Source: Thermoanaerobaculum sp. (GTDB lineage: Bacteria; Acidobacteriota; Thermoanaerobaculia; Multivoradales; UBA5704). Taken from it: a stretch of DNA of 64,000 nt. Where the stretch lies: the NCBI GenBank assembly GCA_021154885.1, contig JAJKHS010000131.1, forward strand, positions 1 through 64,000, in the 5' to 3' direction. The notes beneath the pieces were generated by a model that saw nothing but the letters and a program-made list of their open reading frames with translations, made no database searches and was not told where the DNA came from. Shown piece after piece: positions 1 through 64,000 of this stretch (its first letter is position 1; every line of letters begins with the position of its first letter). The position numbers and the translations under genes were made by a program.

Positions 1-210
1 ACGGCGGAGGTGCGGGAGCTGGCGGTTGAGATGGGCTCGATCTTCAAGGCCCAAAAGTTTGACCACGAAGCCTTGGGCGCGCTGAGACTCTTCTGTGACG
101 CTGCCCGGCAGGAGACAGCTACGGTGGAGCTGGCACGGCAGGTCATCGCCGAGATCGAGCAGGTGAGGCGCTCGGCCCCTCCATACTGCAACGAGAGAGG
201 CCGAGAGTGA
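1..210 (+). CDS. TPR-family protein, C-terminal end (partial)
   Basis: The reading frame is open from the first base of the window, so only the last 69 residues are present. The visible part is helical and ends with a segment that reads ETATVELARQVIAEIEQ, a C-terminal signature I associate with acidobacterial TPR proteins that start with a short Cys-containing zinc-finger-like motif. The gene starting at 62763 looks like the N-terminal part of a protein of the same family. The stop lies 5 bases from the stop of the convergent gene at 216-575. The molecular role is unknown; a regulatory or scaffolding TPR role is inferred only. Confidence 0.7.
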   Translation, partial: TAEVRELAVEMGSIFKAQKFDHEALGALRLFCDAARQETATVELARQVIAEIEQVRRSAPPYCNERGRE

Positions 211-215
211 AGGGG

Positions 216-575
216 TCAGGAAATGCAATGGCCGTTGGGGTCGATGTTGCAGCCTATTTCCGTGTTCTGGGCCGGTACCTTCACGCAGCGGCCGTTGGGG
301 TCGATTTCGCAGCCCGCTTTCGGCTGCGGGGGAGGATTCTGGGCGGGTCCGTTCACGCAGTGGCCGGACGGGTCGATGTTGCAGCCCTCCCTATCCCAGA
401 GGGCCACGAGGAGGTTCCAGGCGCGACCGAGGATGGTCTCCAGGGAAGGTCTGGCGACATTCGCCGGCTGTTCGCTTCGGCCGCCCGGGCCGCGAGCGGC
501 CCAAGCGGCGGAGGACGTGAGGAGGGTTGCGATCAGAAGGAGGACGGCCTGGCGGCGGCGAGGGGGGCTGAGCAT
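216..575 (-). CDS. small exported protein with three Cys-flanked IDPNG repeats
   Basis: A 119-residue protein. I place the start at 575, because the frame upstream is arginine-rich and a GGAG lies 6-7 bases before this ATG. The first 27 residues form a clear signal peptide (RRR, a hydrophobic run, then SAAWAA). The mature part carries three copies of GC[NE]IDP[NS]G[HR]C, spaced 20-25 residues apart by Pro/Gln/Asn-rich linkers. The paired cysteines in each unit suggest a disulfide or metal-binding loop; this is inference. It is convergent with the TPR gene at 1-210. A similar DPNG ending occurs in the small exported protein at 62491, also beside a TPR gene of the same family. I know no assigned function. 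Confidence 0.72.
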   Translation of the reverse strand: MLSPPRRRQAVLLLIATLLTSSAAWAARGPGGRSEQPANVARPSLETILGRAWNLLVALWDREGCNIDPSGHCVNGPAQNPPPQPKAGCEIDPNGRCVKVPAQNTEIGCNIDPNGHCIS

Positions 576-761
576 AGGGGCTCCATCAAGATCGCTCCTT
601 CCTCGACCGCCACGGCCGCGGAGGGCGATGCTTTCGGGAAGAATGGACTGAAACACCATACCTCATGAGAAATGAAGCAAGGGAGAGCAGGTCGCCAGGC
701 TGCGGGGTAGCCTTTCGAGTGTGTCTAGGTCGCCGGACGCCGGGCCACCCCGAGTCTGGTA

Positions 762-796
762 AACAGCCCCGCTTCCCGGCGGGGCTGTTCTTTCTT
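762..796 (+). terminator. intrinsic terminator
   Basis: A perfect 11-bp stem (762-772 with 779-789; arm AACAGCCCCGC) closes a 6-base loop and is followed by CTTTCTT. It reads as a plus-strand terminator. No complete plus-strand gene lies directly upstream, which fits a deletion in this stretch. Confidence 0.75.
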
Positions 797-804
797 GGGA
801 GATC

Positions 805-854
805 GTCCCCACGGTCTTCATCAGCTACAGCCAGAAGGATGAAGTCTGGAAGGA
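805..854 (+). pseudogene. relic of TIR-domain start (fragment of a lost tandem copy)
   Basis: About 50 bases are nearly identical to the 5' end of the three large TIR genes downstream and translate to PTVFISYSQKDEVWK before the similarity stops. There is no start codon in the expected place and no TIR domain follows. Together with the C-terminal relic at 1838-1972 it marks the remains of a fourth copy of the TIR-STAND gene. Confidence 0.75.
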
Positions 855-906
855 GAGGCCCAGGAAATGGGCCGCCCAAATTCTCCAGAGCCCCGGGAGC
901 AGAGCC

Positions 907-945
907 TTGACACGCCTTGACACCCTTTAATTCGGCATGTACAGT
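907..945 (+). promoter_or_regulatory. sigma70-type promoter for the Cys-rich protein gene
   Basis: Two TTGACA hexamers occur at 907-912 and 917-922. The second is 17 bp from TACAGT at 940-945. This gives a near-consensus housekeeping promoter about 50 bases before the ATG at 997. Confidence 0.7.
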
Positions 946-996
946 AATTTATAGTGCGTGCGGCGGGTCGCACGTATCCGCTTGGAGGGGACGTCC

Positions 997-1653
997 ATGA
1001 GACCGACGATGATCGCAGTGCTCGCCTTCTGCCTCGCCTCTTCCGGAGCCTTCGCGAAACCGGCCAGAAGCGGTGCGGAGGCCGGGGTGCTGGAGACGCT
1101 CAGCGGCCAGGTGGACGTGATCAACAAAGGACAGATCCTCGTATTGAAGCTGGCCGGCGACGCTGGAGACCGCTGGTTCCGCGTGGAGACCAACAGTCTG
1201 ATGCCGCTGCCGGGCTCTTTCTCGGCGAAATCGGCGGAGGTCTTCTTCTGGCAAGGGCATCTCCTGCTGCTGGTTCCCGGGGAGCGGAAGGCGATCCACT
1301 TCCTGTTGCCCGGCTTCATCCCCGGAAAAGTTCTGACGCCGGCTGCCGGAGGCCTCGGACCGGTGAGCAGTGCGTCAGGTCTCGACGCCCTCCTGGCCGG
1401 CTACGAGGTCACTCGCATCGACACGGCCACCGCGATCACCTCCGCGCAAGGGCCGCGAGCGCGCCTTGTCATCGAGGGCAGAACCCCTGAGGCCAAGCAG
1501 TTCACTCCGCCCCCCAACCCGAACGGTGGACCCGGCTCCTGCGGAACGTCCTGCAATATCAACTGCGGGGATGGCTCCTCCTGTACCGCGAGTTGCACCG
1601 GCGCTCGTTGTGCCTCCTGTACCTGTCCTGCCAGTTGCTCTTGCAGCTTCTAA
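997..1653 (+). CDS. secreted protein with Cys-rich C-terminal tail
   Basis: A 218-residue protein. The start at 997 is supported by GGAGGGG at 984-990 and by a signal peptide that begins there (MRPTMIAVLAFCLASS, cleavage near AFA-KP). The central part (about residues 30-160) has alternating hydrophobic beta-like segments without a domain I recognise. The last 40 residues hold 12 cysteines in short C-x-x-x-C and C-x-C spacings with Ser/Gly/Ala, resembling a disulfide knot or metal-binding tail. It has its own near-consensus promoter. It sits between two relics of a TIR-STAND gene, so it may have been inserted into, or left behind by, rearrangement of the tandem array. Function unknown. Confidence 0.75.
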   Translation: MRPTMIAVLAFCLASSGAFAKPARSGAEAGVLETLSGQVDVINKGQILVLKLAGDAGDRWFRVETNSLMPLPGSFSAKSAEVFFWQGHLLLLVPGERKAIHFLLPGFIPGKVLTPAAGGLGPVSSASGLDALLAGYEVTRIDTATAITSAQGPRARLVIEGRTPEAKQFTPPPNPNGGPGSCGTSCNINCGDGSSCTASCTGARCASCTCPASCSCSF

Positions 1654-1670
1654 TCCGGCCCAGCGCTGCC

Positions 1671-1840
1671 GTCCCCGCTCGGGGGAAAGCCCGTCCCTAC
1701 TGGAGAGAGGACCGTCCCCGCTCGGGAGAAAGCCCATCCCGGTTAGGGAGAGGGCCGTCCCCGCTGGGGAGAAAGCCCATCCCTGCCGGGGAGAGGGCCC
1801 GTCCCTGCTGGGGAGAGGCCCGTCCCTGCTCGGGGCGGCA
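1671..1840. repeat. tandem 21/22-bp repeat with 43-bp higher-order period
   Basis: About eight degenerate units of the form CCGTCCC(C/T)GCT(C)GGGGAGA(A/G)AG run head to tail. Units of 21 and 22 bases alternate, and alternate units resemble each other (CCGTCCCCGCT.. versus CCCATCCC..), so the array is a dimer repeat. No frame in it looks coding. It lies between the Cys-rich gene and the TIR relic. Confidence 0.75.
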
Positions 1841-1972
1841 GGCCGCCCGCGAGCTCGTCGCCCAGGTCCAGCAGGGCTTCACCGGAGAAGCGAGCCGCGA
1901 CCTGCAAGCGGCGCGGGGTCTTTCTGGATTCCTGCTCGACCGAAGAGGAATGAGATCTATAATCCTCCGTGA
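1838..1972 (+). pseudogene. relic of TIR-STAND gene C-terminus
   Basis: This stretch matches the last ~35 codons and the intergenic sequence of the tandem TIR-STAND genes: it translates to AARELVAQVQQGFTGEAS and continues to a decayed version of the GATATAAT junction before the ATG at 1973. Nothing of the upstream 1,150 codons remains. It supplies the promoter of the first intact copy, just as the ends of copies one and two supply the promoters of copies two and three. Confidence 0.75.
1958..1963 (+). promoter_or_regulatory. TATAAT box, predicted leaderless start of TIR-STAND copy 1
   Basis: A perfect TATAAT lies 9 bases before ATG 1973. Transcription would start at or within about three bases of the ATG. 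No Shine-Dalgarno sequence is present (CCTCCGTGA). The -35 is weak (TCGACC at 1936-1941, 16-bp spacing). Confidence 0.55.
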
Positions 1973-4900
1973 ATGCCGCCGACAACAGGGGATTCTCCGG
2001 GCCGTCCCACGGTCTTCATCAGCTACAGCCAGAAGGATGAGGTCTGGAAGGACCGCGTCGTCAGTCATCTGAAAGTCCTGGAGGTGGAGGGCGAGCTGGC
2101 GGTCTGGGACGATAAGCGGATCGCCGCCGGAGAGGGCTGGTGGCCGGAGATCGAGGGGGCCATGAACCGCGCGGCGGTGGCCGTGCTGCTGATCTCCAAA
2201 GACTTCCTCACCTCGGGCTTCATCCGCGGCACCGAGGTCCCGCGCCTGCTCGCACGGCGGCAGACCGAGGGTCTGCGGGTCATTCCCGTGTTCGTGCACC
2301 CCTGCGCCTGGGAAGCGGTCGATTGGCTCGCCGCCCTCCAGGGCCGGCCCGGAAAGGGCCGCACGCTGTCGGAAGGCCGCAAGCCGCAGATCGAAAAGCA
2401 CCTCTCCGCGTTGGCGCTGGAGATCCGCGAACTGCTCCGCCAGCTCGGCCAGCGAGCGGCGGGAGAGGAACGAGGAACGAAAAGCGCCCCCGTCGAGCAC
2501 TCCGTCAAGCCATCCTCTCACCCGACCAGCGAGCGCCGGCAAGTGACGGTGATGTGCTGTGAGCTGGTGGGCACGGAGGGACCCTCCGGACCGGCGCAGG
2601 CGTTCGATCCCGAGACCCTCCAGGAGCTGATGCTCCAGCTTCGCGCCCTGGCGGAGGGGGTGGCGGGGCGCTACGACGGCCACCTCGGAGGCATCCTGGG
2701 CGGCCATCGCATGCTGATCTATTTCGGCTATCCCCAGGGCCATGAGGACAACGCCCAGCGCGCCGTCCGCGCCGCTCTCGAGCTGGCGGAGCAGGTGGCG
2801 CAGAGGAGCGCCGACTCCGAACAGGGGCGGCCGGTCTCCCTGGCGCTGCGGGTCGGCATCCATACCGGCTCGGCCGTGGTGGCCGTCTCGCCGCAGGCTC
2901 AGGAGCCGATGACTCTGGGAGCGACCCTCGACCAGGCGGTCGAGCTCCAGTCGCTGGCCGCGCCGGGCCAGGTGATCGTCAGCCCCGCCACCGCCTCGCT
3001 GATCGACAAGAGCTTCGCTCTCGCGGCCCTGCCGGCCGTCCAGGCGCCGGGCCGCGCACCGCTGATCCCCCACCGGGTGCTGGAGCTCGTGGACTCGCAG
3101 GAGGCCGGCGCCGCGGGCCTGCTGCCGCTGGTGGGCCGCGACCAGGAGCTGGAGCTGCTGCTGAGCCGCTGGGCTCTGGCCCGCGAGGGCAACGGGCAGG
3201 TGATCCTGATCAGCGGCGAGGCCGGGATGGGCAAATCGCGCTTGGTGCGCGCGCTGCGGGAGCGCCTGGAAGAGGGCTCGGCGCAATGGTGGTCCTGCTT
3301 CGGCTCCCCCTACACCCAGGGCTCTCCGCTCCAGCCGGTCGTCGCTCTGCTGCGCCAGGTCTTCCTGCGGCGGGAAGGCGTCCCGCCGCTGGACCAGCTC
3401 GCCGGCGCGCTGGGGGAGCTCGGGCTCGCCGAAACCGTGCCGCTCTTCGCCTCGCTGCTCGACGTGCCGCTCGACGAACGCCACCCTGCACCCCCTCTGT
3501 CTCCGGAGCGGCAGCGGGAGAAGACGCTGGAGGCGCTGGTGGCGCTGGTGCTGGAGACGGCGGAGCGCCAGCCTCTGGTCCTGCTGATCGAAGACCTGCA
3601 CTGGCTGGACCCCACGAGCCTCGACTGTCTCGACCTGCTGATCGACCAGATGGCGAGCGCTCCCCTCCTGCTGCTGCTGACCCTGCGCCTCCATACCCTG
3701 GAGTCCCTCTGGCGACCGCGCGCCCACCTCTCCCAGATCACCCTGACGTCGCTGACCGGCACGGAGGCGGAGCGGCTCATCGATCGGGTGGCGGGAGCCC
3801 AGGACCTGCCGGCCGAGGTTCGGCGGCAGATCGTGGCGCGGACGGACGGCGTCCCCCTGTTCCTCGAAGAGCTGACCAAGGCGGTTCTGGAATCGCATGA
3901 ATCGGGCGAGCGGCAGGAGCTGCCCACGACGCTGCGCGATTCGCTGGCGGCGCGGCTCGACCGGCTGGGGACGGCCAAGGAGGTCGCCCAGGTCGCCGCC
4001 GTGATCGGCCGCGTCTTCTCTTTCGAGCTGCTGGCGGCCATCTGCTCCTTCGCCGAAGCGGCGCTGCAACAGGAGCTCCAGCGTCTGGTGCAGGCGGAGC
4101 TCGTCTACCGCAAGGGTTTCGGCGGCCAGGCGAGATACCTGTTCAAGCACGCCTTGGTGCAGGACGCGGCGTACCAGTCGCTGCTCAAGCGCGAGCGCCA
4201 GCAGATCCACCGGCAGATCGCCGAGGCGCTGGCGATCCGCTTCGCCGCGACCGCGGAGACGACGCCCGAGATCCTCGCCCATCACTACACCGAGGCCGGC
4301 CTGACCGAGCCGGCCATCGACTGCTGGGTGCGCGCCGGCGCCCTCGCCGGCCGCCGGTCGGCCAGCGCGGAGGCGATCGGTCACCTGGACCGGGCTCTGC
4401 GCCTGCTCCAGAGCCTCCCGGCAGGTGCCGAGCGTGACCGCCGGGAGCTGGGAATCCAGAATTTCCGGGCGGCTGCGATCATCACCGGGAGAGGGTATAC
4501 GGATCCGGAGGTCGAGCAGACCTTCGCCCGGGCGGAGGTCCTGGCCGAACGTCTGGAGGAAACGGAAGAGCGCTTCTGGGCCGTGCTCGGACTGCACACC
4601 TATCACGTTCTCTTTGGCAATCTGGCCCAGGCCCTGGACCTTGCCGAGCGCCTGCTGCGGATTGCCGAGAGCGAGGGGCGCCCCGCCCTGCTGTCCATCG
4701 CCTGGCTCTCTCTCGGCGTCTATCATTACTACCAGCCCGACTACACCCGGGCTCTCTCCGATTTGGAGAGAGCGTACGAGCTCGCGCCGCCGGACGACGA
4801 CTCCTACCGCATCCGCACCGGCGCGGACCTGCGGATGGTGGCCCTCGCGTTCGCCGCGCAATGTTTCGGGAACCTGGGCCGGCTCGACCACGCGCTGCAA

Positions 4901-5635
4901 CGGATCGAGCAGGCCGTGGGGCTCGCGCGCCAGCTCGGCTCCCCGTTCACGCTGGCGTTCGCCTGCGTGATCCACGCGATGCTCGGTTACGCTCTGCGTG
5001 AACCGGAGAGCGTCCGGCGGATGGCCCGGGAGGCGTACGACCTCGCCATGGAGCTGGGCTTCTCCCAACTGGCCTGGGACTCCTCCCTCTTGCTGGCCTG
5101 GTCGGATCTGGTCGCGCCGGTGGGCGGCCGGCCCGCGATCGAGCCGGGCGATTTCGACAGCTTGCAACGGGCCATCGCGCAGAAGGGGGGCGCCATGGTC
5201 TATTTTTTCTGCCTGCATGCGGAGATCCTGATCCTGCAAGGGCGCCCCGGGGACGCCTGGCGAGCCTTGGACGAGGGCCTGCGCCTCGCCCAGGCGCGCG
5301 GAGTGTCGATCTGGCTCGAAGAGCTCTATCGCCTGCAGGGAGAGATCCTGCTGCACGCCCAAGGCCAGGAAGCGCTCGGGGAGAAAGGCGGCCCGGCCGC
5401 AGCCGAGCGGCTGTTCCAGACCGCCCTGGAGCTGGCCCGGCGCCATGATTCCAGGTTTCTGGAGCTGCGTGTCGCCCTGAGCCTGGGGAGACTCTGGCAG
5501 AGCCAGGCCCGGACGCAGGCCGCCCGCGAGCTCGTCGGCTCGTCCCTTCACTGCACCTCAGGGCTCGAGAGCCGTGACCTGCGCGAGGCCCGGGCGTTTC
5601 TGGAGGCCTGCCCGGCCGAGGAGAAGGGGATATAA
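1973..5635 (+). CDS. TIR - degenerate cyclase-like - STAND ATPase - TPR protein, copy 1
   Basis: A 1,220-residue cytosolic signalling protein. A TIR domain covers about residues 12-155 (FISYSQKDEVW; WDDKRI; putative catalytic Glu88 in RGTEVPRLL, as in NADase TIRs). Residues 188-350 resemble a class III nucleotide cyclase domain, but both metal-binding aspartates appear lost (CCELVG and ILGGHRM). A STAND/AAA ATPase follows with Walker A GEAGMGKS (415-422) and Walker B VLLIEDLHWLD (536-546). From about residue 760 to the end it is TPR-like helical repeat. By analogy with TIR-STAND proteins, ligand binding by the repeats may activate ATPase-driven assembly and TIR NAD hydrolysis, for example in phage defence; this is inference. 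A cyclase-linked transcriptional regulator is less likely because there is no DNA-binding domain. It is the first of three head-to-tail copies. Confidence 0.88.
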   Translation: MPPTTGDSPGRPTVFISYSQKDEVWKDRVVSHLKVLEVEGELAVWDDKRIAAGEGWWPEIEGAMNRAAVAVLLISKDFLTSGFIRGTEVPRLLARRQTEGLRVIPVFVHPCAWEAVDWLAALQGRPGKGRTLSEGRKPQIEKHLSALALEIRELLRQLGQRAAGEERGTKSAPVEHSVKPSSHPTSERRQVTVMCCELVGTEGPSGPAQAFDPETLQELMLQLRALAEGVAGRYDGHLGGILGGHRMLIYFGYPQGHEDNAQRAVRAALELAEQVAQRSADSEQGRPVSLALRVGIHTGSAVVAVSPQAQEPMTLGATLDQAVELQSLAAPGQVIVSPATASLIDKSFALAALPAVQAPGRAPLIPHRVLELVDSQEAGAAGLLPLVGRDQELELLLSRWALAREGNGQVILISGEAGMGKSRLVRALRERLEEGSAQWWSCFGSPYTQGSPLQPVVALLRQVFLRREGVPPLDQLAGALGELGLAETVPLFASLLDVPLDERHPAPPLSPERQREKTLEALVALVLETAERQPLVLLIEDLHWLDPTSLDCLDLLIDQMASAPLLLLLTLRLHTLESLWRPRAHLSQITLTSLTGTEAERLIDRVAGAQDLPAEVRRQIVARTDGVPLFLEELTKAVLESHESGERQELPTTLRDSLAARLDRLGTAKEVAQVAAVIGRVFSFELLAAICSFAEAALQQELQRLVQAELVYRKGFGGQARYLFKHALVQDAAYQSLLKRERQQIHRQIAEALAIRFAATAETTPEILAHHYTEAGLTEPAIDCWVRAGALAGRRSASAEAIGHLDRALRLLQSLPAGAERDRRELGIQNFRAAAIITGRGYTDPEVEQTFARAEVLAERLEETEERFWAVLGLHTYHVLFGNLAQALDLAERLLRIAESEGRPALLSIAWLSLGVYHYYQPDYTRALSDLERAYELAPPDDDSYRIRTGADLRMVALAFAAQCFGNLGRLDHALQRIEQAVGLARQLGSPFTLAFACVIHAMLGYALREPESVRRMAREAYDLAMELGFSQLAWDSSLLLAWSDLVAPVGGRPAIEPGDFDSLQRAIAQKGGAMVYFFCLHAEILILQGRPGDAWRALDEGLRLAQARGVSIWLEELYRLQGEILLHAQGQEALGEKGGPAAAERLFQTALELARRHDSRFLELRVALSLGRLWQSQARTQAARELVGSSLHCTSGLESRDLREARAFLEACPAEEKGI

Positions 5636-5636
5636 T
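5631..5636 (+). promoter_or_regulatory. TATAAT box overlapping the upstream stop codon
   Basis: TATAAT contains the TAA stop of copy 1 (5633-5635) and ends 8 bases before the ATG of copy 2. It predicts a leaderless transcript for copy 2. No Shine-Dalgarno is visible and the -35 is poor. Confidence 0.5.
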
Positions 5637-5644
5637 CTTCTTGA

Positions 5645-8600
5645 ATGCCGCAGACAACAGGGGCTTCTCCGGGCCGTCCCACGGTCTTCATCAGCTACAG
5701 CCAGAAGGATGAGGCCTGGAAGGACCGCGTCGTCAGCCATCTGAAAGTCCTGGAGGTCGAGGGCGACCTGGCGGTCTGGGACGACAAGCGGATCGCCGCC
5801 GGGGAGGACTGGCGGCCGGAGATCGAAGGGGCCATGAGCCGCGCGGCGGTGGCCGTGCTGCTGATCTCCACGGACTTCCTCACCTCGGGCTTCATCCGCG
5901 GCACCGAGATCCCGCGGCTGCTCGCACGGCGGCAGACCGAGGGTTTGCGGGTCATCCCCGTGTTCGTGCACCCCTGCGCCTGGGAAGCGGTCGATTGGCT
6001 CGCAGCCCTTCAAGGCCGGCCCGGAAAGGGCCGGGCGCTCTCGGAAGGCCGCAAGCCGCAGATCGAAAAGCACCTCTCCGCCCTGGCGCTGGAGATCCGC
6101 GACCTCCTCCGCCAGGCACCGGTAGCGGGAGAGGACCGTGGAGAGAAAAGCGCCAAGCCATCCGCCGGCCCCCACCCGACCGGCGAGCGCCGGCAGGTGA
6201 CGGTGGTGTGCTGCGAGCTGGTGGGCACGGAAGGTCCCTCCGGTCCGCCGCAGGCGTTCGACCCCGAGGCCCTCCAGGAGCTCATGCTCCAGCTCCGCTC
6301 CCTGGCGGAGGAGGTGGCGAAACGCTACGACGGCCAACTCGGAGGCATCCTGGGCGGCCCTCGGATGCTGATCTATTTCGGCTATCCCCAGATTCATGAG
6401 GACAACGCCGAGCGCGCGGTCCGCGCCGCTCTCGAGCTGGCGGACCAGGTGGCGCAGACGAGCGCCGGCTCCGAGGGGGGGAGGCCGATCCGCCTGGCGC
6501 TGCGGGTCGGCGTCCATACCGGCTCGGCCGTGGTGGCCATCTCGCCGCAGGGCCAGGAGCCGATGACTCTGGGCACGACGCTCGACCTGGCGGTCGAGTT
6601 CCAGTCCCGGGCGGCGCCGGGCCAGGTGATCGTGAGCCCCGCCACCTGTTGCCTGATCGACAAGAGCTTCGCGCTGGAGGCTCTGCCCGCCGTCCAGATG
6701 CCGGGGCTCGGCGCGCCGCTGATTCCCCACCGGGTGGTGGAGCTCATGGAGTCGCCGGAGGACGTCTCCGCGGGCCTCCCGCCCCTGGTAGGGCGCGAGG
6801 GGGAGATGGAGCTGCTGCTGAGCCGCTGGGCTCTGGCCCGCGAGGGGAGCGGCCAGGTGGTCCTGATCAGCGGCGAACCCGGCATGGGCAAGTCGCGCCT
6901 GGTGCAGGCGCTGCGGGAACGCCTGGAGCAGGGCGCGGCGCAGTGGTGGTCCTGCTTCGGCTCTCCCTACACCCAGGGCTCACCGCTCCTGCCGGTCGTC
7001 GAGCTGTTGCGGAGGGTTCTCCTCCGGCGGGAGGGAGCCGCGCCGCTGGACCGGCTCGCCAGCGCGCTGGGGGACCTCGGGCTCGCGGACGCTGTACCAC
7101 TCTTTGCGCCGCTGCTCGACCTGCCGCTCGACGAACGCCACCCCGCGCCTCCCATGACCCCCGAGAGGCAGAGAGAAAAGACGCTGGAGGCGCTGGTGGC
7201 CTGGGTGGCGGGGACGGCGGAGCGGCAGCCGCTCATGCTCCTGATCGAAGACCTGCACTGGCTGGATCCCACGACCCTCGACTGGCTCGACCGCCTGATC
7301 GACGAGATGGCGAGCGCTCCTCTCCTCCTCCTGCTGACCCTGCGCCTCCACACCCTGGAGCTCCCCTGGGGGCCTCGCTCCCACCTCACCCAGCTCACCC
7401 TGACCCCCCTGAACGAGACGGAGTCGGCGACGCTCGTCGATCGGGTGCTGGGCGAGCAGGCCCTGCCGGCGGAGGTCCGGCGGCAGATCGTCGCGCGGAC
7501 GGACGGCGTCCCCCTGTTCCTGGAGGAGCTGACCAAGACCGTCGTGGAATCGCACGACTCCGGCGAGCGGCAGGAGCTGCCGGCGATGCCCACGACGTTG
7601 CGCGATTCGCTGGCGGCGCGGCTCGACCGGTTGGGGACGGCCAGGGAGGTCGCCCAGATCGCGGCCGTGATCGGCCGCAACTTCTCCTTCGAGCTGCTGG
7701 CGGCCGTCTGCGCCCGCGACGAGGCGGCGCTGCAGCAGGAGCTGCGGCGTCTGGAGCAGGCGGAGCTCGTCTATCGCAAGGGTTTCGGCGCCCAGGCGAG
7801 ATACCTGTTCAAGCACGCCCTGGTGCAGGACGCGGCCTACGAGTCGCTGCTCAGGCGCGAGCGGCAGCAGATCCACCGGCGGATCGCCGAGACGCTGGCG
7901 AGCCGTTTCCCCGCGATCGCGGAGACGACGCCCGAGATCCTCGCCCATCACTACACCGAGGCCGGCCTGACCGAGCCGGCCATCGACTTCTGGTTGCGTG
8001 CCGGCGGTCTCGCCAGCCGCCGGTTGGCCAGCCTGGAGGCGATCAGCCATCTGGACCGGGCTCTGCGGCTGCTCCAGAGCCTCCCGGAAAGCCCCGAGCG
8101 CGACCGCCGGGAGCTGAACATCCAGAATCTCCGGGCGCCTGCGATCATCACCGGCCGAGGGTACCTGGATCCGGCGGTCGAGCCGACCTACGCCCGGGCG
8201 GAGGTCCTGGCGGAACGTCTCGCGGCAGCCGAGGAGCGCTTCTGGGCCGTGCTCGGGCTGCACATCTGCCATATCGCAGCCGGCAACCTGGCGCAGGCCC
8301 CGAGCCTCGCCGAGCGCCTGCTGCGGATCGCCGAGGGCGAGCAGCGCCCCGCCCTCCTCTCCATCGCCCGGTTCTCTCTCGGCAACTGCTACATCTACCA
8401 GGGCGACTTCGCTCGCGCCCTCCCCGAGCTGGAGAGCGCCTACGAGCTCGCCCCGCCGGACGATGACTCCTATCGCATCCGCAACGGCGCGGACCTGCGG
8501 GTGTTGTCCCTCTCGTACGCCTCGCTGTGTCTCTGGCACCTGGGCCAGCTCGACCGCGCGCGGCACCGGGCCCAGGCGGCCATGGCTCTCGCCCGCCAGC

Positions 8601-9283
8601 TCGGCTCCCCGTTCACGCTGGCGTTCGCCGGCATCTTCGAGGCGGTGCTCGCTCACCTCCTGGGCGACGCGGAGACCGCCCAGCGGGTCGCCAGGGAGGT
8701 GCAGAGTCTGGCCGTGGAGCTGGGTTTCTCCCAGTGGGCCTGGGAGCCCCCGTTCTTCCTCGCCTGGTCGGAGCTGTACGCGCCGGCAGGGAGCGGCCAG
8801 CCCGGGATCGGGCTGGGCGATTTCGACAGCTCGCAGCGAGTCATCGCGCAGCAGGCGGGGAGCAACATGGCCTACTTTTTCATCCTGCACGCCGAGATCC
8901 TGATCTTGCAGGGGCGCCCTCAGGACGCCTGGCGGGCGTTGGACGAGGGCCTGCGCCTCTCTCAGGCGCGCGGAGTGTTGATCTGGATCGAGGAGATCCA
9001 CCGCCTGCAGGGAGAGCTGCTGCTGCACGACGGCAGCCAACCGGCCGCAGCCGAGCGCCAGCTCCAGACGGCCCTGGAGCTGGCCCGGCGCCATGGCTCC
9101 AGAGCGCTGGAGCTGCGTGCCGCTCTGAGCCTGGGGAGGCTCTGGCAGAGCCAGGGCCGGACGCAGGCCGCCCGCGAGCTCGTGGCCCAGGCCCGGCAGG
9201 GCTTCGACGGAGACGCGAGCCCTGAGCTGCGCGCGGCCCGGGCCTTCCTGGATTCCTGCCCGGCCGGGGAGAAGGGGATATAA
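5645..9283 (+). CDS. TIR - degenerate cyclase-like - STAND ATPase - TPR protein, copy 2
   Basis: A 1,212-residue paralogue with the same domain order: TIR (about 12-155), cyclase-like domain with the metal-site aspartates replaced (CCELVG, ILGGPRM), STAND ATPase with Walker A GEPGMGKS and Walker B LLIEDLHWLD, and a TPR-rich C-terminal third. The TIR half differs from its neighbours at only a few positions, while the C-terminal repeats are clearly more diverged. It begins 9 bases after copy 1 and relies on the TATAAT at the copy 1 stop codon. The proposed role is the same as copy 1, with a different sensed ligand; the ligand is unknown. Confidence 0.88.
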   Translation: MPQTTGASPGRPTVFISYSQKDEAWKDRVVSHLKVLEVEGDLAVWDDKRIAAGEDWRPEIEGAMSRAAVAVLLISTDFLTSGFIRGTEIPRLLARRQTEGLRVIPVFVHPCAWEAVDWLAALQGRPGKGRALSEGRKPQIEKHLSALALEIRDLLRQAPVAGEDRGEKSAKPSAGPHPTGERRQVTVVCCELVGTEGPSGPPQAFDPEALQELMLQLRSLAEEVAKRYDGQLGGILGGPRMLIYFGYPQIHEDNAERAVRAALELADQVAQTSAGSEGGRPIRLALRVGVHTGSAVVAISPQGQEPMTLGTTLDLAVEFQSRAAPGQVIVSPATCCLIDKSFALEALPAVQMPGLGAPLIPHRVVELMESPEDVSAGLPPLVGREGEMELLLSRWALAREGSGQVVLISGEPGMGKSRLVQALRERLEQGAAQWWSCFGSPYTQGSPLLPVVELLRRVLLRREGAAPLDRLASALGDLGLADAVPLFAPLLDLPLDERHPAPPMTPERQREKTLEALVAWVAGTAERQPLMLLIEDLHWLDPTTLDWLDRLIDEMASAPLLLLLTLRLHTLELPWGPRSHLTQLTLTPLNETESATLVDRVLGEQALPAEVRRQIVARTDGVPLFLEELTKTVVESHDSGERQELPAMPTTLRDSLAARLDRLGTAREVAQIAAVIGRNFSFELLAAVCARDEAALQQELRRLEQAELVYRKGFGAQARYLFKHALVQDAAYESLLRRERQQIHRRIAETLASRFPAIAETTPEILAHHYTEAGLTEPAIDFWLRAGGLASRRLASLEAISHLDRALRLLQSLPESPERDRRELNIQNLRAPAIITGRGYLDPAVEPTYARAEVLAERLAAAEERFWAVLGLHICHIAAGNLAQAPSLAERLLRIAEGEQRPALLSIARFSLGNCYIYQGDFARALPELESAYELAPPDDDSYRIRNGADLRVLSLSYASLCLWHLGQLDRARHRAQAAMALARQLGSPFTLAFAGIFEAVLAHLLGDAETAQRVAREVQSLAVELGFSQWAWEPPFFLAWSELYAPAGSGQPGIGLGDFDSSQRVIAQQAGSNMAYFFILHAEILILQGRPQDAWRALDEGLRLSQARGVLIWIEEIHRLQGELLLHDGSQPAAAERQLQTALELARRHGSRALELRAALSLGRLWQSQGRTQAARELVAQARQGFDGDASPELRAARAFLDSCPAGEKGI

Positions 9284-9284
9284 T
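9279..9284 (+). promoter_or_regulatory. TATAAT box overlapping the stop codon of copy 2
   Basis: TATAAT at 9279-9284 includes the TAA stop of copy 2 (9281-9283) and ends 8 bases before ATG 9293. The arrangement is the same as at 5631 and 1958, and no ribosome-binding site is seen. Confidence 0.5.
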
Positions 9285-9292
9285 CTTTTTGA

Positions 9293-12200
9293 ATGCCGCC
9301 GACAACAGGGGACTCTCCGGGCCGCCCGACGGTCTTCATCAGCTACAGCCAGAAGGATGAAGCCTGGAAGGACCGCGTCGTCAGCCATCTGAAAGTCCTG
9401 GAGGTCGAGGGCGAGCTGGCGGTCTGGGACGACAAGCGGATCGGCGCCGGGGAGGACTGGTGGCCGGAGATCGAGGGGGCCATGAACCGCGCGGCGGTGG
9501 CCGTGCTGCTGATCTCCAAGGACTTCCTCACCTCGGGTTTCATCCGCGGCACCGAGGTCCCGCGCCTGCTCGCGCGGCGGCAGACCGAGGGTCTGCGGGT
9601 CATCCCCGTGTTCGTGCACCCCTGCGCCTGGGAAGCGGTCGACTGGCTCGCCGCCCTCCAGGGCCGGCCCGGCAAGGGCCGCACGCTCTCAGAAGGCCGC
9701 AAGCCGCAGATCGAAAAGCACCTCTCCGCCCTGGCGCTGGAGATCCGCGACCTCCTCCGCCAGGCGCCGGCGGTGGGAGAGGACCGCGGCGAGAAAAGCG
9801 TCCAGCCGTCCGCCGGCTCCCATCCGACCGGCGAGCGCCGGCAGGTGACGGTGGTGTGCTGCGAGCTGGTGGGCACGGACGGCCCGTCCGGTCCTGCGCT
9901 GGCGTTCGATCCCGAGTCGCTCCAGGAGCTGATGCTCCAGCTCCGCTCCCTGGCGGAGGGGGTGGCGGGGCGTTACGACGGCCAACTTGGAGGCATCCTG
10001 GGTGGCCCTCGGATGCTGATCTATTTCGGCTACCCCCAGACTCATGAGGACAACGCCGAGCGCGCGGTCCGCGCCGCCCTCGAGCTGGCGGACCAGGTGG
10101 CGCAGACGAGCGCCGGCTCCGAGAGGGGGAGGCCGATCAGCTTGGCGTTGCGGGCCGGCGTTCACACCGGCTCGGCGGTGGTGGCGGTCTCGCCGCAAGG
10201 TCAGGAGCCGATGACCCTGGGCACGACCCTCGACCTGGCGGTCGAGCTCCAGTCCCTGGCGGCGCCGGGCCAGGTGATCGTGAGCCCCGCCACCCGCTCC
10301 CTGGTCGAGAAGAGCTTCGCGCTCGCGGCTCTGCCTCCCGTCCAGGTGCCCGGGAGCACGGCGCCGTCGATCCCCTACCGGGTGCTGGCGCTCCTGGAAT
10401 CGCCGGAGGACAGCTTCGCGGACCTCCCGCCCCTGGTGGGCCGCCAGGGGGAGATGGAGCTGCTGCTGAGCCGCTGGGCTCGGGCCCGGGAGGGGAACGG
10501 CCAGGTCGTCCTCATCAGCGGCGAAGCCGGCATGGGCAAGTCGCGCCTGGTGCTCGGGCTGCGGGAACGCCTGGAGCAGGGCACGGCGCAATGGTGGTCC
10601 TGCTTCGGCTCTCCCTACACCCAGGGCTCACCCCTCCAGCCGGTCGTCGACCTGTTGCGGCAGGTCCTCCTGCGGCGGGAAGGGGCCTCGCCCCTGGACC
10701 AGCTCGCCAGCACGCTGGGGGACCTCGGGCTCGCGGACGCCGTGCCGCTCTTCGCCCCGCTGCTCGACCTGCCGCTCGACGAACGCCACCCCGCCCTTCC
10801 CCTGTCTCCGGAGCGACGGAGGGAGAAGACGCTGGAGGCGCTGGTGACGCTGGTCCTGGAGATGGCGGAGCGGCAGCCCCTGGTCCTGCTGATCGAAGAC
10901 CTGCACTGGCTGGACCCCACCACCCTCGACTGCCTCGGCCACCTGATCGACCAGATGGCGAGCTCGCCTCTCCTCCTCCTCCTGACCCTGCGTCTCCAGA
11001 CCCTGGAGCCCCGGTGGGAGCCTCGCTCCCACCTGACCCAGGTCACCCTGGCGCCGCTGAACGAGACGGAAGCGGCGACGCTCGTCGATCGGGTGCTGGG
11101 CGAGCAGTCCCTGCCGGCGGAGGTGCGGCGGCAGATCGTGGCGCGGACGGACGGCGTCCCCCTGTTCCTGGAGGAGCTGACCAAGACCGTCGTGGAGTCG
11201 CACGAAGCGGGCGAGCGGCAGGAGCTGCCCACGATGCCCACGACGCTGCGCGATTCGCTGGCGGCGCGTCTCGACCGGTTGGGGACGGCCAAGGAGATCG
11301 CCCAGATGGCGGCCGTGATCGGCCGCGTCTTCTCCTTCGAGCTGCTGGCGGCCGTCTGCGCCTGCGACGAGGCGGGGCTGCAGCAGGAGCTGCGGCGTCT
11401 GGTGCAGGCGGAGCTCGTCTATCGCAAGGGTTTCGGCGCCAGGGCGAGATACCTGTTCAAGCACGCCCTGGTCCGGGACGCGGCGTACGAGTCGCTGCTC
11501 AAGCGCGAGCGCCAGCAGATCCACCGGCGGATCGCCGAGACGCTGGCCAGCCGTTTCCCCGAGACCGTGGAGACGACTCCCGAGATCCTCGCCCATCACT
11601 ACACCGAGGCCGGGCTGAACGAGCCGGCCATCGACTTCTGGGTGCGCGCCGGCGGGCTCGCCAGCCGCCGGTCGGCCGGTGCCGAGGCCATCAGCCATCT
11701 GGACCGCGCTCTGCGGCTGCTCCAGAGCCTCCCGGAAAGCCCCGAGCGCGACCGCCGGGAGCTGAGGATTCAGAATTTCCGGGCGCCTGCGATCATCACC
11801 GGCAGAGGGTACCTGGATCCGGAGGTCGAGCAGACCTACGCCCGGGCGGAGGTCCTGGCGGAGCGTCTCGCGGAAGCCGAAGAGCGCTTCTGGGCCGTGC
11901 TTGGATTGCACGTTCATCATGTCGTCTCCGGCAATCTGGTGCAAGCCCTGGACCTCTCCGAGCGCCTCTTGCGGATCGCCGAGAGCGAGCGGCGCCCCTC
12001 CCTCCTCTCCATCGCCTGGCTCTCTTTCGGCATCTACCATTTCTACCAGTGCGACTACGCCCGGGCCGCCTCCGAGCTGGAAAGGGCCTATGAGCTCGCC
12101 CCGCCGGACGACGACTCCCACCGGATCCGCACCGGCGCGGACCAGCGGGTGCTGGCCCTCTCCCACATCTCGCACTGCCTCTTGCACCTGGGCCAGCCCA

Positions 12201-12934
12201 GCCCCGCGCGGCAGCGGGCAGAGCAGGCCGTCGCACTCGCCCGCGAGCTCAGTTGTCCGTTCACACTGGCGACCGCCAGCCTTCACGCCGCGGTGCTCGC
12301 TCACGCTCTGCGCGACGTGGAGACCGTCCGCCGGGCGGCCCGGGAAATGCACGACCTCGCCGTGCAGTTGGGCTTTTCCTACCTGGCTTGGCAGCCCACG
12401 TTGCTCCTCGCGTGGTCGGACCTGTACGCGCCGGTGGGCGACCGGCCCGCCATCGCGCTGGGTGATTTCGACAGCTCGCAGCGGGCCATCGCGCAGTATG
12501 CGGGGGGAACCATGGCCTATTTCTTCTGCCTGCACGCGGAGGTCCTGATCTTGTGCGAGCGTCCCCGGGACGCCTGGCGGGCGTTGGACGAGGGCCTGCG
12601 TCTCTCCCAGACGCGCGGAGTGTCGCTCTGCATCGAAGAGATCTATCGCTTGCAGGGAGAGATCCTGCTGCACGCGAAGAGCCCTGCGGATCTCTGGGAG
12701 GGAGGCGGGCCGGCCGAAGCCGAGCGATTGTTCCAGGCGGCCCTGGAGCAGGCCCGGCGCAGTGGCTCCAGAGCGCTGGCGCTGCGTGCCGCTCTGAGCC
12801 TGGGGAGACTCTGGCAGAGCCAGGGCCGGACGCAGGCCGCCCGCGAGCTCGTCGCCCAGGCCCGTCAGGGCTTCACCGGAGAGCTCGAGAGCGGTGACCT
12901 GCGCGAGGCCCGGGAGTTCCTGGATTCTCTGTAG
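9293..12934 (+). CDS. TIR - degenerate cyclase-like - STAND ATPase - TPR protein, copy 3
   Basis: A 1,213-residue third paralogue. Its first ~157 residues differ from copy 1 at about four positions (Ala24, Gly51, Asp55 and one Glu-to-Asp). The putative TIR glutamate (RGTEVPRLL), Walker A GEAGMGKS and Walker B LLIEDLHWLD are kept, and the cyclase-like domain is degenerate in the same way. The TPR region differs from copies 1 and 2 (for example SHISHCLLHLGQPSPAR where copy 1 has AFAAQCFGNLGRLDHA). The protein ends with LREAREFLDSL rather than the CPA(E/G)EKGI tail of the other copies, and no TATAAT junction follows. It is the last gene of the tandem set. Confidence 0.88.
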   Translation: MPPTTGDSPGRPTVFISYSQKDEAWKDRVVSHLKVLEVEGELAVWDDKRIGAGEDWWPEIEGAMNRAAVAVLLISKDFLTSGFIRGTEVPRLLARRQTEGLRVIPVFVHPCAWEAVDWLAALQGRPGKGRTLSEGRKPQIEKHLSALALEIRDLLRQAPAVGEDRGEKSVQPSAGSHPTGERRQVTVVCCELVGTDGPSGPALAFDPESLQELMLQLRSLAEGVAGRYDGQLGGILGGPRMLIYFGYPQTHEDNAERAVRAALELADQVAQTSAGSERGRPISLALRAGVHTGSAVVAVSPQGQEPMTLGTTLDLAVELQSLAAPGQVIVSPATRSLVEKSFALAALPPVQVPGSTAPSIPYRVLALLESPEDSFADLPPLVGRQGEMELLLSRWARAREGNGQVVLISGEAGMGKSRLVLGLRERLEQGTAQWWSCFGSPYTQGSPLQPVVDLLRQVLLRREGASPLDQLASTLGDLGLADAVPLFAPLLDLPLDERHPALPLSPERRREKTLEALVTLVLEMAERQPLVLLIEDLHWLDPTTLDCLGHLIDQMASSPLLLLLTLRLQTLEPRWEPRSHLTQVTLAPLNETEAATLVDRVLGEQSLPAEVRRQIVARTDGVPLFLEELTKTVVESHEAGERQELPTMPTTLRDSLAARLDRLGTAKEIAQMAAVIGRVFSFELLAAVCACDEAGLQQELRRLVQAELVYRKGFGARARYLFKHALVRDAAYESLLKRERQQIHRRIAETLASRFPETVETTPEILAHHYTEAGLNEPAIDFWVRAGGLASRRSAGAEAISHLDRALRLLQSLPESPERDRRELRIQNFRAPAIITGRGYLDPEVEQTYARAEVLAERLAEAEERFWAVLGLHVHHVVSGNLVQALDLSERLLRIAESERRPSLLSIAWLSFGIYHFYQCDYARAASELERAYELAPPDDDSHRIRTGADQRVLALSHISHCLLHLGQPSPARQRAEQAVALARELSCPFTLATASLHAAVLAHALRDVETVRRAAREMHDLAVQLGFSYLAWQPTLLLAWSDLYAPVGDRPAIALGDFDSSQRAIAQYAGGTMAYFFCLHAEVLILCERPRDAWRALDEGLRLSQTRGVSLCIEEIYRLQGEILLHAKSPADLWEGGGPAEAERLFQAALEQARRSGSRALALRAALSLGRLWQSQGRTQAARELVAQARQGFTGELESGDLREAREFLDSL

Positions 12935-13079
12935 CGCCAGCTCGCGGCAGCCGTCATCGGCGTCTTTCTTGCATATAGCGAAATTCCGATGTCCATTTCT
13001 TCGGCAGGCCCTCGCCGGCCTCCGAGGACAGGAGGAAGACGCCCAGTAAAAACGCCCATCCCCCACAGGAGGTATGCCC

Positions 13080-15617
13080 ATGATCGACTCGCGTGCAGGC
13101 ACTCCCGCGCACACCTTCTCTCCTCGCCATCCACGGAGGATCCAATGGCTCTGGGTCTTCCTCATCCTCATCCTCGCGGCGGCGCCCGGTCTCAAAGCCG
13201 CCATGATCAACGTCCCTGCCGGCGCCGACCTTCAGGCGGCGATCGACGCGGCGCAGCCGGGCGACACCCTGCTCCTCGCCGCCGGGGCGACCTTCACCGG
13301 CCCCATCACCCTGCGTTACAAGGCGGGCACCGGCACGGACGCCGACTGGATCACCCTCCGCACCGCGACGGCGGATTCGAGCTTGCCGCCGGGCCAGCGC
13401 GTCTCGCCCGCCGACGCGGGCAAACTGGCGAAGATCGTCTCTCCGGGCAGCGGCGAGCACGCGCTCCAGACCGAGCCCCAGGCCCATCACTACAAGCTGA
13501 TCGGCCTCGAGATCGCGCCGCAGGACGCCCAGGCCGTGGTCTACGACCTGCTCGTGCTCGGCTCGACCGACGCCGAGCAGAACACGCTCGCCCAGGTGCC
13601 GAACCACCTGGTGGTCGATCGTTGCTACATCCACGCCTTTCCGACTCAGGGGGTGAAGCGCGGCATCCAGCTCAACAGCGCCGCGACCGACGTCGTCAAC
13701 AGCTATATCGCCGACTTCAAACAGGTGGGCCAGGACACGCAGGCGATCGCCGGCTGGAACGGCCCCGGCCCCTTCACGATCACCAACAACTACCTGGAAG
13801 GAGCGGGGGAGAACCTGATCTTCGGCGGCGCCGATCCCTCGATCCAGAACCTCGTACCTTCCGACATCGTGATCCGTGGAAACCATTTCTACAAGAAGCT
13901 CTCCTGGTATTTCAACGATCCGAGCTACGCCGGCACCCACTGGGGGGTGAAGAACCTGCTCGAGCTCAAGAACGCCCAGCGAGTGACGATCGACGGCAAC
14001 GTCTTCGAGAATTGCTGGGGAGACGCGCAGGACGGCTACGCCATCCTCTTCACGGTGCGCAACCAGGACGGTCACGCGCCGTGGAGCACCGTGCAGGACG
14101 TGCAGTTCACGCACAACGTCGTCCGCCACTCGGCTTCCGCCATCCAGACCCTGGGCACGGACTACGACTTCCCGAGCCAGCAGGAGCAGCGTGTCACGGT
14201 GGCGAACAACGTCTTCGAGGACATCGACTACGCCCGGTGGAACGGCGCCGGCTGGTTCCTCGAAATGACCGACGGCATGGTCGACTTCACCGTCGATCAC
14301 AATACGGCCTTCCAGACCAGCAACCTCATTTCGGTGGGCGGCACGCCGAGCACGCGGTTCGTCTTCACCAACAACATCGCGCCGCATAACACCTACGGCG
14401 TGCATGGCGACGACCACGCGGGCGGCAACGACTCGATCAATACCTTTTTTCCCGGCGGCACCTTCCGCCGCAACGTCATCCCCGGGGCCCCGGCGAGCTC
14501 CTATCCCACGGACAACTTCTATCCCGCGACGCTCGACGACGTCGGCTTCGTGAACCGCGCCGGCGGCGACTACCACCTCGCGGCCGGCAGCCCCTACAAG
14601 GGCCAGGGCACGGACGGCAAGGACCCCGGCGCCGATATCGACGCGGTGGCCTCGGCGACGGCCCATGCGATCGACGGCGCGCCGCCGTCCGGGCGGTCGC
14701 CGTTCCACGGCACTCCGGCCGCCGTGCCCGGAACGATCAAGGCCGCCGACTTCGACAACGGCGGCGAGGGCGTGACCTATCACGATACGACGCCCGGCAA
14801 CTCCTCGACTTCCACGTATCGGACGAGCGACGTCGATCTCTACGACGACAGCGTCGTCGCGCTCGCCGCCGGCGAATGGCTCGAATATACAGTGAACGTC
14901 GCCGCCACCGCCTCGACCTACGCCATCGTGGCGCAGGTGAGCGCAATCTCCACGAGCGGCTCGTTCCACGTCCTGGTGGACGGCGTGGACAAGACGGGGC
15001 CGCTCGCCGTGCCGGTCACCGGGAGCTGGGCGATCTGGGGATCGGCGATCAAGACCGGAGTGACCCTGTCCGCCGGGACCCACGTGCTGCGCTTCGCGGT
15101 CGACAGCGGCTTCGACGGCTTCTACTCGCTGCGCATCGTCAATACCGCGGTGGCGGAGACGCCATTCGGCGGCAGCGCCCGGACGCTCCCCGGCACCGTC
15201 AACGCCGCCGACTTCGACGACGGCGGCGAGATGGTCGGCTATCACGACAACACCGCCGGCTGCGCGGGAAGCTGCGGCTACCGCACGGCGGACGTCGATC
15301 GCTGGGATACGATCGTCTATCAGACCGGCACCGGCGAGTGGCTGAAGTACACGGTGGACGTCACGGCCGGGACCTATTCGATCAATCTTCGCGTCGCCTC
15401 CGAGACCGGCGGCGCGAGGTTCCACGTCGAATTCGACGGCGTCGACGTCACGGGTCCCCTCACCATGCCCGCGACCGGCGGCTGGAATGCCTTCCAGACC
15501 GTCACCAGGACCGGCGTCACTCTGTCGGCCGGCCGGAAGGTGATGCGAATCGTGATCGACGACGCCGCGGGAGCGGTGGACGCGGGCTCGTTCGATACGA
15601 TCACGGTCGGGCCTTGA
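13080..15617 (+). CDS. secreted right-handed beta-helix protein with two CBM6-like domains
   Basis: An 845-residue extracellular protein. AGGAGG at 13067-13072 is only 1 base from the first ATG (13074) and 7 bases from the ATG at 13080, so I choose 13080. A signal sequence covers about residues 18-42 (LWVFLILILAAAPGLKA). Residues 45-520 form a parallel beta-helix with Asn/Val/Ile-rich rungs (NHLVVDRCYIHAF, VTIDGNVFENCW), as in pectate lyase-like and polysaccharide-degrading proteins. Two CBM6-type modules follow (about 545-690 and 700-845), each with a GEWLEYTV or GEWLKYTV strand, which usually bind beta-glycans. A carbohydrate-binding or lyase function is likely. I see no catalytic residues I can assign. 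Confidence 0.8.
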   Translation: MIDSRAGTPAHTFSPRHPRRIQWLWVFLILILAAAPGLKAAMINVPAGADLQAAIDAAQPGDTLLLAAGATFTGPITLRYKAGTGTDADWITLRTATADSSLPPGQRVSPADAGKLAKIVSPGSGEHALQTEPQAHHYKLIGLEIAPQDAQAVVYDLLVLGSTDAEQNTLAQVPNHLVVDRCYIHAFPTQGVKRGIQLNSAATDVVNSYIADFKQVGQDTQAIAGWNGPGPFTITNNYLEGAGENLIFGGADPSIQNLVPSDIVIRGNHFYKKLSWYFNDPSYAGTHWGVKNLLELKNAQRVTIDGNVFENCWGDAQDGYAILFTVRNQDGHAPWSTVQDVQFTHNVVRHSASAIQTLGTDYDFPSQQEQRVTVANNVFEDIDYARWNGAGWFLEMTDGMVDFTVDHNTAFQTSNLISVGGTPSTRFVFTNNIAPHNTYGVHGDDHAGGNDSINTFFPGGTFRRNVIPGAPASSYPTDNFYPATLDDVGFVNRAGGDYHLAAGSPYKGQGTDGKDPGADIDAVASATAHAIDGAPPSGRSPFHGTPAAVPGTIKAADFDNGGEGVTYHDTTPGNSSTSTYRTSDVDLYDDSVVALAAGEWLEYTVNVAATASTYAIVAQVSAISTSGSFHVLVDGVDKTGPLAVPVTGSWAIWGSAIKTGVTLSAGTHVLRFAVDSGFDGFYSLRIVNTAVAETPFGGSARTLPGTVNAADFDDGGEMVGYHDNTAGCAGSCGYRTADVDRWDTIVYQTGTGEWLKYTVDVTAGTYSINLRVASETGGARFHVEFDGVDVTGPLTMPATGGWNAFQTVTRTGVTLSAGRKVMRIVIDDAAGAVDAGSFDTITVGP

Positions 15618-15627
15618 AAAGATAAGC

Positions 15628-15659
15628 GGCGGCGGGCCGGCGGATGCCGGCCCGCCGCC
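15628..15659. terminator. strong hairpin between convergent genes
   Basis: A perfect 14-bp GC stem (15628-15641 with 15646-15659) with a GGAT loop. There is no U-tract. It lies between two convergent stops and probably limits read-through in both directions. Confidence 0.6.
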
Positions 15660-15697
15660 TGGCAGGGCAACCGGGTCTGGAGGACTGGGGCGAAGCC

Positions 15698-17443
15698 CTA
15701 CTTGGGGAACGCGCTGGTATCGGCCACGCTGCCCAGGTTGCCGCTCGGATTGAGGTACGTCTTCTGCAGACCGGTCACGGTATCGGTGACCGTGATCTTG
15801 TACTCGACGGTCGACAGTGCGCCATAGAATACCCACCAGTGCTGGTTGAGCGACGTGCCGTCCAGCACCTTGATGACGAGCTCGACGTTCTCCAGCCCGA
15901 AGAACCAGAAGTAGCCGGTGTCAGCGGTCAACGGCACCGCCTGGCCGACGCCGCTGTTGCCCGAGAAGTCCTTCCATGCGACCTCGACCTTGAACCGGCC
16001 GCCGTTGAGGCACAGGGCCGTCGTGGAGGAGGCGCAAGACCCCGTCGCGGCGGGCACCGGCGCGGGGAACTGGACGAAGTCCTCGGTGTTTCCGGGGCCC
16101 GCCAGCGTCGGGCTGGCGCTCACGGTGTAGCGCAGGAGGGCCCAGTTGCCGCCGCGAGGCGCCGGGGGAATCGAGACGGTGGCACTGTCGCCGGGGTTGA
16201 CGAGGACGGGCGGAATCCCGACGCGGTCGACGTGGATCGGCGACAGGACCGAGGACGGATTCATCAGCGCCAGGTCCAGCTCGTTCTCAAAGTACTGGAC
16301 GGTGATGTTACCCACGTACAGAGGCTTGCTTTCGCAGGCCGATACGCTGTTGGTGTAGGTGATGTTGCCGCCGAAACCGTAGAGGTGGAGGTTGCTGTTG
16401 CACTGGTGTGCGCATCCAATGTTCACGCCGTTGTTCGTCATGAAGACGCCCAGGATGTCGACCGATTGCTCCGGCAGGTTGAAGCCGACGTGGACGACGG
16501 CGCCGGGCGGAATGCTCCCGCCGGACCATCTCAGCAGGTCGTTCGGGCCGATCGGGACGACGGTGAAGTTCGGCGTCGTGCCGTGGAAGATGTCGTTGAT
16601 CTGACTGTGGTGCCCGGCGATGAGGATGTCGACCCCCGTCGCCGTCTGGCCGGTGGGATTCGAAATGTCCTTGTTGACGATGACCCGCCTGGGGTTGACC
16701 ACCTCGCTGAAAGGCAGGCGGAAGATCAGGAATTCGCCGGCGACGAAGCCCGAGAACGGGTCGGTGACACCCGACGGGTTGTACCACATCCATTTCGCCG
16801 CGGGACCGATGGCCGACGGGCAGACTTGCTGGAAGTCCCCAGCCGCGCTGCTGTTGTCCTCGCCGATGGCGAGCTTGCCCACGTAGCCCGCTCCGGTTGG
16901 GCCGCCAGTGAGCCCGACCCAGCCGTGGCTTGATCCTCCCCCGCCGGTGCCGGCGTTGGCAATGGCGATCTGGGAATTGATCACGGCGACACTCGGGCCT
17001 CCACTTCCGGGATTGAAGTCCATCCCGGTGGCGTAGACTTCCCACGCCGAGCTCCCCGTGTAGGACGTCTTCGAACCCGAGACGAACTGCGCCAGGACCC
17101 CTTGAGTTGAGGACTTGTCGCTATAGGCGACAATATAAAGATAGCCGTTCGCCACGTAAGGAAGGTTGGGGTAGATCTCCGGCCCGTTGCCGCAAGCGAA
17201 GATCTGTCCGGCGGTGGTGTTCTCGACGTTGGCAAAGAAGCTCGTGATGCCGGAAGCGGTGCCATAGGCGAACCTGTAGGCGTTGTCGGCGGTGATCGTG
17301 GCGTTGATCGTCTGTGCACCCGCGGCGGCCAAGAGGACGAGTTGCAGCGTGGCCACCAGGAGCGAGGCGCGCCAGGGATTCATTTTCATGCTTCGGCGGG
17401 TATGAGGCGGTCTCTTTCGCAATTCAATCTGAAGGTTTTTCAT
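15698..17443 (-). CDS. secreted protein with the shared ~100-aa C-terminal domain
   Basis: A 581-residue protein. The start at 17443 has GAGGAG about 6 bases upstream; the longer frame upstream has no signal. A basic N-terminus (RKRPPHTRR) precedes a hydrophobic signal segment ending AAAGAQ. Residues ~45-470 are Gly/Ser/Asn/Thr-rich beta sequence with no family I recognise. The last ~105 residues (starting ALCLNGGRFKVEVAW) form a domain that occurs twice more in the beta-helix protein at 26237. Typical motifs are GDTGYFWF, VKVLDG, FWVFYGALS and VTDTVTG. It may be an adhesion or surface-sorting domain; this is inference. It is convergent with the beta-helix/CBM6 gene. Confidence 0.75.
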   Translation of the reverse strand: MKNLQIELRKRPPHTRRSMKMNPWRASLLVATLQLVLLAAAGAQTINATITADNAYRFAYGTASGITSFFANVENTTAGQIFACGNGPEIYPNLPYVANGYLYIVAYSDKSSTQGVLAQFVSGSKTSYTGSSAWEVYATGMDFNPGSGGPSVAVINSQIAIANAGTGGGGSSHGWVGLTGGPTGAGYVGKLAIGEDNSSAAGDFQQVCPSAIGPAAKWMWYNPSGVTDPFSGFVAGEFLIFRLPFSEVVNPRRVIVNKDISNPTGQTATGVDILIAGHHSQINDIFHGTTPNFTVVPIGPNDLLRWSGGSIPPGAVVHVGFNLPEQSVDILGVFMTNNGVNIGCAHQCNSNLHLYGFGGNITYTNSVSACESKPLYVGNITVQYFENELDLALMNPSSVLSPIHVDRVGIPPVLVNPGDSATVSIPPAPRGGNWALLRYTVSASPTLAGPGNTEDFVQFPAPVPAATGSCASSTTALCLNGGRFKVEVAWKDFSGNSGVGQAVPLTADTGYFWFFGLENVELVIKVLDGTSLNQHWWVFYGALSTVEYKITVTDTVTGLQKTYLNPSGNLGSVADTSAFPK

Positions 17444-17848
17444 CGTTCGCTCCTCGACAGGGGTGAGTGGTTCGGATGCATCTGACCCCTGTAAGGGCAA
17501 CGGCAGTGCCAACTCCCCGGGTGGTGCCGGAGAGGCAGGGCAAGTTGCCAGGAATCAGAGAGTTGGCTCGGTTGCTGTCGGCCGTTGCGGCGAGGGCGGA
17601 AGGTGGAATTCCTGGGGTGGGTTTGCCATAGATGTGGCATCGGCGCCCCAGTCTTTGCAGGTCGCTGCCTCGAACAAGTGCCTGGGCTTCTTGAAGAGGA
17701 AGGGCTTCCAAACGACCGACCTCGTCTCAAATAAATATTGAAATCCACCTATGAGCGACAGGATTTTCGGGCGGCGCTTCGGCGCCCGGCCGAGAGTACC
17801 ATGGTGGCACCTGCCGCCGTCGCGGTGAGCCCAAAATAGGTAAGAGCA
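17444..17848. other. intergenic region, no supported gene
   Basis: About 400 bases between divergent genes. It holds a small GGCGC-TTCG-GCGCC hairpin near 17774-17787 and A/T-rich sequence near 17730-17750. Short open frames exist on both strands but lack ribosome-binding sites and family resemblance. Confidence 0.5.
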
Positions 17849-17857
17849 TGCTATACT
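17849..17857 (+). promoter_or_regulatory. extended -10 box, predicted leaderless start
   Basis: TGCTATACT (extended -10) ends 8 bases before ATG 17866. The spacing equals that of the TIR-STAND genes and there is no Shine-Dalgarno (AGATTTCT). Confidence 0.55.
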
Positions 17858-17865
17858 AGATTTCT

Positions 17866-20277
17866 ATGCTCAACCAGCAGTCGATTCGATCGCTCTGGCG
17901 TTCGTCGCGGGTGGGTGTTGGCTCTCTCCTCCTGTTCCTGGGTGTCGCCTGCGCCGGCCCGCCGGCTTCGCCTGCCTCCTCCGCTGCAGCGGGCACGGTG
18001 AGCAGCCTGTTCGACACGCTACGAGCAGGTAACCGGAACGCGCCTCCGGAAATCGAGGAGTTCGTGTCCGGCGGGCGGCAGATTTCGCGGGACGACCCCA
18101 GTTGGCCTACGTTCACCTTTCTCGTGGGCGAGATCAACCGGCAGCGCGGGCACACCGAGCGCGCGCGGGCAGCCTTCAGTGGGCTCGCGTCGTGGGCCGC
18201 TTCAAGCCACCCTACCGGTGGCCCTTACGGCGACACCTGGGGAGGCAGTGGTCTTGCCGCCATCGGGCTCTGGCGCTGGTTGCAAATCCTGGACGAGCAC
18301 GGCCCCGCCGCGTCCGACGAAGTCGATCGCGCGCTCGACGTGGCGGCCAAGCTCCGGGATACACGTCTCTACTGGGGCATGACGCAGAGCGGGGTGCTGC
18401 CCGGCCTTCCGCTCGTGGCGGAAGACGTGGCTGCCCGGCTGGCGCACGTGGCGTGGAAGAACCAGCGGCAGGATCGCGCGCGATCACTCTACCTCGACTT
18501 CTTGGCCATCGATTCCCGCGGCGAGCGCGACGACATCGATCGACAGATTCAGGCGCAGCTTCTGGAACTGGGCTTGGCCACACGCGAGCGCCTGGACCTC
18601 TTCCAAGCTCGACGGCAGCTCGCGCTCGTCAAGACAAAGGCGCAGAAGGATGAGGCGGCCCGAACCCTCAAGAAGCTGTGGGACGACCGGCAGGCACCTA
18701 ACGACGTCCGCGCCGAGGCCGGGTACGAGTGGGCGAACTATGAGCGCCGGCAGGAGAATCCGGAGCTGGTCCGGGTGCTGAGCGACGTCATCACGCTGGC
18801 CGGCAGCGGGCCGGTCGCGGCCAAGGCCCTCTATCGCCGGGGCATGATTCAGGGCGGCGAGAAAATGATCGCCGACATGCTCGAGCTCCAGCGGCGCTTT
18901 CCCAAGAGCCCGCTGGCCGACGAGGCGCGCTTCCAACTGGCCACCGACTATCTCTTCAGATCCGACCTGGACAAGGCCCTTCCCTACTACGAAGAGCTGC
19001 GGGGCCCCAAGGACCCCAACGATCGTCAGGACTCAGCCTACTACCTGCCGGCGTTGGGCCTCGTGGGCCGGGACCGCGATGGTGACCTGGACGCCGCCGA
19101 CCGGCTCCTCGCGGACTACCTGGTGCGCTACCCGACCGGTGCCTTCCGCCTGCAGTCGCTCTTCTGGCGTGGGCGAATCGCCGAGCGGAAAAGCCACCCG
19201 GAGCAGGCGCGACCCTTCTTCCAGCAGGTGATGGACGAAGCCCCATACGATTATTTCGGGCTGCGCGCGCGCTTGCACTTGGACGAAGGTGTCAAGGCCA
19301 TCAGCCAAGACGTGCCCGCAGTCGCTTCCTCCACCCGGGCCGCCCTCAACAAGGCCTATCGCGACAGCCGGGTCGACACCAATCTCGCCGGGCGCTCGCC
19401 GTATCACGTGCGTCTGCGGGCCGCCGCGAGCACAGGACTCTACGCGCGGCTCCTCGCGACGGAATTACTCGGCAAGCGCTTGGACGACATCCCTCTCGAA
19501 GAGCTCGACAAGAGCGGTCTGACGCCAGCCGTCGCGCTGCTGTTGGCCTTGCGGCAGGATGCGCTGGCCGCGAAGGACTCCGATTTGACGGCCGACAACT
19601 GCCTGCGGCTGGCGGGCCTGCTCGGACACCAGCTCCAGGATTGGCCGACCGTCGGTGAGGTCACCAGCGTGCCCGCCGCTGCGCCGCTCGAGCGCCTCAC
19701 AAAGCTGCAAGCGGATCGGCGCTACCTCGCCACCGTCTACCCGGATCCAGCGGACCTGCCCATGTTAAAGCTCAAGGCGTCGCTCGCGGCCGCGGCGTGG
19801 CCGATGCGCGGCTCGACCGACCTGTCGCAAAGCCTGATGTATGCAATGATCCGCCGGGAGAGCAGCTTCGACCCGGGCGCCATCTCCCGGGTGGGTGCGC
19901 TGGGACTCCTCCAGATGATGCCTGAGACCTTCGCGAATCTCGACAAGAAATCGAAGCTGCTGGAGACGAGTGGAGTTAGATCTGACGTCGAGTACTTGCT
20001 CGATCCGCAGCGGAACATTGCGACTTGGGCAGACTGGTGGAGAACCGAGCTCGGCAAGGACGATCTGGCAGTCGCGGTCATGAAGCACAACGCCGGCTCA
20101 ACCAACGTGTCGAAGTGGACCACCACCTACTGGACCCAGATGGGTTCCAAGGACGACCTCGAGTACCGCGTCGAAACCGTCCGGTTTCCCGAGACGAGAG
20201 TCTTCCTTCGCAGGGTCCTCCAAGACACCGCAATCGTCGACGCCGCGGGGTTTGTCGGGGGCGGCTCGACACACTAG
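17866..20277 (+). CDS. Slt-type lytic transglycosylase, lipoprotein
   Basis: An 803-residue periplasmic lipoprotein. The signal peptide ends in a lipobox-like FLGVAC with the lipidated Cys at about residue 29. Residues ~60-600 are helical TPR/superhelix as in soluble lytic transglycosylases. The C-terminal SLT domain has SLMYAMIRRESSFDP (catalytic Glu665), VGALGLLQMMPET and KHNAGS (usually YNAG). It would cleave the MurNAc-GlcNAc bond of peptidoglycan, forming 1,6-anhydro-muropeptides, during wall turnover. The enzyme is about 150 residues longer than E. coli Slt70. The hypothetical gene at 20328 follows after 50 bases. Confidence 0.88.
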   Translation: MLNQQSIRSLWRSSRVGVGSLLLFLGVACAGPPASPASSAAAGTVSSLFDTLRAGNRNAPPEIEEFVSGGRQISRDDPSWPTFTFLVGEINRQRGHTERARAAFSGLASWAASSHPTGGPYGDTWGGSGLAAIGLWRWLQILDEHGPAASDEVDRALDVAAKLRDTRLYWGMTQSGVLPGLPLVAEDVAARLAHVAWKNQRQDRARSLYLDFLAIDSRGERDDIDRQIQAQLLELGLATRERLDLFQARRQLALVKTKAQKDEAARTLKKLWDDRQAPNDVRAEAGYEWANYERRQENPELVRVLSDVITLAGSGPVAAKALYRRGMIQGGEKMIADMLELQRRFPKSPLADEARFQLATDYLFRSDLDKALPYYEELRGPKDPNDRQDSAYYLPALGLVGRDRDGDLDAADRLLADYLVRYPTGAFRLQSLFWRGRIAERKSHPEQARPFFQQVMDEAPYDYFGLRARLHLDEGVKAISQDVPAVASSTRAALNKAYRDSRVDTNLAGRSPYHVRLRAAASTGLYARLLATELLGKRLDDIPLEELDKSGLTPAVALLLALRQDALAAKDSDLTADNCLRLAGLLGHQLQDWPTVGEVTSVPAAAPLERLTKLQADRRYLATVYPDPADLPMLKLKASLAAAAWPMRGSTDLSQSLMYAMIRRESSFDPGAISRVGALGLLQMMPETFANLDKKSKLLETSGVRSDVEYLLDPQRNIATWADWWRTELGKDDLAVAVMKHNAGSTNVSKWTTTYWTQMGSKDDLEYRVETVRFPETRVFLRRVLQDTAIVDAAGFVGGGSTH

Positions 20278-20279
20278 CA

Positions 20280-20312
20280 GCGAACGAGACCGCCGCGGCT
20301 CACCTCGTTCGC
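20280..20312. promoter_or_regulatory. 9-bp inverted repeat before a hypothetical gene
   Basis: GCGAACGAG (20280-20288) and CTCGTTCGC (20304-20312) are perfect complements separated by 15 bases, just after the transglycosylase stop and 16 bases before ATG 20328. It could be a weak terminator/attenuator or an operator. Confidence 0.4.
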
Positions 20313-20327
20313 AGTGGGAGAGAGACA

Positions 20328-21029
20328 ATGACCGACGACCCGAAGCCTTCTTCCGGCACCCCTGACGAGATCACCGGCAGGGTCGACAAGATCAACCGCA
20401 GAGTCGGCAAGATCGTCGCCTTGTGCGTCACGATCGTCGGCGCGGTAATCACCCTCACGGGCTTGGTAAAGACATCCTTCGACGGGTTCAGACATTCCCC
20501 GGAAGACTGGACGAAATGCTTCCATGCCCAGCTCATCTGTCCGGGCGCCGTGCCCCTGAGGCAATGGGAATCGCTGGATTTGGAGTTGCACTTGGCCGGG
20601 AACAATGACTGCAAGGCCACGCCTATCGTCTACGTGGCCTTCACACTGGAAGCAGGGGAAAACAAGATCAGAATCGATCCGACCTGCAGCCTGAAGGATT
20701 CGTCGTGCTGGGAGCAGAGGACGCTGGCGAGCGGACCCTTCGACTGGAAAGTGCGCCCTCCCAAACTGATCCCCCTCAGTGACCGGTTGGGCCATCGGGT
20801 CACTGTCTACATCAACTCGTTCGTCTACACCGTCGAGACCAAGACCCAGATCCGCGCCGATGCGGCGAGGTTCTCGCTCGAGGACGACCCGCCCCCTGTG
20901 AACGCCGGGATTCTCGGTGAGGCGCTGCTTCAATCCGCGTCCACAGATGTGAAGCCGCGGCAGACATCTGCCATCACGCCGTGGCTCCAGGCGTCATCTC
21001 GATGCGCGTTTCTTACTGCGTCCAGGTGA
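20328..21029 (+). CDS. hypothetical membrane-anchored protein
   Basis: A 233-residue protein. The start at 20328 has GGGAG at 20316-20320. A charged N-terminus (about 25 residues, with DKINRRVGK) precedes one membrane helix (VALCVTIVGAVITLTGL). The rest is a probable extracytoplasmic beta domain with five cysteines (CFHAQLIC, CKAT, CSLKDSSC). I recognise no family. The last 17 bases overlap the end of the convergent small gene at 21013. The C-terminal tail after about residue 205 is low-complexity and may have been extended by a frameshift. Confidence 0.55.
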   Translation: MTDDPKPSSGTPDEITGRVDKINRRVGKIVALCVTIVGAVITLTGLVKTSFDGFRHSPEDWTKCFHAQLICPGAVPLRQWESLDLELHLAGNNDCKATPIVYVAFTLEAGENKIRIDPTCSLKDSSCWEQRTLASGPFDWKVRPPKLIPLSDRLGHRVTVYINSFVYTVETKTQIRADAARFSLEDDPPPVNAGILGEALLQSASTDVKPRQTSAITPWLQASSRCAFLTASR

Positions 21030-21207
21030 AGGGTATGTCAGAAGTGATCGCTGCGGGATCAGGGAAAGCCTCGGCAATGTCCGATTCCAAGACGACAATA
21101 TTCGAGCCTTCTTTCAGCAGCCTCTTGTAGTATCGACCCCTCTCTCCTTTGGAGAAGTCAAAGTCGTACTCAGCCCGAAGGTCATCGTCTTCAGCGAGGA
21201 GTTTCAT
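21013..21207 (-). CDS. small antitoxin-like protein
   Basis: A 64-residue acidic protein with the core EYDFDFSKGERGRYY and a later VVLESDIAEAFPD. This matches a common family of short proteins (EYDFSKGxRGK...) often found as solitary antitoxin-like or regulatory proteins. No toxin gene is adjacent: the neighbours are a hypothetical gene and gene fragments. It is probably an orphan. Its 3' end overlaps the convergent gene by 17 bases. The function is inferred from family resemblance only. Confidence 0.6.
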   Translation of the reverse strand: MKLLAEDDDLRAEYDFDFSKGERGRYYKRLLKEGSNIVVLESDIAEAFPDPAAITSDIPFTWTQ

Positions 21208-21286
21208 CGACCTATTATAGGGCCGATCAACACCCCTCGGCTTTCCCGGGCGGGAACCGCCAGACAGCGCTCAGATCCAAGCGGCC

Positions 21287-21413
21287 CCAGTCACTTCCCC
21301 GGCACTTCCCCGGTGACTTCCGGGGTGACTTCCGGGGGAGGAGTTGTCCTTCTCGCGGTCGAAGTCTTGCCAGGCCAGACCATCTCGGTTTTGGTGACGT
21401 CGATCGTTTGCCA
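21287..21413 (-). repeat. 12-bp ACTTCCGGGGTG repeats and downstream tail of the AlbA-like gene
   Basis: Four ACTTCC(C/G)CGG units here duplicate the repeat that encodes (PEVT)n inside the neighbouring gene (21637-21710). On the minus strand a short frame begins at 21414 with its ATG sharing one base with the upstream TGA, and reads MANDRRHQNRDGLAWQDFD before running into the repeats in a shifted frame. This looks like a decayed second PEVT linker rather than a working gene. Confidence 0.45.
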
Positions 21414-22229
21414 TCAATTCTGGTCCTCTCGATGCTTCTTCAAGATTTCTTGTCCACGCGGAGTGATCCGGTAGCGCTGCTTGGAGCTACGCGGCTTGTC
21501 GGGGAGAGTCATTTCGATCAAGCCTGCGTTGAGGGCTGGGAGTAGATAAGCCTTGCGGAAATGTTCCTCGTCTTTGAGGCCGAGGGACGCCTGCAGGGCT
21601 CGCCGGTCGAGCTCGCCCTTGAGTGCCGTCAGCAAGGTGACTTCCCCGGTGACTTCCGGGGTAACTTCCGGGGTGACTTCCGGGGTAACTTCCGGGGTAG
21701 CTTCCTCCGGTCGAGTCGCAAGCTGGGCCCTGACCTCAGGGTTCGGGAAAAAGACGGCTGTGAAGAAGCCGTCCTCGGTGAAGGACGGCTCTGGGCAGCC
21801 CTGCTCGCGGGCTGTGTCCCGCATCCGATTGATGCCGGTTCCCGCCTTCTCGATGAAAGAGATATGGTGAAGCAGATCGGCGATGAGGGAGTTGCGCCGC
21901 ACGCTCTTGTGGCCGAGATCGGCAGGCCGCATTCCCTTGGGTAGACCGCCCGGGCTGCTGACCTCGATGCGGTCGGCGTAGATCTCCACGAAGACGTTGG
22001 CGCCCTCGTTGAACCAGTCCCGGTGCATTACGGCGTTGGTGATCGCCTCGCGCAGTGCGGCGACGGGGTACTCAGGGATCTCGTCGCGTTGCAGGCGTTC
22101 GATCCGATAGGCGGTGCGCGTGTTGCGCTCGATGAAGCGCAGGCTCTCCTCGACGTCGGCGACCACGCCGCCCGCGAAGTCCTTGCGGTCGCCTTCCTGG
22201 AGCAGGATTTCGAGATCGGACTGCTTCAT
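21414..22229 (-). pseudogene. AlbA_2/HATPase_c_4 family protein with internal deletion
   Basis: A 271-residue frame. The family (schlafen-AlbA_2 N-terminus plus COG2865-type ATP-binding region) is normally 450-550 residues. Here the first 14 residues (MKQSDLEILLQEGD) look like a normal start, then jump straight to RKDFAGGVVADVEESLRFI, omitting the AlbA_2 nucleic-acid domain. The ATP-binding part is good (EYPVAALREAITNAVMHRD, RIEVSSPGGLPKG, EKAGTGINRM). A (PEVT)4GEVT linker and a winged-helix-like C-terminus follow. A GGGAGGGAG site precedes the ATG, which overlaps the stop of the gene at 22226. It may still be translated as a shortened protein. Confidence 0.6.
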
Positions 22230-22435
22230 CGCTCCCTCCCGTCGAGAGCATATCCTTCTGGTCGTTCGGCGGCTCGGAGGCGGTCAGCTTCGTCGACGGC
22301 CGGAGATCGTGGGATGATGCCGAGGGTCCGGCCGGCGCGGTTCGGGCCGACCGCCGCGGCCAGCTCCGGATTGCCGTGGTCCGGATCGCCGGAGCCGATC
22401 ACGGCTACAATGGGGAGACGGCTGACGTGGTTCAT
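22226..22435 (-). pseudogene. TIGR00725/SLOG-type protein with internal deletion
   Basis: A 69-residue frame. The first 30 residues (SRLPIVAVIGSGDPDHG) match the start of TIGR00725 (lysine-decarboxylase-like, SLOG) proteins, and GRTLGIIP followed by RPEGY matches a later part of the family. The Rossmann core with the GGGGGVM motif in between is missing, so about 80 residues have been lost in frame. The stop overlaps the ATG of the next damaged gene (ATGA). No ribosome-binding site is obvious. Confidence 0.55.
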
Positions 22436-22518
22436 AGAGCTGAGATCTTAGCGGGTCGACGGCCGGCAGAGCCGAAGGGTTGGCCCTGTCCGGTTTCGGG
22501 ATTCGAGTCGCCCGCTCC

Positions 22519-22541
22519 GCGAATCGAGTCATCCGATTCGC
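22519..22541. promoter_or_regulatory. 8-bp inverted repeat upstream of pncB
   Basis: GCGAATCG (22519-22526) and CGATTCGC (22534-22541) flank 7 bases, about 130 bases before the pncB start. It could be an operator. I do not recognise a known regulator site. Confidence 0.35.
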
Positions 22542-22670
22542 GGGGCGAGTCCCCTGCTCCGCGCATCCGGAGACCGCAAAGCCGGGGCGGCTCGCTCGCC
22601 CCGAGTGGGCGCGACCTGCTCCGGGAAATCGGCGCCGTTCATCGTGGGGCAGTTTTCAGAGGAGGCCGAT

Positions 22671-24179
22671 TTGAGCGTTCTCGACCGCGTCTACAAGGAC
22701 TCGCTGTCGCTCGTCAACGACCTCTATCAGCTCACCATGGCCTATGCCCATTGGAAGGAGGGCACGGCGGCGAAGGAGGCGGCGTTTCACCTCTCTTTCC
22801 GCAAGGACCCCTTCGGCGGCGGCTTCGCCGTGGCCTGCGGTCTCGCTCTCGCCGTGGAGTACGTCGAGAACCTCCACTTCCGCGAGGACGACGTCGAATA
22901 CCTGGGGAGCCTGGAGGGCAACGACGGCGCGCCCCTCTTCGAGCGAGGCTTCCTCGATCATCTGCGCGAGCTCTCCTTCTGCTGCGATCTCGACGCCATC
23001 CCCGAGGGGACGGTGGTCTTCGCCCAGGAGCCGCTGCTGCGGGTGACCGGTCCCATCCTGGTGGCCCAGCTCCTGGAGACGCCGCTGCTCAACCTGATCA
23101 ACTTCCAGACGCTGGTCGCCACCAAGGCGGCGCGGATGCGGCTGTCGGCCGGGGACGATCCGATCGTCGAGTTCGGGTTGCGCCGCGCCCAGGGAATCGA
23201 CGGCGGCCTCGCCGCCTCCCGGGCGGCCTATGCCGGCGGCTGCGATGGCACCTCGAACCTGCTGGCGGGCAAGGTGCTCGGCATTCCGGTGAAGGGCACC
23301 CATGCCCATTCGTGGGTGCTCGCCTTCGACTCCGAGCCGGAGGCGTTCGAAGCGTACGCCCGGGCCATGCCCAACAACTGCGTCTTCCTGGTGGACACTT
23401 TCGATTCGCTGGAGGGCGTGCGCCACGCCGTGGAGGTGGGCCGGCGGCTGCGCGCCCAGGGGCACGAGATGATCGGCATCCGGCTCGACTCGGGGGACCT
23501 GGCTTATCTGAGCCGCGAGGCGCGGAGGATCCTCGACGAGGCCGGCTTCCCCGACGCCTCGATCCTGGCCAGCAACGAGTTGGACGAGACGATCATCTCC
23601 AGCCTGAAGCACGAGCAGGGAGCGGAGATCGGCGTCTGGGGCGTGGGCACGCGGCTGGTGGTCGCGCACGGCGATCCGGCACTGGGCGGCGTCTACAAGC
23701 TGTCGGCGGTGCGCGATCCCGGCGGCCCCTGGGAGTACAAGGTGAAGCTCTCGGAGCAGGCGGTGAAGACGACCAACCCGGGCCTGCAGCAGGTGCGGCG
23801 CTACACGCATCACGGCGAGCTGATCGGCGATCTGATCTGGGACGAGCCGAGCGGGCTGCCGGAGTCGCCCGTCATGGTCGATCCCCTGGACATGACGCGG
23901 CGCAAGGTGATCCCGCCCGATGCCAAGGGTGAGGACCTGCTGGTGCCGGTGTTTCGCCAGGGACGGCGGGTCTACGAGCCGCCGGGCCTTGAGGAGATCC
24001 GCCGGCGGGTGGGGGAGCAGCTCGCCCGCTTCCACGGCGGTGTGAAGCGTTTCGTCAATCCTCACCGCTATCCGGTGGGCCTGGAGCTGGGATATTTCGA
24101 CCTGAAGACGCGGCTGATCCTGGAGGCGCGGGGGGTGGCCCCGCACCGGCCCGGCGCCCCTCTCCCGGCGCGCTCTTAG
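22671..24179 (+). CDS. pncB: nicotinate phosphoribosyltransferase
   Basis: A 502-residue NAD-salvage enzyme (EC 6.3.4.21) that makes nicotinate mononucleotide from nicotinate and PRPP with ATP hydrolysis. I choose the TTG start at 22671, because AGAGGAGG ends 5 bases before it and LVNDLYQLTM then lies at the expected distance. Family motifs are present: EFGLRRAQG, GTHAHSWV (region of the phosphorylated His), FLVDTFDS, IRLDSGDL, SNELDE, WGVGTRLV, GGVYKLSA and KTTNPGLQQVRR. The 3' end overlaps the convergent pseudopilin gene by 4 bases. It is a monocistronic housekeeping gene here. Confidence 0.92.
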   Translation: MSVLDRVYKDSLSLVNDLYQLTMAYAHWKEGTAAKEAAFHLSFRKDPFGGGFAVACGLALAVEYVENLHFREDDVEYLGSLEGNDGAPLFERGFLDHLRELSFCCDLDAIPEGTVVFAQEPLLRVTGPILVAQLLETPLLNLINFQTLVATKAARMRLSAGDDPIVEFGLRRAQGIDGGLAASRAAYAGGCDGTSNLLAGKVLGIPVKGTHAHSWVLAFDSEPEAFEAYARAMPNNCVFLVDTFDSLEGVRHAVEVGRRLRAQGHEMIGIRLDSGDLAYLSREARRILDEAGFPDASILASNELDETIISSLKHEQGAEIGVWGVGTRLVVAHGDPALGGVYKLSAVRDPGGPWEYKVKLSEQAVKTTNPGLQQVRRYTHHGELIGDLIWDEPSGLPESPVMVDPLDMTRRKVIPPDAKGEDLLVPVFRQGRRVYEPPGLEEIRRRVGEQLARFHGGVKRFVNPHRYPVGLELGYFDLKTRLILEARGVAPHRPGAPLPARS

Positions 24180-24808
24180 TGCTTCTGGGGCCAGCGGACG
24201 AAAAAGCCGTCGGCCCAGACGAGGTCCTGGTCGTAATCGGTGGGATCGCAGCCTTCGACCGTGTAGACATCGGAGGAGTAGCGGCCGTCCCGCCCCGGGC
24301 TGCGGATGCTCATGACGGTCTTGCCCATGAGGTTGTCGGTGTTGAGCCGCACTTCGTAGGGGCTGCCCCAGCCATCGACCTCCGGGATCACCTCGATGTA
24401 CTTGGGGATGAGGTAGTCCTCGAGGTCCTGGAGGGAGATCAGGGGAGAGCTCTCGACGTCGAAGGTCTTCTCCGGCTTGGCGCCCTCCTTGGGCGGCTGC
24501 CCGGCGGTGGGGACGCGGTGAGTCTTCGATCCGGCCGGGGGAGCGCCCTGGGCCTGCTGTCCGGCCGTGGTATTGACCTGGTCGGTGAGCCAACTGTAGA
24601 GGGCCGTGCCGAGGTTGCGCATGTCGGCCACGGTCTGCTTCTGCTTCTCGGCGTCGCTCTTCTCCCGCGGCGCGGCTGCAGCCCCGACTGTGCGGGCGGC
24701 GCCGGCGGGCTGGCCGGGGGGAGCCGTCGCGCCGGCCGGAAAGCCGGGTCCTGGCAGCAGCAGGGCCAGGGAGAGCAGCGACAGGCGAAGCAGGTTGGAC
24801 CGAATCAT
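24176..24808 (-). CDS. pseudopilin (GspG-like) C-terminal-domain protein
   Basis: A 210-residue protein. The start at 24808 gives a normal signal peptide (LLRLSLLSLALLLPGPGF) instead of a type IV prepilin leader. A Pro/Ala/Gln linker is followed by KQTVADMRNLGTALYSWL, which resembles the pseudopilin N-terminal helix without its hydrophobic half. The C-terminal part (DGWGSPYEVRLN, SIRSPGRDGRYSSDVY, DYDQDLVWADGFFVRWPQ) is the type II secretion GspG-type beta domain. It is probably a soluble or lipid-free periplasmic relative, not a pilus subunit. No other secretion genes are nearby. The Shine-Dalgarno is not evident. Confidence 0.7.
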   Translation of the reverse strand: MIRSNLLRLSLLSLALLLPGPGFPAGATAPPGQPAGAARTVGAAAAPREKSDAEKQKQTVADMRNLGTALYSWLTDQVNTTAGQQAQGAPPAGSKTHRVPTAGQPPKEGAKPEKTFDVESSPLISLQDLEDYLIPKYIEVIPEVDGWGSPYEVRLNTDNLMGKTVMSIRSPGRDGRYSSDVYTVEGCDPTDYDQDLVWADGFFVRWPQKH

Positions 24809-25373
24809 GAGGAATGGGAAGAATGGAACAAACCGGCCCCCGGAATCGCCGCGGGCGCGGCGACCGGTCCAGGCCACGAGAACGAGGCCCGGACCGGCCC
24901 GGGGACCGGTACGGCCGCGCGAGTTGGCTGCGCGGCGTCTACAGGATCGTGCGGCGGAGCCTGCGGGAATGCTCTCCGCGAGGTCCGCACGCGGGCGGGA
25001 TGGCCGTCTCCGGTCCCAGGGTCCTGGCGAGCCGCGCCGGCCGACGCCACGTCCTTCCGGATCGGAAGGAGGAGAGCGCCAGATCTACGAGATCTATAGG
25101 CCGCGGTGGAGGCGCGAGGGCCTGGAGAGATGACCATGAAGCGATACTACTCCTCGCCGGGAGGAGGTGCAAATGGGGGAGTGCGAAGGGGGATTGCTGT
25201 TAGGGGTGGACTCTACGCTCCACGACTGGTGCTGGTGCGAAAGCGCAGCCTACAAAGCTGTAAACTGCCAGCCAAGTCCCCCCTCTCCCCCCGGGAGAGG
25301 GGCCGGGGGTGAGGCTTCGAAGCGCCTGCGCCTTCCTCCGGGTAGAGGCGTCTGGAGCTCCTCAATCGCGGCC
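24809..25373. other. 565-bp region without a supported gene; contains a REP-like palindrome
   Basis: Open frames exist but none has a convincing start or family. At 25280-25302 there is a near-palindrome CCCCTCTCCCCCCGGGAGAGGGG with flanking CCGGGGGTGAGG. This is a type of interspersed REP-like element, and a related one lies inside addB at 58306-58470. Confidence 0.5.
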
Positions 25374-25733
25374 CTACCGCACCTCCGCGAGGGCTCCCGC
25401 CATCTGGTGGCACGACTCGGCGCAGCGGCGGCAGGTCTGGGCGCAGTAGCGCATCGCCTCGTCGTCTCCCAGACGCTCGCAATCTTCCGCGCAAGAGTCG
25501 CAGACCTCGGCACAGGCGCCGCAGGTGGCGGCGTGGAGATCCGAGCCGCGGACCATGAAGTTGGCGCTGGTGTCGCAGATCTCCGCGCAGTCGAGGAGCA
25601 GCACGATATGGGCCGCCTCAGCGTGCCGGCCTCCTTTGCCCAGGCAGTGGGGGACGGTGTGCAGACAGACGTCGTGGCACTCGCGGCAGAGGGTGATACA
25701 GCGCTGAAGGTCTTTGGTGAGGTTCTGGAGCAT
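25374..25733 (-). CDS. four-helix Cys-rich copper-storage-like protein (Csp/DUF326)
   Basis: A 119-residue protein with 17 cysteines in helical spacings (CITLCRECHDVCLH, CAEICDT, CGACAEVCDSCAEDC, CAQTCRRCAESCHQM). This is the pattern of the Csp family, in which cysteines line the core of a four-helix bundle and bind many Cu(I) ions. AAGGAGG lies 6 bases before the ATG. No signal peptide is present, so it is the cytosolic Csp3-like type rather than Csp1. The role would be copper storage or detoxification. No copper exporter is adjacent. Confidence 0.85.
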   Translation of the reverse strand: MLQNLTKDLQRCITLCRECHDVCLHTVPHCLGKGGRHAEAAHIVLLLDCAEICDTSANFMVRGSDLHAATCGACAEVCDSCAEDCERLGDDEAMRYCAQTCRRCAESCHQMAGALAEVR

Positions 25734-25862
25734 GGCTGGCCTCCTTGTGAGAATGTAGAAAAAGGCTGCAAGCCGCAGGCCACGGAGAGGGCCCGATGAC
25801 CTTCGAGCCTGCGGTAAGATGCAGCGGGTCCATCCTCAACTTCAGACCCGGAGGTCTCTATC

Positions 25863-26063
25863 ATGCGTAAGCTCTGTACCTGTCTCGTGCTCCTCGCCCT
25901 CACCGCCCTCGCCTCCGCGCCGCGGGCGGGCGCGGCCTTCTGCGCATCGTACACGTATAAATGCTCGTGCTCGGGCGCGCCGCTGAAGTGCTGCATCATC
26001 AATGGCCAGGAGGTCTGCCAGCCCACGAGCGACATCCAGTGCACCCAGGTCTACAACTGCTGA
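25863..26063 (+). CDS. small secreted Cys-rich protein
   Basis: A 66-residue protein with a clean signal peptide (MRKLCTCLVLLALTALASA, cleavage near AGA-AF) and GGAGGT 6 bases before the ATG. The mature ~41 residues contain 8 cysteines (FC, KCSCSG, KCC, VC, QC, NC), suggesting a compact disulfide-bonded peptide. I know no family. Its composition recalls defensin-like or knottin-like toxins, but this is speculation. It stands alone between the Csp-like gene and the beta-helix gene. Confidence 0.7.
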   Translation: MRKLCTCLVLLALTALASAPRAGAAFCASYTYKCSCSGAPLKCCIINGQEVCQPTSDIQCTQVYNC

Positions 26064-26150
26064 TCCCCGCCGGCTGACCGGGTCCCGCCGGAGGTGGCGG
26101 GGCGGCTGTCTTGCGGTCTGGACGCCGCCTCGCCCCCGGACACTCCAGTA

Positions 26151-26159
26151 TGCTAAAAT
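26151..26159 (+). promoter_or_regulatory. extended -10 promoter element
   Basis: TGCTAAAAT (TGn plus TAAAAT) lies about 78 bases before the start of the beta-helix gene at 26237. The -35 region is not conserved, as is usual for extended -10 promoters. Confidence 0.45.
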
Positions 26160-26236
26160 CTCAATAGAACAAAGTCCCTCGCCTGTCGTGCCGCCCCAAG
26201 GTGGTCGTACTTGGGGGAATGGAGAAGGAGTCTTCG

Positions 26237-29095
26237 ATGCGCATCTTGTCCGTCGCGCTGGCCTTGGCCGTCTCTCTCGCCGCTTCGCCGCTGCTGGCGG
26301 CCTCCAACCTGATCCACGTACCCCAGGAGGCGGCGACCCTCGACGTGGCCATTCAGAACGTGGCCGATGGTGGGACGATCGAGATGGCGGCAGGGACGTA
26401 CCCCACGCCTCCCAGCGGCTTCGCGATCAAGAACGCCAATGCGCGCAAGAGCTTCACCATCCGGGCGGCGGCCGGTGCCGCGGTGGCTCTGGACGGCGGC
26501 GGCGGCAACAGCCTGGTCCGCATCACCTCGAACAACGGCAAGCTGGTGATCTTCGAAGGGCTCACCTTCCAGAACGGCTTCACGGGGGACGTCGTCGGCT
26601 CCGGCGGCGTCACCCTCTCGAAGGCCCATGCCGAGTTCCACAACTGCTCGTTCGTGGGCAACCGGGCCGCGGCGACGTCCACCGGCGGCGGCGCGGTGGG
26701 AGTCCTGGAGGGATCGAGCGCCGCGTTCGTCAACTGCTCGTTCCGCGACAACTCTTCGGCCACCACGGGGGGCGCCCTCGTCGAGCGGTCGGCCGACGTC
26801 ACCGTGCTGGGGGGCGAGTTCCTGCGCAACCGCGTGAACCTCCCCGGGCATCAGCCGAACTCCGCCGGCGGAGCGATCAATCTGCTCGACGGCACGCTGC
26901 GGATCTCCGGCACCCGCTTCCAGGGGAACGAGGCGGGCTTCGTGGGCGGGGCGATCTATGCCATCGGGACCTGGAGCAAGGGCTCGGACGTGCAGGTGAC
27001 CGGCTCCACCTTCCAGGCCAACCAAGCGGTGGCCGACCCCTGCTGCGCGGGCCCCGATCCCACGACCGGCGGAGCGATCCACGCGGAGGACCTGACCAAC
27101 CTGCGGATCCAGCAGTCCCTTTTCCTGGTCAATAGGGCCGACCTCGGCGGCGCGATCGACGACTATCGGGCCGTGGTGGAGGTCGACGGCTCGGTGCTGC
27201 GCGGCAACCAGTCCACGCGGGCCAGATCCGCGGGCAAGGCGGGCGGAGCGATCTCGGCCCTGTCCCCCGACTTCCCCGATTCGTCGACGCAGGGCGGCGC
27301 CATCAACCGGCGGTCGGCCCGGCTGGTGATCAACCAGTCGCTGATCCAGGGCGGCAGCGAGGTGGAGACGCTCTCCGCCATGGGTGCCTGCGTCCTGGCC
27401 AGCGGCGACACGGCGCGGATGTACGGGGGCACCGGGGTCCCGCTGGCCGGTTCGCTGGCCGACAACCGGGCGCAGGTGGTGATCCACGGTTCGGTCTTCT
27501 TCGACTGCGACGTGACGACCGCGGTGGCGGATGGCAACGGCAATGGCGGCGCCATCGCCGGCAATCTGATCGACCTGGACCTGGAGGACTCGATGGTCCT
27601 CGACTCGGATGCCCGCGGGCCCGGCTCCGGTGGCGGCGGCATCAGCCTGGTGCAGGAGTCGACGGCGCGCATCGTCCGCACCACCTTCGCCCGCGACTCG
27701 GCGGAGTTCTGGGGCGGCGCCCTGCTGGTCATCGGCTCGAACGTCGAGGTGAGCGGCAGCCGCTTCTATCACAACCGGGTGGCCAACGGCTTCTCGTCGC
27801 CGGAGGTGGCCTCCCACGGCGCCGCCATCCTCGCGACCCCGTCCGATACACGGGACGTGACGGGTGTCGTCTCCGGCTCCAGCTTCAGCGACAACGAGGG
27901 CATCCCGATCTGGGACGTGGTCAACCAGGGCGGACCGCAGAACCGGGTGCGCTACGACGGCAACCGCTTCAAACCCGTGGCCTTCGGCGACACGGTCTAT
28001 GTCGACAGCCTGCGCATGCCTGCCGGCGCCAACGTCGACCAGCTCAACTTTTTGATGTCGGCGCGGGGTGGGATCGCGGCCCCCAACGTGCGGCTCTTCA
28101 ACCCGCACGAGGGGGCCCTGGTGGTCGTCCCCTCGCCCAACGCGGTGGGGGCCGGCGCGCCCGCCCCTCAGAACGGCTTCCTCGCCTACGCCTGGAGCGG
28201 CGGGGGCGCGTCGGTCGCCGGGGTGGGGCTCTCGCAGCCCGACGGACTGCTGGAGGTGGGGCCCGGGAATTACACGCTGAGCGTGGACGGGGTGCCGGTC
28301 GCCACGGGAAACGTCACGGGGACGTGCACGGCGGGCCCGGTCCTCTGTCTCGCCGGCAATCGCTTCCGCGCCCAGGTGACCTGGAAGGCGGGCAACCTCG
28401 GGGGCGCCGCCCAGGCCGTGTCCCTCTCGGGCGACACGGGATATTTCTATTTCATCGATCCGGCGAACGTCGAGCTGATGGTCAAGGTGCTCGACGGCCG
28501 TACCCTCAACGGCAGCTTCTGGGTCTTCTTCGGCGCCCTCTCCAACCTCGAATACACGCTGACGGTCACCGACACGGTGACCGGCGCGGTGAAGACCTAC
28601 TTCAACCCCTCGGGCCAGTTCGCGAGCGTCGGCGACACCACCGCCTTCCCGGCTCCGGGAGGCAGGGCGTCCTCGCTTCAAGCGACGGCCGGCGAGGCCG
28701 GGGACGTTGGCGATTTGGGCGATGTCGGGGCGATGACGGCTGCCGCCACGGCCTGCGCCGCGGGGCAGACCGCCCTCTGTCTCAACGCCGCCCGTTTCCG
28801 CGTCGAGCTGACCTGGAACGACGGCCAGGGTCACTCCGGCGTCGGCACGGCTGTGGCTCTGAGCGGCGACACCGGCTACTTCTGGTTCACCTCGGCGAAC
28901 AACGTCGAGGTGATCGTCAAGGTGCTGGACGGCCGGCCGCTGAACAACCGCTTCTGGGTCTTCTACGGTGCCCTCTCCAACCTGGAGTACACCTTGAAGG
29001 TGACCGACACGCAGACCGGGTTCGTCAAGATGTACCACAACCCGCAGGGGCGGTTCGGCAGCCAGGGGGACACGTCGGCGATTCCGGGGCCTTGA
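26237..29095 (+). CDS. secreted beta-helix protein with two copies of the shared C-terminal domain
   Basis: A 952-residue protein. The start at 26237 has AAGGAG upstream and opens a signal peptide (MRILSVALALAVSLAAS, cleavage near LLA-AS). Residues ~25-620 are a right-handed beta-helix with repeated GGAI and N-C/S-F rungs (FHNCSFVGNRAA, FVNCSFRDNSS, GGAIYAIG), like Pmp-type polymorphic surface proteins. Two copies of the ~100-aa domain also found at 15698-16015 follow (DNA about 28340-28650 and 28770-29090; GDTGYFYF and GDTGYFWF, VKVLDG, FWVFFGALSNLEY), separated by an Ala/Gly/Asp linker. It is probably surface-exposed. The permease gene follows after 12 bases, but a functional link is doubtful. 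Confidence 0.78.
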   Translation: MRILSVALALAVSLAASPLLAASNLIHVPQEAATLDVAIQNVADGGTIEMAAGTYPTPPSGFAIKNANARKSFTIRAAAGAAVALDGGGGNSLVRITSNNGKLVIFEGLTFQNGFTGDVVGSGGVTLSKAHAEFHNCSFVGNRAAATSTGGGAVGVLEGSSAAFVNCSFRDNSSATTGGALVERSADVTVLGGEFLRNRVNLPGHQPNSAGGAINLLDGTLRISGTRFQGNEAGFVGGAIYAIGTWSKGSDVQVTGSTFQANQAVADPCCAGPDPTTGGAIHAEDLTNLRIQQSLFLVNRADLGGAIDDYRAVVEVDGSVLRGNQSTRARSAGKAGGAISALSPDFPDSSTQGGAINRRSARLVINQSLIQGGSEVETLSAMGACVLASGDTARMYGGTGVPLAGSLADNRAQVVIHGSVFFDCDVTTAVADGNGNGGAIAGNLIDLDLEDSMVLDSDARGPGSGGGGISLVQESTARIVRTTFARDSAEFWGGALLVIGSNVEVSGSRFYHNRVANGFSSPEVASHGAAILATPSDTRDVTGVVSGSSFSDNEGIPIWDVVNQGGPQNRVRYDGNRFKPVAFGDTVYVDSLRMPAGANVDQLNFLMSARGGIAAPNVRLFNPHEGALVVVPSPNAVGAGAPAPQNGFLAYAWSGGGASVAGVGLSQPDGLLEVGPGNYTLSVDGVPVATGNVTGTCTAGPVLCLAGNRFRAQVTWKAGNLGGAAQAVSLSGDTGYFYFIDPANVELMVKVLDGRTLNGSFWVFFGALSNLEYTLTVTDTVTGAVKTYFNPSGQFASVGDTTAFPAPGGRASSLQATAGEAGDVGDLGDVGAMTAAATACAAGQTALCLNAARFRVELTWNDGQGHSGVGTAVALSGDTGYFWFTSANNVEVIVKVLDGRPLNNRFWVFYGALSNLEYTLKVTDTQTGFVKMYHNPQGRFGSQGDTSAIPGP

Positions 29096-29107
29096 CGGAG
29101 ACCCTCG

Positions 29108-30853
29108 GTGCCCCGCCGCTATGAAGCTCCACCCGGGACGGTGGTCCCGTCCCTGCCCCTGAAGCTCGGCACGGCGCTGCTCGCCCGGCTGCATCAGGGC
29201 TACAGCCGGGCGGACCTGCGGGCGGACCTGCTGGCGGGCATCGTGGTGGGGATCGTGGCCCTGCCTCTCTCCATGGCGCTGGCGGTGGCTTCAGGGGTGG
29301 CGCCTCAGCACGGCCTCTACACGGCGGTCGTGGCGGGGAGCGCCGTGGCGGCCCTGGGCGGCTCCATGGTGCAGGTCTCGGGGCCCACGGCGGCGTTCGT
29401 GGTTCTGCTCGCTCCGGTCTCCGCCAGGTTCGGCCTCGGGGGGCTGATCCTCGCGACCCTGATGGCGGGGGTCCTGCTCGTGGCCATGGGCGCGGGGCGG
29501 CTGGGAAGCCTGATCCAGTTCGTCCCGTATCCGGTGACCACCGGCTTCACGGCCGGAATCGCGGTGGTCATCGCCACTCTGCAGCTCAAGGACTTCCTGG
29601 GGCTCACGGTGGCGAACATGCCGGAGACCTATCTGGAGAAGGTGGCGGCCCTGGCGCGGGCCCTCCCGACTCTGCGCTGGCAGGACCTGGGCATCGGCCT
29701 CTTCACCCTGGCGATCCTGATCCTCTGGCCGCGGGTGACGCGCAAGGTGCCGGGCCCGCTCATCGCCCTGGCCCTGGGCGGCGTCCTCGCCCACCTGCTG
29801 ACGCTCTGGGTCCCCGGTTTCCAGGTGGCGACCATCCACAGCCGGTTCGTGGACGGCATCCCGCAGCTCCCACCCCAGCCCGTGATCCCCTGGCACCTGC
29901 CCGGGCCGGACGGCCACCCCATCGGCCTCTCCTTCGCGCTAGTGCGGGCGCTGATCCCCTCGGCGTTTGCCATCGCGATGTTGGGCGCCATCGAGTCGCT
30001 GCTCTCGGCGGTGGTGGCGGATGGCATGACGGGCGGCTCCCACGATCCGGACGCCGAGCTGGTGGCCCAGGGGGTGGGCAACCTCGTAGCGCCGTTCTTC
30101 GGCGGCATCGCCGCCACCGGCGCCCTGGCGCGCACGGCCACCAACGTCCGCTCCGGCGCGCGCTCGCCGCTGGCGGCCATCTTCCACTCGGGGTTCGTGC
30201 TGCTCGCCGTGCTGCTGTTCGCGCCGGTGTTGAACTACCTGCCCATGGCCTCGCTTGCTGCCCTGCTGCTGATCGTGGCCTGGAACATGAGCGAGGTGAA
30301 GCACTTCGCGCACGCGATGCGGGTCGCGCCGCGCAGCGACGTCGTCGTGCTGCTGACCTGCTTCGGCCTGACGGTGATCTTCGACATGGTGGTCTCGGTG
30401 ACAGCCGGCGTGCTGCTGGCGGCGCTCCTCTTCATGCGGCGCATGGCCGAGGTCTCGAACGTCCGCCTGGTGGATCAGCACCCCATCGCCACCCAGGGGC
30501 TGCCGAAGGACGTGCTGATCTACGAAGTGGCGGGCCCCCTCTTCTTCGGCGCGGCGCAGAAAGCGATGAGCGCGCTCCAGCGGGTGCCCACGGGGGTGAG
30601 CGTGGTCCTCCTCGACCTCTCCTCGGTGCCGGCGATGGACGGCACCGGACTGGTCAGCCTGGAGTCGGCCGTGGCGCGCCTGCATCAGCTCGGGATGTTC
30701 GTGGTGCTGGGGGGCGTCCAGGGCCAGCCGCTGCGGGTCCTCGCCCGCTCGGGAATCCGCGAGCACCGGGACCGGATCGCCGTCCACCGCACGATGGAAC
30801 GGGCGGTAGCCACGGCGATCGGGCATTCGCGGGCGGCGGCGAACCCGGCGTGA
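29108..30853 (+). CDS. SulP-family anion permease with STAS domain
   Basis: A 581-residue inner-membrane transporter. About 11-12 hydrophobic segments between residues 45 and 430 include the SulP signature (GIVVGIVALPLSMALAVASGVAPQ) and the NxR-type region TGALARTATNVRSG. A C-terminal STAS domain follows (about 455-560: VAGPLFFGAAQK, VVLLDLSSVPAMDGTGL). The family exchanges sulfate, bicarbonate or C4-dicarboxylates. The TGALARTATN pattern is typical of bacterial SulP/DauA-like proteins, and the exact anion cannot be decided from sequence. No sulfate-assimilation or carbonic-anhydrase gene lies nearby. Confidence 0.88.
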   Translation: MPRRYEAPPGTVVPSLPLKLGTALLARLHQGYSRADLRADLLAGIVVGIVALPLSMALAVASGVAPQHGLYTAVVAGSAVAALGGSMVQVSGPTAAFVVLLAPVSARFGLGGLILATLMAGVLLVAMGAGRLGSLIQFVPYPVTTGFTAGIAVVIATLQLKDFLGLTVANMPETYLEKVAALARALPTLRWQDLGIGLFTLAILILWPRVTRKVPGPLIALALGGVLAHLLTLWVPGFQVATIHSRFVDGIPQLPPQPVIPWHLPGPDGHPIGLSFALVRALIPSAFAIAMLGAIESLLSAVVADGMTGGSHDPDAELVAQGVGNLVAPFFGGIAATGALARTATNVRSGARSPLAAIFHSGFVLLAVLLFAPVLNYLPMASLAALLLIVAWNMSEVKHFAHAMRVAPRSDVVVLLTCFGLTVIFDMVVSVTAGVLLAALLFMRRMAEVSNVRLVDQHPIATQGLPKDVLIYEVAGPLFFGAAQKAMSALQRVPTGVSVVLLDLSSVPAMDGTGLVSLESAVARLHQLGMFVVLGGVQGQPLRVLARSGIREHRDRIAVHRTMERAVATAIGHSRAAANPA

Positions 30854-30872
30854 GGCGGGGCTTCGCGCTGTC

Positions 30873-31048
30873 TCAGGGCTGCAGCCAGCAAGCTTCCTGC
30901 TGCAGCGTCCGCGCGAAGCGGCCGCCCTGCTGTTGGAGCCGTTCCCACTCCTGGCGCGTATAGACCAGGATCTCGGCCGGGACGGGAAGAGAATTGAGGT
31001 CCCAGCCGAGCGCGCGACTCGCCTCCTTGCAAAGTCGCGACGCGACGT
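30873..31048 (-). pseudogene. C-terminal fragment of a nucleotidyltransferase-type protein
   Basis: On the minus strand, an in-frame stop at 31049-31051 is followed by an open stretch translating to GWDLNSLPVPAEILVYTR and RFARTLQQEACWL, then TGA. This is the usual C-terminal end of MNT-like nucleotidyltransferase-domain proteins. The catalytic N-terminal part (GSxxxGxxxxxSDxD) is absent, so this is a truncated remnant. Confidence 0.6.
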
Positions 31049-31406
31049 TTCAAGCCTGCCGTGTTCGCATCCGAGCCTTGCATCGCCTCTCCCAGGATTG
31101 AGCTGGCACGTCCGAAGCTTTGCGCCGCTTCGATTGAGCTTGCGGCGAGTTGGGTCAAATTTGCAGCGGAGCATGGCAAGCGTGTAGCGCGATGCGGCAG
31201 GCTCGTGGAATGAGATGTAGGGATTTAGCGACGCAAGCCTGGTCACCTCGCCACGGGCTTGCCGGCTCTCTCCGCAAGCTTGACGTACCCCGCCGCAAGG
31301 CTGGGACGAGGTGGACTTGGGAGCCGAGGAGAAAAGAGGGTAATGTCCCCCCTCAAAAGAGGGTATTAATGAGGGTATCAACAGACGAAAAGAGCGTACT
31401 ACCCCC
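31049..31406. other. intergenic region with short direct repeats before the YfhO genes
   Basis: No supported gene. GAGGGTA occurs three times (31336, 31359, 31371), twice inside the 11-mer AAAAGAGGGTA (31332 and 31355), and CCCTC-AAAA-GAGGG forms a small hairpin (31350-31363). These lie 30-75 bases before ATG 31407 and could be an operator. The part nearer 31049 has several degenerate GCAAGC(C/T)TG words. Confidence 0.4.
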
Positions 31407-33857
31407 ATGAGCCTCCTCACCGCCCCCCTCCCCGGCCTCTATCTCGCCCTCCTGGCCTTCCTCCTCGCCCGGGCTCTCCGACGCTGGTGGGACCCGGTGC
31501 CGGTCCGGGTGTGGGCGGTGTTCGGACTGGTGCTCGTGATCCTCTTCGGGCCGGCGCTGTTCCTGGGGCGGGTGCTGCTGCCGGCGGACATCCTCCCCTG
31601 GGTGCGGACGCCGGAGGCGATGCGGACGCCTCCGGCGGGGAACACGCTGCAGCTCGACCTGGTGACACAGATCGTGCCCTGGGAGGCGGAGGTGCGCCGG
31701 GCGCTGAAGGACGGGCGATGGCCGACGTGGAATCCGGACGCGGGGGCGGGGATGCCCCTGCTGGCCGATCCCCAGTCCCAGGTGTTCGAGCCCCTGGTGA
31801 TCGCCGGACTGCCGCTGCCGCTGTGGCAGGCGGTCGGGGTGACGGCGGGGCTCAAGGTGCTGATCGCCCTGATCTTCTTCTTTCTGCTGCTGCGGCGGCA
31901 GGGGCTGTCGCAGGGGGCGGCGCTCTTCGGCAGTCTGGCGTACGGACTCTGCGGGTTCGTGCTGCTGTGGCTCAACTGGCCCCTCGCCACGCCGGCCGCG
32001 ATTCTCCCCCTGGTGCTCTATGCCCTGGCGGTGACGGACGACCGGGGAGCTCTGAAGGATTTCGGGCTGCTCGTCGCGGCCCTGTTCTCGCTGCTGGCGG
32101 CAGGGCACCCGGAGACGATCGTCTACGTGGCGATCGTGGGGGGACTCTTCGCGCTGGCCCGGCTGCTGCGGCGCTGGCGCGGGGACCGGCACGCGCGGGA
32201 CCGCCTCCTCGCCCGGTGGGCGCTCGCCGGGGGGATCGCCCTCGGCCTCGCCGCTCCGGCTCTGGTGCCGGCGGTCCGGTACGTCCCCCAAAGCCTGCGC
32301 AGCTCCCAGGTGGCACAGCGCAACGAGGATCTCGGAAAGAGGGGGCCCACCGTCGCCGACGTGGTGGCTCCGGGGGAGCGGCCACGAAGCCAGGGGGGGC
32401 TGCGCAAGCGCTTCGTGGCGCTCTTCGCGCCCAACGCCTTCGGCAACGACCGCTACCAGAGCTCCTGGGGGGACGACAACACGAACGAGGACGCGACCGG
32501 CTTCGTGGGCGGCGCGGCCCTGCTGGCGGCCCTGCTCGCCTTTCTCCCCGCCGCCCGTCGGGTTCGAGAGGAGCGGCTGTTCCTTGGGCTGGCCGTGGCG
32601 AGTCTGGCGGTGACGATCCGCGTTCCAGGGGTGACCTGGCTGATGGCCGTCCTGCCGGGGGTCGACCAGTCGCTCACCAGCCACCGGCGCGTCCTCTTGA
32701 TCGTGGCCTTCTGCCTGTCGTACCTCGCCGCCTGCACGGTGGAGCGCTGGCGCTCCGGCGAGGAAGCCGCCCCCAGGCGCTGGGCCGTCGCGGCCGTCAC
32801 GGTCCTCCTTCTGGGCCTCATCGCCTGGGGCTATCTCGGCTCGCCGCCTCCCGGGGGCGTGAAGGACGTGGAGGCGCTCCGCTCGTTCTGGCTCTGGCTC
32901 CAGCTCGTCACGGTGGCGGGGGCGGGAGTCGTGATGATGGTGATGACGCGGTGGCGGCTCCCGGTGTTGATCGGGATCGTCGTTATCGAGCTTCTCTTCA
33001 TGCACGGACCCGCCAACCCCTCCCTCCCCCGGAGCGCCTACTACCCGACGACTCCGGCGATCACGTTCCTCCAGCAGCATGTGGCGGGGTCCCGGATGGT
33101 CGGGCTCGTGGAGATGTTGCTGCCCAACGCGGCCTCGGTCTATGGATTGGCGGACATCCGCGTCTCCAGCCCTTTGAAGCCCGCGCTCTACGTCGAGACG
33201 GTGAGGCCGGTGAGCGCCACCTGGACGTATCCGACGGAGCACGTCGTCGTCTCGCGGGAGCATCCCCTCTACCAACTCCTGGGGGTACGGTGGGTCCTCG
33301 CGCCAGCTCGGGCTCGGGTCGTCCCCTCCGGCCAGCGACTGGCGTTTCGGGATTCGACGTCGCAGGTCTTCGAGCGGACGCGGGCCCTGCCTCTGATGTT
33401 CCTCCCCGAGTCCACCGAGAGCCCGGGCACCGTGCCCTGGCCGGACTGGATCGCGTCGAACCCCGACTTCGCCGCCCGGTCCCTCGTCCTGCCGGCCCCG
33501 GGCCGGCCGGGGACCTGGAGCGCGGCACGGCCGGCGGGGTCCAGTCTGGAGATCCTCGCCCTGCGGCCGGCCCGCCTCGCCGCCCGGGCGCTGCTGGCCG
33601 AGGACCGTCTCCTCGCCTCCAGTGTCTATCAGGACCAGGGCTGGCATCTGCTGCTGGACGGCCGGCCCCTTCCCACTCTGGTCGCCAACGGGCCGTTCCT
33701 CGCGGCGTGGCTGCCCGCCGGCGAGCACCGCCAGCACCGGGTGGAGGCGATCTATCGCGCGCCGGGGCTGATCCCCGGGCTCGTCCTGGCCGCCCTGGCA
33801 CTGACGGCGCTGGCCGCGTGGCTGGTGCGGCCTCGGGTTCCCCCGGCTTGTTCATGA
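31407..33857 (+). CDS. YfhO-family multi-spanning membrane protein, copy 1
   Basis: An 816-residue membrane protein with about 12-13 hydrophobic segments in the first 560 residues and a C-terminal extracytoplasmic-type region. The pattern (FGPALFLGRVLLPADILPW; WNPDAGAGMPLLADPQSQVF; GHPET; LHGP-like FMHGPANPSLPR; LLGVRWVLAP) is that of the YfhO family, GT-C-like proteins implicated in glycosylation of cell-envelope polymers. The YfhO-type asparagine/aspartate loop after TM1 is present. No strong Shine-Dalgarno precedes the ATG. The ATG of copy 2 overlaps its stop (ATGA), so the two are translationally coupled. The substrate is unknown. Confidence 0.82.
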   Translation: MSLLTAPLPGLYLALLAFLLARALRRWWDPVPVRVWAVFGLVLVILFGPALFLGRVLLPADILPWVRTPEAMRTPPAGNTLQLDLVTQIVPWEAEVRRALKDGRWPTWNPDAGAGMPLLADPQSQVFEPLVIAGLPLPLWQAVGVTAGLKVLIALIFFFLLLRRQGLSQGAALFGSLAYGLCGFVLLWLNWPLATPAAILPLVLYALAVTDDRGALKDFGLLVAALFSLLAAGHPETIVYVAIVGGLFALARLLRRWRGDRHARDRLLARWALAGGIALGLAAPALVPAVRYVPQSLRSSQVAQRNEDLGKRGPTVADVVAPGERPRSQGGLRKRFVALFAPNAFGNDRYQSSWGDDNTNEDATGFVGGAALLAALLAFLPAARRVREERLFLGLAVASLAVTIRVPGVTWLMAVLPGVDQSLTSHRRVLLIVAFCLSYLAACTVERWRSGEEAAPRRWAVAAVTVLLLGLIAWGYLGSPPPGGVKDVEALRSFWLWLQLVTVAGAGVVMMVMTRWRLPVLIGIVVIELLFMHGPANPSLPRSAYYPTTPAITFLQQHVAGSRMVGLVEMLLPNAASVYGLADIRVSSPLKPALYVETVRPVSATWTYPTEHVVVSREHPLYQLLGVRWVLAPARARVVPSGQRLAFRDSTSQVFERTRALPLMFLPESTESPGTVPWPDWIASNPDFAARSLVLPAPGRPGTWSAARPAGSSLEILALRPARLAARALLAEDRLLASSVYQDQGWHLLLDGRPLPTLVANGPFLAAWLPAGEHRQHRVEAIYRAPGLIPGLVLAALALTALAAWLVRPRVPPACS

Positions 33858-36271
33858 ATCCTCTGCCGGGCCTGGTTCTCGCCGTTCTGGCGTTCCTCCT
33901 CGCCCGGGCCCTCCGGCGGTGGTGGGACCCGGTGCCGGTCCGGGTCTGGGCGGTGTTCGGGGCCGTGGTGGTAATCCTCTTCGGGCCGGCGCTGTTCCTG
34001 GGGCGGGTGCTCCTGCCCGCGGACATCCTGCCGTGGGTACAGACGCCGGAGGCGATGCGGGCGCCCCCCGAAGGCAACACGCTGCAGCTCGACCTGGTGA
34101 CGCAGATCGTGCCGCTGCAGGTCGAGGTCCGCCGCGCGCTGGCAGCCGGGACGTGGCCGGCCTGGAACGCGGACGTGGGAGCGGGAATTCCCCTCCTGGC
34201 CGACCCCCAGGCGCAGGCGTTCCAGCCTCTGGTGCTCGCCGGGCTGCCGCTGCCGCTGTGGCAGGCGATCGGGGTGACGGCGGGACTCAAGGTGCTGATC
34301 GCCCTGGTTTTCTTTTTTCTGCTGATGCGACGGCAGGGGCTGTCGGAGGGGGCGGCGCTCTTCGGCAGTCTGGCGTACGGACTCTCCGGGTTCGTACTGC
34401 TGTGGCTCAACTGGCCGCTGGCCACGCCGGCGGCGCTCCTACCTCTCGTGCTCTATGCCCTGGCGGTGACGGACGATCGCGGGGAGAGGAGGGATTTCGG
34501 GCTGCTCGTCGCGGCCCTTTTCATGCTGCTGGTGGCGGGGCACCCGGAGACGATCCTGGACGTCCTGGCCGTCGGGGGCCTCTTCGCCGCGGCCCGTCTC
34601 CTGCGAAGGGAGCGAGGCGCGCGCGGCCGCCTTCTCGCCCGCTGGGCCCTCGCCGGCGGGATCGCCCTCGGCCTTGTCGCGCCCGCCCTGGTGCCGGCGG
34701 CGCGCTACGTCCCCCAGAGCCTGCGGCGCGTCCAGGTGGAGATGCGCAACCAGGACCTCCGGACGCAAGGTCCCCTCGCCGGCTGGCGGACTCCGGACGA
34801 GCGGCAGCGGAGCCTGGAGAGCCTCAGGAAGCGCCTGGTGGCGGTCTTCGCGCCCAACGCCTTCGGCGACGACCGCTACGATAGCTATTGGGGGGACGCC
34901 AACGTCAACGAGGACGCCGGCGGCTTCGTGGGCGGCGCGGCCCTGCTGGCGGCCCTGCTCGCCTTCCTCCCTGCCGCCCGCCGCATCCGGGAGGAGAGGC
35001 TGTTCCTCGGCGCGGCCGTGGTGAGCCTGGCGGTGACGCTCCGCCTCCCGCCTTTGCCCTGGCTCACGGCGGTGGTGCCGGTGCTCGATCAGTCGATCAG
35101 CGGCCAGCGGCGCCTGCTCCTGGTGCTGGCCTTCTCCCTGGCCTACGTGGCCGCCTGCACGGTGGAGCGCTGGCGCTCCGGGGAGGAGGCGTCGCGCCGA
35201 TGGGAGGTGGCCGCCGTGGCCGCCGTCGCGCTTCTCCTCCTGGGCCTCATCGCCTGGAGCTACCGCGGCTCGCCGCCCCCGGCCGGCGTGGCGGACGTCG
35301 AATCGCTGCGCGCCTTCTGGCTCCACCTCCAGCTCGCCACGGTGGCGGTGGCGGGGATGGTCCTGATGCTCGGCGTGAAAGGGTGGCGCCTGGGCGCTCT
35401 GCTCGCAGTCCTCGCGGCCGAGCTCCTGATCCTCCACGGCCCGGCCAACCCGTCGCTCCCCCGGCGCGACTTCTACCCGGTCACGCCGGCCATCGCCTTC
35501 CTCCAGGAGCACGCGGCCGGGTCGCGGATCGCGGGGCTCGGGGAGCATCTGCTGCCCAACGCGGCCTCGGTCTACGGCCTGGCGGACCTCCGCGTCTCCA
35601 ATCCCCTGAAGCCCCGGCTCTACGCTGCCGCGGTGGCGCCGGTGAGCGCCGAGCCGCTGGCGACGGAGCAGACGCTCGTCGTCGAGGAGCACCCGATCTA
35701 CCAGCTCCTGGGGGTACGCTGGATTGTCGCGCCCCCCGGTTTGCGGGCCGTCCACGGCCTGCGGCAGGTGCTCCACGACTCGACGATGCGGATCTTCGAG
35801 CGCAAGAGGACCCTGGAGCTCCTGTTCCTCCCCCAGTCCGCGGAAGCTCCCGGTACGGTGCCCTGGGAGGATTGGATCGCCAGGAACCCCCGCTTCGACG
35901 TCCGCGCCCTCGTCCCGCCGGTCGCCGGCCGGCCCGCGGCGTGGACCGCCTCGCGCCCGGAGGAGTCGACGCTGGAGATCCTCGCCCAGCAGTCGGCCCG
36001 CCTCTCCGCCCGGGCCCTGCTGGCCGAGGAGCGGCTCCTCGCCTCCAGCATCTACCAGGACCAGGGCTGGCATCTGCTGCTGGATGGCCGCCCCCATCCC
36101 ACCCTCGTCGCCAACGGCCCCTTCCTCGCGGCGTGGCTGCCGGCGGGGGAGCACCGGGTGGAGGCGATCTACCGGGCGCCGGGGCTGATTCCGGGGCTGA
36201 TGCTGGCGGCGCTGGCGCTGACGGGGGTGGCGGCGTGGCTGGTCCCCATCCCCAGGCGTTCTGTCAGCTAA
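33854..36271 (+). CDS. YfhO-family multi-spanning membrane protein, copy 2
   Basis: An 805-residue paralogue of copy 1, with high identity along the full length (PVPVRVWAVFGAVVVILFGP; WNADVGAGIPLLADPQAQ; GHPETILDV; LLGVRWIVAPP). The start ATG at 33854 overlaps the TGA of copy 1 by 4 bases, indicating a coupled pair from a tandem duplication. The open frame continues far upstream of 33854, but that part is the shadow of copy 1. It probably has the same envelope-glycan role as copy 1, perhaps with a different acceptor. The 3' end overlaps the convergent decarboxylase gene by 4 bases. Confidence 0.82.
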   Translation: MNPLPGLVLAVLAFLLARALRRWWDPVPVRVWAVFGAVVVILFGPALFLGRVLLPADILPWVQTPEAMRAPPEGNTLQLDLVTQIVPLQVEVRRALAAGTWPAWNADVGAGIPLLADPQAQAFQPLVLAGLPLPLWQAIGVTAGLKVLIALVFFFLLMRRQGLSEGAALFGSLAYGLSGFVLLWLNWPLATPAALLPLVLYALAVTDDRGERRDFGLLVAALFMLLVAGHPETILDVLAVGGLFAAARLLRRERGARGRLLARWALAGGIALGLVAPALVPAARYVPQSLRRVQVEMRNQDLRTQGPLAGWRTPDERQRSLESLRKRLVAVFAPNAFGDDRYDSYWGDANVNEDAGGFVGGAALLAALLAFLPAARRIREERLFLGAAVVSLAVTLRLPPLPWLTAVVPVLDQSISGQRRLLLVLAFSLAYVAACTVERWRSGEEASRRWEVAAVAAVALLLLGLIAWSYRGSPPPAGVADVESLRAFWLHLQLATVAVAGMVLMLGVKGWRLGALLAVLAAELLILHGPANPSLPRRDFYPVTPAIAFLQEHAAGSRIAGLGEHLLPNAASVYGLADLRVSNPLKPRLYAAAVAPVSAEPLATEQTLVVEEHPIYQLLGVRWIVAPPGLRAVHGLRQVLHDSTMRIFERKRTLELLFLPQSAEAPGTVPWEDWIARNPRFDVRALVPPVAGRPAAWTASRPEESTLEILAQQSARLSARALLAEERLLASSIYQDQGWHLLLDGRPHPTLVANGPFLAAWLPAGEHRVEAIYRAPGLIPGLMLAALALTGVAAWLVPIPRRSVS

Positions 36272-37713
36272 GCCACCAATTCGTCTCTGGACCTGCTCAG
36301 CAGCTCCCACAGGGCGGTCATGTGCGCCGGCTCGGTCCGCAGATTGCCGATGGCGACCCGCAGGGTGTGGCGCCCCTGGAGGCCGGTGTGGGAGAGGAAG
36401 AAGGGGCCGGCAGCGTTGACCCGGGCCATGAGCCGCTCGTTGAAGCGGTCCTGGTCCTGCGGCGATCCCGGCGATCCCGGCAGACGGGCGCGGAAGCAGA
36501 CGGTGCTGAAGGGCACCGGGGCCGCCAGCTCGAAGCGGGGGTCGGCCGCGATGCGGGCGGCGAGGTCGCGGGCCATGGCGCAGTGCAGGCGGATGCGCTC
36601 CCGCAGACCCTCGACGCCGAAGGCGCGGATCACCAGCCACAGCTTCAGGGCGCGGAAGCGGCGGCCGAGCTGGAAGCCGAGGTCCATGAGGTTCGTCACC
36701 TCGGAGGACTCCCCCGTCCGCAGGTACTCGGGGACGAGGGAGAAGGCCCCCTTGAGCAGATCGAGGTCGCGCACGAAGAGAACCGAGCAGTCGACCGGTG
36801 TGAACAGCCACTTGTGGGGATTGACCACCAGGGAGTCCGCCCGCTCGATCCCCGGCATCAGGGCCCTGTGCTCGGGGCAGATGGCGGCGGCGCCGGCGTA
36901 GGCGGCGTCGACGTGGAGCCAGATCCCCTCCCGGGCGCAGAGGTCGGCGATCTCCGGGATGGGGTCGACGCTGGTGGTGGAGGTGGTGCCCACGGTGGCC
37001 ACGATCGCCATCGGCAGCCGTCCGGCGGCGCGGTCGCGGGCGACGGCCTCCGCGAGGGCGGGGACGGACATGCGGAAGGCGCCGTCGCTGGCGATGCGGC
37101 GGACGTTTTCCTGACCCACGCCGAGGACGATGGCCGACTTGTCGATGGACGAGTGGGCCTGGTCGCTGCAATAGACGGTCAACGACGGTACGTCCGGCCT
37201 GCCGGCGAGCCCCTGGACACGCACGTCGAGCCCCGGCAGACGGTGGCGGGCGGCGGCGAGGGCCACCAGGCTGCTCGACGAGGCGGTGTCGTTGATATGA
37301 CCGCGGAAGTCCGGCGGCAGGTCCATCATCCGGGCCAGCCACTCGCAGACCCGCTCCTCGAGCTCGGTGGGTGCGGGGCCGGTGCGCCAGAGCATGGCGT
37401 TGACGTTCAGGGTGGCGGCCAGCGTCTCGCCCAGGATGCCCGGGCCGGAGCCGGTGATGGAGAAGTAGGCCAGGAACCCGGGGTGGTTCCAGTGGGTGAC
37501 GTTGGGCTCGATCAGCCGCAGGTAGTCGTCGAGGATGGCGTCGAGGGGCTCGGGCCCTTCCGGGGCCGAGGCCGGCAGCGCGCGCCGCACGTCGCCGGGG
37601 GAGACGGCAGGGAGCACGGGCCGGTCCCCCACGCCTTCGAGGTAGTCGGCCACCAGGTCGGCCACCCGGTGCATGGCGGCGCGGAATTCGTCGGGCGGGA
37701 GGTCGCGGGACAT
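36268..37713 (-). CDS. PLP-dependent aromatic-L-amino-acid decarboxylase-type enzyme
   Basis: A 481-residue group II PLP decarboxylase. Motifs: HWNHPGFLAYF, DTASSSSLVALAAAR, DQAHSSIDK (His187 stacks on PLP), ATVGTTSTTSVDP, HVDAAYAG (Asp269) and NPHKW (Schiff-base Lys301). It would decarboxylate an aromatic amino acid (Trp, Tyr, Phe or DOPA) to the amine. The length and motifs fit AADC/TDC rather than glutamate decarboxylase. No Shine-Dalgarno is seen; TATAGG lies 8 bases before the ATG, the same geometry as the leaderless genes. It is convergent with the YfhO pair. Confidence 0.88.
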   Translation of the reverse strand: MSRDLPPDEFRAAMHRVADLVADYLEGVGDRPVLPAVSPGDVRRALPASAPEGPEPLDAILDDYLRLIEPNVTHWNHPGFLAYFSITGSGPGILGETLAATLNVNAMLWRTGPAPTELEERVCEWLARMMDLPPDFRGHINDTASSSSLVALAAARHRLPGLDVRVQGLAGRPDVPSLTVYCSDQAHSSIDKSAIVLGVGQENVRRIASDGAFRMSVPALAEAVARDRAAGRLPMAIVATVGTTSTTSVDPIPEIADLCAREGIWLHVDAAYAGAAAICPEHRALMPGIERADSLVVNPHKWLFTPVDCSVLFVRDLDLLKGAFSLVPEYLRTGESSEVTNLMDLGFQLGRRFRALKLWLVIRAFGVEGLRERIRLHCAMARDLAARIAADPRFELAAPVPFSTVCFRARLPGSPGSPQDQDRFNERLMARVNAAGPFFLSHTGLQGRHTLRVAIGNLRTEPAHMTALWELLSRSRDELVA

Positions 37714-37721
37714 GGGATAAG

Positions 37722-37727
37722 CCTATA
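37722..37727 (-). promoter_or_regulatory. TATAGG box 8 bases before the decarboxylase ATG
   Basis: Read on the minus strand, TATAGG-N8-ATG. This matches the spacing of the predicted leaderless genes at 5645, 9293 and 17866. No -35 is recognised. Confidence 0.35.
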
Positions 37728-37774
37728 GGAAAGCCTACCCTCCTGATCCTCGCGAGAACGTTCAGCGGAGACCG

Positions 37775-37840
37775 TAGGGGCGCAATTCATTGCGCCCTCA
37801 ACGGTGCCGGCCTGCGAGGGCGCAATGAATTGCGCCCCTA
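37775..37840. repeat. REPIN-like element: two inverted palindromic REP units
   Basis: A 25-bp arm (37775-37799, TAGGGGCGCAATTCATTGCG...) is repeated as its exact complement at 37816-37840, separated by 16 bases. Each arm is itself a near-palindrome (GGGCGCAAT-TC-ATTGCGCCC). This is the structure of a REP doublet, a non-autonomous element mobilised by a RAYT transposase elsewhere. It lies between two genes reading on the minus strand. Confidence 0.8.
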
Positions 37841-37922
37841 CAACCTTCGGCGAGTCGATATCGACGCAACGAAAAGGGCGGCCCGCAGGCCGCCCTGGTC
37901 CAACGCTGCCGTCGATCGGGCT

Positions 37923-38978
37923 CTACGACGCGCCCTTGCGGCGGAGCTCGTCGTCGATCACCGAGGTGAGCTGCTCGATCGGCACCGCGCCGGAGATGAA
38001 GCGGCCGTTGACGAACATGGCCGGGGTGCCGTTGACGCCGGCCTCCGAGCCCGCCTTCTTGTCAGCTTCGATGGCGGCGACTTTGGCGCCGGAGTCGAGG
38101 CACTTGTTGAAGTCGTCGGCCTTCAGGCCCAGCTCGGCCGCCTTGGCCTTGAGCTGGTCGACGCCGAGGGCGGACTGGTTGCCGAACATGGCGTCATGGA
38201 GCTGCCAGAACTTGCCCTGGTCGTTGGCGCACAGGGCGGCCTCGGCCGCCTTCTGGGCATTCTGGTGAAACGGCAGCGGGAACTGGCGGAAGACGATGCG
38301 GACCTTGTTCCCGTACTTCTCCTTCACCTGCTTCAGGGTCGGCGTCAGCCGCGAGCAGTACGGGCACTGGAAGTCGGAGAACTCGACGATCGTCACCGGG
38401 GCGGTCGCGGGGCCCTCGGCGGGACCGGTGGCGGCCACCTCGACGCGCACGGGCTCCATCTTCATGTCCACCTTGTACTTCTTCTGGAGATCTTCGTAGA
38501 ACGCCGAGCGGGCCTTCTGCTGGCCCTGCTGCTCGAGGTAGTTCTTGATCTTGCCGGCGATCTCGGCCTTCGGCTGCGGAATCTGGGCTTTGTTCTGCTC
38601 GTAGAAGGCGTCGACGTCGGCGTCGGTCACCGGCGCCGGCTTGATGCCGGCCAGGAGCTGATCCTTGGAGACGCCCTTGGCCTTCGCCTCGGCCTCGACC
38701 AGGCGATCGTTGATGACGGTCTGCAGCGAGCTCTCGAGCAGGTCGCGGGAGCTCTTCTCGTACTCGCGCTGCAGGCCCTTGAACTGGTCGGCGGCGCTGG
38801 TGCGGACGTCAGCCTCGGTGATCGGCTGGCCGTTGACGACGGCCAGCACGGTGTTCCCGCCGCCCGAGCCGGTGCCTTTGGCTCCCTTGTCCTGTGCCGA
38901 GCAGGCCGGCAGCCAGGCGCCCAGGGCGAGAAAGAGGACCAGCGCGCCCGGGATCAGAGGTTTACGAATTCGAATCAT
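37923..38978 (-). CDS. DsbA-family thiol oxidoreductase lipoprotein with SurA-like N-domain
   Basis: A 351-residue periplasmic lipoprotein (lipobox LPAC, lipidated Cys26). Residues 45-160 resemble the SurA/PrsA N-terminal chaperone helix bundle (VLAVVNGQPITEADV, FYEQNKAQI). From about residue 190 a DsbA-like thioredoxin fold follows with CPYC at 205-208 and the cis-Pro loop NGTPAMF. This combination is common in Deltaproteobacteria and Acidobacteria. It probably catalyses or isomerises disulfides in exported proteins, which suits the many Cys-rich secreted proteins here. AAAGGAG lies 8 bases before the ATG. Confidence 0.87.
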   Translation of the reverse strand: MIRIRKPLIPGALVLFLALGAWLPACSAQDKGAKGTGSGGGNTVLAVVNGQPITEADVRTSAADQFKGLQREYEKSSRDLLESSLQTVINDRLVEAEAKAKGVSKDQLLAGIKPAPVTDADVDAFYEQNKAQIPQPKAEIAGKIKNYLEQQGQQKARSAFYEDLQKKYKVDMKMEPVRVEVAATGPAEGPATAPVTIVEFSDFQCPYCSRLTPTLKQVKEKYGNKVRIVFRQFPLPFHQNAQKAAEAALCANDQGKFWQLHDAMFGNQSALGVDQLKAKAAELGLKADDFNKCLDSGAKVAAIEADKKAGSEAGVNGTPAMFVNGRFISGAVPIEQLTSVIDDELRRKGAS

Positions 38979-39112
38979 GGGTCTACTCCTTTTGGTGGAC
39001 GGTTCTTTTCAGAGGCTGGAACAGATCGCGACGGGACCAGATTCCTGAAATCGGGTTGGTATTTTAGCATGAGGGGCGCTCGAGGGCTCCTCCCCATTCA
39101 TTCAGGTGCGTC

Positions 39113-39955
39113 TCAGGCCAGGTGGCGCGCCACCAGCCCTTCCAGGATGCGGTCGGCGGCGATCCCCCGCAGGCGCAGGGCCGGGGATTCGAGGAGGGCC
39201 TCGGCCAGGGCGAGGCGCGCCCGCCGCGCCGTCATCATCGCCGGCCCCGGCTCCAGCTCCAGAGAGCGCAGGACGGCCGCCGCCGCCAGGGCCCACGGCC
39301 GGCTCGAGCGCGGGTCTTCCCAGCCGCCCGCCGCGGCCAGCGCCGAGGCGGCGCCGAGGAGGTAGATGGGCGCGCCGCTCCCGGCGTAGGCGGCGGCCGC
39401 GGCGGTGAACGAACGGGCCAGCGGCTCGACGGTTGCCGCATCCACCGGCACGGCCGCCCCCAGGAAGACGGCCAGGGAGCGGCTGCGCAGGGTGGGCAGC
39501 AGGTCGAGGCGCGACGGGGCGAGGAGGAGGAAGTGGCGCGGCGCCGAGACGTGGGGCTCCTCCAGGTTCTTCAGCAGGGCGTTGGCCGCCTCGCCGGTGA
39601 GGCTCTCGGCGCTGGCGATGACGAAGACCTGGCCGCGGGCCTCGAAGGGGGAGACCTGGGCCGTCTTCAGCAGCTCGCGGGTGGCGTCCACGGAGGTGGA
39701 GGCCTTGAGGTCCCGCTCCAGCACCTGGAAGTCGGGGTGGAAGGCCGTCTCTCCCTCGCCCGCGCCGGGCCAGACGATGCGCCGGCAGTGGCGGCAGACG
39801 CCGCACGGCCGCGCCGCGGGGGAGACCTCGCAGAGCAGGGTGCGGGCGAGCTCCAGGGCGGCCTGGCGGCGGGCTTCGGCGTCGCCGCCGTCGAGGATCA
39901 CCGCCGGGTAGAGCCGCCCCTGGCGGGCCGAGGTCAAGGCCGCCGCCAAGCTCAC
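39113..39955 (-). CDS. holB: DNA polymerase III delta' subunit
   Basis: A 280-residue clamp-loader subunit. It has the delta' zinc-site pattern CGVCRHCRRI, HPDFQVLE, VDATRELLKTAQVSPFEARGQ and SAESLTGEAANALLKNLEEP. The nucleotide-binding Walker A is missing, as is normal for delta'. The start is GTG, overlapping the TGA of tmk by 4 bases (GTGA). The tmk-holB pair is a conserved bacterial arrangement. The C-terminal domain is short compared with E. coli (334 residues). Confidence 0.87.
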   Translation of the reverse strand: MSLAAALTSARQGRLYPAVILDGGDAEARRQAALELARTLLCEVSPAARPCGVCRHCRRIVWPGAGEGETAFHPDFQVLERDLKASTSVDATRELLKTAQVSPFEARGQVFVIASAESLTGEAANALLKNLEEPHVSAPRHFLLLAPSRLDLLPTLRSRSLAVFLGAAVPVDAATVEPLARSFTAAAAAYAGSGAPIYLLGAASALAAAGGWEDPRSSRPWALAAAAVLRSLELEPGPAMMTARRARLALAEALLESPALRLRGIAADRILEGLVARHLA

Positions 39956-40593
39956 GCCTCCTTCTCCAGCAGATCGGAGAGCGCCCGGCGCACCTGGGGC
40001 TCGGTGGCCTGGGGCGGGCCCGAGGAGTCGATGACGTGAAAGCGAGGATCACCCGCGGCCATCTCCAGGAACCCGCGGCGCACCCGTTCGTAAAAGTCCA
40101 GGGCTTCGGCGTCCAGACGGTCGGCGGCGCCGCGCTCCTGGCGCGACAGGGAGTGCCCGCGGCCCCGGGCCGCCGCCGCCGGCAGGTCGAAGAGGAGAGT
40201 GCGGTCGGGTATCCGGCCGCCGGTGGCCAGGCGGTCGACCTGGTCGATGACGGCGAGGGGCACCCCCCGGCCATACCCCTGGTAGGCCCGGGTGGAGTCG
40301 GTGAAGCGGTCGCAGAGCACGTGCTTGCCTTCCCGGAGGGCCGGCTCGACCACCTGGAGCAGGTGCTGGCGCCGGCTGGCGAAGACCAGCAGCAGCTCGA
40401 CGACGCCGTCGAGGGTGCCCCAGCGGGGATCGAGGAACAGGGACCGCACGGCGTCGCCCAGGGGCGTGCCCCCCGGCTCGTGGGTCACGAGGTGCGGGAC
40501 GCCCCGCTCCGCGAGCCAGGCGGCGGCGCGGCGCAGATGGGTCGACTTGCCGCTGCCGTCGAGCCCCTCGAAGGTGATGAACAGGCCCGGCAT
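39952..40593 (-). CDS. tmk: thymidylate kinase
   Basis: A 213-residue enzyme that phosphorylates dTMP to dTDP. P-loop EGLDGSGKST, DR(F/Y) motif LCDRFTDSTRAYQGYGRG, LID-like region RGRGHSLSRQERGAADRLD. I choose the ATG at 40593 (MPGLFITFEG) because the P-loop then starts at the usual distance; an upstream GTG at 40611 would add six residues. No clear Shine-Dalgarno precedes either. Coupled to holB downstream. Confidence 0.9.
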   Translation of the reverse strand: MPGLFITFEGLDGSGKSTHLRRAAAWLAERGVPHLVTHEPGGTPLGDAVRSLFLDPRWGTLDGVVELLLVFASRRQHLLQVVEPALREGKHVLCDRFTDSTRAYQGYGRGVPLAVIDQVDRLATGGRIPDRTLLFDLPAAAARGRGHSLSRQERGAADRLDAEALDFYERVRRGFLEMAAGDPRFHVIDSSGPPQATEPQVRRALSDLLEKEA

Positions 40594-40749
40594 GGCAGGG
40601 GAAACTACCACGAAGGAGAGGGGGGGCTTCCCTTCCGCGGCGAAGTCCGTATGCTTCCCGCCGCGCGCGAGCCCGCGGAACCGGGTACCATAGAGGGGAC
40701 GGAGTCGAGAGCGCGGCCACCAGACGGCCGGAGATTTGCATTGGGCACC

Positions 40750-40765
40750 GGGGTGCTTGCACCCC
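40750..40765. promoter_or_regulatory. short GGGGTGC hairpin upstream of the SWIB gene
   Basis: GGGGTGC-TT-GCACCCC, 30 bases before ATG 40796. It could shape the leader. No T-tract follows. Confidence 0.3.
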
Positions 40766-40795
40766 TAATCTTCAGATAAAGTGGAGGAGCGATCC

Positions 40796-41095
40796 ATGGC
40801 GGAGAAGAAGTCGAGTGGGAAATCGGGCTCCAAGGGCGGAGCGGCCAATAGCGGCTTCATGGCCCCGCTGACGCCGGACGCGGCGCTGGCGGCGATCGTC
40901 GGCAAGGACCCCCTGCCGCGCACCGAGGTCACCAAGCGGGTGTGGGACTACATCCGGGAGCACAAGCTCCAGGACCCCAACGACAAGCGGACCATCAAGG
41001 CCGATGCGAAGCTCAAGGCGGTCCTCGACGGCAAGGACTCGGTCACGATGTTCGAGCTGACCAAGCTGGTCAACGGCCACCTCAAGAAGGGCTGA
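40796..41095 (+). CDS. SWIB/MDM2 domain protein
   Basis: A 99-residue protein. GGAGGAG lies 6 bases before ATG 40796. A Lys/Ser/Gly tail of ~20 residues precedes a complete SWIB domain (FMAPLTPDAALAAIVG, RTEVTKRVWDYIREHKLQD, DKRTIKAD, VTMFELTKLVNGHLKK). Bacterial SWIB proteins are small, sometimes fused to topoisomerase I or histone-like tails, and are thought to act in chromatin or DNA supercoiling. The basic tail suggests nucleic-acid binding. It is monocistronic and followed by a terminator-like hairpin. Confidence 0.88.
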   Translation: MAEKKSSGKSGSKGGAANSGFMAPLTPDAALAAIVGKDPLPRTEVTKRVWDYIREHKLQDPNDKRTIKADAKLKAVLDGKDSVTMFELTKLVNGHLKKG

Positions 41096-41109
41096 ACAAG
41101 GCGCTGCGC

Positions 41110-41136
41110 GGGGCGCCGGTCCACGCCGGACGCCCC
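41110..41136 (+). terminator. GC hairpin after the SWIB gene
   Basis: GGGGCG-CCGG pairs with CCGG-(A)-CGCCCC around a 6-base loop, 15 bases after the SWIB stop. It is weak on U residues (CCGTCCCCTCTCT follows). Confidence 0.45.
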
Positions 41137-41153
41137 GCCGTCCCCTCTCTCCA

Positions 41154-42176
41154 ATGCACGCCGCCGTCGCCGGCACCCCCCTGCAATGGGGCGTCTTCTT
41201 CGCCCTGCTCCTGGGGATGCTGGTGCTGGACCTCGGCGTCTTCAACCGCCAGGCGCATCGCGTCGGCCTGCGGGAGGCGGTGTTCTGGAGCGTCGTCTGG
41301 ACGCTCGTCGCCTTGGCCTTCAACGGCTGGATCTACTATCGCTTCGGCACCAGGACCGGCTTCGAGTTCCTTACCGGCTACGTCATCGAGCGGTCGCTCA
41401 GCTTCGACAACATCTTCGTCTTCGTCGTCCTCTTCAACTACTTTGCCGTGCCGGCGGAGCACCAGCACCGGGTGCTGTTCTGGGGCATCCTGGGCGCCCT
41501 GATCTCGCGCGGCCTCTTCATCGGCATGGGGACGGCGTTGCTCGCCCGCTTCGCCTGGCTGATCCTGGTCTTCGGCGGCTTCCTGGTCTACACCGGGATC
41601 AAGATCCTGCTCGAGAAGGAGACGGAGGTCCATCCGGAGCACAACCCGGTGCTCCGGCTGTTCCGGCGCTTCGTCCCCCTCTCCACCCGCTATCACGGCA
41701 AGCACTTCTTCATCCGCGACGACGGCGGCCGGTTCAAGGCGACCCCCCTGCTGCTCGTCCTGGTGGTGGTGGAGGCGACGGACGTGGTCTTCGCCGTGGA
41801 CTCCATCCCCGCCGTCTTCGGCGTCACCACCAACGCCTTCATCGTCTTCACCTCCAACATCTTCGCCATCCTCGGCCTGCGCGCCCTCTACTTCCTGCTG
41901 GCCGGTCTGATGCACAAGTTCCGCTTCCTGAGCTACGGCCTGGGCCTGGTGCTGATCTTCGTGGGTGCCAAGATGCTGATCCACGACTGGCTCGAGATCC
42001 CCGTCGAGCTGTCGCTCGCGATCGTGCTGGGCATCCTGGCGGTGGCGGTCGCCCTCTCGCTTCTGATCCCTGCGCCGCCGGAGGAGGCCTCCCTGCCCGA
42101 TCCCCTGGAGATCGCGGGGGACTTCGAGCACTCCCCGGCGGCCCGGGAGTTGGAGATCGAGGAGCAGGCGAAGTAG
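41154..42176 (+). CDS. TerC-family integral membrane protein
   Basis: A 340-residue protein with about eight to nine membrane helices. Family acidic motifs are present: ERSLSFDNIFVF, LFWGILGALISRG, KILLEKETEVHPEHNPVLR, VEATDVVFAVDSIPAVFG and FTSNIFAILGLRALYFLL. TerC/Alx proteins export Mn(II) and metallate secreted proteins. No yybP-ykoY-type riboswitch is evident before the gene, and the spacing from the SWIB hairpin is only ~18 bases. No Shine-Dalgarno is seen at this ATG, but the sequence aligns well from MHAAVAG. Confidence 0.88.
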   Translation: MHAAVAGTPLQWGVFFALLLGMLVLDLGVFNRQAHRVGLREAVFWSVVWTLVALAFNGWIYYRFGTRTGFEFLTGYVIERSLSFDNIFVFVVLFNYFAVPAEHQHRVLFWGILGALISRGLFIGMGTALLARFAWLILVFGGFLVYTGIKILLEKETEVHPEHNPVLRLFRRFVPLSTRYHGKHFFIRDDGGRFKATPLLLVLVVVEATDVVFAVDSIPAVFGVTTNAFIVFTSNIFAILGLRALYFLLAGLMHKFRFLSYGLGLVLIFVGAKMLIHDWLEIPVELSLAIVLGILAVAVALSLLIPAPPEEASLPDPLEIAGDFEHSPAARELEIEEQAK

Positions 42177-42215
42177 GATCAGCGTCCGGAAAACAAGAAT
42201 TGGAGTCTTGCTCAT

Positions 42216-43385
42216 ATGGCAAAGGTCTTCATCCCACGCGAGCGGCGGCCCGGGGAAACCCGCGTCGCCGCCACACCCGAAACCGTGAAGCGGATGGTCA
42301 AACAGGGGCTGGAGGTGGCGGTGGAGCGGGGGGCCGGCCTGGCCTCCCTGTTCTCCGACGCCGAATTCGAGGCCGCCGGAGCCCGCCTGGTGGCAGATCC
42401 CGCCGCGGCGTGGGAGAGCGCCGACGTGGTGCTCAAGGTGACGCCTCCCGGGCACTTCGAGGGGCTCCCGGGGCACGAGGCCGAGGGGCTGAAGCCCGGC
42501 GCCGTGCTCATCGGATTCCTCGCCCCGTACCGCAACCTGGACATGGTGCGCACGCTCGCCGCCGGCGACGTCACCTCCCTGGCGCTCGAGCTCGTCCCCC
42601 GGGTGACCCGGGCCCAGCCCATGGACGCCCTGTCGTCGCAGGCGTCGATCGCCGGCTACAAGGCCGTGCTCCTCGCCGGCTGGCGTCTGCCCAAGTACCT
42701 GCCGCTGCTGATGACGGCGGCCGGGACCATCAAGCCGGCCCGGGTGGTGGTGATGGGCGCCGGCGTCGCCGGTCTGCAGGCCATCGCCACGGCCAAGCGG
42801 CTGGGGGCGGTGGTGGAGGTCTCGGACATCCGGGCCGCCGTCAAGGAGCAGGTCGAGTCGCTGGGCGGCAAATTCATCGAGCTCCCCCAGGCCGAGAGCG
42901 GCGAGGGGCAGGGGGGCTACGCCCGGGAGATGGGCGAGGACTTCCTGCGCCGGCAGCGGGAGATCGTGCAGCGCCACCTGGCGGCGGCCGACGCCGTCAT
43001 CACCACCGCCCTGGTGCCGGGCCGGCCGGCGCCGCGCCTGGTCACGGCAGAGATGGTCCACGCCATGCGCCCGGGATCGGTGATCGTCGACCTCGCCGTG
43101 GAGCAGGGAGGCAACTGCGAGCTGTCCAGGGCCGACTCCGAGGTGGTGGAGAACGGCGTCGTCATCCTCGGGCCGTCCAACCTGCCGGCCGCCATGCCCC
43201 ACGACGCGAGCCTGCTCTATGCCCGCAACGTCCACTCCCTGCTCCAGCTCGTGGTCGACAAGGAGGGGAAGGTCGCCCCGAGCCTCGACGACGAGATCGT
43301 CGCCGGCTCCCTCCTGACCCATGGCGGCAAGGTCCTCCACCAGGCGACCGCTGAGCAGCTCCAGCCGCAGGAGGTGCCGGCGTAG
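42216..43385 (+). CDS. pntA: NAD(P) transhydrogenase subunit alpha part 1 (PntAA-type)
   Basis: A 389-residue soluble domain I of proton-translocating transhydrogenase. Motifs: PRERRPGETRVAATPE, FLAPYRN, LELVPRVTRAQPMDALSSQA, VVMGAGVAGLQAIATAKRLGA (NAD Rossmann) and GGYAREM. Alanine dehydrogenase is less likely because RxTRAQxMDxLSSQA is typical of PntA. In three-subunit genomes pntAB and pntB follow directly. Here they do not; the next gene is a TPR protein. The partner subunits may be elsewhere. A strong hairpin follows the stop. The ribosome-binding site is weak (TGGAG 10 bases away). Confidence 0.85.
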   Translation: MAKVFIPRERRPGETRVAATPETVKRMVKQGLEVAVERGAGLASLFSDAEFEAAGARLVADPAAAWESADVVLKVTPPGHFEGLPGHEAEGLKPGAVLIGFLAPYRNLDMVRTLAAGDVTSLALELVPRVTRAQPMDALSSQASIAGYKAVLLAGWRLPKYLPLLMTAAGTIKPARVVVMGAGVAGLQAIATAKRLGAVVEVSDIRAAVKEQVESLGGKFIELPQAESGEGQGGYAREMGEDFLRRQREIVQRHLAAADAVITTALVPGRPAPRLVTAEMVHAMRPGSVIVDLAVEQGGNCELSRADSEVVENGVVILGPSNLPAAMPHDASLLYARNVHSLLQLVVDKEGKVAPSLDDEIVAGSLLTHGGKVLHQATAEQLQPQEVPA

Positions 43386-43392
43386 GCCGGTC

Positions 43393-43422
43393 GGGACGGC
43401 GGCAGTGCGGGTCCGCCGTCCC
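43393..43422 (+). terminator. hairpin after pntA
   Basis: A perfect 10-bp stem GGGACGGCGG (43393-43402) with CCGCCGTCCC (43413-43422) and a 10-base loop, just after the pntA stop. There is no clear T-run. Confidence 0.5.
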
Positions 43423-43463
43423 GGTTCCGTGCCGAGTCCGCACTCGTGGAAACAGGGTAGCCG

Positions 43464-44099
43464 ATGGCTGAAGACGACCGCAGCGGTCGCGGGCTCGAGA
43501 TCGCCGAACCGGAATCCGCTTCCACTCATCCGCTGCTCGCGGTGCTCGAGCGGGCCCGCTCGGCCCTCGACCGGGAGCGCGCGGAGGCGCCGGCTCTCTG
43601 CGCCGAGCTGCTGGCGCAGCCGGCCGAGACGGCCCTGGAGAGTATCCGCCACGAGGCCCGCTTCCAGACCTGGGGCCTCTGCGAGCTGCTGCTTGCGCAG
43701 AGCGCCGGGGCCGGCGGAACCGGCGAGGCCGGCCGCCTCGCCGCCCTGGCCCTCGCGGGGGCGGAGCGGCTCGACTCGTCGCGGCACGCCGCCGCCGTGG
43801 TGGCGGACCTCAAGGCGCGGGCCTGGGCCGCCCTCGGCGAGGCCCGCCGCCGCGCCGCGGACCTCGCCGGGGCGGAAGAGGCGTTGCGCGCCGCCGCCGC
43901 CTGCCTCTCCCAAGGCACCGGCGATCTGCTGGTGGAGGCCCGGCTGCTGGAGTTCGAGGCGGCGGTGAGGCGCGGCCAGAGGCGCCAGGGCGAAGCGGCC
44001 GCCCTGCTCAAGCTGGCCGCGGCGCGATATCGTGAGACCGGCGAGGCGGAGCACCTGCAGCGGGTGCTGGCCGAGCGGGAAGACATTTTGAAACGGTAA
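43464..44099 (+). CDS. short TPR-type protein
   Basis: A 211-residue, Ala/Arg/Leu-rich, all-helical protein. The segment AGAEEALRAAAACLSQGTGDLLVEARLLEFEAAVRR resembles the repeat RAEAALQQAERLLLEGTGDPLLQGKLLSIQASVRA of the TPR gene at 62763, so it belongs to the same family but lacks the zinc-finger N-terminus and most repeats. Its helices then continue KLAAARYRETGEAEHLQRVL. It starts about 78 bases after pntA and ends 18 bases before ggt. The function is unknown, and a protein-protein adaptor role is inferred. Confidence 0.65.
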   Translation: MAEDDRSGRGLEIAEPESASTHPLLAVLERARSALDRERAEAPALCAELLAQPAETALESIRHEARFQTWGLCELLLAQSAGAGGTGEAGRLAALALAGAERLDSSRHAAAVVADLKARAWAALGEARRRAADLAGAEEALRAAAACLSQGTGDLLVEARLLEFEAAVRRGQRRQGEAAALLKLAAARYRETGEAEHLQRVLAEREDILKR

Positions 44100-44117
44100 C
44101 TCTGCCGGAGGCCCCCC

Positions 44118-45842
44118 ATGAAGAAGGCCCTGCCTCTCGTCCTCGCCCTGCTCGTCCCCATGTCCGCCGTCACCCCCGGAGGCGTCGGCGCGGCCTCGAC
44201 GCCGGCGCCGGCCGGCACCGGCGGCGCCGTGGCCTCGGGCGATCCGCTCGCCACCGCGGCCGGCCTCGCGATCCTGCGCGGCGGCGGCAACGCCGTGGAC
44301 GCCGCCGTGGCCACCGCCCTCGCCTTGGCCGTGGTCTATCCGGAGGCGGGCAACCTGGGGGGCGGCGGCTTCGCCCTGGTGCGGATGGGCGGCGAGCTCT
44401 CGGCGCTCGACTTCCGCGAGACGGCGCCGGCCCGGGCTCGGCCCGACATGTACCTGGACGCCCAGGGCAAGCCGGTGGAGAACGCCTCGCTGGTGGGACC
44501 CCTGGCCGCCGGCGTCCCCGGCTCGCCGGCGGGGCTGTGGGAGCTGCAGCGCCGCTTCGGCCGGCTCCCCTGGCCCAAGGTGGTGGAGCCCGCCCGGCGC
44601 CTGGCGGCGGACGGCTTCCGGGTGGGCCGCTACCTGCACGACGGCCTGGGCCGGGAGGAGAACCGCAAGCTCCTGCTGCGCTTCCCCGAGAGCGCCCGGG
44701 TATGGCTCCCCAACGGCGAGCCGCCGGCCCTGGGCAGCGTGCTGCGCCAGCCGGACCTCGCCGCCACGCTCGGCCGCTACGCCGAGCACGGGCCCCAGGG
44801 GGTCGTCACCGGCGCCGTGGCCGCGGCCGTCGAGAAGGCGTCGAGGGCGCATGGCGGCGTCCTCACGGCCGCCGACCTCGCCGCCTACAAGCCGGCCTGG
44901 CGCCAGCCGCTCACCGCCGAGGCCTTCGGCTGGAAGCTCGCCTCCATGCCGCTGCCCTCCTCCGGCGGCGTCATCCTGGGCCAGACCCTCGGCATGCTGG
45001 AAAAGCTGGGCTGGGAGAAGCTCCCCCGCTTCAGCGCCGACCGCGACCACCTGCTGGCCGAGGTCTTCCGGCACGCCTTCGCTGACCGCTTCCTGCTGGG
45101 TGACCCGGCCACCACCAAGGCCACCGAGGCCCAGCTCCTGGCTCCGGCCTGGATCGCCCGCCGGGCGGCGGAGATCGATCTCCGCCACGCCACGGCGTCG
45201 GCCCAGGTGCAGTCCTGGCCCGGCGCCACCGCGGCGGCGGCCGTGTCCGGCAGCACCGAGACCACCCATCTCTCGGTGGTCGACCGGGACGGCAACCTGG
45301 TGGCCCTCACCACCACCCTGAACGGCCTCTTCGGCTGCGGCCTCTGGGTGCCCGGCGCCGGCTTCTTCCTCAACAACGAGATGGACGACTTCGCCACCGC
45401 TCCGGGCCGGCCCAACCTCTTCGGCCTGATCCAGGGGGAGGCGAACGCCGTCGGCCCCGGCAAGCGGATGCTCTCCTCGATGAGCCCGGTGATCGCCTGG
45501 AAGGGGGAGGAGGCCTACGCCCTGGGCGGCCGGGGCGGCTCGCGCATCCCCACCCACACCATCGCGGTGTTGCTCAACCTGCTGGTCGACCACGATCCCC
45601 TCCAGGCCGCCCTCGACCGGCCGCGGCTCCACCACCAGTGGCTCCCCGACCGGCTCGAAGCCGAGCCCGACGCCCTCGCGCCCGAGACTGGGGCTGAGCT
45701 CGAGCGCCGCGGCCACACCCTCCAGGTCAGCACCACGACGGCCAAGGTCCACGCCGTCCACCGCCTCCCCGGCGGCCGGGTGGAGGCGGCCTCGGACCCT
45801 CGCGGCTCGGGCTCAGGCGGGGTGGTGGACCCCGATCCATAG
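44118..45842 (+). CDS. ggt: gamma-glutamyltransferase
   Basis: A 574-residue periplasmic enzyme. A signal peptide (ALPLVLALLVPMSAVTPG) is followed by the large chain (GGNAVDAAVATALALAVVYPEAGNLGGGGF, DFRETAPARA). Autocleavage before the catalytic Thr382 in ETTHLSVVD would create the small chain (NNEMDDF, SSMSPVI, GGRGGSRIPT). It hydrolyses or transfers gamma-glutamyl groups from glutathione and other peptides. GGAGG lies 6 bases before the ATG. All key Ntn-hydrolase motifs are present. Confidence 0.92.
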   Translation: MKKALPLVLALLVPMSAVTPGGVGAASTPAPAGTGGAVASGDPLATAAGLAILRGGGNAVDAAVATALALAVVYPEAGNLGGGGFALVRMGGELSALDFRETAPARARPDMYLDAQGKPVENASLVGPLAAGVPGSPAGLWELQRRFGRLPWPKVVEPARRLAADGFRVGRYLHDGLGREENRKLLLRFPESARVWLPNGEPPALGSVLRQPDLAATLGRYAEHGPQGVVTGAVAAAVEKASRAHGGVLTAADLAAYKPAWRQPLTAEAFGWKLASMPLPSSGGVILGQTLGMLEKLGWEKLPRFSADRDHLLAEVFRHAFADRFLLGDPATTKATEAQLLAPAWIARRAAEIDLRHATASAQVQSWPGATAAAAVSGSTETTHLSVVDRDGNLVALTTTLNGLFGCGLWVPGAGFFLNNEMDDFATAPGRPNLFGLIQGEANAVGPGKRMLSSMSPVIAWKGEEAYALGGRGGSRIPTHTIAVLLNLLVDHDPLQAALDRPRLHHQWLPDRLEAEPDALAPETGAELERRGHTLQVSTTTAKVHAVHRLPGGRVEAASDPRGSGSGGVVDPDP

Positions 45843-45983
45843 CCGGCATAGCCGGGGCCAGTACCTTTTCCCATACGCCGGCGTCCCTTCCTCCTGACGC
45901 CGGCGGCGCCGTGACTTCCCGCCCGCCCTCGGAGCCTGCCGCGGCACGGGATTTGCCCCCTCTCGCAAGCGGGGGGACCGGCC

Positions 45984-47651
45984 ATGACCCGCGCACGCAT
46001 CTGGATCGTCCTCGGGCTGGCGGCGGTGGCCCCCCTCCACCTCACCGCCCAGACCCAGAGGTTCACCGAGCGGCTCACCATCCGCGAGCGGGAGGTTCTC
46101 GTCGACCTGCCGGACTTCCTGCAGAAGAAGTCGCTCAAGCCCGGCGACTTCCAGGTGCTGGTGGACGGCCAGCCGCGCGAGGTCACCCGCGCCGAGCCGA
46201 TGGCCGCGCCGGCGGCGGCCGGCGAGCTGCCATGGACGATCGTCGTCTACGTCGATCGCATCCTCGCGAGCCCGGGGACGGTCTTCTACTCCGGTCTCGC
46301 CCTCTCCCGGCGCACGGCGGAGCTCACCCGCCTGGGCAGCGTCGAAATCGTGGTGGCGGATGCCGATCCCCGGCCGGCGCTCGCTCCCACCCGAGAAGCG
46401 CGGCCCCTGGAGCGGGCGCTCACCGACCTGGCGGCCGCCGCCCGGGTCGAACGGGACCGGGCGGACCGTAGGCCGGCGCCTCCCGGCGGACCGGACGCGC
46501 CCCGGCTCCGGCGCCAGCTCGACAAGCTGCTGGCGTTCCTCACCGCTCACCCGCCCACCGGCCCCCACGCCGTCCTGCTGGTCGCCGACGGCCTCGACCT
46601 GCCGGACCAGCAGATCGCCGACCTCGACCGCGGGGCCGCAGGAGCGCCGCAGACGGCCGCCGCCGCCCTCCAGCGGACGGCCCGCCTGCTCGCCGCCTAC
46701 GGCTGGGTGGCGATCCCCGTCCCCCTGCGCAAGGAGGGGGCGGGCCTCCCGGCCTCCACGCAGAGCGAGATCGAGACCTTCCGGGAGAGCACCGGCGGAT
46801 CGTACTTCGGCTCCCTGCCGCCCATCATCCCCTTCCGCCCGCCCAAGGCCACGTCCCTCGCTTTTTCGGGAGTGATCGATCTCATGATCGCGCCGCGGAC
46901 CGCGGCTCTGCGGGCCCTCGCCCGGGCCACGGCGGGCACCGTGATCGGTTTCGAGGTGCAGCTCGACGAAGCTCTCGGAGCCCTGGCCCGGCGCTGGCGG
47001 CTGTGGCTCGCCGAGCCGGACACGCCCGTGGACGGCCGCCTCCACCCGCTCGCCGTGGGGCTCCCTGGGAAGCGGGAGACGGTGCGGGCACCGCAGTGGC
47101 TCCGCTCCTCGACGCCGGAGGAGATCGCGGAGGTCCGTCTGGAGGACCTCCTGGCGGCCAGGCCCATGGACGGCGGCCTGCTTCTCACCGCCGCCGTGGC
47201 GACCACGACCGCCGGTCCGGAGCTGCGCCTGGAGGTAGGGCCGGTCCAGCTCCCGGAGAGCGCTCCGCCGGGCCCCCTCCGGATCTCCTGGGCCTGGGCC
47301 GGCCCGGACGGCGTCACGGGAATCCACCACGAGACGGTTCCCGGGAGCGTCCCCGCCGGCGATCTGGCGAAGGGCTGGCGGCGCGTCGAGCGGCTGGCGG
47401 TGCCGGCCGAGGCGCGCCGGCTGGCCGTGATCGTCGAGGCCCTGGGACCCGAGAGGTGGGGGAGCGCGGTTCTGACGGTGGACCCCCCGGGTGGACAGCC
47501 GGGGACGGCCGCGGCTCAGCCGACGGCCCGCAGGTCCTCGGCGGTGTCGAGGACGGTGCGCAGGGTCTCGCCCAGTACCTGCGGCGAGAAGGGCTTCTGC
47601 AGGCAGATGGGAGAGTCCGGGCCGCCGTCCGAGAGCTGCTCGTCGTTGTAG
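45984..47651 (+). CDS. secreted VWFA-related-type protein
   Basis: A 555-residue protein with a signal peptide (RARIWIVLGLAAVAPLHLTA, then QTQRF). The next part (VLVDLPDFLQKKSLKPGDFQVLVDGQPREV) is the N-terminal strand seen in acidobacterial VWFA-related proteins. A hydrophobic strand and DxxxS-like segment (WTIVVYVDRILASPGTVFYSG) and HAVLLVADGLDLPD resemble a von Willebrand A-type fold whose MIDAS is not clearly intact. The last ~45 residues lie opposite the 3' end of the kinase gene (136-bp overlap), are of unusual Ser/Arg/Cys-rich composition and may result from loss of an earlier stop. Function unknown. Confidence 0.68.
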   Translation: MTRARIWIVLGLAAVAPLHLTAQTQRFTERLTIREREVLVDLPDFLQKKSLKPGDFQVLVDGQPREVTRAEPMAAPAAAGELPWTIVVYVDRILASPGTVFYSGLALSRRTAELTRLGSVEIVVADADPRPALAPTREARPLERALTDLAAAARVERDRADRRPAPPGGPDAPRLRRQLDKLLAFLTAHPPTGPHAVLLVADGLDLPDQQIADLDRGAAGAPQTAAAALQRTARLLAAYGWVAIPVPLRKEGAGLPASTQSEIETFRESTGGSYFGSLPPIIPFRPPKATSLAFSGVIDLMIAPRTAALRALARATAGTVIGFEVQLDEALGALARRWRLWLAEPDTPVDGRLHPLAVGLPGKRETVRAPQWLRSSTPEEIAEVRLEDLLAARPMDGGLLLTAAVATTTAGPELRLEVGPVQLPESAPPGPLRISWAWAGPDGVTGIHHETVPGSVPAGDLAKGWRRVERLAVPAEARRLAVIVEALGPERWGSAVLTVDPPGGQPGTAAAQPTARRSSAVSRTVRRVSPSTCGEKGFCRQMGESGPPSESCSSL

Positions 47652-50600
47652 CCCGACATGAAGACGATCCGCGTCTGCGGGCGCTCGCCGCGCAGGCGCT
47701 GGGCCAGCTCGGGCCCCTTCATCTCCGGCATGGTGACGTCGGTCAGCAGCAGGTGGACCGCGCCGCGGTGGAGGCGGGAGAGGATGAGCGCCTCCTCGCC
47801 CGAGGACGCCTGGAGCACCCGGTAGCCCTTGCTGACCAGGATCTGGTTGAGCACCGTCCGCACCTCGTCCTCGTCCTCCACCAGCAGGATGGTTTCGGAG
47901 CCCCGGCCCGAGGCGCCGGGCGAGGCCCCGCCGCGCACCACCTCCGCCTCGCGGGTGACGGGCAGGTAGACCGAGAAGCACGCCCCCTCCCCGGGCGCGC
48001 TGTTGACGAAGATGTGGCCGCCGCTCTGCCGCACGATGCCGTAGGCGGTGGAGAGGCCGAGCCCGGTCCCCTCGCCCTTGGTGCTGAAGAACGGCTCGAA
48101 CACCCGGGCCTGGGTCACGGCGTCCATGCCGGTGCCCGTGTCGGTGACCGTCAGCAGGACGTGCGAGCCGGGCGGCACGTTGGCATGGGGCGCCGCGCCG
48201 CCGTCGCGGACGTCGAGGGGGATGGTGCGCAGCGTCAGCCGGCCGCCGGACGGCATGGCGTGGCGGGCGTTGACGGCGAGGTTGACGATGACCTGCTCCA
48301 TCTGCCCGGAATCGATCTTCACCTTGCCCAGCTCGGGGTGAAGCTGCGTGATGAGCTGGATGTCCTCCCCCAGCAGCCGCTGCAGCATCTTCTCGAGGCC
48401 TGAGACCACCGGGTTGAGGCTCATCACCCGGGTCTCCATCGGCTGGCGGCGGGCGAAGGCGAGGAGCTGCTTGGTGAGGGCCGCCGCGCGCTGGCCGGCC
48501 TCCTTGATCCCCGTCAGGTTGCGGCCGAGGAAGGCGTCGTCGCCGTAACGCTCCAGCAGCAGGTCGCTGTAGCCGAAGATAGCCAGCAGGCAGTTGTTGA
48601 AGTCGTGGGCCACGCCCGCCGAGAGGCGGCCGATGGCCTCCATCTTCTGCGAGTGCAGGAGCTGGCGCTGCAACATCTTGTTTTCGGCTTCGTCGTGTTT
48701 GCGCTGGGCGATGTCGCGGATCGCCACCACCGACACCTCCTCGCCCTGGAAGAGGTAGCGCTTGCCCGCGACCTCGATGTCCACCGGGCTGCGGTCGCTC
48801 TTGAAGCCGAGGCTCTCCCGCGGCACCCCCTCGAGGTCCACCTCGCCCGCCACGAGGTCGGCCAGTGGCCGGCCGATGATCTCCTCGGGCCGGCAGCCGA
48901 AGATGGCCAGCAGGGCGCTGTTGACCTCCAGGATGACGCCGTTGCGGACGATGGCGATCCCCTCGAGGGTGGCCTCGAAAAGGGTGCGGAAGCGCTCCTC
49001 GCTGCGCCGGATCTCCTCCTCGGCGGCCTTGCGCTGGGCGATCTCCTGCTGCGCCTTCTCGTACAGGCGGACGTTCTCCGCCATGGGGGCGATCTGGTTG
49101 GCCACGGTCGACAGGAGGTGGACGTCGCTCGCCGGAAAGTAGTCGTCCGGATCGCGCCGGCCGATGAGCCAGGCGCCGATGGGCTGGGCCTGGACCACCA
49201 GGGGGATGACCAGGCGCACCCAGGCGCGCGGCGAACGGTCTCCGTCCTGCGGCCGCAGGTAGCGCCCGCTCGTCGCCAGCAGGTCCCGCAGCTCCTGCAC
49301 CGTGGGCTCCGGCGCCCCAGCGGGGACCGCCTGCTCGTAGAGAGTCTCCTTGCGCCCCTCCTCGAAGAGATAGAGGGCCGACTGCCGGATGAGCAGGGTG
49401 GGCAGGATCTCGTTGGCGATCACCCGCGCCAGCACCTCACGGTCGAAGGCCGTGGGAATGCGCTCGGAGACGAGGCCGATCACCTCCTCCGCCGTGTGCT
49501 TGATGCCGAAGACGCGGCGGTCCACCAGCGCCTGGAAGCGATCCCGCAGCAACGGCGCCAAGGCCACGAAGAGCAGGGAGACGAAGAGGACGGTGGCCAT
49601 GAAGCCACCGGGGATGGTCTCCCACCGGCGACTGAGGAGAAAGAAGATCATCGTGTAGGAGGCCAGCAGCAGCACCGAGAAGGTGTAGATGCCGAGCAGC
49701 CGGTTGGCGCGGAACTCCAGGGCCCCCAGATTGTGCTTGTAGATGGCGTAGATGTAGCCCATCGGCAGGATCGGCATGGAGAGGATCGACAGGCCGAGGA
49801 TGTAGTCGTACGCCCAGCGCAGGCTCTGCCCCTCCCGGATCGTCGCGTCGAGCAGCCGCGGCAGCACCCCCTGAAACAGCAGCAACGGCACCAGGCCCAG
49901 GGTGATGCCGAAGAGCATGATACGCACCGCAACCCTGGCGGCGGCGCTCACCGGCCAGACCAGGCGTCCCACCAGCAGCAGGATGGAGAGGCCGGTGCCC
50001 ACCAGCATGTACTTGAGGTAGGAGATCCCGGCCCGCGGCAGCGCGAAGTCCGCCATCGCCAGGGCCAGCGACAGCGTATAGAGACCGCCCAGAGACGCCA
50101 GGCGCGCGCGCGGGCCCAGGAGAGGATTGGGCAGGATCAGGTGCAGGTGCAGGCACAGCGGCGCGAAAAACCAGATCACGGCATGGAACAGGAACCACGA
50201 CCCGGAAACCCGCGCTCCAATCCCGGTGGCGATCCACAGGGCGGTGTCGTAGCTGAACAGCACCAGCACCAGCCAGCGCTCGTCGCGCGGCCGCAGGAAA
50301 ATGACCACCACCGTGCCCATCAGCCAGAACACCAGCGGCGCCACCATGTCGAAGACGAGCTGCGGCAGGTCGATCCGTGGCTTGAGGATTCCAACCGTGA
50401 GAGTCAAGGGCCTGCCCTGGCGGATCAGGTCGAAGCGGGCGGCTCCCCTCGAGCCGAAGATCCCCTGGAGCGAAAGCCAGCGATTGCGGTTGAACTGCTG
50501 GAAGTCCACGCCCTCGACCCGGAGCACCTCGTCACCCACTTTCAGACAGGGAGCCTCGGGAGCGCACGGGTAGGCGGAGATCACCTTCCAGTTGGCGGAG

Positions 50601-50731
50601 CTGAGGGTAAAGCCAAGGTCGGGGGAGGAGAAGGCATAGGGGTAGTACAGGCAGGGGACGAGGATCACGAGACAGGCGAGGATCAGGAAGAAATCCAACG
50701 CCTTCCACGAAGCGGGATGCCGGGTGTCCAT
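47516..50731 (-). CDS. ComP-like hybrid sensor histidine kinase (PDZ - multi-TM - GAF - PAS - HisKA - HATPase - REC)
   Basis: A 1,071-residue inner-membrane sensor. TM1 (about 12-32) is followed by an extracytoplasmic PDZ-like loop (34-118, CLKVGDEVLRVEGVDF), then about eight helices (125-395), a GAF-like domain (430-560), PAS (580-680), H-box GVAHDFNN (His709), N-box NLAVNARHAM, G-boxes DTGTGM and GTGLGLS, and a receiver (945-1065, Asp998 in LLLTDVTMPEM). PDZ between TM1 and TM2 plus a TM bundle is also the topology of Bacillus ComP. The gene has no Shine-Dalgarno but a TGGACT-N17-TATAAC promoter about 20 bases upstream. It lies directly downstream of the peptide/prenyl-synthase genes, so a pheromone receptor role is inferred. 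Its 3' end overlaps the convergent gene. Confidence 0.85.
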   Translation of the reverse strand: MDTRHPASWKALDFFLILACLVILVPCLYYPYAFSSPDLGFTLSSANWKVISAYPCAPEAPCLKVGDEVLRVEGVDFQQFNRNRWLSLQGIFGSRGAARFDLIRQGRPLTLTVGILKPRIDLPQLVFDMVAPLVFWLMGTVVVIFLRPRDERWLVLVLFSYDTALWIATGIGARVSGSWFLFHAVIWFFAPLCLHLHLILPNPLLGPRARLASLGGLYTLSLALAMADFALPRAGISYLKYMLVGTGLSILLLVGRLVWPVSAAARVAVRIMLFGITLGLVPLLLFQGVLPRLLDATIREGQSLRWAYDYILGLSILSMPILPMGYIYAIYKHNLGALEFRANRLLGIYTFSVLLLASYTMIFFLLSRRWETIPGGFMATVLFVSLLFVALAPLLRDRFQALVDRRVFGIKHTAEEVIGLVSERIPTAFDREVLARVIANEILPTLLIRQSALYLFEEGRKETLYEQAVPAGAPEPTVQELRDLLATSGRYLRPQDGDRSPRAWVRLVIPLVVQAQPIGAWLIGRRDPDDYFPASDVHLLSTVANQIAPMAENVRLYEKAQQEIAQRKAAEEEIRRSEERFRTLFEATLEGIAIVRNGVILEVNSALLAIFGCRPEEIIGRPLADLVAGEVDLEGVPRESLGFKSDRSPVDIEVAGKRYLFQGEEVSVVAIRDIAQRKHDEAENKMLQRQLLHSQKMEAIGRLSAGVAHDFNNCLLAIFGYSDLLLERYGDDAFLGRNLTGIKEAGQRAAALTKQLLAFARRQPMETRVMSLNPVVSGLEKMLQRLLGEDIQLITQLHPELGKVKIDSGQMEQVIVNLAVNARHAMPSGGRLTLRTIPLDVRDGGAAPHANVPPGSHVLLTVTDTGTGMDAVTQARVFEPFFSTKGEGTGLGLSTAYGIVRQSGGHIFVNSAPGEGACFSVYLPVTREAEVVRGGASPGASGRGSETILLVEDEDEVRTVLNQILVSKGYRVLQASSGEEALILSRLHRGAVHLLLTDVTMPEMKGPELAQRLRGERPQTRIVFMSGYNDEQLSDGGPDSPICLQKPFSPQVLGETLRTVLDTAEDLRAVG

Positions 50732-50748
50732 GGGTCAGTCCGGACATA

Positions 50749-50777
50749 GTTATAGCAGGCCCGCCGTCGCCAGTCCA
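50749..50777 (-). promoter_or_regulatory. sigma70-type promoter of the hybrid kinase gene
   Basis: On the minus strand TGGACT (50772-50777), 17-bp spacer, TATAAC (50749-50754), ending 17 bases before the kinase ATG. The predicted leader is about 10 bases. Confidence 0.55.
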
Positions 50778-50891
50778 TCCCGGCTGCGCAGACGGATGCG
50801 CCCGCGAGACCCAGGAGAGCGAGGGCCGCGCGGGCGCGTTGCAGCAGGACCGGAATCTTCGCTTGCCGGGTGTGCCGGGGGCCGGGGATTT

Positions 50892-51080
50892 TCAAGCCCT
50901 CCCGCCCCAGGCGCACCCTCCCCCCACCGGCCCGCCGTCGCTGGGCCACTCCCCCCACGCCGGCGCATCCCCGGCCAGAGCCTTCAGATCGTTCATCCGG
51001 CTCAGGCGGCGCAGCGCATCGAACAGCACGCTTTTTTCATTTCGGGAAATGAACAGGGACCGGAATTCCTGAATGTTCAT
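50892..51080 (-). CDS. ComX-like peptide precursor 1
   Basis: A 62-residue peptide. I choose the ATG at 51080 (MNIQEF), because GGAGG lies 8 bases before it; the ATG 15 bases upstream has no such site. It is a paralogue of the peptide at 52458: about 19 of the first 35 residues are identical (M.IQEF...FIS..E...LF.ALR..S...D.KAL), and both carry a WG(E/Q)WP core (Trp42 and Trp45 here). The C-terminal tail is Gly/Pro-rich with a further CAWGG (Trp58). There is no signal peptide, as in ComX. In Bacillus ComX a Trp near the C-terminus is prenylated by ComQ. The prenyl-synthase-like gene lies upstream and the ComP-like kinase 160 bases downstream. It could instead be a RiPP precursor. Confidence 0.7.
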   Translation of the reverse strand: MNIQEFRSLFISRNEKSVLFDALRRLSRMNDLKALAGDAPAWGEWPSDGGPVGGGCAWGGRA

Positions 51081-51277
51081 GGTCTTTTCCTCCATCGGAA
51101 AGGCAATGTCCTTTGATAAGGTCGAAGCTCGATCAGCGGCGATTCCTGAAGGGGCGCCGGGGGGCTGCGCGCGGCCGGGCGGAGCTTTCGATAGGAGATT
51201 GCGGAGACCGCAGGAGGATTCTCGACCGGCTTACACCGGGAGACTTCAATTTGAATGCTCAACCTTGCATTGAGCAT
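51077..51277 (-). CDS. possible small ORF coupled to peptide 1
   Basis: A 66-codon frame beginning MLNARLSIQIEV. GAGGGAG lies 7 bases before its ATG, and its TGA overlaps the ATG of peptide 1 (ATGA), a typical translational-coupling arrangement. The protein is rich in Pro, Arg and Ser, without a recognised domain or signal. Its start codon sits in an inverted repeat (51255-51277). It may be a leader ORF that controls peptide 1, or a chance frame. Confidence 0.35.
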   Translation of the reverse strand: MLNARLSIQIEVSRCKPVENPPAVSAISYRKLRPAARSPPAPLQESPLIELRPYQRTLPFRWRKRP

Positions 51278-51348
51278 GTTACGACTCCCTCTTGCAGCAG
51301 CCTGCCGTTGGCGTGGAGGGCGAAAATCAGTGTAACACTAAATTACAC
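51199..51348 (-). promoter_or_regulatory. cluster of inverted repeats between the prenyl synthase and peptide 1 genes
   Basis: Three perfect inverted repeats: GTGTAA-N7-TTACAC (51330-51348), ATGCTCAA-N7-TTGAGCAT (51255-51277) and TTGCGG-N3-CCGCA (51199-51212). The last resembles the two halves of the Bacillus ComA site (TTGCGG-N4-CCGCAA), but the spacer is one base shorter and the last base is missing. GTGTAAT also occurs upstream of peptide 2 (complement at 52727-52733). A shared regulator is possible but unproven. Confidence 0.4.
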
Positions 51349-51386
51349 CTCAATGATTCCTGGGGGCCAATAGAACGTCTCCTCCG

Positions 51387-52334
51387 TCAGGGAAGCGTCA
51401 GCGTCGCGGGATCCTCCACGCCTGCGATCTCGAGCAGCCGGTGAAGCGGCTTGATGTGCAGCTCGACCAGCTTCACCACCGGCTGGGGATCGGTCAGGGA
51501 TACGTCGGCGAGCAGCTCCCGGAGCTGCCGCGAAAGCTCGACCAGCTTCAGGGCGCAGTAGCTCACCGCGCCGCTACGGAAGAGGATCTTTTGCGCGGCG
51601 GCCAGAGCCTCCGGCTCGTCGACGCGCGTCGAAAGCTGCGCGAACTCGCCGCGACCGGCATGGTCCGCGGTCAGGGCATAGAGGATCGGCAGATTGTTGT
51701 GCCGGCGCTTCCAGTCCGCGCAGGCCGGCGATTCCAGGGCGTCTGCCAGATCGTCGTTGACCTGGATGTAGCGGCCGAGCAGGCGCCCCAGGTGGGCCAG
51801 CCGCTCCGCCGTGGCGGCGTCGGCACGGCCCAGGAGCGCGCCCATGCGCAGCGCCTCGCCGAAGAGCGGCGGGGACTTGGCCTCCACCACCCGCCAATAG
51901 TCCGCCTCGGTCTCGAGCTCCAATGAGTCGAGGCTCTGGCCGTAGCACGTGGCGAGGGACATGGTGGCGAAACTCTTCTGGAGCGCCGCCCGCACCGGCG
52001 CGCTCCCCTTGTCGAGAAGGAGCTGCCCCGCCGCTTGGAACGCCAGGGCCACGTTCGCCACCGGCCCGGGGCCAAGGCGGTGGAAGTCGCCGCGCGGATC
52101 GTCGTCCAGCATGTCGTCCACGAGGTGAATGCTGATCACCGAGCAGAAGACGGCGGCCGCCGCGGGCATGGCGTCCTCCTCGGAGCCCCCCACCGCCTTG
52201 CAGGCCGCCACCGGATACTCCCAGACGGAGGTCAATTCCCGATGGATCGGCCGCTCGATCAACTCGAGCATCAAAGGCCAGGAGGAGACCTCCGGAATCC
52301 TGCGGACTCTATTTCTCAGGTCCTCGAAGTCCAT
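51387..52334 (-). CDS. ComQ-like isoprenyl diphosphate synthase/peptide prenyltransferase
   Basis: A 315-residue protein of the polyprenyl-synthase fold. First Asp-rich motif HLVDDMLDDD, second motif VNDDLADA, and long Ala/Leu helices between them. I use the ATG at 52334 (MDFEDLRNRV); AAGGAGG lies 10 bases before it, and an in-frame GTG at 52340 is 4 bases from the same site. It could be an ordinary geranyl/farnesyl diphosphate synthase. However, it stands between two paralogous Trp-containing peptide genes and upstream of a PDZ-TM kinase, with no quinone, terpene or dxs gene nearby, so a ComQ-like role (prenylating the Trp of the peptides) is inferred. Confidence 0.75.
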   Translation of the reverse strand: MDFEDLRNRVRRIPEVSSWPLMLELIERPIHRELTSVWEYPVAACKAVGGSEEDAMPAAAAVFCSVISIHLVDDMLDDDPRGDFHRLGPGPVANVALAFQAAGQLLLDKGSAPVRAALQKSFATMSLATCYGQSLDSLELETEADYWRVVEAKSPPLFGEALRMGALLGRADAATAERLAHLGRLLGRYIQVNDDLADALESPACADWKRRHNNLPILYALTADHAGRGEFAQLSTRVDEPEALAAAQKILFRSGAVSYCALKLVELSRQLRELLADVSLTDPQPVVKLVELHIKPLHRLLEIAGVEDPATLTLP

Positions 52335-52457
52335 TCCCACATGCCCTCCTTGAAGGCCGTCGAGACCAAGCCCGGGGGGCCGGCCCCCCGGACCCGTGAC
52401 ACACTCACCAACGGCACGCAACCATCAAGCGAGTTTCGTGCCGGTCACTCCGCCGCT

Positions 52458-52628
52458 CTACTGCGCGGCCATTACAGGCCACTGCCCCCAATCGGTAAGG
52501 GCGCTTTCTGCATGGCCGTTGAGCAGGGCTTTGGCGTCCTCGATCTGGCTGACCTTGCGGAGCGCCGCGAAAAGATTGCCCTGCTCGCCAACGGAAATAA
52601 ACTTCCGGTAAAACTCTTGAATATGCAT
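52458..52628 (-). CDS. ComX-like peptide precursor 2
   Basis: A 56-residue peptide, the size of Bacillus ComX. It begins MHIQEFYRKFISVGEQ and ends near DWGQWPVMAAQ, with Trp47 and Trp50. The leader part is 54% identical (19 of 35 positions) to peptide 1, while the tails outside WG(E/Q)WP differ, as expected of a conserved recognition leader and a variable product. GGGGAG lies 10 bases before the ATG and can be masked by an upstream hairpin arm. There is no signal peptide. The gap to the prenyl-synthase gene is 123 bases. The alternative is a Nif11-like RiPP leader, which has similar length and helical leader. Confidence 0.7.
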   Translation of the reverse strand: MHIQEFYRKFISVGEQGNLFAALRKVSQIEDAKALLNGHAESALTDWGQWPVMAAQ

Positions 52629-52638
52629 CGGCGTAGCT

Positions 52639-52670
52639 CTCCCCTAGTAGGGGGAGCCGAAAGGCTCCCC
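52639..52670 (-). promoter_or_regulatory. mutually exclusive hairpins covering the peptide 2 ribosome-binding site
   Basis: On the minus strand, arm A GGGGAGCC (52663-52670), loop TTTC, arm B GGCTCCCC (52651-52658), spacer CTACTA, arm C GGGGAG (52639-52644), which is the Shine-Dalgarno of peptide 2. Arm B can pair with A (8 bp) or with C (6 bp). Pairing with C would hide the ribosome-binding site. On the plus strand the same A-B hairpin has a GAAA loop and is followed by ACGGTTTTTGTTTT, so it would act as an intrinsic terminator for antisense transcription. Confidence 0.5.
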
Positions 52671-52840
52671 ACGGTTTTTGTTTTAACCCGTACAAACCTA
52701 CAAACGATTTTAGAAACTACAGTGGTATTACACTCGGCAGGTGGTGGCCACGAGTCGCATTCCCCCCAATAGAAAAGTAGCAAAGTACGGCAACGGACTT
52801 CAGAGCACGCGCGTGTCCGTACCCTAAGGTGCGGCGAGCC

Positions 52841-52898
52841 CTGTCAGACCGTGACAGTGACACGAAGCTGACTTGGCGATGACACGGCAGATGACACG
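52841..52898. repeat. TGACACG direct repeats with a CTGTCA/TGACAG palindrome
   Basis: TGACACG occurs at 52858, 52880 and 52892. CTGTCA-GACCG-TGACAG covers 52841-52857. The cluster lies in the 340-base gap between the REC-EAL gene and peptide 2, where a promoter for the peptide operon would be expected. No protein is known to me to bind this motif. Confidence 0.4.
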
Positions 52899-52967
52899 AA
52901 AACCCGAAGCCAGATGGCGAAACTAAATAGATCTATTTGTGAATACTATTGATGAGCCGTGCCGCGC

Positions 52968-54194
52968 TCACGGCGGAGACGACGGCACGGCGCCGAGCGG
53001 CTCGAGGACACCGGAGTGATCCTGGCGGGCGGCGTCCGCCTGGAGCAACTGCGCCAGCTCGAGGCCGGGGAGCGGCTTGAGGAAGAAATAGCCCTGCGCG
53101 TAATCGATGCCGAGCAGGCGGAGCACCTCCGCATCCTCGGCCGTCTCGACCGCCTCCATCACCGTCGCCGTGCCGGCGCGCGCCGCCATCTCGGCCGTGC
53201 TCTGGACGATGATCTGTTTGAACGGATCGTGGGCCAGGCCGCGGCAGAAGGTGCCCGAAATCTTCAGGAAGTCCGGATGCAGATCTTGGAATAGGTTTAG
53301 ATTCGAAGAGCCCTCGCCAAAGTCGTCGAGCGCGATCCGGAATCCCCTTTCGCGCAGCCGTTGCAGCGTCGCGGCAAAGGCGCGGGGATTGACGATCGTC
53401 TGCTGCTCGGTGAGCTCCAGGACGATGCTCTTCTCTTCCATGCCGGCGCCGCGGACCGCGGTGCACAGCTTGTCGGCGAACTCCGGGTTGGTCAGCGAGC
53501 GCGGCTGCACGTTGAGGAAGGTGACCACCGTGTTGCCGAGGTGGATCACCTCGGCCAGGGCGGCGCGGATGCAGATCATGTCCGCCTCGAACAGCAGCTC
53601 CTTCTGGGCGGCGTAGGCGAGGAAGACCGCCGGGCTGCCCAGCACCGAGTGGGCGGGGCCGCGGGCCAGGCTCTCGACGCCGAAGACCTCGAAGCGCGGC
53701 GCGCCGTCGCGCAGCTTGACCACCGGCTGCAGCACGGCGCGGATGGGGTTGGCGGCCATGAAGTCCTCGAGCAGCTCCACCTGCTGCACCTCGCCGTCGC
53801 CCTCCAGAGGGGCACCGGGAACGAGCTGGGCGTCCCGCCGGTCCAGCAGATAGCTGCGCAGGCGCGACAGTCCCTCGGACTTCTCGAGCACGGCGGTCAC
53901 GCCGAGGACGGAGCACAGGTCGCGCACCGCCTGATCGACGTAGCCGGAGAGGACGTAGACCGCGGTGTCGGGGAAGTTGGCGGTCACGAAGCGGACCAGG
54001 CGCATGCCGTCCAGGCCACCGAGCTGGGAGACGGAGAGGTCGGTGATGACGACGTCGAAGCGAAAACAGCGCAGCAACGCCTCGGCCGCCTCGATCTCCA
54101 TGCAGGTGGTCAAGTCGAGACCCGGCAGCCGCAGACAGGCCGCCAGGGTGTCGACCACGATCGACTCGTCGTCGAGGATCAGTACGCGAAGCAC
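52968..54194 (-). CDS. REC-EAL domain response regulator (c-di-GMP phosphodiesterase type)
   Basis: A 408-residue protein from the GTG at 54194 (VLRVLILDDESIV), where a receiver domain begins. The frame is open further upstream, but that part is Arg/Pro-rich without family resemblance. The receiver has the acidic pair and the phospho-Asp in FDVVITDLS. The EAL domain shows FGVESLARG, LNVQPRSL, LELTEQQ, LDDFGEGSSNLNLF, and VMEAVETAEDAEVLRLLGIDYAQGYFFLKPLP. The usual KID is KIS here, so activity needs care. It would degrade c-di-GMP in response to phosphorylation. It is the first gene of the minus-strand group with the peptides, prenyl synthase and kinase. The start codon has no evident Shine-Dalgarno. 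Confidence 0.78.
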   Translation of the reverse strand: MLRVLILDDESIVVDTLAACLRLPGLDLTTCMEIEAAEALLRCFRFDVVITDLSVSQLGGLDGMRLVRFVTANFPDTAVYVLSGYVDQAVRDLCSVLGVTAVLEKSEGLSRLRSYLLDRRDAQLVPGAPLEGDGEVQQVELLEDFMAANPIRAVLQPVVKLRDGAPRFEVFGVESLARGPAHSVLGSPAVFLAYAAQKELLFEADMICIRAALAEVIHLGNTVVTFLNVQPRSLTNPEFADKLCTAVRGAGMEEKSIVLELTEQQTIVNPRAFAATLQRLRERGFRIALDDFGEGSSNLNLFQDLHPDFLKISGTFCRGLAHDPFKQIIVQSTAEMAARAGTATVMEAVETAEDAEVLRLLGIDYAQGYFFLKPLPGLELAQLLQADAARQDHSGVLEPLGAVPSSPP

Positions 54195-54565
54195 GGCATC
54201 GTCATCGTGCCGCCCGGCAGGCGGCGGGAAATCACGGGGTTTATCAGCCTCCTCCGCTGCACCGGCCCACCTCGGCGCGCCAACCCTGGCGGCTCGGGGA
54301 TGAGGTCCCCGCTCACCCTCGAGGCGGAAACCGGTGATCCGAGAACGGATTTGAGTCTGGTGGGAGGGTATCCCGTCAAGTGCGAGGAAGTCAACCGCGG
54401 GGCGGGCAGGACAACCCGGCAAGGACAATAAGGACACCAAGGACTTCAAGGACAACCAAGGACGAGGAGCCCATGTCTTCCTCAAATCCCTTGATGTCCT
54501 TGGCGTCCTTTGTGTCCTTTAGGTCCTTTAGGTCCTTGCTTTTGCGAGGCCCAGGTTCGTACGTC
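54195..54565. other. intergenic region with AAGGAC inverted-repeat array
   Basis: Besides the repeat at 54421-54540 I see no gene. Open frames here are extensions or shadows of the REC-EAL gene. Confidence 0.5.
54421..54540. repeat. AAGGAC tandem units facing a matching GTCCTT array
   Basis: About five AAGGAC units spaced 9 bases apart (54421-54463) are followed, after ~35 bases, by about five GTCCTT units (54498-54537). The two arms are complementary and can form one long hairpin. Each arm is a tandem repeat, so many registers can pair. It is located between addA and the REC-EAL gene. Confidence 0.65.
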
Positions 54566-57500
54566 TCACCCCACCACCCGCCCCACCCGCAAAAACCACA
54601 CCTCAAACCGTGGCGCCTCCTTCAGCTCCAACGCCTCCCGGATCGCCCGCGTGTACAGCTCCCCCTGGGGGGCGTAGACGGCCGCTCGCGCCTGGATCTC
54701 CTCATCCGTCTTCACCTCGTCCGTCTTGTAGTCGGCCACGACGATCCTGCCGTCCCGGGGATCGCGATAGAGGAGGTCGATCGCTCCGGTGACGACTCCC
54801 ACCGGCGAGTGATCGCCCTCTCCTGGAGGCAGGAGGACGGGGAGCTCGCGGGCGAGGAGGTGATCCTTCAATCTTCGCAGGCGACCCAGTAGAGGGCCGG
54901 CCGCGAAGGTGTCGAGGAGGGACCCGGCCACGGGGAGGGCGCGCTCCAGCTCGTCCCCTTCCACCAGGGCGGCGAGGTAGGCGGGGAGGAGGGAGCGCTG
55001 GCGGCCGGCCTCCTGGCGCGGATCGGCGGCGAGGTCCCACTCCTCCAGGGCGCGGTGGATGGCGCCGCCGGCGGCCATGGCCGCGGCCCGGTCCACGACG
55101 GGCCGCCGCCGCTCGGGCCTCTCGCTCGCCAGGCGCTCGGTCTGCTGCTCCCGGAGCAGGGCGTGGGCCTCCTCGGAGGCGGCGCCGCCGAAGGGACGGG
55201 CCCTGCGGATCGCGGCCCGGACGCGCTCGGCGCCGAGGCCCGCCGCGACGAGGGCGATCTCCTCCGGCCCGGGCAGGGAGGGCCGCTCGGGCTCGGCGGC
55301 GAGGCGGAGGTCCCCGGACGGACGCAGGGCGGGGAACTTCCAGAGGGCGCCTGTGGCGTCCGCGAAGGTCCAGGCCGGGGTGTCGCCGCCCGCCAGGGCC
55401 TCTGACCAGCGGGCGTGAAGGTCGTCCGGCAGGTCGCGGCGGGAGAGAAGAAGCTCCATGAGGGTGCGGGCCTGGTCCCATGGCTTCGCAGCCCATCGGT
55501 CCTGCCGGTCGGGCCAGGCGCCGGCCAGGACCACGCGGTCCTTGGCCCGGGTCATGGCCACGTAGAGGAGGCGGACGCGCTCGGCGGCTTCCACCTGCCG
55601 GCGATCGGCCTCGACGCGGTCGAAGCCCAGGGTGGGCGCGCCGAAGAGGCGGTATTCAAAACCGCCGTCCACCCGGCCCGCCTCGGTGCGCGGGCCGCGG
55701 TCGCCCGGCGGCGCCTTGTGGAGCTGGAGGAGGTAGACGTGCTCGAAGTCCAGCCCCTTGGCGCCGTGGATGGTGAGGACGGAGACGGCGTCCTCCGAGC
55801 CCTCCGTGGGCCGCCCCTCCTCGGCCTCGCGGGCCTCGGCCACACTCCGGCGCAGGGCGCGGAGGATGGCCGTCACGTCCCCGCCCCCCTCCTCCATGGC
55901 CGTCAGGAGCTGGCGGAAGAAGCGCTCCAGGTTGGCCAGCCGGTAGGGACCTAGATACCGCGCCGCCTCGGTGGCCTCCACCAGAGTGAGCCCCCGCAGA
56001 CGCTCGACGAAGAGGTCCGCCGGCTCGGTCGCGAAGGAGCGCCGCAGCAGGGCCAGGTTTTCGACCGCCACGAGGAGGTTGCGCTCCCAGCCGTGGACCC
56101 GTTCGATGCCGGGGATCTCCCGCATTATTTCCCGAGATATTGCCTGGGCCGCGCCCTCGATCGCCTCCCGCAGGGCGGCGAGGGCGCCGGGGTCCGGGCC
56201 GGCCAGCTCGGTCATCCGCTTCGGGAGCTGGCGGTTCCAGAGGGGGATCAGGGCCGCGTCGGGCACGCCCACGGTCGAGGAGCGCAGCACGGTGAGCAGC
56301 GCGAGATGGTCCCCCGGGTCGAGGATCGCCCGCACCAGGGCCGCGGCCTCGATGACCTCGCGGCGGCGGTAGTACTGCTTGTCCCGCCCCACGGCGAAGG
56401 GGACGCGCGCCCGGCGCAGCTCCTCCAGGTAGAGGTCGAGGTCCCCCGTGCTGCGCAGCAGGAGGGCGATCTCCCGCCAGCGCACACCGTGCTCCTCGTG
56501 CAGGGCGCGGACGTCGGCGGCCAGGGCCGTGGCCTCGATCTGGGCGGCCTCGCCCACCGCCGTCCGGCCCGCGCCCTTCTCGTCCTCTCTCTTCCAGGAG
56601 ACCCAGTGCTCGACCGGGGCCCAGCCGCCGCGGACGAAACCCGGATCGCCCTGCCGCCGCTCGCAGGCGAGAAGGGGCTCGAACGGGGGCTGGACGCCCG
56701 TGCGGGAGAGCATGACGGGCTCGATCACCCGCGCCACCTCCTCCAGGATGACGGGCACGGAGCGGAAGTTCTCGACCAGCGACATCACCTCGCCCCCGGC
56801 CTCCCGCACCCTGCCCACGAAGCCGTCGTAGGCCCGCAGGTCGGCATTGCGCCAGCCGTAGATGGACTGCTTGGGATCGCCCACCAGGAAGAGGCCGGGG
56901 CGCTCCTCCGGGGGACCGTCGAGGGCGAGCCAGCGCAGCAGCTCGCACTGGATGCGGTCGGTGTCCTGGAACTCGTCCACCAGGAGCTGGTCGATGCGCC
57001 GCCGCACCTGCCGGCGCACCTCGGGCTGGCGGGCGAGGAGCTGCTCGGCGCCGGTCAGGAGGAAGTCGAAGGTGGCGACCCCCTGGGCCCGCAACTCGCC
57101 TTGGACGGCGGCGAGCAGGGAGCCGAGGGCGAGCCGGCCGTGCTCCAGCACCTCGGGATCGAGGCACGCCAGGTGCTCGAGGACCTGATCCAGGGCGCCG
57201 GCGGCCACGGCCAGCTCCTCCAGGACGTCGCCGAAGAGGTCGACGTCCTTTCTCTTGCGCGACCACTCGTGCAGATGGTCTCTCAGGTTCTCGGGGAGGA
57301 GCTCGGCCCCCCATTCCTTCAGGGTCGCCACCGGGACCTCGCCCTCGCCGGACTCGCCGAGACGGGCGATCAGGGTGGCGAGCCCCTCCTCGATCCTGCG
57401 GACGTTCTGGCCCCGCGTCTTGCGGAGCCGCGGCGCGACGAAGCCGTGGACCGCCTGGCAGGCGGCGGTCAGGCGGTTCCGGAAGGCGCGCACGGCGGCG

Positions 57501-58231
57501 GTGCCGAAGGGGTCTGTCCCCAGCTCGGCCGCGGGCAGGCCGGAGCCCAGCAGGGCGATCAGGGCCTCGACCATCTCCTGGGGGCCGAAGCCCTTGGCGG
57601 CCAGGGCTAGGAGATGGGGATCGCCGGGAGCGCCGTAGCCCTCGCGCAACCGGTCCTCCACGATCTCCTGGACGATCTCCTCGACCCGGCGGCCGTCGGC
57701 ATCGATCACCAGATCGGGATGCACCCCCGCCTCCAGGGGGTGGTCGGCCAGCAACCCGCGGCAGAAGGCGTGGATGGTGCGCACGGCGAGATGGTCCAGG
57801 GTGCCCAGAAGGGCCCGGGCCCGGGCCGTGCGCTCCGCGGCGGGCGGCAGCAACCCGGCGTCGAGCCACGAAGGGACCTCACCCGATGATCCCAGCGAGG
57901 CGAGGGAGGCCAGCTCGCGGGCGGTCCGGCCGGCCATCTCGGCCGCCGCCGCCTCGGTGAAGGTGATGGCCACCACGCGGCCCAGGACCTCGGCGGCGAT
58001 GCGGTCCGTCGTGACCTCCTCGGGACGGCCGAAGGGCTTCGCCGCCGCCCGCTGGGCGAGGCGCCGCTCTGTCCGCTCCCAGCCGGTGCCGAGGGTCCAG
58101 GAGAGCAGCCGGCCGATGAGGGTGGTTGTCTTCCCCGTCCCCGCCCCGGCCTGGAGGACCAGGGGGCGGTCGAACCGCGTCTGGGCGGCCCGGCGGGCGT
58201 CGCGGTCCGCTTGGCGGAGAGGCTCGATCAC
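54566..58231 (-). CDS. addA: AddA-type UvrD helicase/nuclease
   Basis: A 1,221-residue DNA repair enzyme. The start is GTG at 58231, overlapping the addB stop (GTGA). Helicase motif I is LQAGAGTGKTTT, motif II QLLVDEFQDTD, motif III-like VGDPKQSIYGWRNADL, motif IV region LVENFRSVPVI, motif V VLTIHGAKGLDFEHVYLL and motif VI LLYVAMTRAKDR. The C-terminal PD-(D/E)XK nuclease has LLYRDPRDGRIVVADYKTDEV. With AddB it processes double-strand ends for RecA at Chi-like sites. It is coupled to addB in the usual order. Confidence 0.9.
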   Translation of the reverse strand: MIEPLRQADRDARRAAQTRFDRPLVLQAGAGTGKTTTLIGRLLSWTLGTGWERTERRLAQRAAAKPFGRPEEVTTDRIAAEVLGRVVAITFTEAAAAEMAGRTARELASLASLGSSGEVPSWLDAGLLPPAAERTARARALLGTLDHLAVRTIHAFCRGLLADHPLEAGVHPDLVIDADGRRVEEIVQEIVEDRLREGYGAPGDPHLLALAAKGFGPQEMVEALIALLGSGLPAAELGTDPFGTAAVRAFRNRLTAACQAVHGFVAPRLRKTRGQNVRRIEEGLATLIARLGESGEGEVPVATLKEWGAELLPENLRDHLHEWSRKRKDVDLFGDVLEELAVAAGALDQVLEHLACLDPEVLEHGRLALGSLLAAVQGELRAQGVATFDFLLTGAEQLLARQPEVRRQVRRRIDQLLVDEFQDTDRIQCELLRWLALDGPPEERPGLFLVGDPKQSIYGWRNADLRAYDGFVGRVREAGGEVMSLVENFRSVPVILEEVARVIEPVMLSRTGVQPPFEPLLACERRQGDPGFVRGGWAPVEHWVSWKREDEKGAGRTAVGEAAQIEATALAADVRALHEEHGVRWREIALLLRSTGDLDLYLEELRRARVPFAVGRDKQYYRRREVIEAAALVRAILDPGDHLALLTVLRSSTVGVPDAALIPLWNRQLPKRMTELAGPDPGALAALREAIEGAAQAISREIMREIPGIERVHGWERNLLVAVENLALLRRSFATEPADLFVERLRGLTLVEATEAARYLGPYRLANLERFFRQLLTAMEEGGGDVTAILRALRRSVAEAREAEEGRPTEGSEDAVSVLTIHGAKGLDFEHVYLLQLHKAPPGDRGPRTEAGRVDGGFEYRLFGAPTLGFDRVEADRRQVEAAERVRLLYVAMTRAKDRVVLAGAWPDRQDRWAAKPWDQARTLMELLLSRRDLPDDLHARWSEALAGGDTPAWTFADATGALWKFPALRPSGDLRLAAEPERPSLPGPEEIALVAAGLGAERVRAAIRRARPFGGAASEEAHALLREQQTERLASERPERRRPVVDRAAAMAAGGAIHRALEEWDLAADPRQEAGRQRSLLPAYLAALVEGDELERALPVAGSLLDTFAAGPLLGRLRRLKDHLLARELPVLLPPGEGDHSPVGVVTGAIDLLYRDPRDGRIVVADYKTDEVKTDEEIQARAAVYAPQGELYTRAIREALELKEAPRFEVWFLRVGRVVG

Positions 58232-61200
58232 TCCTCTTCTCCCGATGCCTTGGCCCACAGTCGCCAGACGCCCAACAACGCCTCCTCGGCGGAGCGCCCC
58301 CGCCCAAGGGCCCTCACCCCTGTCCCCTCTCCCGCCCCCTCCCACCCCCCTCCCCGGGAGAGGGGAACCCGGTTGGAGCCCTCTTGCTGGTCTCCCTCTT
58401 CTCCCGGTGAGGGGGGTTGGGAGGAGGCGGGAGAAGAGGGCCGGGGTGATGAGGGTCTTGGGTGGGGGGCAGGGAGGGAGGGCTCTTCCCGCGCCGTCCA
58501 CTCAAACAGCCGTGTCCTCGCTCCCGAGTCCCCCCGCAGGCAGGCCTCGGCCACGCCGCAGAAGGAGCAGCGGCCCGGCTCCTTGCGGCCGTCCGTCTCC
58601 ACCAGTCGCGGAAAGAAGGCCCCCGCGTCCCAGGCGCCGAGGAGAGAGCGCACGGCTGCGGCGAAGGTCTCGGTGAAGTCCCGGTCGCCGGCCCCCACCT
58701 CGAAGGCCCGCTCGGCCGGGTCGTCGAATCCGGGGCGAAGATAGAGGTAGCGACCCAGGGAGCTCTCCTCCGATGCCATGAGATAGGCCACGGCCTGAAG
58801 GTGGGTCCCCTTGCGGACCCGCTCCAGGAAATGCCGCCGGCGGGTTCCGGCTCCTTTCTTGTCGGAGAGGGGTTTGCCCGTCTTGTAGTCCGTCCACACC
58901 AGGAGCCGGCCCGCGCGGTCCACGCGGTCGGCCTTGAAATGCAGCGGCCGGCGCTCCCCGGCAGCGTCGAAGACCGCCAGCTCGCCTTTGACCTCGGTGC
59001 CCACGGCCGGCACGGGACCGCCGCTCCAGTCCAGATCGCGCGCCGAGGTGAGGAGGGGAAGGGCGCGATCCGCGAGGGCCCGGGCGAGGCCAGGAAGGAA
59101 GATCCCCTCCGCTGCCAGCAGCCGCTCGGCCGCCTCCACGGCGATACGGTCGAGGTCCTCTGCCGGGGGCCAGGGAATCGGGACCGGCTCCCGAGCGCGG
59201 ACCTGCCCCGTCGACTCCGTCCCTGACGCGGCGCGGACGATCCCCTCCAGCACGGCGTGGACGGCGTTGCCGAGGAGCAGGGGGTCGATCCCCGGCAGGG
59301 CGCCCACCGGGTCCGGCGTGGGCTCGAGGCGGAGCAGCCGGCCGAGGAACACCTGCCAGGGGCAGGCGGCCAGGTTCTCCAGCAGGGTGACGAAGAGATC
59401 GCGGCGGCGGGGCTCGCCCTCCTCAGATCCGGGGCCGCCCAGCCGGCCCATCGCCCCGACATAGCCGAAGTAGGGGCCGGGCCGGGAGCGCGCCGCCCGC
59501 CCTTCGGGGGTGCGCAGGTCGGGGTCCAGCTCGTCCAGCACGGCGAGACGGGAGGCGGCCAGGGCGTCGGGAGAGAGATCGAACCCGGCGGCGGGGGTCA
59601 TCCCGGCGCGCGCCTCCGCCAAAGCCAGCGGCAGGACCCGCCCCCACCAGCGCCGGGGCGCGTGGAGGCCGGCCATCACCGCGTGCTCGGCGGCGGTGCG
59701 CGGCCCGGGGAGGGGGCCGGCCGCCGGCAGCGCCCAGAGGGACGGCGCCTTGGCCACTTCGATCCGGTCCCGCAGCCGCTCCACCAGGGGCGACGCCGCG
59801 AGCGGTCTGCCGTCGTCGTCCGCCGCCTGCCAGGAGAGGGTCGCCGAGATCCCGGCCGAGAGGAGCTGGGCGAAGAGGTAGCGCTCCTCGTCGAAACCGG
59901 CGCGCTTGACGGGCACGTCGGGGAGCACCCGCTGGAGGATGCGCCGCAGGTCGTCCGGCAGCAGGGGGTCCTCGCGCACCGTGCGGGGGAAGATGTCGCG
60001 GTTGAGACCGATCAGGAAAAGCTGGTCGAACGTCCGCGCCCGGGCCTCGACGACCGTGAGCACCTGGACGCCGCCCCCCTCGCCGCCCAGGGGCGCGGCG
60101 CCGGCGCCGTCCAGAAGGTCCTCGAGGAGGAGGCGCAGCTCATTCCGGGAGAGGACGAGGTCCGGCGGCGACTCCCTCGCCATCTCCTCCAGGGCGGCGG
60201 CCACCGGCCGGGCGTCGTCCGAATCGAGCCGCCACCCCAGGTCCCGGGTCAGCAGAGAGCGCAGGCGCGCCAGATGGTCGGTCACGGCGGCCTCCGCCGG
60301 CCAGGAGGACAGGCGGTCCCGCACCTTCCGGGCGGACCGCTGGGCGGCCTCCAGCAGCGGGCCGGCCACCCGACGGCGGTTGGCATAGACCTCGGCGGCC
60401 TCGGTCTCCCGTCCCTCTTCCTCGGGCTCTTCCTCGCCGCCGGCCGGAGCGGTCTTGAGCCCCTGGCGGATCGGCAGGGGGAAGGAGCCCTCGCGCAGCA
60501 CCTCGTCGAGGCGCAGCTCGGTGACGTCCCGCAGCCGGCCGGCGCCCAGAGCGTAGAAGGCGAGGCGCAGGTCCACGAGCGAGCGGCTCCCCCCGGGCAG
60601 CGCGGCCATGGAATTCAGCCAGCGGTCGGAGGGGACGGCCTCGCCCTGGCGCAGCAGCTCGAGGAACGCCTGGGCGCGGCGGCCGGCGGGCTGCAGGCCG
60701 CCGCTCTCCCCGACGCCGGAAAACGGGATGCCCAGCCGGCCGAAGTGGCGGCGCAGGGTGAAGCGATAGGGGGCCAGATCGCGGGCCACGACTCCCAGGG
60801 CTTCCGGCCGGGCGCCGCCGTCCAGCAGCACGCGCACCCGGCGGGCCACCTCCCGCACCTCGGCCTCGCACCCCACGGCCTCGACGGCTGCGAGCCGGGG
60901 CGGCACCGGCGGATCGCCCTTGGCCGGCTCGACGCGGACCGCGAGCGAGAGCCGCTCCTGGAAGCGGGCCGGGAACGCCCGCTCCGGCCCGCCCCCCTCC
61001 GGACGCGGCGGATGATCGAGGATGAGCCAGGCGCTGCACCGCGAGAGGAGCGCCTGAATCAGATCGGTGGCGACACCCGTGGCATCCGCGAAGCCATGAA
61101 CGAGGATGGCTCGCGAGGGGAGCGCCCGCTCGGAATCGCCCTCCACAATCTCCGTGGCCCGCCGCAGGAGGGTGGCGACGCGGCCGAGGTCCAGCCCGCG

Positions 61201-61779
61201 CATCCACTCCTCGGCCCGGGCGGCGGCGCGCACCAGGGCGCGGGCGCGTTCCACCTCGGTGCGCGAGGCCACCTGGAGGCCGTCGCTCGCCAGCGCCTCC
61301 TCGGCGGCCTCGGCGTGGACCGGCTCCAAGCCGGCGTCGAGGAGGTCGCGCAGGGTGCCGGTGACGGCGCCATAGCCGTCCACCAGATCCTCCAGGCCGC
61401 GGCGCAGGACGGGCTCGGCGCGGGCGGCGCGCTGCGCCAGGGCCTCGAACAGGAGCGCCCCCCGCGGCGCGGGCTCGCCGGAGCGCTCCAGCACCTCGGA
61501 GGCGAGGCCGAAGAGGGTCTGGAGGATCACCCCCGCGGCCGACCGCCCCCGTCGGCGGACGATGGCCGCGCTGAGGTGGAGCCGCAGGCTGCGGGAGGGG
61601 ACCACGATCCGCACCGGCCGGACGAGGAGCGCGGGATCCTTGCGCGTCTCCTCCAGCAGAGAGTCGAGCCGCTCCAGCAGCGTCCGCTCAGCCGCCCGGG
61701 CCCCCTGGGCGATCAGGACGCGGCCGGGAGGACGGGGCGGAGCCGGGAGGACGTCGAAGAGGCTGAGCTGCTGCGGCAC
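58228..61779 (-). CDS. addB: AddB-type nuclease subunit
   Basis: A 1,183-residue partner of AddA. The probable start is GTG at 61779 (VPQQLSLFDVLP); upstream sequence is a non-coding repeat array. The N-terminal half is an inactivated helicase without a Walker A (VLIAQGARAAERTLLERL). The nuclease domain has LVWTDYKTGKPL. The four cysteines for a [4Fe-4S] cluster are in AACPWQVFLG and RCSFCGVAEACL. The ~80-residue tail (from about SLPAPHPRPSSPRPSSP) is low-complexity and encoded by a REP-like repeat inserted in frame at 58306-58470. The stop overlaps the addA start. Confidence 0.82.
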   Translation of the reverse strand: MPQQLSLFDVLPAPPRPPGRVLIAQGARAAERTLLERLDSLLEETRKDPALLVRPVRIVVPSRSLRLHLSAAIVRRRGRSAAGVILQTLFGLASEVLERSGEPAPRGALLFEALAQRAARAEPVLRRGLEDLVDGYGAVTGTLRDLLDAGLEPVHAEAAEEALASDGLQVASRTEVERARALVRAAARAEEWMRGLDLGRVATLLRRATEIVEGDSERALPSRAILVHGFADATGVATDLIQALLSRCSAWLILDHPPRPEGGGPERAFPARFQERLSLAVRVEPAKGDPPVPPRLAAVEAVGCEAEVREVARRVRVLLDGGARPEALGVVARDLAPYRFTLRRHFGRLGIPFSGVGESGGLQPAGRRAQAFLELLRQGEAVPSDRWLNSMAALPGGSRSLVDLRLAFYALGAGRLRDVTELRLDEVLREGSFPLPIRQGLKTAPAGGEEEPEEEGRETEAAEVYANRRRVAGPLLEAAQRSARKVRDRLSSWPAEAAVTDHLARLRSLLTRDLGWRLDSDDARPVAAALEEMARESPPDLVLSRNELRLLLEDLLDGAGAAPLGGEGGGVQVLTVVEARARTFDQLFLIGLNRDIFPRTVREDPLLPDDLRRILQRVLPDVPVKRAGFDEERYLFAQLLSAGISATLSWQAADDDGRPLAASPLVERLRDRIEVAKAPSLWALPAAGPLPGPRTAAEHAVMAGLHAPRRWWGRVLPLALAEARAGMTPAAGFDLSPDALAASRLAVLDELDPDLRTPEGRAARSRPGPYFGYVGAMGRLGGPGSEEGEPRRRDLFVTLLENLAACPWQVFLGRLLRLEPTPDPVGALPGIDPLLLGNAVHAVLEGIVRAASGTESTGQVRAREPVPIPWPPAEDLDRIAVEAAERLLAAEGIFLPGLARALADRALPLLTSARDLDWSGGPVPAVGTEVKGELAVFDAAGERRPLHFKADRVDRAGRLLVWTDYKTGKPLSDKKGAGTRRRHFLERVRKGTHLQAVAYLMASEESSLGRYLYLRPGFDDPAERAFEVGAGDRDFTETFAAAVRSLLGAWDAGAFFPRLVETDGRKEPGRCSFCGVAEACLRGDSGARTRLFEWTAREEPSLPAPHPRPSSPRPSSPASSQPPSPGEEGDQQEGSNRVPLSRGGGWEGAGEGTGVRALGRGRSAEEALLGVWRLWAKASGEEE
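58306..58470. repeat. REP-like element inserted in the 3' end of addB
   Basis: A C/G-rich segment with CTCCCCGGGAGAGGGG and two CCCTC-rich arms (CCCTCACCCC, TGAGGGGGG) resembles the element near 25280. It lies inside the addB frame and encodes Pro/Ser/Gly-rich low-complexity sequence. Confidence 0.6.
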
Positions 61780-61838
61780 GGGGGAAGGATATCGCGGGGA
61801 GGCCGGCTCTCCGCGGCGCGACTTTTTTGCTGCAATCT

Positions 61839-62070
61839 CGCGAGCCCCGGTCCGGGCCTCGCGAAGCCCGCGGCAGGCTTCGCGATGCCAATCGCAGGCT
61901 TCCCGATGCCCGCGACAGGCCTCCCGAAGCCCGGCAGCGGCCTCGCGAGCCCGCTGCAAGGTTCGCGAAGCCCGTTGCAGGCTTCGCGAAGCCCAGCGGC
62001 GGCCTCGCGAAGCCCGGACCAGGGATCGCGAGGCCTGTGACGGGCTTCCCGAGGCTCGGACCGGGCGCGC
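61839..62070. repeat. 21-bp palindromic tandem repeat, about 11 units
   Basis: Units of CGCGAAGCCCGnnGCAGGCTT run in tandem (one unit is 20 bases). Each unit contains GCGAAGCC and, across the junction, GGCTTCGC, so the array can fold into a chain of hairpins. The length is a multiple of three, so several frames on both strands are open and encode 7-residue repeats (for example GFAKPVA on the plus strand). It lies just upstream of addB; the N-terminal extension of the addB frame is simply this array. There are no spacers, so it is not CRISPR. Confidence 0.8.
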
Positions 62071-62084
62071 CGTGGCAAGCCGGA

Positions 62085-62390
62085 TCAGGCTGCCTTGTAG
62101 ATCGCCGCGCCACGCAGCTCCGTGATGGCGGCTGCGATGCGGTCCGTCAGAACGCACTGGATGACCCTGCGGATCTCGCTCGTGACATCAAGGTCGCCCC
62201 CCTCCAGGTCCTCCTTCGACAGCTCCCGGGGTGACAGCGGGAGGGCGTTAACGATTCTCTGCAACCTATCGCGGAGCACCTCCAGGACGCCGACGATGAC
62301 CTGGAGTTGCGCCTGCGCGACGGCCTCGGCTTCGGTCGTGATCGCCAAGGGCAACAACTGCCGCAGTAACTGTTCTGTAAGGTACTCCAT
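62085..62390 (-). CDS. small helical protein of unknown function
   Basis: A 101-residue protein. I choose the ATG at 62390, since AAAGGA lies 5-6 bases before it. It is rich in Leu, Glu and Ala with a heptad-like pattern (EQLLRQLLPLAITTEAEAVAQAQLQV and LRDRLQRIVNALP), suggesting a coiled coil or helical bundle. I do not recognise the family. It lies between the 21-bp array and a divergent small exported protein. Confidence 0.55.
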   Translation of the reverse strand: MEYLTEQLLRQLLPLAITTEAEAVAQAQLQVIVGVLEVLRDRLQRIVNALPLSPRELSKEDLEGGDLDVTSEIRRVIQCVLTDRIAAAITELRGAAIYKAA

Positions 62391-62490
62391 CCTTGTCCTT
62401 TCCGGTGCCGAAGCACACACTTCGACCGAGGAGGTTCCTCACGAGCAATGGCGCTCGTGCATCCGGACCCCCCCTGAGAAGGGAGAAGCC

Positions 62491-62655
62491 ATGCTTCACG
62501 CCCTCTGGCTGGTCATCTGTCTCGTCCTCAATCTCCATATGACCGCAAGTCCTGACTCGCTCAGGCTCGCGTCGCAGCCCCCTCCTCCCTCTCCTCAGTC
62601 CGCCCCTCCCCCACCCAGCCAGGACGCCAGGGGAGGCTGGGACCCGAACGGCTAG
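62491..62655 (+). CDS. short exported peptide ending GGWDPNG
   Basis: A 54-residue frame with GGGAG 5 bases before the ATG. The first ~19 residues are hydrophobic (MLHALWLVICLVLNLHM), like a signal peptide or anchor with few basic residues. A Pro/Ser/Gln linker follows, and the C-terminus is GGWDPNG. The DPNG ending recalls the IDPNG repeats of the protein at 216-575. Both lie beside members of the same TPR family. Function unknown. Confidence 0.5.
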   Translation: MLHALWLVICLVLNLHMTASPDSLRLASQPPPPSPQSAPPPPSQDARGGWDPNG

Positions 62656-62748
62656 AGACTCGGAAGGTCTCCCGCACCTCTTCTTCGATGACTTTACACC
62701 GGAGGATCTTTAGCTGTACGCTGAAAAATAGCGGAAAGAGGCGTGCTT

Positions 62749-62754
62749 AAGGAG
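62749..62754 (+). promoter_or_regulatory. ribosome-binding site of the TPR gene
   Basis: AAGGAG centred 8 bases before ATG 62763 decides this start over the nearby ATG at 62743 in another frame. Confidence 0.6.
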
Positions 62755-62762
62755 AGCGGGAA

Positions 62763-64000
62763 ATGCCCCATGTCGTCAAAGAGGTACTGGGCAGAGTGCT
62801 GGCTGGTCAGGGCGGCGAGGCGGAGACCGGGCGAGTCGTCCAGCACCTTCTGGAATGCGGTCGCTGCCGGACGCTCGCTGCGGGCCGTGTCCCGGATCGC
62901 GACAGCCGCTCGGTTCGGCCCAAAGGACCCGCAGGATCAGCTCCCCTCGGCGTCTTGAGGCAGGTCTACGAGCTGGAGCAGCAGAAGGTGGTTGAGGCTC
63001 TGCTCGCCGGGGCAGAGTGGGCGGAGCTGCGCCGGAACTCTTCGAGGAGGAGCCAGAGAGATCACGTGAGGATGTCCAAGGCCTGTCACACCTGGGCGTT
63101 CCTGGACGTTCTGTTGTCCGAGGTCCGCGCAGCAGGATCGCGAGACGAATCCGAGTTCATCGCCTCCCTGGCCCTCCTGGGGATCCAGGGCATGGAGGCA
63201 GAGAGGTACCCCCAGGATCTCCGAAACGACCTGACGGGCACGGTCTGGATCGAGGTGGCCAACGTTCGCCGGATCGCCGCCGAATGGGTGCGGGCCGAGG
63301 CGGCCCTCCAGCAGGCGGAGCGGCTTCTCCTGGAGGGAACCGGAGACCCTCTTCTCCAGGGGAAGCTGCTCTCGATCCAGGCCTCCGTTCGCGCCGACCA
63401 GGGGCACGGCGGGCAGGCGATCGAGATCCTCGACCGCTGCAAGGCTCTCTACGCAGAGCTTGAAGACTGGCCCCTGCTGGCTCGAACCCTGGTTCAGGCT
63501 GCAAACCTATGGGCAGAGGCCGAGCCCGGGAAAGGATTGACCGCCCTCGCCCAGGCCCTTCCTCTCATACCAAGAGATGACACACTCTTGAGGCTACAGG
63601 CAGAAAGTCTCCGGGCGGAGTGCCTCATTGGAACCGGGCAACTGGATCAAGCACTTCGGGTGTTCAGCCAAGCCGAACCCCTGCGGGCTCTTCACCGCCA
63701 GCCAAGGATTCAGCTCAAGAGTAAATTCACCGGCGCCCAGCTTCTGGAGGCACTCGGGAAACGCAAGGAAGCGGAGAAGGTCTTCGAAGAAGTCATCGCA
63801 GGCGAGCTCGAGGAGGAGCTGTACAAGGATGCCTTTCTGGACCTTCTGTACCTGTTCGAGTTTCATTTCAAGGCAGGTTCCCTGGAGCGGGCCGCCGAGG
63901 TCTGCCGGCGAGCGTTGAGTCAGCTCGCAATGATCGATTTCAACGAGCAACTGAGTGTGGTCTGGACGCAACTCCTGGAGGCCACGCAACGTCAGGCGGT
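62763..64000 (+). CDS. zinc-finger-like/TPR family protein (partial, 3' end beyond window)
   Basis: At least 412 codons are open to the window edge, from an ATG with a good Shine-Dalgarno. The N-terminus holds HLLECGRCRTL, a short Cys2/His motif like those of anti-sigma zf-HC2 proteins. From about residue 105 the protein is a series of TPR-like helices (WVRAEAALQQAERLLLEGTGD, ALLDRC-like ILDRCKALYAELEDW, LIGTGQLDQALRVFSQAEPL, EALGKRKEAEKVFEEVIAGE). The gene ends outside the window. The C-terminal fragment at 1-210 appears to belong to the same family. The role is probably regulatory, by protein-protein contact; inferred. Confidence 0.75.
   Translation, partial: MPHVVKEVLGRVLAGQGGEAETGRVVQHLLECGRCRTLAAGRVPDRDSRSVRPKGPAGSAPLGVLRQVYELEQQKVVEALLAGAEWAELRRNSSRRSQRDHVRMSKACHTWAFLDVLLSEVRAAGSRDESEFIASLALLGIQGMEAERYPQDLRNDLTGTVWIEVANVRRIAAEWVRAEAALQQAERLLLEGTGDPLLQGKLLSIQASVRADQGHGGQAIEILDRCKALYAELEDWPLLARTLVQAANLWAEAEPGKGLTALAQALPLIPRDDTLLRLQAESLRAECLIGTGQLDQALRVFSQAEPLRALHRQPRIQLKSKFTGAQLLEALGKRKEAEKVFEEVIAGELEEELYKDAFLDLLYLFEFHFKAGSLERAAEVCRRALSQLAMIDFNEQLSVVWTQLLEATQRQA

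Follow-up and report, generated by a model that had tools for sequence, protein, structure and literature searches.

In comQXPA (ComQ-ComX-ComP-ComA) systems, the genes for a prenyltransferase, a Trp-containing peptide and a multi-TM receptor kinase lie side by side. ComQ must have Asn or Gly as the first residue of its SARM, and changing Asn to Asp sharply cuts its activity (PMC5331326). In published models of ComP, TM1 and TM2 flank a PDZ domain (PMC9620489). Among the components, ComX is the most variable and ComA the least, with a variable N-terminal domain in ComP (PMC4008528, Dogsa et al.). The nearest characterised analogue besides ComX is PalX-PalQ-PalP of Paenibacillus alvei, where a Trp peptide and a trans-IDS-like Trp prenyltransferase occur with an adjoining histidine kinase; the SARM Asp residues are present in PalQ, which works without needing them (PMC10853753). 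ChrPC likewise has a trans-IDS-like enzyme, its P domain, that acts on an internal peptide Trp. To our knowledge, no peptide pheromone has been described for Acidobacteriota or Chloroflexota. A census of 2014 found comQXPA-like loci in Firmicutes alone and in no other phylum (PMC4008528). Our literature search returned no later paper on comQXPA-like systems in Acidobacteriota or Chloroflexota, and in PMC8895600 only a ComP-ComA pair is assigned to Chloroflexi.

The locus and its genes

We analysed a stretch of 64,000 nucleotides from Thermoanaerobaculum sp. (the window), in which an earlier note had placed a ComQ-ComX-ComP-like locus of five minus-strand genes; the positions of all five coincide with the open reading frame calls. 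They encode a REC-EAL response regulator (52,968 to 54,194, with a GTG start; Pfam Response_reg 5.9e-12, EAL 6e-47), the 56-residue peptide A (52,458 to 52,628; MHIQEFYRKF...ALTDWGQWPVMAAQ; AGGGGAG ribosome-binding site upstream), a 315-residue trans-IDS-like enzyme (51,387 to 52,334; Pfam polyprenyl_synt PF00348, E 1.4e-13, a weak match of 51 bits), the paralogous 62-residue peptide B (50,892 to 51,080; MNIQEFRSLF...APAWGEWPSDGG...; GGAGG ribosome-binding site upstream), which adjoins the receptor gene, and a 1071-residue hybrid kinase, the putative receptor (47,516 to 50,731). Both peptides are predicted precursors of prenyl-Trp pheromones, and the enzyme is a predicted Trp prenyltransferase. 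The domain order of the kinase is PDZ (residues ~36-114), TM bundle (~122-407), GAF, PAS, HisKA, HATPase_c and REC; Pfam recognises the GAF, PAS, HisKA, HATPase_c and Response_reg domains, the last being the fused receiver that had been proposed. The Pfam search gave no match for kinase residues 1-430 or for either peptide, and the NCBIfam search gave no equivalog for any protein of the locus.

The gap between peptide A and the enzyme holds a GC-rich hairpin (52,340 to 52,400, minus strand; fold z-score -2.56 for 52,330 to 52,470). It might conceivably be an attenuator or processing element, and as such could boost expression of the peptide relative to the enzyme. Rfam found no known RNA element in the module.

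Enzyme, peptides and receptor compared with known systems

The AF2 model of the enzyme (pLDDT 87, pTM 0.88) has the trans-IDS fold and matches many solved synthases with a TM-score of ~0.7-0.8, in agreement with the earlier description of the protein as polyprenyl-synthase-like. The FARM (D73, D74, D77) and the SARM (Q191, D194, D195, D198) are kept in the window enzyme, and the FARM and a QxxDDxxD SARM are kept in 41/41 related enzymes from Acidobacteriota and Chloroflexota, one of which has Gly at alignment position 74. Canonical polyprenyl diphosphate synthases (PF00348) share the fold and both motifs, but their IPP-binding motifs GKRxRP and RRGxxT (9/9 and 7/9) occur in 0/41 of the related enzymes. 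Thus, the features of a trans-IDS-like Trp prenyltransferase (the fold, the FARM, a SARM-proximal Gln and the loss of the IPP motifs) are all found in the window enzyme, the Gln not being diagnostic since canonical synthases have it too. In two trees, with 22 sampled members of the new clade, the new enzymes formed a clade of their own (100/99), ComQ another (100/99), and the canonical synthases a third (100/97) that includes the three encoded elsewhere in the same genome. The enzyme therefore does not group with the housekeeping FPP/GGPP synthases, as the earlier note had allowed that it might, and we rejected a housekeeping synthase on the separate clade, the lost motifs and the three canonical enzymes. 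The best NCBIfam match, a Family-2 encapsulin cargo transferase, was also rejected (65 bits, cut-off 450).

ComQ resembles the new enzymes in having neither GKRxRP nor RRGxxT. In contrast, judged from database records of ComQ, the first SARM residue is Asp (DDxxD) in 41/41 of the new enzymes and Asn or Gly in 5/5 ComQ proteins, whose NDxxx/GDxxx pseudo-SARM the window enzyme does not show. This motif is the chief argument against simply counting the enzyme as a ComQ. W19, W147 and W208 are invariant in the new clade and missing from ComQ. Given its separate clade and intact SARM, we predict that the enzyme works like ComQ rather than being ComQ. With a root among the canonical synthases, a single loss of the IPP site could be common to ComQ and the new clade, a reading that the long branches make uncertain. 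By their published descriptions, PalQ resembles the window enzyme in its SARM Asp residues, and ChrPC is a P-C fusion as opposed to the single 315-residue domain of the window.

The earlier note had described ComX-type peptides with a shared leader and a Trp-bearing core. The paralogous leaders and the Trp residues are there, but homology to ComX was ruled out: the peptides have no Pfam match (PF05952), and HHalign gave 0.1%. The PF05952 search of the genome itself was silent, as was its control. What the peptides share with ComX is a length of 50-65 residues and a Trp in the C-terminal region. Unlike PalX, they have neither an NHLP leader (no NHLP or Nif11 Pfam match) nor a strictly C-terminal Trp.

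At the first related loci (L001-L005), the enzyme gene has immediately upstream of it an ORF of 48-61 residues that bears a Trp close to its end. A profile built from eight such peptides retrieved the peptides of genomes in the same genus and family as the window, and the enlarged profile matched upstream of the enzyme at 19/19 new Chloroflexota loci outside its training set (E 0.11 at worst). WVGWR, WMGWGY and WSVWG are examples of their tails; the tail at L113 is odd and longer. Homologues of peptide A lie 5' of the enzyme in G001, G002, G003, G008 and at ~30 Chloroflexota loci, and homologues of peptide B occupy the same place as in the window in G001 (L088) and G002 (L027). W-x-x-W, which ComX does not carry, is present in 36/45 peptides versus 6% of background ORFs (40-80 residues), and its second Trp is nearly invariant. 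In six of the nine peptides that deviate from W-x-x-W (G109, G147, L109, L115, L117 and L124), the one remaining Trp is the C-terminal residue or its neighbour, a position that suggests the second Trp of the W-x-x-W pair as the modified site. A few W-x-x-W tails lie 17-25 residues from the C-terminus, beyond the positions tested in ComX. Close peptide pairs have a dN/dS of ~0.1-0.2, indicating purifying selection. The peptide genes are more than chance ORFs.

The sensor of the window kinase matches those of Chloroflexota kinases with E values of 1e-20 to 1e-58. Aligned by HHalign with four ComP proteins, it gave a probability of 98.6% (P 5e-16) over 500 collinear columns, while reversed ComP gave 0.5% and six unrelated membrane proteins gave at most 0.6%; the PDZ part by itself reached only 57%. 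This profile alignment supports the PDZ loop and the TM bundle, and with them the ComP topology that had been suggested. On this basis, the whole sensor of the receptor is homologous to ComP. The AF2 model of the sensor (pLDDT 61) is too weak to rely on, the GAF domain excepted.

The transmitter differs from that of ComP. Instead of HisKA_3 with a NarL/LuxR-type regulator, the window has a HisKA-REC hybrid with HDFNN at the phosphoacceptor (H709) and the receiver motif DVTMP at 998, and its neighbour is a REC-EAL protein. Such hybrids occur in Acidobacteriota and some Chloroflexota, and several Chloroflexota relatives have a HisKA_3-type (ComP-type) kinase with a NarL/LuxR-type (ComA-type) regulator.

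Distribution of the module and divergence of its parts

A first scan with the window enzyme returned six Chloroflexota loci (41-48% identity). Whole-genome searches found the enzyme within the window's own genus and family, in one further family of its order and in a distant family of the phylum. It had matches in 9/400 Chloroflexota genomes (E < 1e-30), three of the nine being remoter enzymes, and in 25/396 genomes (~6%) of one Chloroflexota class. The single-sequence search left a wide gap between matches of the clade (E < 1e-60) and other polyprenyl synthases (E > 1e-8). Many of the relatives are metagenome-assembled genomes.

A peptide of the same family adjoins the enzyme at 38/41 loci. 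The exceptions are G135, truncated at a contig end, G023, where a search near the enzyme found no peptide, and G029. A receptor homologue adjoins the enzyme at 16/17 untruncated new Chloroflexota loci and at nearly all others. Among 99 relatives, the sensor is present in 8/8 genomes with the enzyme and 1/91 without it (Fisher p 5e-11, ignoring phylogeny). Thus, most of the 41 loci, like the window, show the adjoining prenyltransferase-like enzyme, Trp peptide and multi-TM receptor kinase of comQXPA, and the set of peptide, enzyme and receptor is a real, dedicated and conserved module outside Firmicutes. This bears on two points of the earlier note: the peptides, whose conservation beside the enzyme it had left in doubt, are kept there in two phyla, and the locus does lie outside Firmicutes but extends beyond the acidobacterial lineage to Chloroflexota. 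The Bacillus order comQ-comX-comP that it had noted holds in the window, although in relatives the usual order is peptide-enzyme-kinase (X-Q-P).

The sole enzyme of G029 has no such neighbours; far from it, three W-x-x-W peptides adjoin two receptors (L084 and L085, each receptor with one or two peptides), as pairs served in trans. The peptide here follows the receptor, as is expected of a ligand and its receptor.

Other arrangements were also seen. One locus (L029 in G003) has two tandem copies of enzyme and peptide with a single receptor. ComP-like receptors at L087 (G026, 5470-8706, minus strand) and L086 (G016, 5120-7972, minus strand) have no enzyme nearby, and no peptide was found near either sensor; in G026, the enzyme is absent from the whole genome. 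These may be eavesdropping receptors. At L078 (G695, 1804-2892, plus strand), a remoter enzyme without the IPP motifs falls close to the new clade; neither a peptide nor a receptor was seen next to it.

Comparison of the window with G001 showed that the sensor and the peptides are the fastest-diverging parts. Identity is 54% for PDZ and 58% for the TM region, versus 72% for GAF, 85% for the histidine kinase and 81% for REC; it is 63% for the enzyme, ~90% for EAL, and 44% for the leader and 26% for the rest of peptide A. The variability ranking known from comQXPA (ComX, ComQ, ComP, ComA) is the same in the window family.

Predicted signalling, its alternatives and the possible c-di-GMP output

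The separate clade, the conserved peptides and the ComP-homologous sensor support the reading as ComQ-ComX-ComP-like signalling, and we consider it probable that the locus encodes a peptide-pheromone system working in this way, with prenylation and pheromone sensing strongly predicted from sequence. The enzyme would bind an allylic diphosphate (GPP, FPP or GGPP supplied by the housekeeping synthases) at the first Asp motif and move the prenyl group onto a Trp in peptides A and B, the second of the W-x-x-W pair being the most likely acceptor. Other proteins would trim and export the peptides, and the lipopeptide would be bound by the PDZ-TM sensor and thereby control the hybrid kinase. Phosphate would then pass to the neighbouring REC-EAL protein, directly or via an Hpt protein, and the REC-EAL protein would alter c-di-GMP. 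We infer the prenylation, its position and length, the export, the self-sensing and the EAL output.

The enzyme and peptide may cooperate in a chemistry other than single Trp prenylation (double prenylation, prenylation with W-x-x-W cyclisation, or another acceptor), which would be a variant of the pheromone chemistry and so overlaps with that explanation. The Trp pair three residues apart in most peptides, compared with one Trp in ComX, fits this idea, as do the SARM, intact unlike that of ComQ, and the three invariant Trp residues that ComQ does not have; but the peptides with a single terminal Trp indicate that one can suffice, and we regard such chemistry as unlikely. It is distinctly improbable that the locus is instead a prenylated RiPP locus, whose peptides would serve as lipidated antimicrobials or surfactants and whose kinase would regulate their production or sense envelope stress. 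PalX/PalQ/PalP is annotated as a RiPP cluster that includes a histidine kinase and has no known role (PMC10853753), and prenylated Trp peptides are membrane-active (PMC13290415). Against this, the loci are minimal, comprising peptide, enzyme and receptor, and a conserved gene for a transporter, a peptidase, immunity or further modification was not seen at the related loci; the peptides remain by the receptors where the enzyme lies elsewhere (G029); and the sensor, homologous to a known pheromone receptor, is the part that diverges fastest. An ordinary or specialised polyprenyl diphosphate or terpene enzyme beside unrelated or regulatory small ORFs would account for the trans-IDS fold and the intact FARM and SARM, but hardly for the loss of the IPP motifs in every relative, the separate clade in a genome with its own canonical synthases, or adjacent peptides under purifying selection, and we hold it to be very unlikely.

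For a pheromone system, the REC-EAL protein, of the c-di-GMP phosphodiesterase type, is the likely output. Its catalytic residues E177, N231, E263, D293/D294, K314 and E350 (numbered from 54,203) are present. In each of the four genomes of the window's family, the protein adjoins the module (78-90% identical), the helicase neighbour of the window being absent at G003; within this family, REC-EAL is thus part of the conserved gene set. The step from the hybrid kinase to REC-EAL is drawn from this adjacency within one family. No standalone Hpt gene adjoins the kinase, and five Hpt domains are encoded elsewhere in the genome.

A Chloroflexota locus (L082 in G724, 7266-10,751, plus strand) represents a second type of system and combines a 71-residue peptide whose leader looks NHLP-like (no Pfam match) and which ends in LDWWWS, a ComQ-like enzyme that groups with ComQ (100/96), and a fused PDZ-TM-GAF-HD-GYP sensor that matches ComP (97.8%). 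Together, the adjacency of REC-EAL and this HD-GYP fusion suggest c-di-GMP as the target. It is a tentative possibility, somewhat short of even, that PDZ-TM ComP-type sensors for prenyl-Trp peptides are an old family found in at least three phyla, with peptides and enzymes that evolved apart from ComX and ComQ and with outputs through a ComP-type kinase and LuxR-type regulator, a hybrid kinase and REC-EAL, or an HD-GYP fusion.

Under that broader reading, a lipidated peptide pheromone would control c-di-GMP in the window genome, possibly through two distinct pheromones sensed by one receptor. The same logic in Acidobacteriota and Chloroflexota, with a homologous receptor, a non-homologous peptide and a separate enzyme clade, would mean that prenyl-Trp signalling is an old language, widespread among two large groups with few cultured members. 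The loci offer dozens of Trp prenyltransferase candidates, each with its matched substrate, allow a test of how the acceptor is set by the SARM residues, and would link a lipopeptide signal to c-di-GMP.

Our searches also recovered two plasmids labelled Stenotrophomonas rhizophila (CP065518.1 and CP031730.1; L036 and L081) that carry a Lysinibacillus-like comQXPA; these labels are probably wrong.
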